NCBI RefSeq assembly: GCF_000247695.1
Contig: NW_004624801.1
Span: forward strand, 3,219,385-3,283,384
Source of the DNA: Heterocephalus glaber
Lineage: Eukaryota; Chordata; Mammalia; Rodentia; Bathyergidae
DNA length: 64,000 nucleotides
Direction of reading: 5' to 3'
Numbering within the stretch: the first letter of the stretch is position 1; the number at the start of each line of letters is the position of its first letter. Both the position numbers and the translations under genes were made by a program. This document shows, piece by piece, positions 1 through 64,000 of this stretch. The notes beneath the pieces were generated by a model. The model made no database searches and was not told where the DNA came from. It saw nothing but the letters and a program-made list of their open reading frames with translations.

Positions 1-1589
1 GAGAAGTTACTAATGACCAAAAGGGAGCACTTTCAATGGGTGCAGTGATGCCAGGAGAGGGTCTGGTGGATAGGGATGGGGATGGCAGATAGAATGGGAG
101 GTGACTTGGTGACAGCCATTCCCAAAGACCAAGATGCTTCATTGTGATGTGAAGAAGACACAAGTAGACAACATAGTACTTTTATAAGATGTAAGGTGCT
201 AGAAAAGATTTTTAAGATAATGGCAATGACTGAGCTGAAAGGGAGAAAATTAAGTAAGAGAAAGAAAGACAAGAGGTCTTAGATGGGAGGGGTGAATGCC
301 AAAGATCACAAGAGATCAAAGAAGGGGCATTGCTTTGTCTCTTCTAACACAAGAGAAGGTAGAAGGTGTGAGTATACATTCAGGTGGGTTGGTAAATTCA
401 GTTGAGAGAATCTGAGGCCATTCCTGGCTGATTCCTTTTGTTTTCCCAAGTCATGAGCGAAAGCTCATCACCTGGGGTAGAAATGTGGTGAAGGGGATAG
501 ACAAGACCATGTCGAAGTCTGAAAAAGAAGAGCTTGCTACAGAGTCACTGACCTTCAACAAAGTACCTGTTGCACTCCCCAGAGCATGCAGCATGGAGCT
601 AGTTAGCACAGTAGGTACTCAAGTACGCACCCCCGAAAGACATAGTTTGGAGGGTGAACTTGACTTCTACCCTTTTGAGTTGGGATGTGGAGGAAGGGTG
701 CTGAGGAAGTGCGAAGCCCAGAAGTGCAGGCTCCTTCACCATGAGTAATGCCTGCCTGGATGTTTGTTGAAGGCAGTGTCTCAGGTATCTGCAAACAGTT
801 AAGTCAAATAACCGCCCCTTCTGACATAAATGTCACCTTCAGTAGACACAGGCTGAGAAGCACTGCTATCAAGAGAAGACGTCAGGACAATCTATTAGGC
901 TCTCTTAATCCTACTGGCATCTCAGCCAAGAGCAAACACCTTCAAGTATCCGAATCTCACCTCCCAACAGTGTAGAATTCAATTTTCTGTGCCCTGATGT
1001 GACTTTTATTGACACAGCCAGTCCTTTACTACAACAAATTTCCTTTTCTTTTGGTCTTCTCCTTTCCTCTTTTCTTCTTTGTAGCTTTCTCCCTTTCCAT
1101 TTCTCCTAGCTTATCCAGAGTGAAATGTCTTATTTTAATTTTCCTAAGAAATTTTATCTCTTCCACTGGGTAGCCCTTCTCTGGGTGTGCCCAGCCTCAC
1201 TCCATCCTCACCAGTTAGAGAATACCTTCCTTCTAACATCATCAGGAGCAGGTTCGAGACTTGAAAGTTCGCACCCCAGATTCCATGTGGAAATGCAAAA
1301 TGGCAGCCACCCGATGGCAAAGCTTTGGAACAAGGGGTTGGAGTGGATGTGATATGAGTAAGAACTGTATTTCATTATTTCAAATATTAGGCATCTGATG
1401 GTGAAAGACTCTTGCACTTTTCCAGTGCATCCTTGGAATAGAGTCTCCATGATTAGATATGCATGACATGTTTTTTACATGTGTTGAGTTACATAGTCTG
1501 AGAGGTAGTTTATGAGAGCCTTTCCCAGTTGCCAGACCAACAGAACAAAGAAAGCATGTGTGGAATTTATAAAAGTTTGTTCAAAACCA
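1..1589. other. Intergenic, unrecognised
   Basis: No coding exon, RNA gene or clear transposon was recognised. Short frames here (60-90 codons) are unsupported. Confidence 0.5.
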
Positions 1590-1955
1590 CTCTAATAAAT
1601 ACGTGAGATGATCAATTTACAAATAGAAAAGATTCATTTTGGCTCACAGTTTTGGAAGCTTTTTTTTAAGGCCATGATTAGTTGGCCCTGTCACTTTGGG
1701 TCTGTAACAAGACACCACATCATGGCAGGAGTGTGTGGCAGAACAAAAATTCTTCATAGCCAGGAAGCAAAAAAAAAGTGAGGAGGCAACCACAGTCCCG
1801 CATCCCCTTGGAGGCCAGACCCCAAATAACCTGAGTCCTCCCACTAGGCCTCACCTCCTAACGGTTCTCCCACTTCTAGAAAGTGTCACCCTGGGGACAA
1901 AGCTATTAACATTTGGGCTTTTGGGGGGGGATATTCAATATCCAAACTATAGAAA
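1590..1955 (-). repeat. Solo MaLR-like LTR, antisense
   Basis: The + strand reads ggctcacagttttggaag ... atattcaatatccaaacta, the reverse complement of an MST/MLT1/ORR1-type LTR starting TATAGTTTGGATAT. Older and more diverged than the copies at 21-24 kb. Confidence 0.65.
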
Positions 1956-2369
1956 CCCCTTCTATTTTAAGTATTAATCTGGCTTGGTTTCTGTATATTT
2001 ATTACAAAGTCAGAAGAAATCTGGTCCTCAATGTTCTGAATGAGATAAGAGGACATACTGATGGGCTTAGAAGAGACTGAATGTCAGAATACATTCCTGG
2101 CTTTGAAGATAGCCCTTAATGTGGTTGACATTTGGCTACCAGTCATGGCCACCGCATGTCCACTAGACCCCAATCGCTGGAGATTCATTCCAGCTCAGGT
2201 CCCCGAACTGCCTGGACTACTACAGAGACCCACTGTTAGGCAGAGGGCAGGGAGTGTGTGGGGACCATCTGAATGGTGCTCAGAATTGCTGACCTATGTG
2301 TCTCTGGTTATTCTGAAATAACATTCTTTGACACTAATCATGCAACAAAGTAAAAAAGATCAAAGATTT

Positions 2370-2580
2370 CTAAAGTCAGACTGACCAGGATCTGAAGACA
2401 GGCTTGGCCACTGACCTGCCTTGGACTTTGGACAGGTTACACCATCCTATGAACCTTGGTTTCATCAGTAAAATGACTCCCAAACTGCCTATGCATAGGA
2501 TTAGTGTGAGAATTAGAGATAATATATGCAGAATGCCTACACGGTCCCCCCCAAATTACAGCTATTATTATGAGAAGAAT
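2370..2580 (+). repeat. MIR element
   Basis: Order of motifs fits MIR: cttggccactgacctgcctt, tttcatcagtaaaatgact, attagtgtgagaattagaga. Confidence 0.6.
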
Positions 2581-2726
2581 GAATACGTTTGAATGCAGGG
2601 ACCCAGGATGAACTGAATATACTGCAATAGGTTAAACATTTGATGCTTAAAATTCTACAGTTAAAGGTCATGATGGGGCCATAATTCATATGTCTTGCTG
2701 CTGGATAGCTCTGATTCAAACCCATT

Positions 2727-2832
2727 ACATTCCTGCTGTCTTGAACCACCGGAGGTACATGCATGACTGTTGCACCGGGTGAGACAAGTTGCTTGATGGG
2801 AGAGTACCAGTGGTTCAAGACAGCAGGAATGT
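2727..2832. repeat. Perfect 23-bp inverted repeat (hairpin)
   Basis: 2727-2749 (acattcctgctg...) is the exact reverse complement of 2810-2832, with a 60-nt loop that contains a further 5-bp ggtac/gtacc pairing. Function unknown. Confidence 0.8.
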
Positions 2833-3089
2833 GCTAGGGTAAAAGAAAGAAAGCTGGATACAGTAGTAGAAGTCACATCTGCACCTCTCCCTACAACAAA
2901 ACTAAACTACAGCAATATTCATGTACCTCCTAATATCGCATATAAGAAGAACTTAGTTTCTCATCTCTGCCTCCTGTCCCCAGCATAGTGCCTGATCCAG
3001 CTGCTGAAGCTGAGCTCTTTGCCCAATCGCTAATTTTCATAATTCCAGCTGATATGAAGAAGGTGGCAGGAGAGGTGGGGCAGCTCCCT

Positions 3090-3625
3090 GGATGCAGGGA
3101 AAAGTAAAGGAGGCTTTGCCCATTAACTGGAAACTGGATAACGAAGATGTGGGTTTTTTTTGTAAAATGGAGTACTACTCAGCCACAAAAAATGAGAAAC
3201 TGGAGTCATTTATGGCTAGATGGATGCATATTGAGGCCATGCTCTTGGGTGAAGTGGGTAGGACACGCATGTGTGGATGCCGAGTGGTGTCTCTAGTGTG
3301 GGAGACTGAAAGTGTAAATAAGGATGAAATGATTAAAATGAATAATTGATAATTTGATATAGAAAAAGATCCAAGGGTGGAGGGGTGGCGGGAGGGGAAG
3401 GGGAAAGGGAAGAAGGAAAAGGAAAAATTATGAGAAAGAAAAAACAAAAGGAAACAAAGTCTATGTAAATAGGGAAGGGTGGAGGGGGTGAAGGGCGCAC
3501 AGGTAATGGGGGAAAAAATAAGAACTGAGATACATCATGTTTGGGTACAAACACCCAAAGATCAGTGTAAAAGTATTGTATACCTAAAATGTACCAATTA
3601 ATATATAAATAAAAAAATTAAAAAG
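3090..3625 (+). mobile_element. L1 3' end
   Basis: Contains the L1 ORF2-terminal text aatggagtactactcagcca, a degenerate C-terminus, the purine-rich 3' UTR (tctatgtaaatagggaag) and an AATAAA-containing end. Confidence 0.8.
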
Positions 3626-4187
3626 AAATTTTACAGAGACACATATATAAAAGAGAGAAAAGTGAAAAAAAGAAAAAAGAAAAAAGAAAAGGAGGCTTCA
3701 AGAGCAAAGAGTCAATGACTAATTTCCTCCAGGCCTCAGGAGCTTTTCCAGCCTCCAGGCTAAGAAGGAAGATTGGAAAACCCCTCCATCTGCAATGGTT
3801 CTCCAAGAAGAGGAACAACAGTGGCATCTTCAGGACAGTCAGGTGAACTTGGCAGGGAAAACACAGCAGAGAGGCAGAGAGAGAAAGCCTAACCACAGAG
3901 CGCACGGGGCCCTGGAAACACTCAGCTGCTTGACGGGGAGCTGGTCTTTGCACCTGAAAGTGCAGGTATTATGTAGAAGTGCAATCCACCTCTCTCAAGT
4001 GGAAGCCCAGGCCTCCTGTCCTCACGGATACATTCACACACCCACCCCCCCCACCCCCCCACCCCCATACACTGTTGGAACGGCTTCAGGCAACTCTCAG
4101 AGAGAGGAAAACTCAAGAAGAAACTCTCAGTTAGGGTCTCTAGGGCAAGCCACAGACCCTGGTTTTGAGCTTCAAATAAATGAAATT

Positions 4188-4375
4188 TACCAGTTGAGCT
4201 TGGTGGCAAGGCCTGTAATCCTACCATCCTGGGAGGGTGAGGCAGGGGGTTTGAGCCCAGCCTGGGCAACTTAGTGACTTAGCAAGACCCTGCCTTAAAA
4301 TCAAACCTAGTAAAAGCTCTAAGGATGTAGGCCAGTGTGAAGGCCCTGGGTTCAATCCCCAGTGCCACAAAGCAA
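4188..4375 (+). repeat. B1-dID dimeric SINE
   Basis: B1-like left part (gcctgtaatcctaccatcct ... agcctgggcaact) joined to a decayed ID-like right part (aaggccctgggttcaatccc). Confidence 0.8.
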
Positions 4376-4939
4376 TTAAAAATAAAGCAATGGAATTTAA
4401 CAACAATGCATTAGACAGTGCGAGCAGCACTGGGAAAGGTGGAGAAACAGGGCAAATGGACAAAGGGAAGCTAAATATCCAGGATCCAATCAAAGCAGCC
4501 ACAGGATGATTCTCCCACCAGCTCTGCCTCTAGCATTGGCAATGAGGAGCTACAGCTGGACTCACTGCCCCTGCCATCCCTGGAGAGTGGATGCTGCAGG
4601 TGATGCCTGCTCTGCCAGCAGAATGATATCCCCACTATCCCTGCTTCCTGACTTCACTAGCATTCCATCCATCCAAAGGCCACATGGTTATGTCTAGTTC
4701 ATCCCTTCCAGGCCATCAGCTTGCCTTGTAGCTGTAAGAAAACCTGGTAAAAGATCTTTCCAGACAAAAATGAATTCCCAAAGCACAGAACAGATTTTGC
4801 AGATGCTATGCAGGAAAACACCAATCACTGTCCCCTGTGGAATGGGATTGCACAACCAGCAAATTGCAGCCCCACCACCAACGGGCCTTTGAGTTTAGAG
4901 AAAACTGAAAAAGTAGAAAAGATCAGTAGCCAAGATTTC

Positions 4940-5100
4940 AAAATCTAGATTCAAGTGCTCATTGTCACTTACAAGCTATGTGACATGGACAGGTAAATAA
5001 CCTGCCCTGGGTTTTTGCTGCATAGTGAATAGTTACAGCATTCCTGCCTACCTTACAGAGCAGATGTGTGTAACAGACTTTGAAAACTGTGCTGAGTATG
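4940..5100 (+). repeat. MIR fragment
   Basis: gtcacttacaagctatgtga and ggtaaataacctgccc match the MIR core. Confidence 0.5.
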
Positions 5101-5104
5101 TCTG

Positions 5105-5222
5105 ATGGAATTAATATGAAAAAATGGAAACAAAGTCTTTGTAAATAGGGAGCAATGGAGGGGTTGAAGGGAGGGCAGGGGAATGGGAAAAAAATAAGAA
5201 CCAAGATGAGTGAGTACATCTG
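5105..5222 (+). mobile_element. Short L1 3' UTR fragment
   Basis: aaaaatggaaacaaagtctt and the purine-rich block repeat the L1 3' UTR at 3440-3540. It lies between two MIR-like segments. Confidence 0.65.
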
Positions 5223-5648
5223 TTTGCCTCCCAGAGTCTCAGGTTAACCATCTGTGAAGTAAGAACGATATTCCCTGTACTGTAGGGCTACTATGAAGTA
5301 AAGGAGAATATCATGAGTTAATGGTTTATTTACAGAGCGAAATTCATTGATGTCTGCGAATTGCCTGGAAATAATGAAGGTGGTGGCACAGGGAGGGCTG
5401 TACATTAGACTGACAGGGACACAGATGGTCTGAGTGGAACCTGGCCGGTGACCCACTGTACCATCTTGTCTACATTAGTGTGGAGTGAAATCTTAGTGAA
5501 GCCGTCCATAATAAACTCTCAAAATGAGGGTCCAGCGTTAGGAGAAACAGGCCACAGTCTTCAAGTTTTATTATTTACTAGGTCAACATCCACCCCACCG
5601 CCACCGAGCCCCTTATATTTTTCTGCCCCCCAGTTCGTCCTCATCGGG

Positions 5649-5653
<5 letters not shown>

Positions 5654-5712
<59 letters not shown>
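5654..5712 (+). repeat. (GA)n microsatellite
   Basis: About 29 GA units with one GAAA interruption, 700 bp upstream of the COG1 promoter. Confidence 0.95.
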
Positions 5713-6289
5713 ATAAGCGTTCGGGAATCCGTGGGGCAGCCTTTGCAGTTTAACTCTTTCAAATGTATAGAAACGGCCTCAAACTTTTCTAAAATTGCAT
5801 TCAGCTAATGACCCTAGCAAATAACAGGATGCACACTTGCCTCCTTAGGCCGCATCCATGTGTCACAGCCGGCACAGGGGTTGGTGTGTGGCGTGTGGGG
5901 GTGGCGCCCAGCAGGTGCAGCCCAGCAGCACCAGGGTCAGACAGTGCATTCAACCATGGGCTCCAGCTCTCACCCCACCAGTTGCCTGGGCAGCGGGATT
6001 TTTCCAGAAAAAGGGACCGACTGACAGCGAAATAATGTGATGGGGGGGGGGGGCTTGGAATGGCCTAGAAGGGGACACAAGCATCCAGAGGAGAAATGAC
6101 AATCACATCGCGGGTGTCTGATTGCAATAATTAATTCGACCGTAAAGGTTTTTTTTTTTAATCAAGGACAGGCTCCAGGTGCGCCTAGAAGGGTTTCAGG
6201 CGTTGGCCAGCAAACACACAATCAGCCTTGCGACCCAGCCTCCTTTGCTAAACCTACACTATGTACCTCCTTCCCAACCAAACAACGCC

Positions 6290-6760
6290 CGTCCGCCACG
6301 CCCAGGAAGCCCGGAACAAACATGATCCCGATGGAACGGAAGTGCTTCTGCCCTTATCTAAGATGGCGGAGGAGGCGGGGCTGAAAGGCGGAAGTGGCTG
6401 CCAGCTGACGGATCCTAGTAACATGGCGGCTACGACTACCTCACCCGCCCTGAAGCGGCTCGATCCGCGGGACGCCGCAGCGCTTTTCGAGACTCACGGG
6501 GCGGAGGAAATCCGTGGGCTAGAGCGCCAGGTTCGGGCCGAGATCGAGCACAAGAAGGAGGAGCTGCGGCAGATGGTGGGCGAACGGTACCGCGACCTGA
6601 TCGAGGCGGCCGACACCATCGGCCAGATGCGCCGCTGCGCCGAGGGGCTGGTGGACGCGGTGAAGGCCACCGACCAGTACTGCGCCCGCCTCCGCCAGGC
6701 CGGCTCGGCCGCGCCCCGGCCCCCGCGGGTCCCGCAGGTCAGTCCCGCAGTCCGGCCGCG
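6290..6760 (+). promoter_or_regulatory. COG1 CpG-island promoter, TATA-less
   Basis: A GC- and CpG-rich block surrounds the COG1 start. Visible sites are two ETS-type motifs (acggaagtg at 6336-6344, ggcggaagtg at 6387-6396), a YY1-like aagatggcgg at 6360-6369, a GC box (aggcggggc, about 6373-6381), and a second YY1-like aacatggcgg that overlaps the COG1 ATG. No TATA box was seen. This is the usual architecture of a housekeeping promoter. In the duplicate at 56.6 kb the YY1-like and ETS sites are altered. Confidence 0.8.
6423..6737 (+). CDS. COG1: COG1 coding exon 1 (aa 1-105)
   Basis: Starts MAATTTSPALKRLD and runs through the highly charged helical segment to the codons for RVPQ, followed by donor gtcagt at phase 0. 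It carries most of the Vps51/COG1 N-terminal homology, the part that assembles with other COG subunits. The 3' portion from 6451 is duplicated almost base for base at 56704. Confidence 0.97.
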
Positions 6761-9700
6761 GAGCCGCCGCCTGCAGCGCCGCCCTCACCTCCGGCAGGGA
6801 GCGGCGCAGGCCGGCCTTCCTCGGGCTGCTTGGTCCCTTCGCGACGTCGTGGACACTGTCTTCTGGAGCCGTCCGGACTTCCGGCCCCGATCCGCTCACC
6901 GCAGTCGGGCTCCCCGTTAGGGCTGAAAGCGCCCGAGGACTCGAGTTCAGCTCTTTCCCGAATTCACCACCTCCTGACGTTTTCCATGGAACAGATTTCC
7001 CCCTTATGTTCACACCTTCCCCTCAAGCCATTCATTCTTCATCCCAGCCTTCCCCTGACCCGCCCCCCGGAGTAACTTCACCCTGCCGGGTGGCATGCCA
7101 GCCTTTGGGAGTTGGAGGGGGGAACCAGGCTGCAGGCCCTGACCTTTGAGTACTCGCACGTGTTCATGGTAGGGAGCTAGGGCTCTTCCAATTCGGGTCT
7201 CCCTGTCTTCTTTCCCCCAGACACTAATGATAAGGCCCAGCTAGGAAGGATGTGGGAATAAATACCGAGCAGCCTCTGGCCTCCCTGAAGAATGTGGACC
7301 TAGGGATGAGTAGACTGAAGGGCGTGGAGATGAAACAGGTGTGGGAAGCATTTGTGCTTAACCTTGACAACTTACTGGACTCAGAAGAGGAAATTGCAAA
7401 AGTACCTCTAGCTCCCATGTGGAACCTTTTCGTGCTACCTGGGCTGCAGAAAAACCCAGGCCAGTGAGGGGGGTAACACAATAGAGCTATACGTAGATGG
7501 TTGGAAATCCTTTGGAAATTTCTGAAATGAGTGACCTCATCTATCCATGAAGTGTGCCTTAAGTACTTGTTCCCTAAAGGTGGCCAAAGTTTGCTATGAC
7601 TGAACTATACTTTCAGGGTTATTAAAAGGCCTGATTTTAGAAGTGTATCCATTTTCAGTTACTGTATATGATTCTCTGTCAAGTCTCTTCAAATCTGATT
7701 CAGCCTACTGATGCAGTCTAGTCAAGGTTATATTTATTTCCAGTACCGAGGATCGAACTCAGGACCTTGTGCTTTTGAGGCAGGCACAGCACCACTGAGC
7801 TAAATCCCTGGCCCTAGTCAAGGTTATAAATCCAAGACAAATTGACAGGAAATAGAAGTAATTTAGAATAACAGTAGGAAATATTTTAGGATAAGAGATT
7901 AATTCCCAAAATAATTGTGTCCACTTGCTGTAAGAGTTATAAAGGAAGTTGCTTTAGGATTGGGTCCTCAAGAAGAAAGGGTCTTAAAAACAGATGAGAT
8001 TTGAAATACAACTGTCTTAGTTGATTTACGTTGCTATAACAAAATATGTGAGACTGGATAATTAATGAATAAAAATTCATTTTTTCATAGTCTTGGTGTT
8101 TGGGATGTCCAAGATAAGGAAGTGGCATTTGTTATGTGATAAGGGCCTTCCTAATGTGTTATTGGTGGTGGAAAGGGGGACCATAGAAGGGCCCAAGCTC
8201 ATTCCTCCCACCTCTTTTATAAGGCAATAACCCCTTTATGAGGGGATGTTTGAGAGGGTAGACTAAGATGGGGAATAGCCTCAAGACTCAAGGATATGAA
8301 GATTTATAGAGTTGATGAAGAACAATTAACAAGGAAGCCCATGGTGCCCTCCAGAAAACAGGAGAAAAGTAGTAAGGTCGACCGTCTGGAAAAGAAATGA
8401 GTTCTTACAGAAGGAATAGCCTACAGAGGTCACTACTATTGACATCAAGAGTATCAGAACATTAAGTGGATAACTGATGGGCCTGTAGATGTGGTATACA
8501 TCTATAATCCCAGCACTCTGGGACTCTGAAGTAGGAGGACAGCAAGATCAAGCATAACCTGAGAGATAACAAGATACTATCTCAAAATAAGGGAATTGGG
8601 GCTGGGGATTTAGCTCAGTGGTGCCACCGCCTGCCTTGAAAGTGCAAGGTCCCAAGTTCAATCACCAATACCAAAAAAAAAAAAAAAACGGGAATTGGAG
8701 GTGTAGCTTGGTGCAACAGACCGGTGGTCAGTTCACAGTACTACCAAAAAAAATGGATCACTGATAACCAGATGGTGAGATGATGAAGAGATTTACATCA
8801 GATCTTGACACTTTGCTGAGTGGCACTGGCTCCAGCTTAATGAAAGCTTTAAATACTGAAATTTAAAGCCTGACTCACCCTTGAGCCTGCAGACACTGAA
8901 CTTGCTTTTGTTTGCTGTTCTTTGTTGTGGCCTTCCCTACAGCCACAGCCACCGTCCCAAGAGAAGTTCTACAGCATGGCTGCCCAGATCAAACTCCTAT
9001 TAGAAGTTCCTGAGAAGATCTGGAGCTCCATGGAAGCCTCTCAGTATCTCCATGCCACACAGCTCTACCTGCTCTGCTGCCACCTCCGCAGCCTGCTCCA
9101 GCTGGATTCTTCTAGTTCCCAATACAGTCCAATCCTCTCCCGATTTCCTATACTCATCCGGCAGGTAGCAGCAGCCAGCCACTTCCGGTAAGTAGATTCC
9201 TCAGAAAAATTTCTGGTGATGGCCAGGCCTCACCACTGCAATTTTATGATCTGTCTTGATATACCCAGGCTCTTCAGCAAGGATGTTAAAAATTCCTTGT
9301 TGACATTTGTCATCTTCATTCAAGGTCAGCCATTCTGCGTGAAAGCAAGATGCTGCTCAAATGCCCAGCAGTGTCTGACCAAGCTGTAGCAGAAGCCCTC
9401 TGCTCCGTAATGCTCTTGGAGGAGAGTTCCCCCCGCCAAGCCCTCACAGACTTCCTGATGGCCAGAAAAGCAACTATTCAGACACTTCTCAACCAACCCA
9501 ACCATGGTAGGTGTGGCTTCTTTCCAAAAGTTGATCCTTAAGTATAGGATGGAGCAGGGTGAGCGGAGGGAGACTGGAGCATCCAGAGGGCTCTGTCTTT
9601 AACTTTACTAATGGAAATTATTTAAAGAGGATGATTTCTTCTCACAGGTTCTGGTATCAAGGCACAGTTTTGCTCATTAGTGGAATTGCTGGCCACCACT

Positions 9701-12700
9701 TTGAATCAAGCACACGCCCTTTTCTACACTCCACCAGAAGGGCTGCTGCCAGATCCATCTCTGCCATGCGGCCTGCTCTTCTCTACTCTGGAGACCGTCA
9801 CAGGCCAGCATCCTACTGGTGAGCTCTTAATCAACATTTTCCTGGCTCATCTGACAGATCTTTACCCAGTGTCTATTGTGTACCAGATACTATGCCAGGC
9901 TCCGAGGAAACGAGAAATACCTCTTGTGGTAGAGGCAGATATTGAACTCATGAATATGCAAACAGCTGTTTAACGTCAGTATTAGTCATTGCTATAAATG
10001 CAGATTACAAATTGCCTTGGGAACACTGACTGGAATGTGCCAGGATCGGAGAAGACTTCCTGAGCAAGTGCTAATTAAACTGAAAGCTAAAGGTACAGTA
10101 CATTTTAGTTAGGTGAAGAAGGCAAGGAAGAATTCCAAGCAAAAGGAAGAGGGTGTGCACAGCTGCAAGACAAGGAAGGTGGTAGTGAATTGGAGGAAGT
10201 GAAGAAGCCAGTGAGGGTGAGGTTTCTTGGGTGAGATTTAGGAAAGCAAAAGAAGAGACAAGATGTGGCCAGGAGCCAGACCTTGTAGGCCAGGGTTGGG
10301 AGTTTTGACTACCCAAGGAACAATGGATACCCTTCTGGAACCTTCCTAGCTTGGTGTGTTCCTCTATGTTCCCATGTATCTGCTTCTTCAGTTGAATAGC
10401 ATTTATTTTAACTGTAATTAGACAACTGCATCTGACTCATAAATGGTAGAGTGTGATAGGGTAGAGGGATGCTGAGAGCTCACTTAGGCTGTCATTATGA
10501 TCCAGGGGTCAGATGCTGGGTTACTAGGGAGCCGTAAAAATGGAGCTCATTGGACAACTCCAGTGTCTGTCAAAGAGAGGATTTGATGATGAATTGGCTG
10601 CATAGGTTGTAGGAACGGAGGTGTCCAAGTTAACTAGAAAAGGAGCTGGTTTGAAGGGTCTGGTGATGGGTTCACACACATGGAAATGTTGCAGTGGAGA
10701 AGACTTAGACCTTGGAATGGTACTGAGGGTGGGCAGGTGACTGTGGGCTCAGAACAGAAAGTGAGAGGTCTGGTCAGAGACACACGCGCAGGGCATCTAC
10801 ATATGGCACTTATTTGAAGTATATGGAAGTTATTTGATACCAGTAAGAAAAAAAATGACAGAGGACAGTTCCTTGGAACTCCAGAAATCCAAGGTCACGT
10901 GGAGCTATCTGCAAAATAGACGGTGGAGATACATACCAAGACTGAAAATAAACAAGTGAGTGTGGTTATAAAAAAGTGGCCATTTCCAGGGAGATATGAG
11001 TATCACATGATCTCATCTTTGAGTAACTTTACCTTTCAGCTCAGGCACAATTTTCTTATGTCTTGGTTTCTCTCCCAGTGCTTACATTTGATACTTTACC
11101 CCTTTCATAGAGGATGAGTATGGGCTCTAGTGCATCAGCAAACAGAATTATGGGGGATTGCGAAGGGCCCTCAGTTTCAAACTCACAGGCCCTTGTGCAT
11201 AGAGTACAGGGAACGTTGCCGCCCAGAGCTATGCTGTATAGTCTGGGATGGGTGGGCATCAGTGCTTCCTTTTGTTCTTCCAGGGAGATAGGAATATGGT
11301 GAGGAAAGGGAAATGATGCACTTTACTTTTTTCACTTCTTAAGTTCTGCTAAAGTGTCAAGGATTGCCAGGTGGCCCTCACCTATAGTTCCAGCTACACA
11401 AGAAGCTAAAGCAAGAGGATTGCTGATCCCCAGGGTTAGAGGCCACACTAGACAAAATAGTTAAGACCACAACTTAAAGAAAGAAAAAACAAAATTAAGG
11501 AGTACACAACACTCATTTCTTCCTTCTACTCTTTTTTACCTGCATTCCTTCATCCAGGGGATGGCCAGAGTTGTAGGAACTCTGATCCTGAATGAGGGAG
11601 GGCCTGGACATATGCTATCCTTTCTCCCCCACCCCTACTGAAAGGGTCTGTTTTGACCCATTCAGAGATAGCTAGATTTTTGGGAATTCCTCTGCAGTCC
11701 ATTTTTAATATGCTGTTTCAGATGTGGCCTAGGCTGCCTCTCACTTGGATTTTTCTCTAGGGAAGAGCATCAGTGTCCTTCAAGGGGAGATGAAACTGGA
11801 CAGTTGGTTCAGACACCTGCCATCATCTGTCATTGAGTTCCAGCCAGTGCTCCGAACCCTGGCACATCCCATCAGCCAGGAATACCTGAGAGACACATTG
11901 CAGAAATGGATTGCCATGTAAGTAGCCAAGAGCATCTCAGGTGGCTTGACCCCCGTACAGCTGGGATGTGGCCATAAAGGGTCACGATCACCTGGGTGAA
12001 GTGCCACATGCATTCCCATGTGGGAGAACCAAGGAAGAAAACTATCTTTCAAAACATTGTGTAGGGCTCTTAAATTATCTTTAAATAAGAGTTTTGCAAT
12101 TCCTAAAATTTTATTTAGTGCATTGGTATTTGAAACCATTCCATAGAGTTCTAGATTCCCTTGTATCTTCAAGAAAGCAAGAGTTGAGAGGGCTACAGAC
12201 TATTTCCTGAGCCAGTTAGAAACATTGAAATCTGAGTACTCTGAATATACATGTATATATACATGAGATTTTTAAGCTGGTATAATGGATATGCCTGGGA
12301 GACCGAGGCTGGTGGATTCAGGTTTAAGCCCAGCCCGAGCAACTTAGAGACCTAGCTCGACCTTATCCCAAATAAATAAATAAAATTTTAAAAGGGCTTG
12401 AGTTCTGCCTTAGTGCAAAGGCCCTGGGTTCAGTCTCCAGGCCCACCTACCTCTTGAAAAAAAGGTTTTGAAACAGAGTACTGTCATTTCTCTTACATGA
12501 GCGCAAGGTCCGAGTTCAATCCCCAGTACCAAAAAAAATAATGGTGTGAAAACCGCAAATGTAGTGAGACTCATGGAAAATCATGTTGTTCAGGTGTAAT
12601 GAAGATATTAAGAATGGGATCACCAACCTGCTCTTGTACGTGAGGAGCATGAAAGGGCTCGCAGGGATCCGGGACGCCATGTGGGAGCTACTTACCAATG

Positions 12701-14942
12701 AGTCTGCCAGTCACAGCTGGGAGGTGGTGTGTCAGAGGCTCCTGGAGAAGCCATTCCTGTTCTGGGAGGACATGATGCGGCAGCTGTTCCTGGATCGCTT
12801 ACAGGTAGAGTGGAGAACCACAGGGGATCCCCATTTCACAGCCAACCCAGTGTGATCTCATGTCTGTCCTGAGAGCCTCCTGTCACTTCCTGGGTGTAGT
12901 CTGTCCCTGCCCACTAGCACTTAGAGAATCCAGACCTGAAAAACATACCAGGCCTCACTCAGGTGGCCAGGAACAAGCCCATGTCCACTAGTGATGGTCT
13001 CTTTGGTTCTCGGCCATGCCATGTAGATTTCCTGAATGTCGTGGAGAACATTCTGAATGCTGAGGTCAGTTGCCATCTGGTACTCTTGTTTTGAGACTTC
13101 ATTAAAGAATAGGGATCCGAACTCTTCTCTCATTCTGTTTCAGACTCTGACAAAGGAAGGCTTTGAATCCATCTCCCGTAGCTCCAAAGAGCTCCTGGTC
13201 TCAGCTCTGCAGGAACTTGAAAGCACCACTGGCAATTCCACAGCCAATAAGCACATCCACTTCGAGCAGAACATGTCTCTGTTCCTCTGGTCTGAGAGCC
13301 CCACTGACCTGCCTTCTGATGCTGCCTGGGTCAGCGTGGCAAATCGACCCCGCTTAGCCAATAGTGGCCTCTCCATGAGAGCCCAGGCTATTAGTCCTTG
13401 TGTACAGAACTTCTGTACTGCCTTGGATTCCAAACTGAAGGTTAAACTGGAAGACCTCCTGGCCTACCTTCCTTCTGATGATGCTCCCCTGCCCAAGGAT
13501 GCCACCCCCATGCAGCAGGCCAGGAACTCTGCCTTTGACCGATATGCAGATGCGGGGACTGTGCAGGACATGCTGCGGACTCACTCCATGGCGTGCATCA
13601 AGTATATCACAGACTGCATCCAGGCAGAGCTGCAGAGCATCGAGGGAGCTGTGCAAGGCCAGGAGAATGTGCTCCGCAGCACCAAGCTGCACACAGTCCT
13701 TTTCATGGCCAGACTTTGCCAGTCCTTGGGAGAACTGTGCCCCCATCTGAAACAGTGCATTGTGGGAAGGTCTAGGAGCACTGAGAAACCAGCAAGGGAG
13801 GTGAAGGCTCTGAGAAAGCAGGGAAAGGGGAAAGCTCAGGATGCCCTTCACATGCAGTCCCCGTGGCAGGAGGTTAAAGAATTACTTCTCCAGCAGAGTG
13901 TGATGGGGTACCGAGTCTGGAGCTCAGCAGTTGTGAACGTGAGTGATTGGAAATTCTTAGGATCCCTTGTTTGCCTCACTTTATCTTACTCTGGTTTTGC
14001 CAACCTCAGTAAGTTCCTGAAGTCATAAGAGAATAACAGCTTATTTCATAGTTGCATGCAACTTATCTCTGCAAGATGGCTCAAGTGTAAACCTTTCCTA
14101 CTTGTTTTTAACTTAGATTTTATAGACAGAAAAACCTTCATTTTTTTCCTTCCATCAGATGGAAATGAAAAGGTCTCCTGCAAGGTGTGGTGGTGCTCAT
14201 CTATGATCCTAGCAGTCTGAGAGGCTGAGGCAGGAGGATCACATGTTTAAGCCCAGCCTGGGCAACTTAGTGACATATCAAGACTATCTCAAAATAAACA
14301 AAATAATAATTTTTAAAATGGGCAGGAGATGTAGCTCAGCCCAGGGTTAAATCCCCAGTAACATAACATGCGTGCACACACACACACACACACATGCACA
14401 CATAAACGCACACAAGAAAAAGAACAAAAGAAACATTTTCTTCATGGACAGTGGTCTATATATCCTGCTTTTCAATGTAAATATCTTTTTTGTTGTTGTT
14501 GTTTTTGTGTTTTTTTTGGTACCGGGAACTGAACTCAGGGCCTTGCGCTTGCGCAGCGGGCGGGGAAACCACTGAGCTAAATCCCCAGCCCTCAATGTAA
14601 ATATCTTAATCCCTGTACTCTCAACTGGTCTCATATTGAGACAGATAATTGTGTATAAACAGCTCCTAATCGCACGAACTTGAAGAATGAAATCATGAAC
14701 AAGAGGAGGAATTAGGAGAATATTTATTTAAAATAAGAGAAATGGCTCCTGTAGCCAAAGTGTTTGTGTGGTTTTTTTGGTCCTGTTTTTATATGAATAA
14801 CCAGAATGTGGGGAAAAGCTTCTTTCAAAGAAAATGAGTTTAAAGAAATGGGTTATTTTGCATTTCTGATGTTTTTGAAGTCCGATCTGGAAGTACAGAG
14901 GAAGAAAGGTCCTTCTCTCTGTATTTTTATTTTAATCTTTTA

Positions 14943-14984
<42 letters not shown>

Positions 14985-17900
14985 TTATTTTTAAGCTTAC
15001 CCTAGCTATTTGAATTGCCTCTTAACTGGGTGTGTGTTACTTTTTTTTTTTAGCTTGATTTTATCTTAAGCTTGCTCTGGCTGCCTACGTACAAGATAAA
15101 TAACTAGACTATTACAGTATGAGATGATGTTGACGTTAGTAGGGTGCAGAGGCTCTACATTCCCTTTACTGTAGTAATAATTAGCCAAAAAGAGTGCTGG
15201 TGGCCCCTAGACACCCCACATGCAAACTTAGCAGCTTAATCTGCTCTGAAGATTGTTCTGGTTAAACAAACTCTATAGTCTGAAGGACTTATATGGGTAT
15301 TTATTTTTATCACCAGGTTCTGATTCATGGATTCACCCAGTCATTACTTTTAGATGATGCTGGCTCAGTCCTAGCCACGGCCACCAACTGGGAGGAACTA
15401 GAAATTCAGGAGGAGGCAGAATCCGGCAGCAGTGTCACATCCAAGATCCGACTCCCTTCCCAGGTGAATGCATCCCACTGTCACAGGGACCTGAGCTGAA
15501 GAAGGGAAAGGCTTCCTACGGGGGAAGCAAAACAATCTTAGAAAATCATTTGACACTCAACTTCTGAGTAGTAGCTGCAAATAATATGTACAGCAGGACT
15601 GGGGGCATAGTGGATGTGGGACCTCCTAAGGCAAAAAACTGCTTTAGAAGGTGGCTTAGATTCTTTTCTTGGTACCATGGGCTCTGTGCTAATGAGAGAA
15701 CCATTTACCCTGAAGTGCAGACAGCACCATTACAATCCCAGCTGCCTGGTGGACCTCAGAGTACGGAAGGGAGGACTCCACAGGGGCTGTGTATCTGGAA
15801 GGTGCTGGAGTGGAGAGATCAAGGTCCTGCCATGCACGCCTCCTAAGGATAAATGGGCCCACCTTTGCTACACATCATTTAATGGGTGTAAATTGGCAAC
15901 GTGAAATTCCTTGTTCTTTTAGCCATCCTGGTACGTACAGTCCTTCCTGTTTAGCTTATGCCAGGAAATAAATCGGATTGGAGGCCACGCCCTGCCGAAG
16001 GTGACACTGCAGGAGATGCTGAAAAGCTGCATGGTTCAAGTAGTCACTGCCTATGAGACACTTGCAGCAGAAAAGCAGGTGAAGGTGGGTGTTTGAATGT
16101 TCTCCCTTTAGTAACCAATAAAGGTGTATCTTTTTCTTGGGTGCTGGCAGGTACATCAAAGGTCCAGAGTGTTAAGGGTCACCCAGCCCAGGCTTCAGTT
16201 CCTATAAATATGTTCCTTTCTATTAGGGGTGGCTTGCAGCTCTGTGGGTTCACACCCATTCTCCTGGACCTGACGGGTCTTCCTGGAGTAGGTGGTTCAG
16301 GACAAGTGTGCCAGATAACAGCTTTCATAGGGCAAGAAGGCCCGGCTTACAGCCCTGGCACAGCTACCTGCTCACTGCAAACTCTGGGCAAATCATTAAC
16401 CATCCATTTCCTCAGGATCACATGTGCCCAGTAGATAAAGCCTTCAGCTGGCTTCTCCCAGCTAACATGGAGACCTCCCCACTCATCCCCAGCAGGGTGC
16501 CTGTGAGGAGGGCAGGTGCCCAGCACTGCTCTGGCACATGGAAATCCTTGAGGGGAGTCTTTGTCTCCCAGCCTCTGCTTCCCACTCCATTAGAAACATT
16601 TGAAAGACAAGACCAGTCCTGATTTGGGGACGGAGTCAGCGAAGTCTGCTCTGCTCGGGTTCCTCACAATACCCCTCCTTCATGCATGATGCCCTGGTTA
16701 TAGAAATGCCATCTACAGCACTGAGGGCTTTTTGTTTGTTTTAAGGGCTGGGTCTCTGCCCTGCTTTTAGCTCTTTAGCTTTATGACCCACTTTCTAGTG
16801 TACACCGAAGTTGTGAGATTAAACCTGATTGCGAAACAAGCTGTAGCCGTCAGAGCACACAGGTGGTCCCTGTGCCATGTAAGCATCCAGTCTCTCCCTG
16901 GGATGGGGACTCACTTGCAGAAAGAAGGCACATTCCCACTGACCCAGAACTGGGCGCTGCAGCTCCTCTATGACCTGCGCTACCTCAGCATTGTCCTCAC
17001 TACCAAGGAGGAGATGAAGAGTGGCCACAGCAAGCCAGACTCCAGGTACTGGATCTCTTCTGGACTCTCCAACATGGTCTCTTCCCAGTGCAGAGATGCT
17101 CCCTGCCCATGAGGGCTCTTCTCGTGATTTTTCAACATGAATATGGTGGGCAATCAGTAAGCATTCAGGAGAAACTGCCCTTCACATTTTGCAGTGAGGG
17201 CTTTTCGTGGGCTGGGTGATATGCATTGTGATGCTCTATCAAAATGCTGGTCAGGGTCAGGAGGCCACAGCTCCAGGGCAGCCCTGCAGTCGTCAGGGGA
17301 AACCACCCTCCCTCCACAGCAGATGCTGGTGCCAGGCTGTGGTGACCAGGTTTAGTGTAGAGTACTTTCAGTTTACAGTGGTTTGTTGGGACATTACCCA
17401 TCATAAACCAATGAGCACTGTACCCCCTTTTTCTGGGTTGCCCTCAAAGAGAAGAGCCAACTTCCTGCACATTTCTTATCCTATATTGTGAGAGTTCATA
17501 CCATATTTCCCCAAAAATAAGACTAGGTCTTATATTAGTTTTTGCTCCAAAAGACCCAATAGGGCTTATTTTCACAGGATATCTTATTTTTTCATGTACA
17601 ACAATTTACATTTATTCATGTATAAAAATCTGCATTTAGGGGACTGGGGATTTAGCTCAGTGGTTTCACCGCCTGCTGCAAAAATCTGCATTTATTCAAA
17701 TACAGTCATATGGTCTTCTGGAACATCAGCATAACTCTCCAAACCCCGAATTTCAGTCTGAATTTCTTTTTCAGGAGGAGGGCTGGCTTGAGACAGTCTC
17801 ACTTTGCACTTCAGACTGGCCCTGAACTCACTATGTAGTCCAGGCTGGCCTCGAACTCGCAGTGATCCTCCTGCTTCAGCAGTCTGAATTTCTTACAACT

Positions 17901-20900
17901 CCATTTCCTTCATTGGCTCCAATTTTTCATGTCCAGCAATAGAGCTGTCTTTTTTTTTTTTTTTTNNNNNNNNNNNNNNNNNNNNNNNNNNNNNNNNNNN
18001 NNNNNNNNNNNNNNNNNNNNNNNNNNNNNNNNNNNNNNNNNNNNNNNNNNNNNNNNNNNNNNNNNGGGGGGTACCAGGGTTCGAACTTGGGTCCTCAGCT
18101 TGTGAGGCAGGTGCCAGAACCACTGAGCTAAATCCCCGGCCCTGAGCTGTCTGTAAATAAGTGCTTCTGGGCCGGGGATTTAGCTCAGTGGTTCCGCCAT
18201 CTGCCACACAATCGCGAGGTCCCGAGTTTGATCCCTGGTGCCAAATAAATAAATAAATAAATTTAGTGCCTCTTGTCCTTGTAGCCTGCTTATAGTGCAT
18301 TGACAGCACAGCTATCAATGATTTTATATCATGAATTCTTCACCCAAGTCATGACCTCTTAAAGGCTGAGCTTTACAAACTTTCCATTAAATCAAGTGTT
18401 AATTGAAGAATTAGGAGACAGGTATGGCAATGAAAATAGTGACAGGAATGACGCAACACACAAAAGTGGTAATAAATTGCAGGCAGCAAAATTGAGAAAA
18501 TGTTTCTTCATTTCACACAAGTGCATTAATTATGTCTATTACAACCCAAGATGTAGTACGAAGATGCATATTAGATACAACCATGTCTGTTAATTATCCA
18601 ATGCATATGTTATTCATGCCTTGTGTTCATACTCCAGTGGGTAATTTGGCAATAAGTCTCGAGTTCATCTATTAATGTCAGTATTCTTTATACTTAATTA
18701 TATAGTAATATTATAATTTGATACAGCCATTGTATGTTGCATTAGATATATTAAATATGTCTGGCTGGCTAGTGATCTTAACTGGGGCTTATTTTGTGTT
18801 AGGTCTTATATTAGGAGCATCCTGAAAAATCATGCTAGGGCTTATTTTTCAGTTAAATCTTATTTTCGGGGAAATATGGTATTACCAGCAAGTGAAATAG
18901 TGGCCACCTGCTGGGTACATTTCATGGTTAAGCAAAGTAGGCAGAACTTCATTCTTCTGGAGGTCAGTCTTATAACTGCTGGGTATAATTTGAGATCTTA
19001 GTGTTTCCCCTAAAAACAGAACATGGAGAAGGAAAGGACTTGACTGAAGATATCAAATCGACTTCCAGGATTTCTGTAGCTAGAAAATACTGTAAAATTG
19101 TTTTTCCATTCTTAAAACAACTTGGAAAGTCATGATCCTAATCCTTTTATCAGAATTGAGAAAGTGACTGACCACTTGGAAGCACTCATAGACCCCTTTG
19201 ACCTGGATGTGTTCACGCCATTCCTCAACAGCAACCTTAATCGCCTGGTGCAGCGCACTTCTGTAAGTCAGTCAAATTACCCTCGTGCCAATGAAGTCCT
19301 CACATAACACAGTAAACCTACTCAGCACTTACACTCCAGGATGCAGTAGTGGCAGGAGATGAGACACAGGTAGCTGAGTGGACTTGCAAAGACTAAAAGA
19401 AAATGAGATAAAATCCCACACACACTGGGGTGGCTGTGATCTGACCTCTTAAATTATAGATAAGGATTAATAACATTTTATACAAACCTCAGAAAGAGAA
19501 AGAACAACATGGCCATGAGATTCTGTGAAGGAAAGTTAATTTTAAAGTATTAACACACTCAAACAGCTCCTAAAATGATGGTTAGAAATCAAGTGGTGGT
19601 GGTCACTCTTAAGAGAAATGATTGTTTGACCTGGACAGTAAAATCCTGCATTTCACTCTGCTCGCTCTTGTATGTCAGGTTCTGTTTGGACTGGTTACTG
19701 GTACGGAGAACCAGTTCACCCCCCGCAGCAGTATGTTCAACTCCCAGGAAGCCCATAACATCCTGCCACTGGCTTCAAGTCAGATCAGGTGAGTCAGATC
19801 CTGAGAACATTCACTGGGTCCCAAGGCTACCCCTTCGTGCCGCTGAAATTCTTCCTCTCCTCCTGGAGGTTTGGCCTGCTTCCACTGAGCATGACGAGCA
19901 CACGGAAGGCTAAGTCCACCAGCAGAAGTGTTGAAACAAAAGCCCAGGTTAGTACCTAGAAAGAGGTTCTCCCCTACTGATCCTGTCCCACACCACCCGG
20001 TCAACTCCCTGTGAAGTAACTGATAAAGAACTGGATGACAAAATCCACTAATGCTGCTTTTAATGGTGGCGCAATAGAGAAATACAAGGTTTTACTAGCT
20101 TGAACCAATAGAAGGTTTAACATATGGCCATTGACATACCAAGTAGCAGTATAATAGAAATGTATCCCATGCTGCAAGGTTGTAGACAATGTACAAACAG
20201 GATGAACATGGTTTGTTGCATTAAGTAGAGTAAGAGGGATAACTGCCAACCCAGCATTGTGAGTGTACTAATCTGGAGAAAATCCTTTTGTCCTGGTGAT
20301 GGTTTCATCTTCCATATCTTTTAGTTGAATGGGAAATAAATGAGTTTTCTTCCTCTATATTTACATTTTCTTGTCAATGCACATTTTGTTTCAGTAGGAT
20401 GCCATCGATTAAGCCTGAAGAGTCATCCTGGGTATTTCTGAATTGTGCTGTGTACATGTGTGTTTGGGAGCTCAGCTTGTCTTACACCATTCAGTTGTTC
20501 TTTCTTTTATTGTTACACAGAATATTAGCAACATGTCCTTTCCATATTCCCTGCCATCAAGCCCATTAAGATCCAAAGTTCTTGGGCTGGGGATTTATCT
20601 CAGTGGCATCACGCCTACCTCACAAGCACAAGGTCCTGAGTTCAATCAATGGTACCAAAAAAAAAAAAAAGATCCAAAGTTCTTGTCAAACATCTGGTTT
20701 TAAATTGGGAAGACAGTTTTTTAAAAGAAAAGATAGCTTTTGGCAAACCCCACACTCTGAAGCATGGCTTGTGCTGTAGCTGTTTCCCCATAACACTAGT
20801 TTCTACACCCCACGACTGGCCTTTAAATTCTATCCTTATTAGAGGAACATACTGTGGAAGGAGGTGGGTAAGGTTACTCTTTTTCTAGAACAGTTTTTAT

Positions 20901-21273
20901 TCTCAAGTTTGGACTTCTGTCAGATACCAGAACCCCATGCTATTCCCCACATCCTTTTCAAACCTGACAAACAGCAAAGTCCTCTTATTAGAGGCATCCA
21001 AGCATCTCAGCTGGGCTGTGTGTGCAGTGTGGTTTCCAAATGGAGGGGCATGGACTGCAGTGCAGAGGGAGCAGAAGGGGAGCAGGCAGAGGCTTCATGT
21101 GGTCTCTGAGGCACTTCCTCTACATCCAACGGCAGGTTGGCCCCCCGGCACTCTCCAGAGCAAGTGACCTGATGCAGCCTGCCTCCCTCTTCAGACAGCT
21201 CATCAGTGAGGAAGATGAAACTTCTGCACCATCATTATTCAAACTTGGCTGGCTCTCAAGTATGACAAAATAA
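6423..21273 (+). CDS. COG1: COG1, conserved oligomeric Golgi complex subunit 1 (14 coding exons, 981 aa)
   Basis: COG1 belongs to the eight-subunit COG tether, a CATCHR-type complex on the cytosolic face of the Golgi that captures retrograde intra-Golgi vesicles and so keeps glycosyltransferases in place; loss in humans causes a congenital disorder of glycosylation. Seen here: 14 exons joined at 6423-6737, 8943-9187, 9325-9506, 9648-9818, 11761-11917, 12594-12804, 13144-13938, 15317-15463, 15923-16084, 16921-17045, 19154-19262, 19679-19788, 19869-19947 and 21136-21273. All introns are GT-AG, phases agree throughout, and the total is 2946 nt, giving 981 codons plus stop; the human protein is about 980 aa. 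The N-terminus (roughly aa 10-100) is the charged helical Vps51/COG1-type region; the C-terminus ends KLGWLSSMTK as in other mammals. No frameshift or premature stop was seen, so the gene looks functional. The start was chosen by similarity to mammalian COG1; an in-frame upstream ATG exists at 6363. Confidence 0.98.
7733..7813 (-). repeat. ID-like SINE in COG1 intron 1
   Basis: Reverse of the tRNA/ID-like body (ccactgagctaaatccctgg). Flanked by the 15-bp duplication ctagtcaaggttata (7718-7732 and 7814-7828). The duplicate locus near 58027-58043 has the empty site. Confidence 0.9.
8014..8275 (-). repeat. MaLR-like LTR fragment in COG1 intron 1
   Basis: Reads tacgttgctataacaaaata and later ataagggccttcctaa, an antisense MaLR LTR. 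The same element is present in the duplicate at 58226-58525, so it predates the duplication. Confidence 0.65.
8597..8690 (+). repeat. ID-like SINE in COG1 intron 1
   Basis: ggggatttagctcagtggtg body with a 16-A tail, flanked by copies of gggaattgg. Absent from the duplicate. Confidence 0.9.
8943..9187 (+). CDS. COG1: COG1 coding exon 2 (aa 106-187)
   Basis: Acceptor ccctacag precedes PQPPSQEKFYSMAAQIK. The exon encodes the helical segment with IWSSMEASQYLHATQLYLLC and ends in codon 187 before donor gtaagt. It is conserved against mammalian COG1, and a decayed copy lies near 59106-59342. Confidence 0.97.
9325..9506 (+). CDS. COG1: COG1 coding exon 3 (aa 187-248)
   Basis: Acceptor ttcaag, then RSAILRESKMLLKCPAVSDQ to LLNQPNH, ending before donor gtaggt. 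The joins to exons 2 and 4 are in frame. A decayed copy lies near 59487-59655. Confidence 0.96.
9648..9818 (+). CDS. COG1: COG1 coding exon 4 (aa 248-305)
   Basis: Acceptor ttctcacag, then GSGIKAQFCSLVELLATTL to ETVTGQHPT, ending before donor gtgagc. By eye the duplicate exon at 59796-59966 differs at about 10 of 171 positions. Confidence 0.96.
9830..11360. other. COG1 intron 4, unique sequence
   Basis: No recognised element before the SINE at 11365. Presumably ordinary intron. Confidence 0.6.
11365..11490 (+). repeat. B1-type SINE, diverged, in intron 4
   Basis: gccaggtggccctcacctat ... caagaggattgctgat and an A-rich end. Confidence 0.6.
11761..11917 (+). CDS. COG1: COG1 coding exon 5 (aa 305-357)
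   Basis: Acceptor ttctctag, then GKSISVLQGEMKLDSWFRHL to LQKWIA, with donor gtaagt splitting the next Met codon. This exon and all later ones are absent from the downstream duplicate. Confidence 0.95.
12272..12455 (+). repeat. B1-dID dimeric SINE in intron 5
   Basis: cagcccgagcaacttagaga, an (AAAT)n linker, then aaaggccctgggttcagtct. Confidence 0.7.
12490..12540 (+). repeat. 5'-truncated ID-like SINE in intron 5
   Basis: Only the 3' half remains (gcgcaaggtccgagttcaat ... ccagtaccaaaaaaaa), 50 bp upstream of exon 6. Confidence 0.75.
12594..12804 (+). CDS. COG1: COG1 coding exon 6 (aa 357-427)
   Basis: Acceptor gttgttcag, then MCNEDIKNGITNLLLYV to MMRQLFLDRLQ, with donor gtagag at phase 0. 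Confidence 0.96.
13144..13938 (+). CDS. COG1: COG1 coding exon 7 (aa 428-692), the largest exon
   Basis: Acceptor ctgtttcag, then TLTKEGFESISRSSKELLVS through FDRYADAGTVQDMLRTHSMA to VWSSAVVN, with donor gtgagt at phase 0. At 795 nt it is the longest uninterrupted coding stretch in the window. The frame stays open after the donor up to position 14028 but that part is intronic. Confidence 0.97.
14180..14366 (+). repeat. B1-dID dimeric SINE in intron 7
   Basis: gaggctgaggcaggaggatc, cagcctgggcaacttagtga, then a truncated ID part (ggagatgtagctcag). Confidence 0.78.
14374..14394 (+). repeat. (CA)n microsatellite in intron 7
   Basis: About 10 CA units at the end of the B1-dID element. Confidence 0.9.
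14505..14592 (-). repeat. ID-like SINE in intron 7
   Basis: Reverse body ending ctaaatccccagccc, flanked by tcaatgtaaatatctt duplications. Confidence 0.9.
14945..14981 (+). repeat. (TG)n microsatellite in intron 7
   Basis: About 18 uninterrupted TG units. Confidence 0.95.
15317..15463 (+). CDS. COG1: COG1 coding exon 8 (aa 693-741)
   Basis: Acceptor atcaccag, then VLIHGFTQSLLLDDAGSVLA to VTSKIRLPSQ, with donor gtgaat at phase 0. Confidence 0.96.
15923..16084 (+). CDS. COG1: COG1 coding exon 9 (aa 742-795)
   Basis: Acceptor tcttttag, then PSWYVQSFLFSLCQEINRIG to TLAAEKQVK. Donor gtgggt at 16085 was preferred over gtgaag at 16079 because it preserves the VK residues that correspond to IK in human COG1. 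Confidence 0.93.
16921..17045 (+). CDS. COG1: COG1 coding exon 10 (aa 796-837)
   Basis: Acceptor cacttgcag, then KEGTFPLTQNWALQLLYDLR to SGHSKPDS, ending inside an Arg codon before donor gtactg, a weaker but GT-containing donor. Confidence 0.94.
17639..17679 (+). repeat. Tailless 41-bp ID-like SINE fragment
   Basis: Begins gggg actggggatttagctcag at the normal SINE 5' end and stops after gcctgctgc, with no 3' half and no A-tail. Flanked by a perfect 15-bp duplication aaaaatctgcattta (17624-17638 and 17680-17694). See findings. Confidence 0.85.
17770..17887 (-). repeat. B1 SINE, antisense
   Basis: Reads tatgtagtccaggctggcct and gatcctcctgcttcagcag, the reverse complement of B1. Inside the intron 10 transposon. 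Confidence 0.85.
17966..18065. other. Assembly gap (100 N)
   Basis: Exactly 100 N after a T-run and before a - strand ID-like SINE, so the gap fell in the SINE's A-tail. The round length suggests a placeholder of unknown size. Confidence 1.
18066..18144 (-). repeat. ID-like SINE next to assembly gap
   Basis: ggtaccagggttcgaacttg ... ctaaatccccggccc. Target duplication gagctgtct on each side of gap plus SINE. Confidence 0.85.
18170..18262 (+). repeat. ID-like SINE
   Basis: gggccggggatttagctcag body with an (AAAT)n tail, inside the intron 10 transposon. Confidence 0.88.
19154..19262 (+). CDS. COG1: COG1 coding exon 11 (aa 837-873)
   Basis: Acceptor ttttatcag, then RIEKVTDHLEALIDPFDLDV to RLVQRTS, with donor gtaagt at phase 0. 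The preceding intron (about 2.1 kb) contains the TIR transposon and an assembly gap. Confidence 0.96.
19679..19788 (+). CDS. COG1: COG1 coding exon 12 (aa 874-910)
   Basis: Acceptor tatgtcag, then VLFGLVTGTENQFTPRSSMF to LPLASSQI, with donor gtgagt inside an Arg codon. Confidence 0.96.
19869..19947 (+). CDS. COG1: COG1 coding exon 13 (aa 910-936)
   Basis: Acceptor ctcctggag, then RFGLLPLSMTSTRKAKSTSR to ETKAQ, with donor gttagt at phase 0. The intron before it is only 80 bp. Confidence 0.95.
20585..20671 (+). repeat. ID-like SINE in intron 13
   Basis: gggctggggatttatctcag body and A-tail, flanked by duplicated agatccaaagttctt. Confidence 0.9.
21136..21273 (+). CDS. COG1: COG1 coding exon 14 and stop (aa 937-981)
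   Basis: Acceptor caacggcag, then VGPPALSRASDLMQPASLFR and a strongly conserved tail ending KLGWLSSMTK, followed by TAA at 21271-21273. The first about 18 residues look less conserved than the tail. Confidence 0.95.
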   Translation, partial: VGPPALSRASDLMQPASLFRQLISEEDETSAPSLFKLGWLSSMTK

Positions 21274-21297
21274 CACAGAAGCATGCCCGTCTCCCTA

Positions 21298-21303
21298 AAT
21301 AAA
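21298..21303 (+). terminator. COG1 polyadenylation signal AATAAA
   Basis: A canonical AATAAA lies 25 bp after the COG1 stop codon, which implies a very short 3' UTR with cleavage at about 21315-21330. Downstream sequence to 21.5 kb is unrecognised. Confidence 0.75.
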
Positions 21304-21514
21304 TACTCCTTTATTTCTCTGGAAGGTGCCTCTGCTCATGTGTTTCTCAGCCATACCATTCCAGAGTCAGGGATGGAATGTGGTCCCATAGTTCTTTTAA
21401 ACAAAATTAATCCTCTCTCATCCAGTAGTTTCACTATGTTTGTTACTTTGGGCATCAGTTCAACTAGCTTATGCTTTATCAGCATTCATTTATGCCTTAT
21501 CTACTGACACTGCA

Positions 21515-21942
21515 TATCTTAGTTACTTTTCTCCTTGCTGGGACAGAATACCAGACAGTCAACGTTAAAGGAGGAAAAGTTTATTTTGGCTCATAGTTTG
21601 TGGAGATTTCAGGCAATAATTGACTGGTTGCAAGACAGGATGGCCTGGCAGACTGGCATCGCAGAGGAGAAACAGGTCATGGCAGGTAGAAGATAGCAAA
21701 AGCAAGCAAGCAATCAGCAACAAGTGACAAGATACACACTCGCCCTCTTCCTGTCCCTTATATGTCTCTTGCATTTTTTGTCCCTTATATTTACCCTTAA
21801 TCCTAGCATTGCATTCTGAGTCAAGCCCAGCCTCACAACCTTGAACCCAGCAGCACACACATCCTAGATCCAGCCACCTCTAAAAAATCTCACCTATGAC
21901 CACAGGAGGCTTTCGGGAGTCATCTAGACACAAGCCATAACA
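21515..21942 (-). repeat. MaLR 3' LTR
   Basis: On the + strand it ends caagccataaca (reverse of TGTTATGGCTTG). Aligns along its length with 23393-23810. It contains about 40 bp of extra tandem-like text around 21755-21800 relative to its partner. Confidence 0.85.
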
Positions 21943-23392
21943 TTCTGCCTCTGGCCCACCAGAGACTCATGCACATCTCTTTATGCAAAAGGCATTTAGT
22001 CCATCTCCAGTAGTTGTCAAAATCCTAAGTTTCAGCAGTGCTGAAAAGCCCAAGTCCAAAATCTCCTCTGGGTTTTAAGGTAAACTCTTAGCTGTGAGCC
22101 CCTGTACAAATGAAAAGAAGCTTAAATACTTCCAATATACAATGGCACAGGATAGAAATTTCTATTCCAAAAAGTACAAAGAGAAAGACAGCAAGGAATG
22201 GAAACAAAGCAAGTCGAAAATCGAGCATGGCAAACATTAAGTCCTGTGGTTCGATGTCCATCTGAGGCAATCTGTAGGGCTTGGGTGGTTCCACTCCTGT
22301 GGCACTGCCAGTGGTTGTGGCTCCCTCAACTTCTCTCTTGGGCTGGCTCTGCTCCCTCGCAGTTTTCCTTGGATGGTCTACTTTCCTGGCTTCTCCAAAT
22401 TTCTGAGGTTTCTACTGCACCTTTGGCTTCACACTCACGCCTTCACACACTGCTCTCAGGGACACATTGCCTGGCCTCTCAGGCCTTCTGAAATTTGGGT
22501 AGAAGCCTTGCTGTCCTCACAACTCTTGCATTCTTCATGCACCTAAAACCAGGGACACATGAATGATGCTAAGGTCTGCCACCAGCTAGAGCAGTAGCCA
22601 GGCTTCCTTCTCTCTTGACTATAGGGGTCAAGTGCCTATGAACCAAATCCCAAGAAACAACTTCCCTAGACTATCACCATTCTGGAACATGGTGCTCTGG
22701 GACTCTTCTCAAAGCAAAGTCTTTCACCTTTGCAACTCTGAGCCTTCAAAGGCTGGAGTGCTGTTGGTTCTTGTTATGTTCTCAGGCAACTTTTTCTGTT
22801 GTCTTCTTCTGAAATACTTGACTTTTCCTTGCTAGTCTTTTCAGGGACCATTTTTTCCTCTGTTCCATCTTTGTAGGCTGCAACTTTACTGGAGCTTTCT
22901 TTCTGGCCAAACTCAAAACATTTTAAATCATTCTGCTGGGCTCTTTATCCTTGATTCTCAACATAAATCTGACTAAAAGCCTCCCAACAGTAGATATGCC
23001 AGCACCTCAACATTAGCCTGTCTTGAAATTTCCTCTGTAGTTAGTCTGTTGCCCTTATTTTCAGTCTCAGGCAAATTCTCTGGACAAGAGCAAAGTGCTC
23101 ATAAACTTTCTGCCAAGATGTAAGAAGTTCCGGAGTCCAACAGCCAATGCAATCCTTCCCAGCCAAAACCTCCCAAGCCTGGTCTTTACTGGAGGCATTT
23201 CTATCAGCATTCTGGTCTTGTGAGCTCTGACCAGAATCTCCCACCAAGTATAGCTTAAGGCATTCCAGGACTACTTTTTCAGCTGGCATCTCTGAATCTT
23301 TTGAAACTCTTTCCACAAGCCACTTCCAGAGGCTCCTGAAGCACAGGGTCAGGTACCATCACAGCAAGAACTCTACTCCTGGTACCAAATTC

Positions 23393-23810
23393 TGTTGTAG
23401 TTACTTTTCTCATTGCTGGAACAAAGTGTCCAATACCCAAAGTTAAAGGAGGAAAGGTTTATTTCAGATCACAGTTTGTAGAGGTTCCAGTCCATAATTG
23501 ACTGGCTCCAAGGCAGGATGGCATAGTAAAGGGCCATCACAGAGGCAAAACAGTTCATAGCAGGCAGAAGACAGCAAAAGTGAGCAAGCATTCAGCAACA
23601 AGTAACAAGGGGTACACTAGCCCTCTTTCCATCCTTTATATTTTTATCCAGGCTGTTCTCACACCCTTAATCCTAGCATCATACCATGAATCAATCCCAG
23701 CCTCACATCCTTGATCCCAGCAGCACACACCCTAGTTCCAGCCACCTCCAAAATGCCCCACTTATGACTGCCTGAGGCTTTTGAGGGATATCTAGACATA
23801 AGCCATAATA
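23393..23810 (-). repeat. MaLR 5' LTR
   Basis: Starts tgttgtagttac on the + strand and ends agccataata. The primer-binding-like sequence lies directly to its left on the + strand. Confidence 0.85.
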
Positions 23811-24123
23811 CTGCAAGATGGAATGATAGACATCATGTAAGCTGCTGATACACCTTACAAGTTTGTAATAAGGACAGAAAGTTGTCATATTTCTTGGCTT
23901 TCAGAAGTGTGCTGTATTTTCTAGTAAAGTCTGAGGTATGGACTCTGGAGGAATATTGATACAGAAGTTATCTGGCTATGTAAGTGTCTGAAGGACATTC
24001 TTCCTGGAAGTACAAGTATATAACAAAGAATAGAGACTGTCACTAGGAAGTGTGCTTCACTTCCACAGTAAATTGCATCTGATCTGTTAAAACAGAGAAT
24101 GTACTTTCCATAAGACATCTATA

Positions 24124-24446
24124 TACAGTATGTCTTACATTCAAGTTGCAAACTTTTACAGATACAAACAGATCTCACATTACAGACATTTGTAGATGTG
24201 AACAAATTGCAGTACTAGCTTAGACATTGTCGCTTTTGTGTTGATGTGTGCTTACTATACAGTGCAATAGTGTACAGTAGTACATACAGTCAGAACTTAC
24301 TGTATTTGTGTGTGTTTTTTATGCTTTATTGTTATATATTTGTGTCAAAGCTATGTAAGTCCACTTTGTTGGACTAATGAATGAATCCTATTTAAGAATG
24401 GTCTCCCAGAACAGAATTCATTCATAAGTTGGGGACTTATTGTACT
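24124..24446. mobile_element. Probable TA-flanked MITE (mariner/Tigger-like)
   Basis: Ends tacagtatgtcttacattcaa on the left and gttggggacttattgta on the right are imperfect inverted repeats. The interior has TA-rich text and no coding potential. Confidence 0.45.
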
Positions 24447-25674
24447 GAGAAGTAGTATGAAAATTAAATTTTAGTGTAAAACTGAATCACCCTTTCTATC
24501 TTTGGGGGAAAAATGTTTTTTAATGGAAACTATATACTCTTCACTACTTTATTAAATTTTTAAAAATTGAAGATCCTACATTTTTAAAAGCCCCTTTCAC
24601 ATAAAGTAAGACTTCTTGCCAGATTGGGAAATCAATCTAAATTGGACACAATATGGATGTGACACACAGATGAGATCTCACACCACTACCTTGTCATGGG
24701 TTTGATGCTTCACTTGAAAGAATCCTATAAAAATTTTCTTCAAAGCCCCTTTGAAATCACAATAGTGCACTTTGGGGATGTGATAAGCAGCAGGAAAAGA
24801 GCCTCTCCAAGATTTGGTGTCCTGCCACTGGAATATAGCAGCATGAGGAGGAGAAGGAGGAGGGAAGTGGGTCCCCAGGACCCAGGAAGGGTCTGAGGTG
24901 AGAATTAAAGTCTACAGGAAGAGTGAAGAGACAAACTTTAATGAAGAGGAACATCACTCTCTCCTATAGCCTGGACTCTCTGTGAGGAAATGGCAGGCTG
25001 AACCTGCAGATATACAGTGACTGGTGGCGAACCCAGAGGCCTCCATGGAGAAATGCACCAGTGGAATGGAGGAATAGATGTACCAGACTGCAGTGGCTGG
25101 TGAGTTACCTGAATTCAGACCTCACCCAGGAGAAGGGGCAACTGAGCTTGGAACTCAGAACAGCTGTGGGCAGACTCCATCTAATCGCTCCTCATGCCTC
25201 AGTGTGGGTGCCAAGTTCAAGTCAGCAGGAGGTCAGGAAGTAGAGTTCAAGCAAGAGACACATACTGTTGTAGGCTCAAGGAATTTGGTTCCAGCCTCAT
25301 AGCCAGAAACAGGCCTAAACTTCAGAGGAACTAAAGGGAAAGACTGGCTGGGATTATCCACTACTCCACCGTGAAGCTGCGGCTAGCTTGCTGGGATGAA
25401 TCAATTTGTTTCTGGACTCTGTTTGCCCACATTGTCTAACAGTGATGGTGGAGACACACCTTGAATTGGATGTTTTGGGGAGTTTTCTCTTTCTTTTTTT
25501 TTTTTTCTTTTTTTGCTCCTTTCTAGTTCTTATTTTGTTTTGTTTTTTCTTGATTGTTTGAACACTTTCTAGGTTTTTGTTGTTTTTGTTGTTCTCTTCT
25601 TCTTATTTTTTTATGTTTCCCACCTGCCTTCTTCACCAGTTTCCTAAAGTTTGTCCTCCAGCCTTGCTTTTGAT

Positions 25675-25800
25675 CTCTTCTTCTTCTTTCTTCTTCTTCT
25701 TCTTCTTCTTCTTCTTCTTCTTCTTCTTCTTCTTCTTCTTCTTCTTCTTCTTCTTCTTCTTCTCTTCTTCTTCCTTCTCCTTCTTCTCCTTCTCCTTCTT
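25675..25800 (+). repeat. (TTC)n microsatellite
   Basis: About 27 tandem TTC units with interruptions at the 3' end (ttcctt, tctcc). Any protein frame across it is an artefact. Confidence 0.95.
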
Positions 25801-27831
25801 TCTGTTTTTTTTGCCCCCAACCCTTTTAAAATCTTTTCTCCTAAGGGTAAAATTGCTATATTAAGGGTTACAATTTGTCATTTTCTAGGCTGTATTTGAT
25901 GCTACTGTTATTGTTGATTGTACTACTACTTTAGCCAAGGTGACATAATTGTGCTAATCAGTTGTCTCTCCTGGTATACCAGACTGATATTGCCGAAAGG
26001 TCTTTAAAAAAACAAAACCTATATGCCAGAGCCAAAGAACTGGCAGCTGGGCCAAGTAGGCAGAAACTTCTCATCCCCAATAAATTGAATGGATAGGATC
26101 CTGCAACAGACTCAAAACCCAAAAGCTAGCTACACGTGGAAGACACTTCTGAGGAGTAGTCATTTCCTAAGGGTTCTGAATTTAGGCAGTAAAGCTACTT
26201 TCCATAAGCAATTTACAAGCATCAACTCAGGAATCAAACTTAGACCAAAAAAAAAACAGAAAATGAGAAGACACTTAAACAAGATGCAACAACCACAGAC
26301 TTTCAGCTCACCACAGAAAAACCCCAGGGGCAATGAAGTGGAACAATCTGAAAGCCACCCACCTGGACTCTCTGAAGTGGTAACAGCAGAGGTAACAAGC
26401 AGATGAACAAGGCTCTAGAAAAAATCAAAGCAGAAATAATTTCCCAGATAACTACAGATGGTGACCAGAATGAAAGATACAGATTAAAATATAGAAGAGC
26501 TCAGGAACATGATGGGAACCGTGAATGCCCAACATAGGAAAGAAATGGAATCCACGAAACCAATTCAAACAGATATGCAAGAGATTAAAACTCCACTGAA
26601 AGTATACTCAGCAGAATGAGCCAATATGAGGACAGAATATCAGATATAGAAGACAGGATTGCAGTTAGCAATCATGAAGAGAGAGATTTCTTGAAAATAG
26701 CAAGGGATCATGAGAAATCAATCCAGCAGCTGCTAGATGATGCAAAGAATAATAACATAAGATTGATTGGAGTCAATGAAAAAGCAGAAGATAGTGCAAA
26801 TGACATAAAAAACCTGTTCTCAGAAGTAATAGCAGAAAACTTCCCAAACAAGGAAAAAGAATTTGACATACAGATAAGTGAAGCATATTGGACTCAATTT
26901 AGCCATGATCAAAAAAAAAAAAAAAAAAAAAAAACCTTCCCCAAGGCATAGAATAGTAAAGATTCCAAAAATTTAACACAAGGACAGAATATTAAAAGCT
27001 GTTAGAGAAAAGAAACAAATCACCTATAAAGGAAAGCCCATCAGAATCACAGGAGACTTCTCAACACAAATCCTTAAGTCAAGGAGAGCTTGCAGTGAAG
27101 CATTTTAACCCATAAAGGAAAACAACCTACAAACCAGATTGATGTACCCTGCAAAACTGTCCTTCAAAATTGATGGAGAGATAAGATACTTCCATGACAA
27201 AAAATCCTGAAGAAATTCATGTCCACCAAACCCACACCCCAAAGTGTTCTGAAAGATATTCTGAAAAGAGACAATAAGGATTACTACTCCATGAACCCCA
27301 ACAGAATAAATCCACCAGGCAAGGCAAGAAATTAAACAGAAAAGGAAAGAAGAAAGCCAACAGCAGGAAAATAACATGACAGAGATAAGGCAGTACATAT
27401 CAGTTATAACCCATCAATGTTAATGGTCTCAATTCACCAATCAAAAACAGACGGGCAGAATGAATCAAGAAGCAAGATCCAACAATATGCTGCATACAAG
27501 AAATACATTTAATTAAACAATTCATAGACTAAAAGTCAAGGAATAGAAAACAATATTCCATGTGACAGGAACCTGGAAAAAAAGCAGGGGTAGCTATCCT
27601 ATTTCCAAAAAAAGTGGATTTCAAGCTAAGACTCATTAAAAGAGACAAACAAGGTCACTACATCCTGGTAAATGGAACAATCCAAGAGGAAGAGATAACA
27701 ATCATAAATATATATGCACCAAATAGCACACCCAACTATATAAAACATATTAACAGATATGAAAAATCATATAGACACTAATACAGTTGTAATGGGGGAC
27801 CTCAATACCACACTGTCACAAATAGATCTGG

Positions 27832-27916
27832 GCTGAGGATTTAGCTCAGTGGTTCTGCCACCTGCCTTGTAAGTGTAAGGTCCTGAGTTTGATCCTCAGT
27901 ACCAAAAAATAAAAAA
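27832..27916 (+). repeat. ID-like SINE in L1 ORF2
   Basis: Body gggctgaggatttagctcag, flanked by aaatagatc copies. Interrupts the L1 endonuclease region. Confidence 0.88.
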
Positions 27917-27975
27917 TAGATCAACTAGACAAAAACTCAACAATCAAATATTAGACTTGAACCAAACTTTTGGGA

Positions 27976-28068
27976 GTTTTTTTGGTTTGGTTTGGTACTG
28001 GGGATTGAACTCAGGACCTTGTGGTTGCGAGGCAGGCAGCAGAACTACTGAGCAAAATCCCTGGCCCT
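27976..28068 (-). repeat. ID-like SINE in L1 ORF2
   Basis: Reverse body (ctgagcaaaatccctggccc), flanked by tgaaccaaacttttg and tgaaccaaatttttg. Only about 60 bp from the previous SINE. Confidence 0.88.
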
Positions 28069-28951
28069 GAACCAAATTTTTGAACAAATGGACTTAGTAT
28101 ATGTCTACAGAATGTTCCACCCCACAATATCAGAATACACATTCTTCTCGGCTGCACATAGGACCTCCTTCAAAATAGACCATATACTAGTTCATAGAAC
28201 AGGTTTAAGTAAATGCAAAGAAGTTGAAATTATCTCATGCACATTATCAGACCATAGTGCAATAAATTGGAAATCAGTGGCAAAAAAATCCGACAAGAAC
28301 TTCAGAAACACATGAAAATTAAATAACACCCTTGTGAACAACCAGTGGGTCATAGGTGAAATTAAAGAAGAAATCAGACAATTTCTACAATTAATAATGG
28401 CAATACAACATACCAGAACTTCTGGGACACATGAAAGCAGTCCCATGAGGGAAATTTATAGTGGTAAATTCCTATATCAGGAAAACAGAGCAGGCTCAAA
28501 TAAACAACCTAATGTTGAACCTCAAGCTCCTAGAAAAAGAAGAGCAAGTCAAGCCCAAAGCTCATACAAGGGAGAAAATTATAAAAATCAGCAGAAATTA
28601 ATGCAGTGGAGACTAAGAAAACAATACAAAGAATCAATGAATTGAAGAGTTGGTTCTTTGAAAGATTAAATTGACAAACCCTTAGCTAACCTTATTAAAA
28701 AAGGGCGGGGGGAGACTCAAATCCATGCAGTTAGGAATGAAAAGGGTGAAATCACAACATATCCTGAAGAAATCCAGAAGATCATCAGTACCTACTTCAA
28801 GAACCTGTATTCTAATAAGATGGAAAATATAGAAGAAATGGACAGATTCCTAGATACATATGAATTACCAAAACTGAATCAAGAAGATATAAAAATTCCA
28901 AATAATGAAATTGAATATGTAATTTAAAACCTACCAACAAAGAAAAGCCCA

Positions 28952-29025
28952 GGGCCAGGGATTTAGCTCAGTGGTTTCGCTGCCTGCTGTGCAGGCACAA
29001 GGACCTGAGTTCGACCCCCGGTACC
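28952..29025 (+). repeat. ID-like SINE in L1 ORF2
   Basis: Body ccagggatttagctcagtgg, flanked by aaagaaaagcccagg duplications. Confidence 0.9.
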
Positions 29026-29107
29026 AAAAAAGAAAAGCCCAGGTCCTGATGGATCCACTACTGAATTTTAAGAAATTAAAGGAGATCTAATGCCACTATT
29101 CTTCAAA

Positions 29108-29162
29108 CTCTTTTTTTTTTTTTTTGGTATCGGGGATCGAACTCAGGACCTTGCACTTTTGA
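29108..29162 (-). repeat. ID-like SINE cut by assembly gap
   Basis: T-run then ggtatcggggatcgaactca, the reverse 3' half of the SINE. The rest lies in the gap. Confidence 0.85.
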
Positions 29163-29848
29163 NNNNNNNNNNNNNNNNNNNNNNNNNNNNNNNNNNNNNN
29201 NNNNNNNNNNNNNNNNNNNNNNNNNNNNNNNNNNNNNNNNNNNNNNNNNNNNNNNNNNNNNNNNNNNNNNNNNNNNNNNNNNNNNNNNNNNNNNNNNNNN
29301 NNNNNNNNNNNNNNNNNNNNNNNNNNNNNNNNNNNNNNNNNNNNNNNNNNNNNNNNNNNNNNNNNNNNNNNNNNNNNNNNNNNNNNNNNNNNNNNNNNNN
29401 NNNNNNNNNNNNNNNNNNNNNNNNNNNNNNNNNNNNNNNNNNNNNNNNNNNNNNNNNNNNNNNNNNNNNNNNNNNNNNNNNNNNNNNNNNNNNNNNNNNN
29501 NNNNNNNNNNNNNNNNNNNNNNNNNNNNNNNNNNNNNNNNNNNNNNNNNNNNNNNNNNNNNNNNNNNNNNNNNNNNNNNNNNNNNNNNNNNNNNNNNNNN
29601 NNNNNNNNNNNNNNNNNNNNNNNNNNNNNNNNNNNNNNNNNNNNNNNNNNNNNNNNNNNNNNNNNNNNNNNNNNNNNNNNNNNNNNNNNNNNNNNNNNNN
29701 NNNNNNNNNNNNNNNNNNNNNNNNNNNNNNNNNNNNNNNNNNNNNNNNNNNNNNNNNNNNNNNNNNNNNNNNNNNNNNNNNNNNNNNNNNNNNNNNNNNN
29801 NNNNNNNNNNNNNNNNNNNNNNNNNNNNNNNNNNNNNNNNNNNNNNNN
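29163..29848. other. Assembly gap (686 N)
   Basis: Run of N inside the L1. The sequence on the left is a - strand ID-like SINE cut off mid-element; the sequence on the right is L1 3' UTR. Confidence 1.
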
Positions 29849-30320
29849 AAAAAAAATGGAAATGAAATCTATGTAAATAGGGAAGAGTGGAGGGGTGAAG
29901 GTTGCACAGGTAAGGGGGGAAAAAATAAGAACTAAGATACATCATGTACAGGTACAAGCACCCAATGATAAATGTAAACGTATTGTATACCTAAAATGTA
30001 CCAATAAAAGAATTTTTTAATTTAAAAACAAAGTAAAATTAAAAAATAAAATAAATAAGGACTCCAAAAAAATCAGTCCCCCCCAAATTTAAAGACCCAA
30101 TCCAAAAATGGGCATCTGAAATGAATAGACATTTCTCAGATGAAGAAGTGCAAACAACAAATAAATGTATGAAACAATGTTCAACATCACTGGTCATTTG
30201 AGAAATGCAAATTAAAACAACACTGAGATTCCATCTCACTCCAGAAAGAATAGGTAGCATCAAGAAATCAATCAATAACATGTTAGCACGGCTGTGAAGA
30301 AAAAGGAATCTTTGCATATC
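29849..30320 (+). mobile_element. L1 3' UTR fragments
   Basis: 29849-30030 matches 3440-3610 (tctatgtaaatagggaag, gtattgtatacctaaaatg). 30060-30320 is another L1 tail-region piece (gaaatgcaaattaaaacaac). Confidence 0.75.
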
Positions 30321-30419
30321 CTTGGAGGTCTCATCAAGGCTGGGCAACTCTGAGTCCATGTGTGCCCCCAAAACTATTTGCAGAACAAACAAATCCTGTG
30401 TCCTCCACCAGTACTTTTA

Positions 30420-30612
30420 CAGTGGTACCTCAGTTCACACGTTCAATTCTCTCCATGATCCTGGTTGCACACTGAACTGGATAATAACCAAATTAAATTT
30501 CCCCATAAGGTCAACCTTGACCCTAACCATTGAATTTGATTTGGTTCTCATTCAACTTGGTTTGCGACCAGAATCATGTAAAGAATCAAGTTCATGAACC
30601 GAAGTACCACTG
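30420..30612. mobile_element. MITE with CAGTGGTACC termini
   Basis: 193-bp palindromic element from cagtggtacctcagttca to tgaaccgaagtaccactg (terminal inverted repeats about 18 bp). Interior AT-rich and non-coding. A relative lies at 38835-39001. Confidence 0.7.
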
Positions 30613-30759
30613 CATAATTATTACATCACCAATAGCAAGTATACGTTGAGTGTGTGTGCGTGCGCTATCTCATTTAAATCTTCCAATTAATAGATGAGGA
30701 AACTGAGGCTGAAGGATAGATGATTTGTCCAAGTTCAAACATATGTTTGTTAGGACTCT

Positions 30760-32030
30760 TTATATCCCAGTTAAAAAATCATACTTCAACATTAAACAGC
30801 TCTGTAGGCTTAGGTCTGGCCACATCCAGCAACCTGTCCCTGTCTGCCTCTCAGTTGCACTTTCCCCTGTGCTGGTCGCTGTGGTGGCAGGACCAGGCCC
30901 CATGTCTGCAAAATAGGCAGCAGTAATTCTCACTGTACATAGCAGTGAAGAAAATAGGTCAGAGAAAAGCCTCCCTCAAGGGCCTCTTATTAATTAGCTC
31001 TGACTGGCCAGCCATGGTCATGTGCACACTGCGTGGGAGAATGAAACCAGGAACTCAAACCCAGTGGAATCACAGGCTGTGAAGGAGGCTCGGTTCAAAA
31101 GTAAAACCAGAGGGAGGTTCTGTTTCCAGAATACAGGGGCTGTGGTGGGAGAGGGGAGTATGAAGGCTGGAGGATCAAAGACTGAAGCTGGACTGAACCA
31201 ACCTTTAAGCCCAAACTCAACAATGCTGCACGTGTTCACAGACGCTGTGAACCTGAAACCTCTCAAGTTCTCCTCTCTGCTCCCGTAGCACTTTTCAGGT
31301 GCTTTTATCATTTTCCAAGTCACACAAAAACATGGGATTTTGTTTCCCATCTGGAGTCTATCTGGTGTGAAAATGTTTGTGGAAATGTGCATTTGTTCAT
31401 GTCCTTGACCTGTGCTACATCAGCCCACCCTAGGACCCACACTTCTAGGCAGCCTCACAAAAGTGTGGAGGGCAACGTGAGACAGACAAGCCTGCAGACT
31501 TCAGAGATCAGGAGCCTGGAAAGTAAGAGACCAAGAGGCAGGGACTCCTGAGAAACAGACAAAGAGTTTGTTTTCAGGGGCTTCCCAACATTCAGTGGAA
31601 GTAACAACTCAGTAGAATAACTGAAGGATACTAAGCACTTGATTTGGTGGCATGACATGCTGTGCCAAGCCACCAGCAATGTTCTGGCTATGCCAATTAT
31701 GACTGGAAATGTTGTCCCTTATGCCAGTTAAGAGTTCCCTAGAAAATCCCTCACTTCCTACCATGTGTAAATAAGATTAACACCAAGAAAAAAGTTTGTC
31801 CGTATGTTCTTATTTATAATTTTCCTGCTCAACCATCAGCTTACTGAACACCTTGATCATCTGCCTAAACCTGAGGAGCAGAGATTATCATTCTTGCAGA
31901 GAGAATTACTGACTGGACAGCCCCCAAACAGGAGGGAAGCTGTTACCAGAGTCATGGTCCGGGGGCCTGGGTCTGGGATCCCAATAAATCAGGTCTGGCC
32001 ACTCACTCCAAAGAAATCCAACAAATAAGT
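30760..32030. other. Unrecognised intergenic sequence
   Basis: Opposing frames at 31018-31392 lack any recognisable family. I see no promoter or splice pattern. Confidence 0.4.
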
Positions 32031-32269
32031 AAAGGTGAAAGGAAATAAACTTTAATCAGTTCCCAGTGTATAGCTACACTGGGAAGACAAGGGAACCTGT
32101 GTTTTCAGCCTCATCTTTGAGCGTCGACGTGAACTCCCAGATTACAGAGACAAAGAAATTGGAAGTGTGCATAGTCAAGCAGTCTTGGGCAAAGGTGGTC
32201 TGGCTGATCATCACCTTGCGACTGGTCGGGGTGCCCTAGTCTGAACCAGTGATAAGGGAGGTGCTGTTG

Positions 32270-32425
32270 CTGGGTGTGGTGGCACACTCTTATAATCCCA
32301 GCACTTCGGAGGCTGAATAGGATGATTGCAATGAGTTCAAGGCCAGCCTGGGCTAAGAGTGAGTTCAAGGCCAGCCCGAACTGCCTAGTGAGACCCTGAC
32401 TCAAGAAACCAAAAAAAAAAAGAGA
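32270..32425 (+). repeat. B1 SINE
   Basis: gctgggtgtggtggcacact, ttcaaggccagcctgggcta and an A-tail. Confidence 0.85.
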
Positions 32426-32604
32426 GAGAAAAAGAAAGTTAGTTGCCTGTGGGTAGTTTCCACTCCACAAGATGTTCATGGATCAGATCTGTGGTCCCTA
32501 GAATCCAAGGGGACTGCCAGAGAGAATGACTCAAAGGCAGAGATGCCAAGTTTGAAAACCTGCTTTTAGTCACTCATTGGACATTTGCAGGCCCACATGA
32601 AGAG

Positions 32605-33215
32605 TCAGTATTTTTTTTCCATTAAGTTTATTGGTACATTTTAGGTATACAATACAGTTACATTGATCATTGGGATCTGGTACCTTTACACAAGTATCTT
32701 GATTCTTAGTTTTTTCCCCTTCCCCTGCCCTCCCGTCACCCCCTCCACCCTTCCCTATTTAAAAAGACTTTGTTTCCATTTTTTCCTTTTCTCATATTTT
32801 TTCTTTTCCCTTCTTTCCTTTTCTCTACACCCCTCACTTCCCCTGCTCCTTTAGACCTTTTCTTCCTATTTCACATTATCAATTATACATTTTGATCCTT
32901 ATTTACACTTTTAGTTTTTCACACCAGAGAAACTATTTGGTATTTACACATGTGTGTCCTATTTATTTCACTTAAGGGTATGGCCTCAATGTGCATCCAT
33001 TTAGCTATAAATGTCTCTAGTTTCTCTTTCTTTATGGCTGAGTAGTACTCCATTTTATTAAAAAACCCCACATCTTCTTTATCCAATCTTCAGTTGATGG
33101 GCAATTGGGCTGTTTCCAAGTTTTAGCTACTGCAAACTGTGCCTCTATAAACATGGGTGCACATATCTTTTGATTCTCTTGGGAAGATACTCAGTGGAGT
33201 AGATTAGAAGATGGA
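32605..33215 (-). mobile_element. L1 3' end, antisense
   Basis: Reverse complement of the L1 3' UTR (ttttaggtatacaatac, ccctatttaaaaagactttg) and ORF2 end (gctgagtagtactccatttt). Confidence 0.8.
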
Positions 33216-33297
33216 GGGCCAGGGATTTAGCTCAATGGTTCTACCACCTGCCTTGCAAGCGAAAGGTCCCAAGTTTGATCCCCAGTACCAAAAAGAA
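33216..33297 (+). repeat. ID-like SINE at an L1 inversion junction
   Basis: gggccagggatttagctcaa body, ccagtaccaaaaag tail, flanked by agaagatg copies. Confidence 0.85.
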
Positions 33298-33460
33298 AAA
33301 GAAGATGCAGAAATAACTCCAGAAATACTCAGGTACCTCATCTTTGACAAAGGAGCCAACCATCCTCACTGGAGGAAAGATAGCCTATTTAATAAATGGT
33401 GTTGGAAAAGAGTGTTTTTAGTAAAAGTAGCCTCAAAGTCTTTGGTACAAGGCCATACAC
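33298..33460 (+). mobile_element. L1 ORF2 fragment, opposite orientation to the adjacent L1
   Basis: Encodes LIFDKGANHPHWRKDSLFNK in the + strand, an L1 ORF2 C-terminal segment. Together with the - strand L1 on its left it looks like a 5'-inverted (twin-primed) insertion, with an ID SINE at the junction. Confidence 0.6.
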
Positions 33461-33479
33461 CCAATACACCAACCAAGGC

Positions 33480-34970
33480 CAGCTGTATAAAGTGGGAAGC
33501 AGGCACAGGGTCTGCAACTGTTGTAGAGATAGGAACACTTTCCTTGCCCAGAGATCAAGGGAGCAGAGGACCTGTGGCCAAGCTCAGTGGAGCCCACTTG
33601 CAAGAATTGGCCTGTTCCCCAACTCTCATTTTTCCATGCATTGTTGGGCTAAGTGACAAAGGACTATAAATGCCGAACCCAGGAATGTGTGTTTGGTTGC
33701 AGAAGCTGATTATCCTGGCTGTCAAGGGCAAGACGGTCACACTGCCTCTTTAAAGGATCCAAGCTGCAATCCCAGTATCTTTGGCTATGCCCTTTGCTAT
33801 GTGCACACACGTATTTAATTATTAGTACTTTAATTTCCTACTGCGTGGCTAGAAGGGGTTATGAATTTTATACATTTTAATGTAAGGAAATAATTATTCT
33901 ACAAACAGTGCCAAAATAAAATTTGCCAGCCACCTGAGGCAGTTCGGGGTCATTCTGTGGACACCTCCATGAGTGCCCACTTTCTTCCTCAATGGCTGAC
34001 ACCATGGGCGCTTCCTCTGTGGTTACTTTGTGGAGCTCCCTAGAGAACAATGCCAAGGCAACGAAGCTTTCCCTACCCCCTCACTTTAGACAGGAGTTTT
34101 AAGTCATCCCTGGCCACTCACCATGCATCCCTTGCAAAAATCTCATCAGAAGAGTCCTTGTCATGTAGCATAGGCGCAACCTTTCTCACATGTGAGGCAC
34201 TGATAGGTCTACAGATCCCTCAGCCAAGGTGGCAAACCAAACCCCAGGGACGCCCTCCTGGAGAACAGATGGGGACTTAGGACTTCTGGTATCTCCTGCC
34301 TCTTCCACCCCAGTACCCAGTCCTCCTCAAATTTACCTTGTTTTCATGTTCCGTATTGCATCTCCCATGCCAATGTTGGGAAAAGCCCCTTGTAGGAAAA
34401 CACACATGCAAGACAATTAGTGATTGCTGTTATTTTTCATGTCTCAAACAGCACACCTCAGGTCTCATTAGGACAAAACCTGTACCTTGGTCCATAATCA
34501 CAGTGAGCAAGTTCACCCCAGACCTGGGGTCCTAAAAACAACTCCACAATTCTGGGCTTTCAGAGGCTCCATCTGTTACCAAGGGCCTCAGGAAGTCTCT
34601 GGGGAGACCTCTGTACCTGGCATAGCTGGAACACAAGCAGGTTATCATCCCCAATTATACCATAGGTCAGGTACCTCGTGCAGTGAACAAACTGCATGAC
34701 CATACTGAGTGGAGGCGTTTCACTCTCTCCAGAGCCTTCCACATCAGTCCCCTGCACACTTAGTCCCACAGGCAACCTTCAATGGGGAAGAACTAGAAGG
34801 TGCTTCTATTTTCCTAGCTGTCTTATCCAAAAGTTGGCACATCAAGCAAATACCTAAGTCCAATTAGTAAAGTGGTACAGTTCAGAGATTTTTATAGCAA
34901 GGGCTGTCACTGATGAGTGAGTTGTGAAATCAGTTTAAAGGACATGAATAACCCTAAAACACAAGATGTC
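33480..34970. other. Unrecognised intergenic sequence
   Basis: GC-moderate sequence with only short unsupported frames; no repeat family recognised. Confidence 0.4.
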
Positions 34971-34979
34971 CTTTTTGAG

Positions 34980-35170
34980 TCACGTGTGGTGTACACACTT
35001 GTAATCCCAGCATTCTGGAAGGCTGAGGCAGGAGGATGGCAAGTTCAAGCCCACCCTAGGCAACTTGGCAAGATCCTGGTCTCAGAATAAATAAATTAAT
35101 TAATTAATGGAAAAAAAAGTTGGGTATGTAGCTTAGTGAAAAGGTTCTGGGTTCAGTCTCCAATACCACT
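34980..35170 (+). repeat. B1-dID dimeric SINE
   Basis: ggctgaggcaggaggatggc then gtatgtagcttagtgaaaag and ggttctgggttcagtctcc. Confidence 0.8.
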
Positions 35171-36034
35171 GAGAGATAAAGAGAGAGAGAGAGAGGGAGA
35201 GAGAGCACTTTTTGGAATACAAACAGAGAAAATCAACACACCATTTCAGAAACTACTGCAATATACAAGGTCTATACACACTGACTCATGATAGAACATG
35301 GCTCACAGCCCAAGCACCGTATAACCAGAGAAGTGTCCAGCTGCTGGGAAGGGAGAGCTGTCTTTCTGACACTCACCAGCAGCGTGACCACAAAGCAAGA
35401 TAGTTTCCCCTTCTTCTTCACCATTTCATTATTACAAAGGAAGAGACAAACTACCATCATGTAGTTCTCTCCCAGAGAGAAGGCTGTGAGGTCTGAGTAA
35501 ATGGAACAGAGGATGACAAGGGAACAGGAAGCGTGCGAAGGTGCACTTCCGCCCCCTCCGAGGAAGGATGCCTACTCCACCCTCCAGCCCCAGCCAAGCT
35601 CCTGGGCCTCCATGAAGGCCTCTGGCTGTGCGCTCTCCACAGCAGTAGGCGTGCCAAACCTATCGCCTCCACCCTCGGCACTGGATGTCTGGTGATATCA
35701 GGTGCCTTCCCTCTCCTCAGGCCCATCTCAGCTTTGCTGGAGCCAAGTGAAACCCCAGAGAAAGGAAGGGGTCTTCTGCCACAGGTGGGCTCCACAATAT
35801 GACATCAGGGATTTAAATAGATGAGTTCTAAATCCACCTCTAGTTCTAGCTCTACTTCTAGCTCTAAGGTTCTCATTTAAAGATCAGCAAACTCATATTT
35901 ACCTTGAGAACCCTTCTTCATTGTCCTCTGAAGATCTTTTATGGGAATAAATCTGTTTTGGAGAAAACAGAGTCATGAGTATCCACTATCTCCTGGTCTT
36001 TACTTGTTCCTTTTCTTTATCCTAAATCTTATCG

Positions 36035-36195
36035 AGCCAGGGGTGGTGGCCCACACTTGTGATCACAGCACTCAAGGGGGCTGAGGCAGGAGGATTGCCA
36101 TGAACTGGAGGCCAGCCTGGGTTACAAGATGAGTTCAAAGCCAATCTGAGCTACATAGTGAGACCCTGTCACAAAAAAACAAAACAAAAACAAAC
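36035..36195 (+). repeat. B1 SINE
   Basis: ggctgaggcaggaggattgc, ggaggccagcctgggttac and a CAAAA-type tail. Confidence 0.82.
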
Positions 36196-36319
36196 AAACT
36201 GAAAGTTTTATTTCAGTGAGTGGTAACATTTCTGAAGACAGGAATTTTACCTTGGTAATCACAGTTCATTGACTTTTCCAAAGCACCTACCTTAGATTCT
36301 TGCATAGTGCTGGCATGGT

Positions 36320-36520
36320 TATTTGTTTGTTGTACAATACTAGGGATCAAAACCAGGGCCTTTGCTCTGAGCTACATCCCCAGTCCTTTTTTCATATTTT
36401 TTTTTTTGAGACAAAGTCTTGCTAAATTGCCCAGGCTGTGCTCAAATTTGTGATCCTCCTGCCTCAGCCTCCCAGAATGATGGAACATTTCAGGCATATG
36501 CCACCACTCCTGGGTACTTA
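36320..36520 (-). repeat. B1-dID dimeric SINE, antisense
   Basis: ID part (tgagctacatccccagtcct) followed by the reverse B1 part (gcctcagcctcccagaatga). Confidence 0.78.
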
Positions 36521-36661
36521 ATATTTTATTGGCTATTTTAGATAAAATTTAACAGATAATTCCTAATAAAAATTCTTAACAGAAAAGAAGGAAACATCCT
36601 TAACTTGATAAGAAGATCTAACAGAAATCTAAACAATAATGTTGTTTTAAAATCAAGAACA

Positions 36662-36850
36662 AAACCAGGTATGGTGGCATATGCCTGTGGTCTCAGCACT
36701 ATGGGAGGCTGAAGTGGGACTATTACAAGTTCAAGTTCAGCCTGGACAACTTAGCAATGCCTCGTCTCAAAAGAAAACATAATAAAATATTTTTAAAAGC
36801 TAAGATGTAGCTCAATGCAAAGGCCCTGGGTTCAAACTCTGATACTGTGA
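36662..36850 (+). repeat. B1-dID dimeric SINE
   Basis: ccaggtatggtggcatatgc then taagatgtagctcaatgcaa and ggccctgggttcaaact. Confidence 0.8.
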
Positions 36851-36899
36851 AAAATGGCATAAATAAATGTTTAAAAATCAAGAAAAAGAGTAGGCTGCC

Positions 36900-37372
36900 T
36901 GTCATTACTACTTCTCTCCATCCTTACTGAAGGTCCTAATGTAAGTATTGGAAAGAAAAGGCAAAACCATTGGTATTTGTATATGAAATGAAGGACAACA
37001 AAAACAGCCTGCAAGAATCAATAAAAATGTTTTTGGAAGTAATATGAGCATTCAGTAAGGTGGCCAGATACAAAATTAATAGATCAGCACACAAACCTCA
37101 TTTCCTTTCCTAGGTACCACAAATACTAATTAGAAAATGGGAGAAAAGTTCCATTTACAATAGCAATAAAAATGTAGGGAAAAAATAAATAAAAATAAAA
37201 GTGTAGGGAGAGGGCTGGAGATTTAGCTCAGTGGTTCTGCCACCTGCCTCACAAGCAGAAGGACCCAAGTTCAATCCCCGGTACCAAAAAAAAAAAAAAT
37301 GTAGGGAGCAATTAAAATGTAGTCAAATAACTCAACAAAAAATGGTTAGATCTGCACAGTGAAAACGCTAAC
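36900..37372 (+). mobile_element. L1 ORF2 remnant
   Basis: aaggtggccagatacaaaat and agttccatttacaatagcaa are L1 ORF2 text, decayed. Interrupted by an ID-like SINE at about 37213-37301. Confidence 0.6.
37213..37301 (+). repeat. ID-like SINE in L1 remnant
   Basis: gggctggagatttagctcag body with A-tail, flanked by gtagggag copies. Confidence 0.88.
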
Positions 37373-37377
37373 AATCA

Positions 37378-37760
37378 CCCTGATCTCCTGGGTTCAAGTG
37401 GCTAAGGAATACCATCCACCCCACCCCCACCCCCACCCCGCACTGAGGGAATCCATTCTGACCTCTTGGGAGTTTTGAAGGGAGCCCCTGCTGGGTGCAC
37501 CTCTCTCTCTAGGGAGTCAGTGGGCCACAGTCTAAGGGAGCCCCTGGGCTCCACCTTGATCTTTAAGAGTGTACTGTGTCTCAAGTGGCTGAGGGAGTCC
37601 CTGGATGGAGAACTCCACCCTGATCTTACAGTCATTTCCAAGAGTCCCTCAGAAGGCTCCATCCTTCTCCCTAAGGAGTTAGTGGGTCACAATACGGAGG
37701 GACCAATGCTAAGAGAGCCCCCACAGGGCTCCACTCTTCTAGTAAGGCACCAGTCCTTCC
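37378..37760 (+). repeat. Degenerate tandem repeat
   Basis: Phrases such as gggagcccctgggctccacc, ccctgatct and agtgggccaca recur several times with drift over about 380 bp (for example 37530-37555, 37615-37625, 37710-37735). It precedes the retroviral leader and may be part of it. Confidence 0.55.
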
Positions 37761-37877
37761 TCCACAGCTTCAAACAGATATCTGCTTAGTAAGTAGTTGA
37801 GTCTCAAAAGAGACACTTTGTGAACTCAAAAGGTCCCCTCCTTCTGCATGGGACATCATTTGAAGAGCCCCAGGCCT

Positions 37878-37879
<2 letters not shown>

Positions 37880-37922
<43 letters not shown>
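37880..37922 (+). repeat. (CT)n tract in retroviral leader
   Basis: About 20 CT units with one GT, immediately before the putative gag start. Confidence 0.9.
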
Positions 37923-37945
37923 TTCCTTAGGCCCCAAGACAAGCC

Positions 37946-39515
37946 ATGGGAAACACCATGAACAGCAACCCTGAAGATCCCACCAGTGACACCACTAGGC
38001 CATATCCTTGATCAGTGAGGACAGTTTGATTTTGTCAGTTTGAAAAAGGAATATCTATTATTTTAATATGGTTTGGGTCCAGCATGAACTAAGGAATGGT
38101 GAGAGATTGGCACAGAATGGCAGTTTAAGTTATGAGACTATTTTTCAGTTCAATAATTTCTGCACAAAGCATAGAAGGTAGAATGAAATCCCTTATATGC
38201 AGGGTTCTGTGACCCTTAATCTCTGGGAAAACCCAGAAACTATAATATTTAGAGTGGTCCCTGAGGAAAAGAGGGATATAGTTGATGAATCTGTCCTTGG
38301 ATCTGCACCTGTCTCTCAGGTGGATTATAGGTTTATTCCATCTGTTTAATGAAGACAACCATACCGAGAGGTCTCCTCAACTTCCTCCTTATAATCCTGA
38401 GGCCAGTAAATCAGACCTCTCCCCTTCAAGTGACTCAGGAACTGCCAGAACCTAGCACCCCCAGAAGAACTCAGTATTCCTCAGGCCCCTCATCATGCTC
38501 CTCAAACAGGTTTAAGCCCTACAGGATGTACTCAGAGTGGCACTCCTTACTCTTCTAACACAACTCATCCTGCCCATGAGAAGAGGTCCCAGGAGCAGAG
38601 GGGGCTACTTGAGTCCAAGTCCCCTTTTCAGTTGTAGATACCCAACAATGCAAAGAATGCCTAGACTAACTTTCAGAGGATCCTAGTAGGTTTGCACATG
38701 GGTTTCAAAATTTGACCCTTGGTTTTGAACTATCATGGTGAAATGTCCAATTCATCTTGGCCACTCACTGTACCCCAGATGAAAAATGAAGAATCCTAGA
38801 AGAGGCTAAGAGCTATGCAAATGAACAAACCACACAGTGGTACCCTAGTTCATGAATGCTTTTGGCAAATTTTGTTTTTGTTTGCAAATTCTGCATCAGG
38901 TGACAAACCCAACCATGGCCATCTTTCCCACACAAACACAAATGTGACCATCCTCTCCAAAATCATAGAACAAATCAAGTTCATGAACTGAGGGACCACT
39001 GTACCATTTCCATTCTACATGGAGACATCAGGACTCCAAAAAGGTCAAGAATGTCAACCAGACCCTAAAGCAAGCTCTAGCATTTGCCAAGAGACTTCTG
39101 AGTCTTCGCTCTGATTATTGCCAATAGCCTTCATGAGGATTTGAAATACCTCAAGAACTGGGACTAAATATGAGTCCATTTGAAATGTTATATGGGAAGC
39201 CTTTTCTATCTTCTGATATGGTAATAGACACAAAGACCACAAGACTCTTACAATATCTTATTACTCTAGACTAAGTACAACAGGCTATCCAACTGTATGG
39301 AAACAAAGTCCTATTAGCTCCTGGCCTAGGGGGACCACCTCGTGTCCACCCTGGAGACCAAGTACTCATCAAAATTTGTAAGGAAAGGACTCTTGGTGAC
39401 CAATTAAAACCAAAATGGAAGGGCCCCTTTTCAGTGATCTTTGACACACCTACTGCAGCAAAGGTGTCAGAGATAGCTGGATTCACCTTTATAGAATAAA
39501 GTCAGCCCCACTTGA
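37946..39515 (+). pseudogene. Degenerate class I (gamma-like) endogenous retrovirus: gag and integrase remnants
   Basis: A possible gag start (ATGGGAAACACC, Met-Gly as in myristoylated Gag) lies at 37946 after a CT-rich leader. Capsid-like residues LSEDPSRF and FILATHCTPDEK occur at about 38670-38800. After a MITE at 38835-39001 the sequence jumps to the end of pol: MSPFEMLYGKP (about 39170-39205) and KWKGPFSVIFDTPTAAKV (about 39412-39465), typical of the gammaretroviral integrase C-terminus. Most of gag's end, protease, RT and RNase H are missing, and stops and frameshifts are present. No intact frame remains. LTRs were not identified. Confidence 0.75.
38835..39001. mobile_element. Second MITE with CAGTGGTACC termini
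   Basis: 167 bp from cagtggtaccctagttcatg to catgaactgagggaccactg, same termini as the element at 30420. It sits exactly between the gag and integrase remnants of the retrovirus. Confidence 0.7.
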
Positions 39516-39607
39516 ATTGTCTGAAGAAAAAAACCACTCAAAAGAAGAAAGCTACTCCTCTGAACCTCTGGAAGACCTGAGGCTTCTCTTCAAAAAGCAA
39601 TATACTG

Positions 39608-39720
39608 GGCCAGGGATTTAGCTCAGTGGTTCTGCTGCCTGCCTTGCAAGCACAACATCCCGAGTTTGATCCCCAGTACCAAAAAAGACAAAAGACCAAA
39701 AAAAAAAAAAGAAAAAAAGG
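39608..39720 (+). repeat. ID-like SINE after the retroviral integrase remnant
   Basis: gggccagggatttagctcag body with a long A-rich tail. Flanked by caatatactg copies. Confidence 0.88.
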
Positions 39721-39989
39721 CAATATACTGCTCTGAGTGTAGATAAGTAGAGTCACTCATGATCCTAATTCACCACAGCTTAAATGGGCATCTGCATTGA
39801 GACTCCTATTTTTAAGTAGATCTATAATGTGGATACTCTTGCTAAGGCTATGGCTCTCAGGCTCTTAGATAATATAGCTAATGTCCCTCTTTGCCACACA
39901 TTCTCCTCCACAGGAAGCATGGGAATCTGAAAAGCCATCCTAGGGTATCCAGTGAATCTGAAGCCAGCCTGATCTACACAGCAAGACCG

Positions 39990-40180
39990 TAACATCAGTG
40001 GTTCATGGCTATAACCCTAGTATTCTGGGAAGCTGAGGCAGGAGAACTGAAAGTTTGATACCGGCCTGGGCAACTTAGCAACTTAAGGAGACCCTAATAA
40101 AGAAAGGGCTAGGGATGCAGGTTAGTGCAGAGCCCCAGGGTTCAACCCCCAGTATTACACAAAAACAAAAACAAAAAACA
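39990..40180 (+). repeat. B1-dID dimeric SINE
   Basis: aagctgaggcaggagaactg, cctgggcaacttagcaactt, then ccccagggttcaacccccag. Confidence 0.75.
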
Positions 40181-40229
40181 AAAAGTTTGGGGGCTTCAAA
40201 GGACACTAGTAAGATGATGAAAAGATAGT

Positions 40230-41120
40230 CAATAATAGAATGGGAGAAACAGAATATCCAGCATTTATAAAGAATTCTTACAACTCAATAAAAAGATACA
40301 TAAGGATAAAATGGGGAGAAGATATGAAAATATTTATTCAAAGAAGACACACATGGTCGATATGCTAATGAAAAGATGCATGATATCCTATTATTCCCCA
40401 ATGTAAATCAAAGCCACAATGAGATATTTGTTTGCACTCACTACTAGGATGGCCATAATAAAAAGACAGGTAATAACAAGTGCTGACAGAGATGGAGAAA
40501 TTGGAAGCCTCATACGTCGCAGGTGGGAATGTACACTGGCACAGCCACTGTGGAAAACAATGTGAGAGTTCTTCAAAAAAATTAAACACATAGTCACTTA
40601 TGACCCAGCACTTCCACCCCTAGGTGTACCCCAACAATTAAAAATGTGTGTACACAAAACTTGCATTAACTGTTGATAGCGGCACTATTCATCACAGCCA
40701 AAATGTAGAAGTGACCAAAATGTACATTAGTTAATGAATAGATAAACAGAGATAGGGAACATCTATACAATAGGATATTATACAGGCTTAGAAAGGAATA
40801 AAGTAATGATAAATGTCACAACATGGGTGAACCTTGAAAACCACATGCTATGTGTAAGAAAACAGACACCAAAAGCCCCATACTATATAATTTGTTTACA
40901 TGCAATGTTTTGAATAGCCATATCCAGAGGGAGAGAAAATAGATTAGTAGTTGCCCAGGGGAGAAGGAAATGGGGAGTGATCACTAATTGAAACAGTGCT
41001 GCCTTTTTGGGGTGATGAAGATGCTCTGGAATTAGATAATAGAAGCTGATGCATAACCTTGTGAATACTCTAAACATGACTGAATTGTACTTTATAATGT
41101 GGCATTTTTGTTTTAAAAAG
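40230..41120 (+). mobile_element. L1 3' region
   Basis: Typical L1 text (ccacaatgagatatttgttt, acttccacccctaggtgtac, gcactattcatcacagcc) through an A-rich end. Confidence 0.7.
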
Positions 41121-41544
41121 AATCATGCTGTTATATATGGAGGACCAAGTGCCATAAGCCCAGTCATGTGGTGGATGACAAAAAGAGGAATGAACTTTCA
41201 GCCTCTTCCTTGGCCATGGTCAGAGTGAGTTGGTGGTGAGGCTGGGAGCCACATATCTTGTTCTTGCCTGGGGAGCTTCCCCATTTAGTACATCCTTCCA
41301 AATATGTCTCAGCTTGCCCGATTTGTAACATTAGTTAATATTCAATAAGATTGTTATGAAGAGAAAGAATATGAATGTCACATGACTGTTAGCACTGTTC
41401 CTCAAACTGCAACTTTAAACACACTTTTTGGGGGGGAGTGGCATTAATCACTATAAGGTCACTCACTGGTGGTCTCTGTACAAGTAGAGTCCTCCACCTC
41501 TGCCTCTCCTCCTGCTTCTTTTACCCCAGCAACCAAGAATGACT

Positions 41545-41732
41545 GTGAAGCCTCAGCACAGTGGAGCACACCTGAAATCTCAGCACTCTAGGAGGCTGAG
41601 GCAGTAGGGTCAAAAGTCTGAGTGCAGCCTGGGCATTTAGCAACTTAGGTAGACCTTATCTCAAAATCTTTATTTTGACTGGGGATGCAGCTCAAGGCAA
41701 AGGCCCTCAGTTCGATCACTGATACCACAAAA
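41545..41732 (+). repeat. B1-dID dimeric SINE
   Basis: ctaggaggctgaggcagtag then ggggatgcagctcaaggcaa and ggccctcagttcgatca. Confidence 0.78.
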
Positions 41733-41990
41733 CAAGAATGACTGTATGGATATGAGGTCCTGTCTACACTGGCCAATGAACAGGAACCTTGTGGATGCCC
41801 AGAAGTGTCATGGCCAGGTCAGGAACTGTAGAAGTGTGAAATTTGTTCAAAGCATTTGGAGCTCTCTGTTCCAAAGGTCCAACTGAAGTTAGAAACCACC
41901 TTCAACATACAATGCACAAAAAGCCAAATTGTTATTATCAGTCAGTTCCTAGTACAAGGGAACAAAAGCTGAATAGAAAACTGCATGCAG

Positions 41991-42112
41991 GGCTTGGGAT
42001 TTAGCTCAGTGGTTCTGCCACCTGCCTTGCAAGTGCAAGGATCTGCGTTTGATCCCCGGTGCGAAAGAAAGAAGGAAGGAAGGAAGGAAGGAAGGAAGGA
42101 AGGAAGGAAGGA

Positions 42113-42176
<64 letters not shown>

Positions 42177-42210
42177 AAAAGGAAGGAAGGAAGGAAGAAA
42201 GAAGGAAGAA
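41991..42210 (+). repeat. ID-like SINE with a (GAAG)n/(GAAA)n tail
   Basis: SINE body (41991-42064) runs directly into about 145 bp of GAAG/GAAA repeats. The imperfect duplication aaaactgcatgca / aaaaccacatgca encloses both, so the microsatellite grew out of the SINE tail. Confidence 0.88.
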
Positions 42211-42224
42211 AACCACATGCAAAG

Positions 42225-42490
42225 CTCACGTGTGGTCCTGACACTTACTAATGGCATGAACCTAGGTGACTTACTCAAGGCTTCTGAGTTCTAACTTTCT
42301 CATCTTTGAAATGGAGGGAATAATAGCAACATTGCAAGAGTTGTTGGAAAAATGCAAATGAAGTGACATATTTGAGTACTTGCCACGTGCTAAGCACCAG
42401 TCTAAGAACTTTCAGCATGTTACCTCATTCGCACATATACTTAATGAAGTGCCTAGAACATAACAAACACCTAATAAATGTAGCATTGAA
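42225..42490 (+). repeat. MIR element
   Basis: acacttactaatggcatgaa, ttctcatctttgaaatggag, tgaagtgcctagaacataac, aacacctaataaatg follow the MIR order. Confidence 0.7.
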
Positions 42491-42499
42491 GAAGTGTGA

Positions 42500-43890
42500 T
42501 GGGGGAGGAAGAACTACTACACTTCCAAGAGCAGAGAAGATACCTGGGGCAGGGGTAAAATGCACCTGGGAGAAGGAAGATACAATAGTTGCTGGATGTG
42601 ACACCCGAAACTTCTGCAGCTTTACAAGTTACACAGCCAACCTGTATCACCCCAGAGGACAAACCTGACTTGCTATTTTCATCTTTCGTGTGTCTGCCTC
42701 TGAGGCTGAAAAGAAGCTGCCAGGGTCCCAGCACAGACCACGAAGTGATGACCACATCCCTGAGGTGAGCAAACATCACATCTATAGTGATCCACGGGAA
42801 ACAGGTGAGTGGACTTCAGGGAGCAGGAGGCTGTTTCTGGGACCATGGCTCAATTTGCCTTTTAATGTGGCCACACTGAACTCATGAACATTCTAGTATG
42901 GGATAAATACTTCAACAGGGACAGACTTGGCTCTTCCTCTTATTCTCTTTTAGGGTGTACATTCTGGGCACAATATTGACTTCTAGACAAGCCAGCATGT
43001 GAATGTACTCTCTCTGAATATAGTAGAGTCTTTCTACCTCATAAAGTCCTTCCATTATCTGAAAGTATGGAGCTTGTATTGTTAGAACTAATGAAGTGAC
43101 TAAAAGAATTTTTAAAAAGAAGCTATCAGTATGGACCCGTGAAGGTGAATGAAGGAGAAACACTTTAAAGTCAGGAGGGAAAGTATACTTAACATTTAAG
43201 ATTATCAACCACTGCCAGTTTTCCATAATATATTTCATTCCTGATTTCATCTGAAAGAGATATGATTATTACTACCATTCAAAGACTGGCACCTTACTAA
43301 TGAGTTCTTGGAAAGTCTTGGAAGTGGGTTTCAGTTTCAAAATAGACTGATCCCACTACCCTGCTAACCTCTTGTGTCAATGTTTATCAATAACATAGAA
43401 GCTTTACCAAGAGATTAACTATGTTATAATTACCTGGAACTCAGGGGTGAATGCAGATTTTGTGGGGCCTGAAATTTATGAAATTTGCAAAGTGCTTTCT
43501 AATGAAAAAACAAGCAAAATTTATGCATACAAAAATTGCTAGGCCCCTAACCAGGACTTTGGAAAAGGCCTGTGCAACCAAGGAGCCCTGGAGCTGAGGC
43601 TCCATTCAATTCATGATAAATTCACTTCAGCTGTGGCATTTGTACAGACTTTCGTAATGCTGGGAAAAAATAGTGCTGTATTTCATCTTATAATCAGCCC
43701 CAGGACTGAATCTTACTGGTCATAAAATTATTGTTATCTTAACTTGGCAACTTCCCTTTGGAAAGAGATAAAATAGGATTCTATCTCACTATGGCAAATG
43801 TTAAACTAGCTTTGTCTATTAGCAAAGATTTGACCCAAAACGAAGGTGCCCAGCCACAAACACACACTTTGTGGATTGTGACCACTGTGT
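42500..43890. other. Unrecognised intergenic sequence
   Basis: Short frames only. Nothing I could assign. Confidence 0.4.
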
Positions 43891-43894
43891 CAAT

Positions 43895-44030
43895 CTTTTC
43901 TATTTTTTCAGGGGAGTTAGGGCCTCACTATGTTCCCCATGTTGGCCCCCAAACTCCTGAGCTTATATGGTCCTCCCTGCTTCCACCTCCTGAGTAGCTA
44001 GAACCACAAGTACATGCCACACTTGGCTCA
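43895..44030 (-). repeat. B1-like SINE, diverged, antisense
   Basis: ggccccc aaactcctgagctt and cacctcctgagtagctagaa resemble a reverse 7SL-derived SINE. Confidence 0.55.
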
Positions 44031-44049
44031 CTGTGCAAATCTATCAAAG

Positions 44050-45165
44050 CAACTGTAAATTGGTTTGAGAGGCACAGCTCCATCCAGATCACATGATATG
44101 AGTATTAATGTCAACATGAGTTAGCTCTCATTTTCTCATCTCCATGAAGCAACTGTCTTTCTGTTAAGATAAACCTTAAAATCAGATGTAATAAGTTGGT
44201 ATCTCCTCCATTATGGGTTTTTTCTAACCCACCACCCATTCCCACTTAGCCTCAAAAGCAAACTCTCAGTGTTCATTCTCCCAAGTTGCACATCAGATTG
44301 ATGAGGGGAGAGAGGAGGTCACTACACTTGAGGATGCAGGTGAAGTTAACCAGCTCCAGGCACATCCTAACCCTCCCTCCTCCAGGGAACTCAAAATAAA
44401 CTGTGAACCTGGATTTTGAACCCACAAGACAGGTGGACAATCTTTCCCAATGTCAGGTATACAGAAAAATTTTCACCTTGAGTCTAAAATCCCCTTAGAA
44501 TACCACAGAATTTTTCAGCTGAAAGGGAATAAAACTCTCCCTTCTTGTCAAAGGTAGCAGGAAAGGAAGTATATAGAGTTAGGCTACAGGAGTGATGATG
44601 AACCTTTTAGAGCTTTCAATAATATCAAATAGCTGGCTGTGACACACGTGCTATAGGTTCACTACCACTGGGCTAGAGCAATGTTTTTTCTTTACATATA
44701 TTTTTTGCACTCTAACAACATAAACACCATCTTCTGCACATTTCAAAGGTCTCTATTGATGACAGATAATCCATAACTTCAGAAGTACATGCTTTTTGAA
44801 ATATAACATTCTGGGTGGGTAGGGAGAGGAGTGCTTGGCAGTAAACTTTCAGAATTCTTTCTGTTTTCCCATTTAGAAGACACTGGCATTGAGAAAGCAC
44901 CTGCACCTTTTGCTCCCTGGAGCACATTGCATTAAACTTAGTTCTTTGAAGCTCTATATTGCATATATTTGAGCAGTTAGAACTCTGCGTGTGAGAAGGA
45001 ATCAGAGTTAAACTCACAAGTGGAATTTCAGGACCATTCACATGTGAGAGCAGCATCCCTGAGCTTCCAATAGTGCTAATTTGAGTGTTACTTGTGTGAT
45101 ACCTTGTATTGCCCATGCCAAAGATCAGTGCCTGGGAATGCAGAGCATGTTACCTAGAAGTTACA
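44050..45165. other. Unrecognised sequence with a 134-codon minus-strand frame
   Basis: A - strand frame at 44712-45116 is open for 134 codons but resembles no family I know and has no coding features. A small MITE-like palindrome (caggagtgatgatgaacc ... taggttcactaccactg) lies at about 44588-44668. Confidence 0.35.
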
Positions 45166-45171
45166 GAAGTC

Positions 45172-45318
45172 AAGCCGGGCATGGTGGCACATGCCTATAA
45201 TTCCAGAACTCAGGAGGTTGAGGCAGAAGAAATGTCATGAGTTTGAGGCCAGCCTGGGCTACACAGTGAGTACATAGCCACCCTGGAATACAAAGCAAGA
45301 CTTTGTCACACAAAAAAG
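45172..45318 (+). repeat. B1 SINE
   Basis: gccgggcatggtggcacatg, gaggccagcctgggctacac. Confidence 0.87.
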
Positions 45319-45569
45319 TTATATACAAGTCTTCTCTTGGCCTTTTTGTACTTTAGTTTCCTCATTTGAAAATAATGAATGGAGTCCATGGCCATACCAC
45401 CCTCAATGCACTCAATTTCATCTAAAAATAATGAATGGGTCGTAAGACATACTTTTCAGAGTTCATACAGGACTTGACCCAGCTAACCAATAACTGCAAG
45501 AAGTTAACCCATGGATTTTGTTTTTACACATTTTTTGTTTTCACATGTATTTATCACTTTTTTCACTTA

Positions 45570-45719
<150 letters not shown>

Positions 45720-45813
45720 CTAAATGACATACAATGAAACATAACTTTCAATGCTTTTTCCATATAAAAAAGAAATCTCACTGGAAGAAACTGGCTTATA
45801 ATTTATACTTTCA

Positions 45814-45888
45814 GGGCTGGTGGTGTAGCTTAGTGGTAGAGCACTTCCCTAGCATGCACAAGGCTATGAGTCCAATACCAAGTACAGT
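45814..45888 (+). repeat. ID SINE, older type
   Basis: gggctggtggtgtagcttag with tagagcacttccctagcatg, closer to classical ID than the young family. Flanked by ataatttatactttca copies. Confidence 0.85.
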
Positions 45889-45982
45889 ATAATTTATATT
45901 TTCATATTTACACCTGTGATGCATTAGATACAAAAGAGTGAATGCTTAATAAATATGTGTTGAGTGATCTTTTTTTCTCTAG

Positions 45983-46180
45983 AACAGGATTTCACAACTT
46001 CAACACTATTGACATTTTGAGCTGGACAATCCTTTGTTGTGAGTATCTGACTGAACAGTACAGGATGATTAGCAGCATCCCTGGTCTCTGCCCACTAGAT
46101 GCCAATGGCAGTATCCACAGTGCCACATGCCCCCTGGGTGCAAAATCATACCAATTTAAAAATCACTGCTCTATAATGAT
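45983..46180 (+). mobile_element. hAT-Charlie-type MER fragment
   Basis: aacactattgacattttgag, agcagcatccctggtctctg, cccactagatgcca match a well-known non-autonomous hAT MITE of mammals. I do not give the exact MER name. Confidence 0.6.
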
Positions 46181-46300
46181 TCTCTCTGACCTGAGCACTA
46201 ATCCTCATACTGATCTTTGGTAGAGATTAAAAGGATTTCAAAATGAGTAGCAACAAGGTTTATAAAATTGCAAATATAATGAGGTTATACTTGTAACTTA

Positions 46301-46420
<120 letters not shown>

Positions 46421-46629
46421 CTAATTAGAATGAATAAATACTAGACTTTAGAATTGATAGTACTGAAAAAATATTTTTATCTAAACTAAATCTTTACACT
46501 TGTATTTGATATTCTGGACCCCATACCCTGTCTATACTTCCTCTAAGATTCTCACATTTATGATCTTCATAAATAAAATATACAACTATAAAAAACATAT
46601 ATATACAACTATAGATCCTTTTTTGTTTG

Positions 46630-46750
46630 TTGTTTTTTGACTCTGCTTTAGGTAGTCCAGGCTGGCCTTGAACTTGCTATGTAGCTCAGGCTGGCCTCAA
46701 ACTCACCGTTTTCTTGTCTCAGCCTCCCAAGTGCTACGATTACAGCTGCA
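46630..46750 (-). repeat. B1 SINE, antisense
   Basis: tatgtagctcaggctggcct and gtctcagcctcccaagtgct. Confidence 0.85.
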
Positions 46751-46825
46751 CCATTCAATTTCTTTTTAATAGTTATTTTTACATTCTCTTCCTTCCAAGC
46801 ATAAACTCTTTTTTTTTTCCTTTGG

Positions 46826-46915
46826 TTATTTTTTTTTTTTTGTACCAGGGCTCGAACTTGGGTCCTTGTGCTTGTGCAGCAGGCGGCAAAACCACTGAGC
46901 TAAATCCCTGGCCTA
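46826..46915 (-). repeat. ID-like SINE
   Basis: Reverse body ending ctaaatccctggcc. Flanked by ccaagcataaactctttt copies. Confidence 0.88.
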
Positions 46916-46972
46916 GGTGGCCCAAGCATAAACTCTTTGAAAGCATAAAGTAGGTCTCACTCATCTGCCTTG

Positions 46973-47080
46973 TTTTTTTGTTGTTCTTGTTGTTGTTGTT
47001 TTTTGGTACCAGGGATCGAACTTGGGTCCTTCAGCTTGGGAGACAGGTGGCGGAACCACTGAGCTAAATCTCCGGCCCTC
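46973..47080 (-). repeat. ID-like SINE
   Basis: Reverse body ending ctaaatctccggccc. Flanked by tcactcatctgcctt / tcactcatctgcttt. Confidence 0.88.
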
Positions 47081-47089
47081 ACTCATCTG

Positions 47090-48105
47090 CTTTGTACACC
47101 ATGTGTGAGAATGACACACTATTTGATCAAATTTAAATATTTATCAACTAAATGAACAGCTGGTAACGAATAGAAGAAAATAATTATTTTAGAATGAATG
47201 CAGTTTATTACTGCATGGCTCACTCCTCTCCTGCACCTCTGCAGCACTCACTTTGAGCTCACATGTTTGTGTCGTGTCAGACCCTATGATTGGCATTTTT
47301 AGATGAATGGGAATTCATGTGCCACTGTGAAATAATTAGGCCATAGAGTACTTTACAATACAAATATGAATGGCAAATTCCATTGAGCATCTTATTTGTT
47401 TCTCTCCAAATGCTGTTTGTAAGGTTTGAGAACCCAGAGGACAAAGGGTCTTCTCAAGAAGACCAATAACAAAGTGCTCATTCCCTTAGGGCCTAGAAGG
47501 ATTCATAATTCAAAAAACTATTTTTAGGCCCATATGAGGTTCTTAATACCCCTTTTCTTTAAGCCTTCTACATTTGAAACAATATTCTCTTTGCTGTTTC
47601 ACTAATTGGCTTACTTAGGGTTAATGACATTCACACTTCTGGACCCCATGGACAAAAATAAAAATCACACTTTCACACCAAAGAACATAATGTCTTCTTT
47701 TCTCCAAACAGATAAAAATACTATGCCTAGTATTCCTTCTTTGGCAAGAAGGCTGGAGAGATTTTTATTGTGTTATTAGTAAGCAGAGGCATTTCTATGC
47801 TGAGTGTAAACATTTCTAGCTAAACCATTTAACCATCACTTTAAATATCTGCTTTTAACATGTGTAACAATACCTGCATTGAAATACTGTCAGTCTGTTC
47901 TGGTAGCTTAACCATCTTGATAATATTATTATTGAAATTTACCTGCATAGTTAACTATTTAATACTTAAGTGCTAATTTCATTCAGATTAAATTGTCCAA
48001 GCACTCTGGGTTAATTTCATTTGAACTAACATAGATGGTCTATATTTTCTTCCTGTGTAAGCAACATTCTAAGCCATTCTAAGGTTAATTTTAATTCTTC
48101 TTCTT
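47090..48105. other. AT-rich intergenic sequence
   Basis: No coding potential or repeat recognised. Confidence 0.45.
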
Positions 48106-48107
48106 TT

Positions 48108-48240
48108 CTTTTTTTTTTTTTGAGACAGGGTCTTGCTATGTAGCTCAGGCTGGCCCTGAACTCACTATGTAGCCCTGGCTGCCCTTGTACTAGTGTCAAT
48201 TCTCCTGCCTCAGCCTCCTGAGTGCTGGGATTGTGCACCT
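48108..48240 (-). repeat. B1 SINE, antisense
   Basis: T-run, gagacagggtcttgctatgt, cctcagcctcctgagtgctg. Confidence 0.87.
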
Positions 48241-48284
48241 GACTTTAATTCCTTTTGTTCTAATCCAACTTTTTCAAGCCTTTT

Positions 48285-48480
48285 TTATTCTGGTAAATCC
48301 CACATAGCAAATACTTTAGACTTTACAGGCCACATATAGTCTCTGTTATATATTTCTGGGGTTTTTTCTTTTTCTTTTATAGCACTTAAAAAATACAAAA
48401 ACCATTATTAGTTTATGAACTAAATAAAAACACAGATTATGGATCAATTTGATCCACGGGCCAAAGAGTAAATATAAATA
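48285..48480 (+). mobile_element. hAT-type MER fragment, diverged
   Basis: caaatactttagactttaca, ggccacatatagtctctg and a terminal ttgatccacgggccaaagag resemble a second mammalian hAT MITE. Confidence 0.45.
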
Positions 48481-49099
48481 CAAGCCAGTGGCATACAAAC
48501 ACTTAGAAAACAAGGTTCATATTAGTGCCAGTAAATGCTCAGGGCTTATTACCACTTTTCCTCTGTAAGTGGAGTTTTTCCCATTTGTATCTTGTCTATA
48601 TAATTTGAAGAGTGAAAATGCATGTAAGGCATTTGATGATAGACACAGACTGAGACCTACACAGACTTACATAATTGCAGAATATTATTAGTGGAAGAGA
48701 TTTTGGAGAACATCTAATTTGAACTCTGTACTCATTTTATAGATAACATATAACTCATAAATAAATATGATTAACTAACTTACAAATACTGCAGAGACAG
48801 CAGGCCTTCAAAGGAATCCTTACGTAGTTCAGTGACGTAATTTTCACTGAGATTTCTGGAAAATGAAAAGGTTATTTCTGAATCAAACTTCATCAGAAGC
48901 ATGAAGACTATCCAGTGGTTGAAAAGTGTGAGGAAATAAATAGATTCTGCCGCCTGGGGTGTGGTAGCACAATGTTTTTTCAGGGCAATTAAAGTCTGAA
49001 ATCTAAAATAGCTTCATGCCAACAATTCCTTTTCTAGGTACCTGTTCTACAGGAATACTTGCCCATGTTCACAAAGAAGCATGTACAGGAATGTTTGCT

Positions 49100-49940
49100 G
49101 CATGATACAGGTAACAAGAAAACTAAAGAGAACCCACCCCAAATAAAAGACTAAACCAAAAAATGGGCAACCAGAATGAACAGACACTTCTCAGAAGTAC
49201 AAATGACCAATAAATACATGAGAAAATGTTCAATATCTCTGCCTGTTAGAGAAATGCAAATTAAAACAACACTGAGATTCCATAGCTATAATCAAGAAAT
49301 TAAACAATAGGGCCAGGATTTAGCTCAGTGGTTCGCCATCTGCCTCACAAGCACAAAGTCCTGAGTCCGATCCCCGGTACCAAAAAAAAAAAAAAGAAGA
49401 AATCAAACAATAACAAATGCTTGTGAGGCTGCAGGGAAAAAGAAACCTTGTTCATGGGAATGTCAATTAGTACAATCACTATGGAAACTGATATGGCAAT
49501 TACACAAAAATATAAAACTAGAAATTCCATTCAACCCAGGTTTTCCCCTTCTAGGTCTCTTCCCAAAAGAGTTAATGACGTCATATTACAGTGATACATG
49601 CACACATATATTTACAGCAGCACAATTCATAATAGCTAAATCTTAGAAGCAGCCTATTTGTCCATCAACAGATGAATAGAGAAAATGTGGTATTTAAACA
49701 CAATGAAGTACTACTCTGACATAAAGAAGGATAAATATGAGTCATTTTTAGGAAAATGGATGCACTTTGAGACCATAATGTTAAGTAAAATAAATCAGAC
49801 ACACAAGCTTAAATATCACATGGTTTCTCTTATGTAAGAAACCCAAAGTATAAATAAAGAGCAAAATAGAAAATAGCAAGTAGGAAGACAGATCTTTCTC
49901 AAAGGGGAAGGGGATCAAGAGATGGAGGGGCAGGTAGGGA
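49100..49940 (+). mobile_element. L1 3' end with nested ID SINE
   Basis: gaaatgcaaattaaaacaac, acagcagcacaattcataat and catggtttctcttatgtaag are L1 3' text. An ID-like SINE is inserted at about 49313-49395. The ENAH pseudogene starts immediately downstream. Confidence 0.75.
49313..49395 (+). repeat. ID-like SINE in L1
   Basis: gggccaggatttagctcagt body with A-tail. Flanked by agaaattaaacaata / agaaatcaaacaata. Confidence 0.87.
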
Positions 49941-52412
49941 GAGCAACAACACATTCAGAGAGGTGGGCAAGAAGAGCCAGGACCGCCAGGTCGTGATAAA
50001 TTGGGCCATTCCTGAAGGTAGACATACAGTCAAGCTACCCAGACCGTCCACCAGGGCAGGATGCCAAACCCGTGTAAGGCCTCCACTTTGGCAGCAAGGA
50101 GGATGCCAGTGTCACCGCAAGTGCCACGATGCAAGCCTTAGAAGTGCAGAATTCACAAAGCAGGGCCAACATTGCCTAGACAGAATTCACAACTAACTAC
50201 CTGCTCAAGTGGAAAATAGCCCATCCCAAGAAGAATTAGAAATTCAGAGAAGGTTACTGCAAGAACAACAGTGACAAAAGGAGGAGGTGGAGAGGGGAAG
50301 TCCAGAGAGAGAGAATGGAAAGGGAAAGGCTAGAGAGAGCCTGGAAAAGGAGCACTTAGAACAACTGGAGAAAAGAAGAAGAACGCAAACACAGAAATGG
50401 CTTGATCAAGAGCAGATGGAGCCGCAGGAGTGTGGAGAACACTTTGAAATAAGATGGAATTGTATAACCCTAAGTGTGCTGTAACCCTAGAGTGTGTTGT
50501 GACTTTAAGAGTGCTGTAACCTAAGTATAACACAATCATAAGAGTGATGTGTAACCATAAGATATGAAAGTAATGAAAGTAGAACCTTAAGCGGTATGGA
50601 ACTGATAAGGGTTGCCCTGAACTGGACAGGGTGTACCCCGAACTGGACAGGGTGTGCCCCGAAATGGACAGTGTGATAATATGTAATAAGTCTGAACCAA
50701 TACCACAAACACCCAGTTAGAATAGTATAAAAGGAGCTGAAGACTCCAAGCGAGTCGACGATCCGTCCCACTGACCAGTCGACCAGTCACTCTGCTGATC
50801 TGACTACCGACCGAGACATCTGCACACCTGATCCCGCTGGAAGGAGCATCGCCACCGATCAGACGAGACCAGAAGACGAGGCAAGCGGAGAGGTGGATAG
50901 CCTAGCACCGACTCGACGCCCTTTGTCTACGGATCGGACCCTCTGACCCTCCGGGAGGAAACGTCGCGCTCCCATAAGGACTTGCGCAGTACAGGTACAG
51001 GGACGTGGTAATTGGCAGACTTAATATTGTGTGATAACTGTATTGGAGTGAATTATGATAATATAAGATAAGTGTGTGAACTGCCATTCGAGTCCGAGTC
51101 CTCTTTACCCACGGTACCTGCTCACGACAGCGAGCAGCTGGAAAGGGAGCAGTTTGAATGGGAGGGAGCTCAGAGTGTCAAGCGCTGGCCTTGTCTTGGG
51201 ACCACCTGCACCTTCAGCCCCTCCTCTGCTCCCCTCAGTCCTGCCCAGACCTTAGCCCTCCCTCCACCCCCGGAACCCTCACCGCAGTCATCCCCGTGCT
51301 CTCTTCTGTGTCTCCCACTCACACTTTTATTCCCCTCTTTCCAGTCAGACGCCCCTCCACCAACTCTTCCTGCCCCATCTCTCCCTGAGACTGGATTTTT
51401 CTCTGGACTACACGAGTCTAACTTTAACTGGACTTAAGCTGCAATTGCTGGAGCAAAAGTTTGGAAAGTATCATGGGTGGAGAATGTCTCTTTTCCTAGT
51501 GGAGGGAGTTCCACTGGTGTAAGCCTCATCCAATGCCAGTCGTGTGTCGTGGGAATGGGCCCCTTCCTCTAGGGACCAGTGATTTAAGGGAAGACCTGAG
51601 TGCCTCTGGATAGGAGAACTGCTCAAGAAATCAACAATAGAAGCAGAACAAAGAGAGGACAAAAGCGAAGATACTGATCTTAGAGCTTTTAAGACCTCTT
51701 CAACAAGTATGCCTGAACCCATAGAAAAAGCAAATGTAGTGAATAACAGCAAATGCCTGTTATCTCCAGACCAAAATCCATACTTTTGTCACAGACCTGT
51801 GCCAGTGGCATCCGGACAGAAGAACTCAGCTAAACAGGCTAAAGCAGGACATTTTAGATGAAACAAGAAAAGAACTGACAAAACTAAAGAGCTTGTTGAT
51901 GCAATCAGGCAAGAATTGAGAAAGTCAAAGATGGCATAGAAAAGCGAGAGAGAGAGAACTTTAATGGGGGGGGGGTGCTGAACAAACAGCAACCTTCAGC
52001 AATGCTCTATGATGTTGCAACTGTGAGAAGGAAATGGAGACGGAGTCAGAAGAAGGTAACCAGCATCCTCTGAAAGCTTGCAGACATTGCAACTCTGTGA
52101 TCACTGTCTCTCCCCACTGGCTGAAGGTAACTAAAACAACTGTAGTCTGTACCACAATGTCTATGCTCATAGATTTTTTTTTTCCTACCAGTGTGAATTG
52201 TTTATGATTTTAAAGGACCTTGGAAAAATTGAGAGCCTGACCACACTGTTTAAAGGTCTTTTTACTACAGGATGAGTTTTTCCTTGTGCTTGATATGAAC
52301 AAGGACAAACAATGGCCTTTGTACATTCTTTGCATTGATAGAGGTTTTTTTCCCTCATTGAGTTTGTTGACATACTTGAACTGGAAAAATAAAAGACTTT
52401 TTAAAGTACCTT
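49941..52412 (+). pseudogene. ENAH (Mena) processed pseudogene, 5'-truncated and split by an LTR
   Basis: Pieces of the actin regulator ENAH (Ena/VASP family) occur in order without introns. EVH1-domain residues NNTFREVGKKSQDRQVVIN lie near 49943-50000. After a frameshift, GLHFGSKEDASV and MQALEVQNSQ follow at about 50078-50150. LPAQVENSPSQEELEIQRR and the Glu/Arg-rich LERER repeat run to 50430. After an inserted LTR the repeat resumes as EQLEREQFEWE (51133 on), then a proline-rich segment, AAIAGAKVWKVS, STIEAEQREDKSEDTD and LVDAIRQEL near the C-terminus, with the normal stop TAG at 51937-51939. A probable 3' UTR ends after AATAAA at 52388-52393. Several frameshifts and stops show it is dead. 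The copy sits on L1 3' UTR-like sequence. No clear A-tail was seen. Identification is from memory of the protein family. Confidence 0.85.
50431..51129 (+). mobile_element. Solo LTR of an endogenous retrovirus inserted in the ENAH pseudogene
   Basis: The ENAH reading is interrupted between QEQMEPQE and EQLEREQ by about 699 bp that start TG (50431) and end CA (51129). It has a TATA box (tataaaagg, about 50726), three about 21-bp direct repeats around 50613-50676 like U3 enhancer repeats, and a CpG-rich stretch at about 50745-50960. These are LTR hallmarks. No gag or pol is attached. The flanking 5-mers (AGGAG/GCGAG) are a poor target duplication, so exact ends are uncertain, and I cannot assign the class. 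Confidence 0.65.
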
Positions 52413-52479
52413 TTGAGGTCCATTGATGGTGTTATTTAGTTTACAAGTGTGTCTTTGAACACCTGGGAGAGAAATGAAT

Positions 52480-52912
52480 ATTTCATCACTTTATTTACAT
52501 TTATTAGCTTCTCTGCCTGCTTCTCACACTCATATGGTTTGCATGGAATGCAATATAACATATCTACTAAGGGATGAGTTGCACATAAAAACTTTTCCAC
52601 ACACACTACATTCACATGATTTTATTCCATTAGGGATTTTCTTGTCCAGATTACGATTTGGCATCCAGATGAAGGTTTCACTATGCTGACCACTTTCTTT
52701 GATTTTACAGTCTCTCTTCCATATAACTTCTCAGATTTCACCCTGAATTGTTGGACTAGTCTTCCATGTTCTGGTTTTTCTTGTCTCTTCTACAAGCTGA
52801 TTTCTGATGGTTTCCCACATCACATTTCTATAGAGACTCTTCTGGGAAAGATCAAGCAAAGACCACTCCTCCTAAGTGAAGTTTAAAGCCAAATGTTCAA
52901 AGGCCACTGACT
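52480..52912 (-). pseudogene. KRAB zinc-finger processed pseudogene
   Basis: Read on the - strand from 52912 downwards: SVAFEHLALNFT, a stop, EEWSLLDLSQKSLYRNVM, WETIRNQ (a KRAB A box), then a linker with ETFIWMPNRNLDKKIPNGIK, then ECSVCGKVFMCNSSLSR, a degenerate C2H2 finger, after which the frame breaks. In intact KRAB-ZNF genes the KRAB and finger regions sit in separate exons; here they are contiguous, so this is a retrocopy. It resembles the ZNF44/ZNF709 type from memory. The stop inside NFT*EEW and loss of the finger array make it non-functional as a repressor. Confidence 0.75.
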
Positions 52913-52919
52913 CCTAAAA

Positions 52920-55900
52920 CATTCCATCTCCTGGCTTCTCAGAGCCTCCTAGAATCCTCCCTAAAACTCCTGCAGTCAATGGAAGTCACAGTGTCACTAA
53001 AGTTGGACCACTTGGTTCCTTACTAAGCAGCAGAATAGGGATTCAGAGTATCTTCTTGTCCTCATAGGTTTGGCCTCCAACTTCCTAGCTCTTTTCTGCT
53101 CTTACCAATCTCAGGTCACACCCATCCCCGACTCTTGCAGCTTTGGTTCCTCCCAACTCTCCACTCTTATTAACAATAAGATCTCCATGTCCTTTCTCCT
53201 CTGCTGGCCCCATGGCAACACTTCAGTTCTGTGCCCATTTCCTTGACTAGGCTCCCACTCACCCTAGGATCTTAGCAAAGAGCTCCTACCAACCCTACCA
53301 GCTGCCCCTCCACAGCCAAGTCCAGGTGCTGGATAAGACCCCAGGCATTTAGAAAAGGAGCAACTTGACTGTGTGTGCAGGGCCTCAGGTGGTGTATGGA
53401 ATGCAGAAGTAGAGATCCGCCCTACACCCACACTCTTGAGTCATAGGTGTTTCTGGTGTCTGGTCCCGGATTGTCTGGCGTTCATATTAAATCACTTGTG
53501 GAGGCTGCTGGAATGGTGGGTGCCACTCCAATATCTGACAGGTGAGAGAAGGCCATTCATACAGCTCACTCAGCCTGGGAGAGTGGAAGCATCACTTCCC
53601 CTTGGCAGGTGATCTGGCCCTGGAGAACCCAGGGAGTGCCACTGAGTGGGTTGGCTGTGATTACAGAAGCACGCCCCTGTGTTTTGCCCTGGCACTTATG
53701 AAGGATCTTCTTCCAGTGCTCCTTTCTGCCATAGTTGATTGCAGATGGGTCTCAATGCCCAACACAGAGGCCACAGTGAGTGTCAGAGACATGTCACATG
53801 TTGTGAAGCACACAGGTGAGTGGGACCTAGGGGGACAGAGGTTGTTCAATGGCTTCTTTTTGTAGGTGCTGGATCATTGAGTTGTAGCCATTCAGGTTCC
53901 ATGAGCACAGGAAGCCAACGTATCTCACAGGAGCTGAGACAGAAGCATGTTCCTCAGGGACCTGGGTCCCACACTGAACGTTAGTTATCTCCTGGGGACT
54001 TGGTGCACATTTCCTCTAAATTCTGACCATCTGGCTTCAGAAGGGTCAGCTATTGGGCATTTTTTAAATTTTAAATTAAAATTACGTTTCAGTTTTGGGA
54101 ATGAAGGCCAGATTGTCTCACATGGTAAGCAAGAGATCTACCACAGAGACACACCTCCAAACATGACAGCAATTTTCAAGGGCTCCAAGAGGACCGATCC
54201 ATTGTCTGCCTCAGTGGTCTTCATTCCTCAGAAGCTGAATGCAATTCCCTTAATACAATGCCCTTCATGGGCTCCTCCTACTCATTAGAATACTACAGTA
54301 TCTCGGGCAAAATTTGAGGAAATGAATGTTCCTGGATGGAAAGATGGAGTGAGCAAAGAAAAATACACAGAATTCACACACTTCACAGTTCTGCCCAACT
54401 AGTTGTTGGTCTGGGAATCACACACTATAATTTTCTCACCATCCAGCACATTTTATTTGTAGCTATTCCTTAAGAGACCTCATCTCCCTCTCTTGGCATC
54501 CTACTGCTTCTAGGACATTGTCCGCAAACGCAACTTTCTTAAGATGGAAAGTGGTGCATTTTGCTCATTCAGTACTCACATGTCTGAAAGATCAGCAGTC
54601 TTTCTAAATCAGAAGATAACTTTGTCATTTTTTTTCCAACTGAAATGACATGACTCATCAATTGGTACAGCATCTGGTTGGCATAATTGTAAATCTGTCG
54701 TTCTGACCAGCCAGATACCTAATTCAGACAGTAGAGGGGAGGCTATGAGGAGTGTTTGAGAAGTCCCTAAAGCGAGGCAGGGGCTGTTTACTGTTGGACT
54801 GAGTGTTTTGAGAGCAGTAAAGTCATGTTATCATGTCTTCATTGAATGTAAGTCTGCTCTAAGTCATTCTTCCCTTTCTTCTTCTGTCTCGAGGAAGTGA
54901 AATTGAACATTCTGAATACAGAATGACAAACAGTGTAAAGACAACCAGGACAATCCCTTCCCATGTATCGGAACATTTAAGAAAGGCCAACTCTGAAACT
55001 TGGGTATTATGGGGGAAAACCTGGGCTCAGTAGTCAGAATTATAATCTGACCAGAAGGACTGTACCTTGTACTTTCAGGCCTTATTCAATAAAATGGAGC
55101 TGCTGAGTACCTCTAAAGTGGCAGTGAGAGATAGTTTTCCTGAAAATTTTGAAGCCTAAGACCTAGGATGGTTTGATCTAATGAAAGGAGTAAGAAAATC
55201 AGAGAATTCTATCTCTTACCTGTGGCCTGTCTCTGTGGACCCTGAGTTTTCCCTTCTATAAAATAGGAATGACCATCTCTCCCAATTGTTCTAGGATTGA
55301 AATGAGTTTAGAGAGATTAGAAAAGATTGCTTTTTTTTTCATTCTGAACGGCCCAGAAGGTTGAAATCAATGCCTAGGAGTGGAGGGAGACTTTTGCGAC
55401 TTGGGGTTTCCTAAGTGGCTGTTGTCGCCTTCTTCTAGTGATATTGAAGAGCCCCTTCAGAATGTTGCCCAAGTTCTTTTTGTTCCTTTCAAGGTAGTTC
55501 TCCTTGAAGCCACACCTCTCTTGTTTGGTTCTTGGTGCCAATGAATATTTAAGATCAGGAAGTGACACCATAGTAGACTTGGGGTCTGAGCCACCAGGTA
55601 GATAATGGAGCAGTGACTGATCCAGGAATCAGGGGATCCAATGCCTCAGTCAAGTTCCACCAGCAAGTTCTTATGTCATTGATGGTCACATTTCTGCCAT
55701 CCTGAAGCTCTGTGACACAGACATGAATAGGTCGGGGTGCTTTGACTTCCTACAAGGAAAGGTGAAGGTGTCCTGAATTGTGACCTGAGCCCTAAAGTCC
55801 TGGTCCTGTTTTGTGAATTGTCAAATAAGTGGCTGTTCTAGATTCTTCTGAGTTGACAGTAATTTTGTGGCTTTCCTCTTTTTATGTTATTTGTTTCATT

Positions 55901-56120
55901 TTGTGGCTTTTCTGACAATTTTAAGTGATAGTTACTTGCCTCTTGTCAGTTCCCACTCTGACCTCTCTTAGCTTCAGGTTACATTGCTTGTTTGTTTTTA
56001 GCAGGCTGTTACCGATCCAGAGCACCTTTACTGATAGCTCCTCCTACTGAATATTGTTCCTCTTCACTAATTAGTTTAAAAGGCTTTAACAGACACAGAC
56101 TATTATTTCAATAGTTGAAG
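52920..56120. other. Intergenic, unrecognised
   Basis: About 3.2 kb between the ZNF pseudogene and the COG1 duplicate. No SINEs of the young family are present, unlike most of the window. Frames at 53373-53865 and 53947-54288 have no recognised homology. Confidence 0.45.
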
Positions 56121-56683
56121 TCTAAGCTCTAGGGTCCTAGCTTTGCCGCTGTCTGAGAAAAGGGCGACTCTAGAGATCAAGAGTGTCTAGGACTGGCAGG
56201 CATGCCAGAGGAGTGAAGAGTGGGGTATTGGCTGGAGATTCGCAAAGAAAAGGGACCAACTGACGGTGAAATCACAGGATCACAAGGGGATAGGCCCGTC
56301 CTATCCTAGAGATGGCACAGAAGGGGACACGAGCGTTCATAGGAAGAATGAGAATCAGACTGCTGGTGGCTGCCTGCAGTGATTAACCCGACTACACAGC
56401 TCCTGTCTGTACAGCAAAGCCTCCAGGCGCGCCCGAAGATTCCAGGCCTCGGCCACCAGGCAGGAGGTCTGATTTGTCCTTTGCCCTCAGGCAAAGAACA
56501 GCATCCAGGAACAGATCTTCCAAGGTCCAGCAGCCGTTTGCCGCCCAGGAATCCCGGGGAAAAAAGGGGGTCCAACAAGGACCGGAAGGGCTTCTGCCCT
56601 CATCTACCTTGGCGGAGCGCGGGGCGGGGTTGTTGGGAGGAAGCGGCCGTGGGGTGATTGATACCAGTACTGCATCTCTGCGC

Positions 56684-56990
56684 CACGGCAGCTTCCACCT
56701 CCCTGAAGCGGCTCGATCCGCGGGACGCCGCAGCGCTTTTCGAGACTCACGGGGCGGAGGAAATCCGCGGGCTAGAGCGCCAGGTTCGGGCCGAGATCGA
56801 GCACAAGAAGGAGGAGCTGCGGCAGATGGTGGGCGAACGGTACCGCGACCTGATCGAGGCGGCCGACACCATCGGCCAGATGCGCCGCTGCGCCGAGGGG
56901 CTGGTGGACGCGGTGAAGGCCACCGACCAGTACTGCGCCCGCCTCCGCCAGGCCGGCTCGGCCGCGCCCCGGCCCCCGCGGGTCCCGCAG
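56684..56990 (+). pseudogene. COG1 pseudogene exon 1
   Basis: Matches parental exon 1 with one visible base difference after 56704, and its donor (gtcagt) is intact. The orthologous ATG is ACG, but a new in-frame ATG at 56658 keeps the frame open across the exon. Confidence 0.93.
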
Positions 56991-58225
56991 GTCAGTCCCG
57001 CAGTCCGGCCGCGGAGCCGCCGCCTGCAGCGCCGCCCTCACCTCCGGCAGGGAGCGGCGCAGGCCGGCCTTCCTCGGGCTGCTTGGTCCCTTCGCGACGT
57101 CGTGGACACTGTCTTCTGGAGCCGTCCGGACTTCCGGCCCCGATCCGCTCACCGCAGTCGGGCTCCCCGTTAGGGCTGAAAGCGCCCGAGGACTCGAGTT
57201 CAGCTCTTTCCCGAATTCACCACCTCCTGACGTTTTCCATGGAACAGATTTCCCCCTTATGTTCACACCTTCCCCTCAAGCCATTCATTCTTCATCCCAG
57301 CCTTCCCCTGACCCGCCCCCCGGAGTAACTTCACCCTGCCGGGTGGCATGCCAGCCTTTGGGAGTTGGAGGGGGGAACCAGGCTGCAGGCCCTGACCTTT
57401 GAGTACTCGCACGTGTTCATGGTAGGGAGCTAGGGCTCTTCCAATTCGGGTCTCCCTGTCTTCTTTCCCCCAGACACTAATGATAAGGCCCAGCTAGGAA
57501 GGATGTGGGAATAAATACCGAGCAGCCTCTGGCCTCCCTGAAGAATGTGGACCTAGGGATGAGTAGACTGAAGGGCGTGGAGATGAAACAGGTGTGGGAA
57601 GCATTTGTGCTTAACCTTGACAACTTACTGGACTCAGAAGAGGAAATTGCAAAAGTACCTCTAGCTCCCATGTGGAACCTTTTCGTGCTACCTGGGCTGC
57701 AGAAAAACCCAGGCCACTGAGTGATATAACACAATAATGGAAATCCTTTGGAAAATTTTGAAATGAGTGACTGCATCCCTCCCCTGGGCTGTGTATTGAA
57801 TACATGTCCTCTTGCATATGGCTAGATATTGCTATAACTGAACATACTTCCAGCCTTATAAAAAGGCTAATTTGTGTTACGCCTGATTTTAGAAATGTAT
57901 TGATTTTCACAGTTGTACCTCCAGTTTGTAGTCACCCCCCACCCCAAAATTTGAGTGCCTTCTCTGTTCAATTCACAAAAAAGCAGAAGTCCCCTAATTT
58001 CTGCTCTGGTTCATCCTACCGATACAGTCAAGGATATAAATCCAGGGAAAGTTGACAAGAAATAAAAAAGTAATGTAGAATAGCTGTAGGAAATATTTTG
58101 GGATAAATGATTATTTTTCAAAATAACTGTATCCATTTTTCATATGAGTTGTGAAGAAAGTCACTTTCAGATTGGGTCCTCTGGGTGGAAAGATCTTAAG
58201 GACAGATAAGATTTGGAATATGGCT

Positions 58226-58525
58226 GTTTTAGTCAGTTTATGTTGCTATTAAAAAAACCTGAGAATAGGGCTGGGGATTTAGCTCAGTGGTTCTGGAGCC
58301 TGTCTCACGAGTGCAAGGTCCCGAGTTCGAACCTGAGATTAGATAATTCATCAAACTTTTTTTAAACATAATCCTGGGGTCTGGGAAGTCCAAAGTCAAG
58401 GCAGTGGCATTTGGACATGATGAGAGCCTTCCTGCTGTATTATCACATGGTAGAAAGGGGGACCATAAAAAGGCCTAAGCTAGATCCTGACAACCTTTTT
58501 ATAAGGCAGTAATCCTCCATGAGGG
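58226..58525 (-). repeat. MaLR-like LTR fragment in pseudogene intron 1
   Basis: Orthologous to 8014-8275 within the duplication. Interrupted here by the tailless SINE at 58268-58329. Confidence 0.65.
58268..58329 (+). repeat. Tailless 62-bp ID-like SINE fragment in the COG1 pseudogene
   Basis: Starts at the SINE 5' end (gggctggggatttagctcag) and stops in the B-box/T-arm (gagttcg) with no 3' unique part and no A-tail. Flanked by aacctgagaata (58256-58267) and aacctgagatta (58330-58341). Absent from the parental intron 1 (about 8040). Confidence 0.85.
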
Positions 58526-58744
58526 GATGGCTCAGAGGGTAGATGAAGATGAGAGGCTTGAAGACTCAACAAGGTGAAGATTTTGTAGAGCTACTGAAGG
58601 ACAGTTAAGAAGCTCTCAGAAAAATAGGACAAAATAGTAAGGTTGAACATCAGAAAAGCAAAGAGGATTCTTACAGGAGAGGTGGCCCACAATGCTCCCT
58701 GCCATCGAGACATCAAAAGGATGGGAACATCAAGAGAATCACTT

Positions 58745-58920
58745 GTGGCTGGAAGTGGTGGCACACCTTCCCAGCACACTGGCAGCCTGAAGCACGATGA
58801 TCACAGCCTGAACAACATACAGTATTGACTTGGCAAGACCATGTCTTAAAAAAAAAAAGGCAGAGATGTAGCTTAGTGTGAAGGTCCTAGGTTCAATTCT
58901 CAGGACTGCCAATAAATATA
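58745..58920 (+). repeat. B1-dID dimeric SINE in pseudogene intron 1
   Basis: ggctggaagtggtggcacac, an A-run, then gcagagatgtagcttagtgt. Its counterpart region in the parent at 8470-8590 carries a related B1-type copy. Confidence 0.65.
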
Positions 58921-59105
58921 AATAAAAAGGAACATTGTTAACCAGGTGGTGAGATGAAGGATTACATCAGACTTCGACTTCTTGCTAAATTGCATTCAAT
59001 TGGCTTATGAAAGCTTTAAAGCTGAAAATATCCCATCCTCTCCCTGGGCCTGCAGAACATTGACCTTGCTTTTATTTACTGTTCTTTATTATACCCTTCC
59101 CTGCA

Positions 59106-59342
59106 GTCATAGCAATAGATCCTGGAGAAGTTATAAAGCATGGCTGCCAGGATCAAGCTGCTATAGAAATTCCTGAGAAGATCTGGCGCTCCATGGAAGC
59201 CTCTCAGTATCTCCATGCCACACAGCTCTACCTGCTCTGCTGCCACCTTCACAGCCTGCTCAAGCTGGATTCTTCCAGTCCTAACGCAGTTCAATCCTCT
59301 CCCAATTTCCTATACTCTCCACCAGGTGGCAGCAGCCAGCCG
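59106..59342 (+). pseudogene. COG1 pseudogene exon 2
   Basis: Acceptor ccctgcag is kept but the second codon is TAG, a further in-frame TAG follows, and bases are lost before the gtaagt donor (the parental CACTTCCG end is missing). Confidence 0.9.
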
Positions 59343-59486
59343 GTAAGTGGATTCCGCAGAAAAATCTCTGGTGATGGCCAGGTCTCACCACTGCAATTTT
59401 ATGGAATCTGTCTTCTGGATATACCCAAGCTCTTCACCCATGATGTTAAAAATTTCCCGTTGACCTTTGTTGTCCTCTTTCTAGGT

Positions 59487-59655
59487 CAATCATTCTGCAC
59501 TAAAGCAAGATTCTGCACAAATGCCCAGCTGTGTCTGACCAAGCTGTGGGAGAGGCCCTCTGCTCCATAATGCTTTCAAAGGAGAGTTCTCTTACAGACT
59601 TCCCGATGGCCAGAAAAGCAACGATTCAGACATTTCTCAACAATCCCAACCATGG
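59487..59655 (+). pseudogene. COG1 pseudogene exon 3
   Basis: Aligns to parental exon 3 with substitutions and small deletions (for example the loss around the parental SSPRQAL codons). The donor is changed from gtaggt to gtgtgt. Confidence 0.88.
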
Positions 59656-59795
59656 TGTGTGTGGCTTTCCAAAATTTAATTCTTAATAAAGCATAAGATG
59701 GAGCAGGGTGAGCAGAGGGAGACGGGAGCATCCAGAGGGCTCTGTCTTTAACTTATTAATGGAAATTGTTTAGAAAGGATGATTTCTTCTCACAG

Positions 59796-59966
59796 GTTCT
59801 GGTATCAAGGCCGAGTTTTGCTCATTAGTGGAATTGCTGGCCACCACTCTGAACCAAGCACACGCCCTTTTCTACACTCTACCAGAAGGGCTGCTGCCAG
59901 ATCCATCTCTGCTACGCGGCCTGCTCCTCTCTACTCTGGAGACTGTCACAGGCCAACATCCTACTG
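59796..59966 (+). pseudogene. COG1 pseudogene exon 4
   Basis: Same length as parental exon 4 (171 bp) with about 10 substitutions by eye. Both splice sites are kept (cacag, gtgagg). Homology to the parent ends within about 12 bp of the donor. Confidence 0.92.
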
Positions 59967-60186
59967 GTGAGGACTTTTATTTTTCAGTTACATATAAAAT
60001 GTGTTTATTTATTTTTCTTCTTTTATTTCTTTTTTTCACCTTTTTAATTAATTATGCATTTTTGTTAGTACATGTTTGCAGTAGATAATGATTACATTTA
60101 TTGTGGTCAATTTGTACACATACATAACACATCTTAATTTTTTTTGTCTCCTTCCCCCATTCCTTCCTGCTCTCTCCAACTCTCCA

Positions 60187-60601
60187 ACTCTGTCTTACTT
60201 TTCTTGTTGCTGAGACAAAATACCCGACACCCATGAGTTAAAGGAGGAACAGTTTATTTCAGCTCACAGTTTGTAGAGGTTTCAATCCATAGTTGCCTAG
60301 CTCCAAGGCTGGGCAGCATGATAGAGGCCTAGCAGAGGAGAAACAGTCCATGGCAGGCAGGGAGAAGGCAGCAAGCAGTGAACCCTTCTGGACTTTTATC
60401 CCATCTAGGTTACAAACCTACTGGATGGTGCCCCCCACACTATCCAGTGTGGGCCTTCCCATTATCCACACCCAGAACTATGCCATACAAATGTATCACA
60501 TACCCTGATCCAACATCACACACTGATGATCCAGCCACCTCCCAAAGACCTCACCTATGAGCACATGAGGCTTTGGAGCACATATAGATACAAGCCATAA
60601 C
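60187..60601 (-). repeat. Solo MaLR LTR inserted in antisense L1
   Basis: Same LTR family as 21515-21942 (shared ttaaaggaggaacagtttat and caagccataaca end), interrupting the L1 3' UTR between about 60186 and 60602. A target duplication is not clear. Confidence 0.8.
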
Positions 60602-61679
60602 AATCCCCTTTCCATTTGATAAAGATCTATTTCCATTTTTTTCTTTGATTCTCTTTTTGTAATCCTTTTTCATTTCCTTCCTTGCACCTTCCATCTCTTT
60701 CTCATCTCCCACTTGAAAAAAATTTCCCTAGTTCTTATTATCTATCCTTTATTTTGCTGTCTATATTTTGAGTTTCTCAGATGAGACAAACCATGTGACA
60801 TTTAAACTTGTGTGTCAGATTTATTTCACTTAGGATTATGGTCTGACAGTGCATCCATTTGCTTACAAATAACTCAAGTTTATTCTTCTTTATGATAGCA
60901 TAGTACTCCATTGTGTACAAATACTACATTTTCTTTATCCATTGATCTATTAATGGACATACAGGCTGTTTCCAATACTTCGCTTATTAAGAATTATGCT
61001 GCTATAAACAGGGGCATTAGGTATCATTATAATATGATTTTTTTAACTCTTTTACGAAGATTCCTAGAAGGGGAATAGCTAGATCATATGAAATTTCTAT
61101 TTTTAGGTTTTTAATGAATTTCCCTCATGATTACACTAGTTTACATTTCCATCAACAATGTGGAGGGGTTCCTTCCCCCCGCACCGCAGCCTTGCCAACA
61201 TTTGTTAGTATTTGATTTCTTGATGATAGCCATTCTTTCTAGAGTAAGATGGTATCTCAGTGTTGTTTTAATTTGCATTTCTCAAATAGCCAGTAATGTT
61301 GAACATTTTATCATATATTTATTGGCTATCTGTACTTCTACTGAGAAGTATCTATTCATTTCAGATGTCCATTTTTTAATTAGGTCTTTTATTTGGGGGT
61401 GTCTAATTTTTTTGAGTTTTTTTATGTACTCTAGATGTTAATCCTCTGAGCAATAACTGGCAAAAATTTTTTCCCATTCTGTAAGTTGTCTTTTCACTCT
61501 GTTGGTTGTTTCCTTTGCTGTGTAGAAGGTTTTTGCTATGGCCCCATTTATTGATTCTCAGTATTGTTTCTTGTGCCATTGGGGTTTTGTTCAAAAAGTC
61601 CTTGTGTATGCCTATGCCTTCAAGACTTACACCTATTTTATATTCTAGCAGATTAAGTATTTTTGTTTTAACATTTAGA

Positions 61680-61765
61680 CTTTTTTTTTTTGGTACCAGG
61701 GATCAAACTCAGGGACTTGTGCTTGCAAGCCGGGCAGTGGCACCACTGAGCTAAATCGCCAGCCC
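61680..61765 (-). repeat. ID-like SINE in L1
   Basis: Reverse body ending ctaaatcgccagccc. Flanked by aacatttagact / aacatttagatt. Confidence 0.87.
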
Positions 61766-62337
61766 AACATTTAGATTTGTGATCCACTTTTATTTTAGTT
61801 TAGTATATGATGAGATATCTGGGTCTAGACAGTCTTCTGCCTGTGGATATCCACTTTTCTCAGCGCTATTTATTAAAGAGGCTATCTTTCCTCCAGTGTG
61901 TTTTTTAACCCATTGTTGAAGATCGTAGTTGAATGTGTCTGGGATTGTTTCTGCTTCCCCTATTCTGTGCCAGTGATCCACATTTCTGTTTTTGTGCCAG
62001 TATCGTGCTGTTTTTATCACTGTAGCTTTGTCATATAACTTCAAATCTGGGATTGTAGTGTCTCTTGCTTTGCTACTGTTACCCAGAATTGCTTTTGCTC
62101 TTCTAGGTCTTTTCTGCTTCCATATGAATTTTTGGATTGTTTTCTCTAGATCTGTGAAGAACGCTGTTGATATTTTTATTGAGATTGTGTTAAATCTATA
62201 TATGAGTTTTGGAAGTATAGCCATTTGGACCATATTAGTTCTGCTTATCTTGGAACATGGGATATCTTCCATTTTCTGATGCCCTCTTCAATCTCCTTTT
62301 TCAGAGTGATGTAATTTTTGTTGTTGAGATCTTCACT

Positions 62338-62437
62338 TTTTTTTTTTCTTTTCTTTTCTTTTTTGTACTGGGGATCAAACTCGGGACCTTCCACTTGGGA
62401 GGCAGGTGGCAGCACCACTGAGCTAAATCCCCCGCCT
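62338..62437 (-). repeat. ID-like SINE in L1
   Basis: Reverse body ending ctaaatcccccgcc. Flanked by gagatcttcacttt copies. Confidence 0.87.
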
Positions 62438-63956
62438 GAGATCTTCACTTTCTTGGTTAGGTTAATCCCTATGTTTTTAATTTTTCTTGATGTTATTGTT
62501 TTCCTAATTTCTTTCTCAGTGAGTTCATTATTAGTGTATAGGAATGCTATTGATTTTTAATATTGCTACACTACTGAATTTGGTTATTCCAGGAGTCTTT
62601 TAGTGGAATTTTTTGGGTCTTATAAGTAGAGAATCATGTGATATGCAAATAATGATTCTTTGACTTTTTTCTTTTTATATTTATCCCTTTCCTTTCTTTC
62701 TCTTGCCTGACTGTTCTGGTTAATGTTCGGGGGACTATGTTAAACAGGAGTGGTAATAGTGGACATCCTTGTCTTGTTCCTGATTTTAGAAAGAAAGCTT
62801 TCAGCTTTCCCCCCATTTAATACAATGTTTGTGGAAGGTTTGTCATGTCTGACTTTTATCAGATTGAGATAAAGTCCTTCTATAACCTATTTTCTTCAGG
62901 GTTTTTATCATGAATGGATGTTGAATTGTCAAAGGCTTTTTCTGTGTCCATTGGGATGATTGAGGGATTTTTGTCCTTCTGTTTATGTGATGAATTATAT
63001 TTATTGATTTGCATATGTTGAACCATCCTTGCAACACTGAGATTAAGTCTACTTAGTCATGGTATATGATCTTTGTGATGTTTTACTGCAGTTTGCTAGT
63101 ATCTTGTTGAAGATTTTTGCATCTATGTGCATTAGAGATATAGGCCAATGGTTCTCTTTTTTTGGTTGGATTCATTGCCTGTTATTAAATTATTCAAAGT
63201 TTTTAAGTTTTCTTGGTTCAGTTTTACTAATTCATATGTATTCCCTTTCTTCTGAGTTTTCCAAATTATTTTTGTATAGGTCGGTGAAGTACAGCAGTTG
63301 ATAATATTCTGGATTTTGCTCCATTGTGATTTCACCTTTTTCATTTCTAGTTGAATATATTTGTGTCTTTCATTTTTTTTGATAAGATGGACTAAAGGTT
63401 CATCTAATTTGTTTATTCTTTCAAAGATGCAGCTCTTTGATTCATTGATTCTTTGTATTCTTTTTTTAGTCTCCACTACATTGATTTGTGCTCTCATCAT
63501 TGTAATTTCCTTCCTTGTATTAGCTCTGGATTTGGATTGTTCTTATTTCTCTGGGACCTTGGGGTGCATCATTAGGTTATTTAGGCTTGCTCTGTTTTTG
63601 TGATATGGGCATTCATAGCTATAAACTTCCCTCTCAGGGATTGCTTTCATTATTTCCCATAAATTCTGGTATGTTGTAGTGGAATTATCATTTAATTCTA
63701 AGAATTGTATTATTTCTTATTTTCATATGTGGCTCATTGATTATTCAAGAGTGTGTTGCTTAGTTTCCATATGTTTGGTTAAATTCTGTGGAGTCTTTTG
63801 CCACTGATTTCTAGTTTCATTGCACTGTGATCTGATAATATGCATAGTAAAATTTCAGTTCTTTTGCATTTACTTAAGCATGCTTCATTATGTGGTATAT
63901 TTTGGAGAAAGTTCCACATGCTGACAAGATGTATTCTCTTGTTGGGTAGAATAGGC

Positions 63957-64000
63957 GCTCTCTCTCTCTCTCTCTCTCTCTCTCACTATATATATATATA
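63957..64000 (+). repeat. (CT)n followed by (TA)n at the window edge
   Basis: ctctctct to 63984, then tatatata to the end; the tract continues beyond the window. Confidence 0.9.

What the first reader, a model, noticed from the sequence alone, without database searches (positions are those of the whole stretch)
56704..57716. 1013-bp near-identical tract between COG1 and its decayed duplicate: likely recent gene conversion
Line-by-line comparison of 6451-7463 with 56704-57716 (constant offset 50253) shows no indel and one substitution (T6515 versus C56768). Immediately left, the copies differ heavily (ATG versus ACG, nine bases lost, promoter perhaps 70% alike). Immediately right (ccagtgaggggg versus ccactgagtgat) they diverge again, with different SINEs and exons 2-4 carrying about 6% or more substitutions. 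A single-age duplication cannot give this profile. Gene conversion of the exon 1/intron 1 CpG block is the simplest biology; a duplicated contig piece or misassembly is the main alternative.
Basis: seen in the sequence. Interest (0 to 1): 0.85.

Follow-up and report, generated by a model that had tools for sequence, protein, structure and literature searches.

The report
Recent COG1-to-pseudogene gene conversion tract
In what is almost certainly the naked mole-rat genome, about 1,000 bases from the start of the COG1 gene appear to have been copied very recently onto an old, broken partial copy of the gene 50 kb away, a tidy case of a known process that still needs checking in a long-read genome.

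Summary
Window 6448-7463 and 56701-57716 (1,016 bp, offset 50,253) differ at one base (T6515/C56768, synonymous, a CpG transition), with one exact run of 948 bp. Neither tract contains N. Copy 1 is COG1 (exons across 6423-21270). Copy 2 is a partial pseudogene, promoter to exon 4, without the start codon and with frameshifts and stops. Outside the tract the copies differ by 37% (promoter) and 30% (rest of intron 1), but only 10% over exons 2-4 with their short introns, which hints at an older conversion. The assembly is identified as naked mole-rat HetGla_female_1.0, short-read ALLPATHS-LG. One internal control, not size-matched, argues against an assembler copy: where a near-identical HSPA1B should lie, this assembly has a 3.6-kb gap. 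Best explanation: recent non-allelic gene conversion, COG1 to pseudogene (0.85). The divergence is no larger than ordinary allelic diversity, so the conversion may still be polymorphic. Misassembly (0.10) remains open until a later naked mole-rat assembly is checked. Known kind of event (HBB to HBD precedent); modest interest.

The parts
6423..21273 (+). COG1 gene from start codon to stop codon, apparently intact; the donor
   Evidence: PF08700 on exon 1, E 1.6e-16 (two later exon stretches gave no Pfam hit); 13 tblastn rows covering residues 1-980 of recalled human COG1; largest exon has a single match in the genome. Splice junctions were not checked one by one.
6423..6737 (+). COG1 exon 1 coding part (105 codons); all but its first 25 bases lies in the tract
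6448..7463 (+). Donor copy of the near-identical tract: most of exon 1 plus the first part of intron 1; GC 0.72 and CpG o/e 1.06 in its 5' half
56243..59976 (+). Partial COG1 pseudogene, promoter to just past exon 4 (both limits approximate): start codon lost, three 1-base deletions and a 6-base deletion in exon 2, a 12-base deletion in exon 3, in-frame stops in exons 2 and 3
56701..57716 (+). Recipient copy of the tract: 1,016 bp, one difference (C56768) from COG1
56243..56700 (+). Pseudogene promoter region, 62-65% identical to the COG1 promoter but still CpG-rich (o/e 0.55)
57717..59113 (+). Rest of pseudogene intron 1, about 30% diverged from COG1, with its own SINE insertion
59114..59976 (+). 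Pseudogene exons 2-4 with introns 2 and 3, about 10% diverged; possible older conversion
8950..9828 (+). COG1 exons 2-4 block, counterpart of the 10% block

Best explanation
An old partial duplication left a truncated COG1 copy (promoter to exon 4) about 50 kb downstream in the same orientation, and it decayed into a pseudogene. Much later, about 1 kb covering most of exon 1 and the start of intron 1 was copied from COG1 onto the pseudogene by non-allelic gene conversion. Shown: the identity profile, the intact gene and the broken copy. Inferred: the direction, the mechanism (a break in the pseudogene's CpG-rich 5' end repaired from COG1), and that earlier conversions kept this core similar enough to pair.
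For: 1 difference in 1,016 bp where about 300 are expected, between homologous flanks that are 62-76% identical; four-segment profile. Both tracts lie inside contigs, at least 6.2 kb from N. Exon 1 in the tract is as like human COG1 (92%) as COG1 exon 2 is (93%) (human sequence recalled), so the tract has a history of coding constraint: COG1 is the donor. 81 of 81 COG1 CpGs in the tract are shared, against 0 of 9 in the rest of intron 1. One control locus shows a gap, not a copied paralogue. Exon 1-intron 1 conversion has a precedent in globins.
Against: Flanking identity is below the roughly 80% at which conversion mainly occurs, and the tract is longer than most estimates of 50 to several hundred bp (PMC3924818 passages). 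The longest exact run outside the tract is 61 bp. The assembly is short-read, so the inside of a 948-bp exact repeat is not read independently at each place (inference). No reads, second individual or related species could be examined.
Confidence: 0.85

Rival explanations
1. Assembly artefact: the true pseudogene sequence here is diverged or missing, and the assembler bridged a GC-rich, poorly covered stretch with COG1's sequence.
For: Short-read ALLPATHS-LG assembly; the 5' half of the tract has GC 0.72; a shared piece placed twice would look identical; flanking identity is low for conversion.
Against: No N within 6.2 kb of either tract. The 3' half has ordinary GC (0.54) and is just as identical. 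One base differs. At the one control locus the assembler left 3,629 N where the near-identical HSPA1B should be, although that repeat is longer than this tract, so the control is not size-matched.
Confidence: 0.1
2. A young partial duplication of about 1 kb inserted by chance, not a conversion.
For: The tract is short and sharply bounded.
Against: It sits at exactly the homologous position with homologous sequence on both sides; a random insertion would not replace its own counterpart.
Confidence: 0.03
3. Strong purifying selection has kept both copies identical since the duplication.
For: The tract overlaps a CpG island and coding exon 1.
Against: 724 bp of intron are 100% identical while the adjoining intron is 68-76% identical, and the pseudogene's promoter and start codon are not conserved.
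Confidence: 0.01

Closest known systems
HBB to HBD (beta to delta globin) gene conversion in mammals (PMC4390247, passages read)
   Same: A functional gene overwrites the 5' part (exon 1 and intron 1) of a linked paralogue; a younger event overprints an older one.
   Different: HBD is usually still expressed in anthropoids and the pair shows repeated events across known species; here the recipient is a truncated pseudogene and one genome is seen.
Gene-pseudogene conversion in direct repeats such as GBA (16 kb) and CYP21A2 (30 kb) (table in PMC3924818, passages read)
   Same: Linked gene and related copy tens of kb apart exchanging tracts.
   Different: Those pairs are listed as about 96-98% identical over the analysed region and are known because the gene was damaged; here identity is confined to about 1 kb and the pseudogene was the recipient.

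Membership tests
Interlocus (non-allelic) gene conversion | Sharply bounded high-identity tract within otherwise diverged paralogues | tested here: met
   0.1% against 37% and 30% mismatch on either side
Interlocus (non-allelic) gene conversion | Tract at the homologous position with homologous flanks on both sides | tested here: met
Interlocus (non-allelic) gene conversion | Non-reciprocal direction shown by an outgroup tree | not testable with these tools
   No other rodent genome is held; coding constraint points to COG1 as donor
Interlocus (non-allelic) gene conversion | Identity above about 80% in the region before conversion | tested here: inconclusive
   The flanks are 62-76%; the replaced sequence cannot be seen. 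Threshold from PMC3924818
Interlocus (non-allelic) gene conversion | Tract length within the known range | tested here: inconclusive
   1,016 bp against most estimates of 50 to several hundred bp, one data set above 1 kb
Assembly artefact | Tract at a contig end or next to a gap | tested here: not met
   At least 6.2 kb from any N
Assembly artefact | Assembler copies a near-identical paralogue into its partner's place | tested here: inconclusive
   Not seen at 1 of 1 control locus (HSPA1), but that repeat is longer
Assembly artefact | Doubled read depth over one copy or no reads across the joins | not testable with these tools
   No reads held
COG1 | N-terminal Vps51/Exo84/COG1 domain and the full series of exons | tested here: met
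   PF08700; rows covering residues 1-980 of recalled human COG1. The copy at 56.7 kb has residues 2-306 only, broken

The most novel reading that the evidence does not exclude
The core was never allowed to diverge: repeated COG1-to-pseudogene conversions, anchored on a CpG island still unmethylated in the germline at both loci, have homogenised this block for tens of millions of years while the flanks drifted to 60-76% identity, with an older partial event over exons 2-4, and the latest conversion is still polymorphic in naked mole-rats. The pseudogene would be a long-lived, locally maintained exon 1 cassette and not only a decaying relic.
Probability: 0.25. Interest if true: 0.45.

Novelty: new member of a known kind. 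Interest (0 to 1): 0.3.

Why it matters
If true, it is a clean case of conversion between a gene and a strongly diverged pseudogene, useful for asking how conversion persists when flanking identity is below the usual 80% or so. In practice, reads and primers from COG1 exon 1 would also match the pseudogene in naked mole-rat, which would affect variant and methylation calls at this CpG island.

Tried and rejected
Rejected: N or masked sequence making the copies look alike (no N in either tract); a third copy as common source (searches found two places only); a stray duplicated contig (homologous flanks on both sides); selection alone. No solved structure matched the largest COG1 exon. Folding of the first 300 bases of the tract was unremarkable (z 0.52); a tandem-repeat scan of 5000-10000 found only an AG run at 5654-5712; a bacterial promoter and terminator scan of 61 bp found nothing and has no bearing here. 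Paper searches in the held open-access library: COG1 with conserved oligomeric Golgi and gene conversion, 0 papers; COG1 with Heterocephalus glaber, 0; COG1 with pseudogene, duplication and rodent, 7 papers whose titles are on other subjects. Searches were listings from which nothing was used. Not obtained: searches for FAM104 (PF15434), for other exon 2-4 copies and for insulin as a species marker did not complete, so gene order between the copies and further exon 2-4 copies elsewhere in the genome are untested. A second assembly control (alpha globin) was planned and not run.

Full report
Observation. The maximal tract is 6448-7463 against 56701-57716, 1,016 bp with exact runs of 67 and 948 bp. 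Neither contains N. The difference is CGT/CGC in an arginine codon of COG1 exon 1, a CpG transition (read from the alignment). Two whole-genome searches found the tract at these two places and nowhere else (the tool warns that counts can be lower bounds).

What the copies are. The first copy belongs to COG1, a subunit of the conserved oligomeric Golgi complex. Exon 1 (6423-6737) matches PF08700 at E 1.6e-16; two later exon stretches gave no Pfam hit. In the exon stretches read I saw no disabling change, and the last one ends in a stop; I did not check every splice junction. The largest exon has one match in the genome. The second copy runs from the promoter (about 56243) to just past exon 4 (about 59976). 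It has ACG in place of ATG, three 1-base deletions and a 6-base deletion in exon 2, a 12-base deletion in exon 3, and in-frame stops in exons 2 and 3. No further COG1 coding match at E 1e-3 was found between 20 kb left of the window and 50 kb right of it, of which 11.9 kb is a gap. It is a truncated pseudogene in direct orientation, 50 kb downstream.

Divergence profile. Segmenting the alignment from 6005 to 9828 gives mismatch of 37% (6005-6448), 0.1% (6449-7462), 30% (7463-8961) and 10% (8962-9828). Four segments beat one by about 580 BIC units; of one to seven segments tried, six score best (BIC 2763 against 2789 for four) by splitting the diverged part of intron 1 further, with the tract unchanged. 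At the intron 1 rate about 300 differences are expected in the tract and 1 is seen. The exon 2-4 block also stands out: introns 2 and 3 together differ at 27 of 255 sites against 346 of 1,172 in intron 1 (Fisher P 3.6e-11). If COG1's own short introns had been completely frozen, half the intron 1 rate would be expected, and 27 of 255 is then only mildly low (P 0.033; intron 2 alone P 0.25; intron 3 alone P 0.044). Exons 2 and 3 (12% and 14%) fit no conversion too. An older second conversion is therefore suggested, not proved.

Which assembly this is. Scaffold C1 of the window's genome is 78,885,850 bases long, exactly the largest sequence listed for HetGla_female_1.0 (naked mole-rat, Heterocephalus glaber) in Table 1 of PMC13149982 (passages). 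That assembly was made with ALLPATHS-LG from 101-bp reads: 180-bp fragments, 3-kb jumps, sheared 6-14-kb jumps and 40-kb FOSILLs (PMC4253829, part 1 of 2 of the text). A 948-bp exact repeat is longer than the fragments and shorter than the jumps, so I infer that it was placed twice with jump support and that its interior is one assembled piece used twice.

Misassembly test. Both tracts lie inside contigs, at least 6.2 kb from any N. The 5' half has GC 0.72 and might suffer low coverage, but the 3' half has GC 0.54 and is just as identical. As a control I looked at HSPA1A/HSPA1B, recalled as a near-identical, CpG-rich pair about 12 kb apart in mammals. The assembly holds an HSPA1L-like gene (C25:24421133-24423046) and one HSPA1A-like gene (24413759-24415681, interrupted by gaps of 74 and 221 N). 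Some 10 kb further is a 3,629-N gap, and the 267 bp at its right edge are 99.25% identical to sequence upstream of the HSPA1A-like gene, so the second copy very likely lies in the gap. There the assembler left N and did not copy the paralogue. This is one control of one, and its repeat is longer than the COG1 tract. I put misassembly at 0.10.

Direction and age. Exon 1 within the tract is open in both copies and as like human COG1 (92% of 105 residues) as COG1 exon 2 is (93% of 83, human sequence recalled), so it carries a history of coding constraint and the donor was most likely COG1. All 81 COG1 CpGs in the tract are shared with the pseudogene (82), while the rest of intron 1 shares none of 9 and 8. 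With assumed, recalled rates of 2.2e-9 to 4.5e-9 per site per year, one difference means roughly 0.1-0.2 million years (95% limits 3 thousand to 1.2 million) and the duplication roughly 33-98 million years. Less dependent on rates: 0.1% is below the 0.173% heterozygosity reported for another naked mole-rat (PMC13149982); 1.8 differences would be expected between two alleles (P of 1 or fewer 0.48). The conversion may be young enough to be polymorphic.

The difficulty. PMC3924818 (passages) says conversion mainly occurs above 80% identity though it can occur below, gives about 200 bp as the efficient identical length in yeast, and most tract estimates are 50 to several hundred bp. Here the flanks are 62-76% identical and the longest exact run outside the tract is 61 bp. 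One recent event between copies as diverged as the flanks would be hard, so I infer that the core stayed similar, most simply through earlier conversions. The pseudogene's promoter region remains CpG-rich (o/e 0.55 against 0.12 in 25-50 kb; 11 of its 20 aligned CpGs are not shared with COG1), which would fit an island still unmethylated in the germline. This is inference.

Comparison. The closest precedent is HBB-to-HBD conversion, in which exon 1 and intron 1 of delta globin were overwritten by beta globin in catarrhines and the younger event overprinted an older one (PMC4390247, passages). Conversion between linked gene copies is familiar from GBA and CYP21A2 (table in PMC3924818). No paper on COG1 and gene conversion (0) or COG1 and Heterocephalus glaber (0) was found in the held open-access library. 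This is a new case of a known kind, with one open technical question.

Noticed in passing
56243-56700: The pseudogene's promoter region is 37% diverged yet keeps CpG o/e 0.55, with 11 of 20 aligned CpGs not shared with COG1; background in 25-50 kb is 0.12. It may still be an unmethylated, perhaps active, island.
   Followed up: partly
8950-9828 and 59114-59976: Introns 2 and 3 are only about 10% diverged while intron 1 is about 30% diverged; a possible older conversion.
   Followed up: partly
21520-21940, 23398-23808, 60195-60602: Three related stretches (about 76-80% alike), one just downstream of the pseudogene; probably a dispersed repeat and not part of the COG1 duplication.
   Followed up: no
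18066-18137: tRNA-like Rfam hit on the minus strand, right at a 100-N gap; by its many relatives in the window probably a tRNA-derived SINE.
   Followed up: no
64000: The window ends exactly where an 11,867-N run begins (64001-75867).
   Followed up: no
26589-26951: L1 ORF1-like fragment (PF02994, E 3e-6).
   Followed up: no
L020-L021 (G000:C25:24399770-24403398): 3,629-N gap where HSPA1B should be, its right edge 99.25% identical over 267 bp to sequence upstream of the HSPA1A-like gene.
   Followed up: yes
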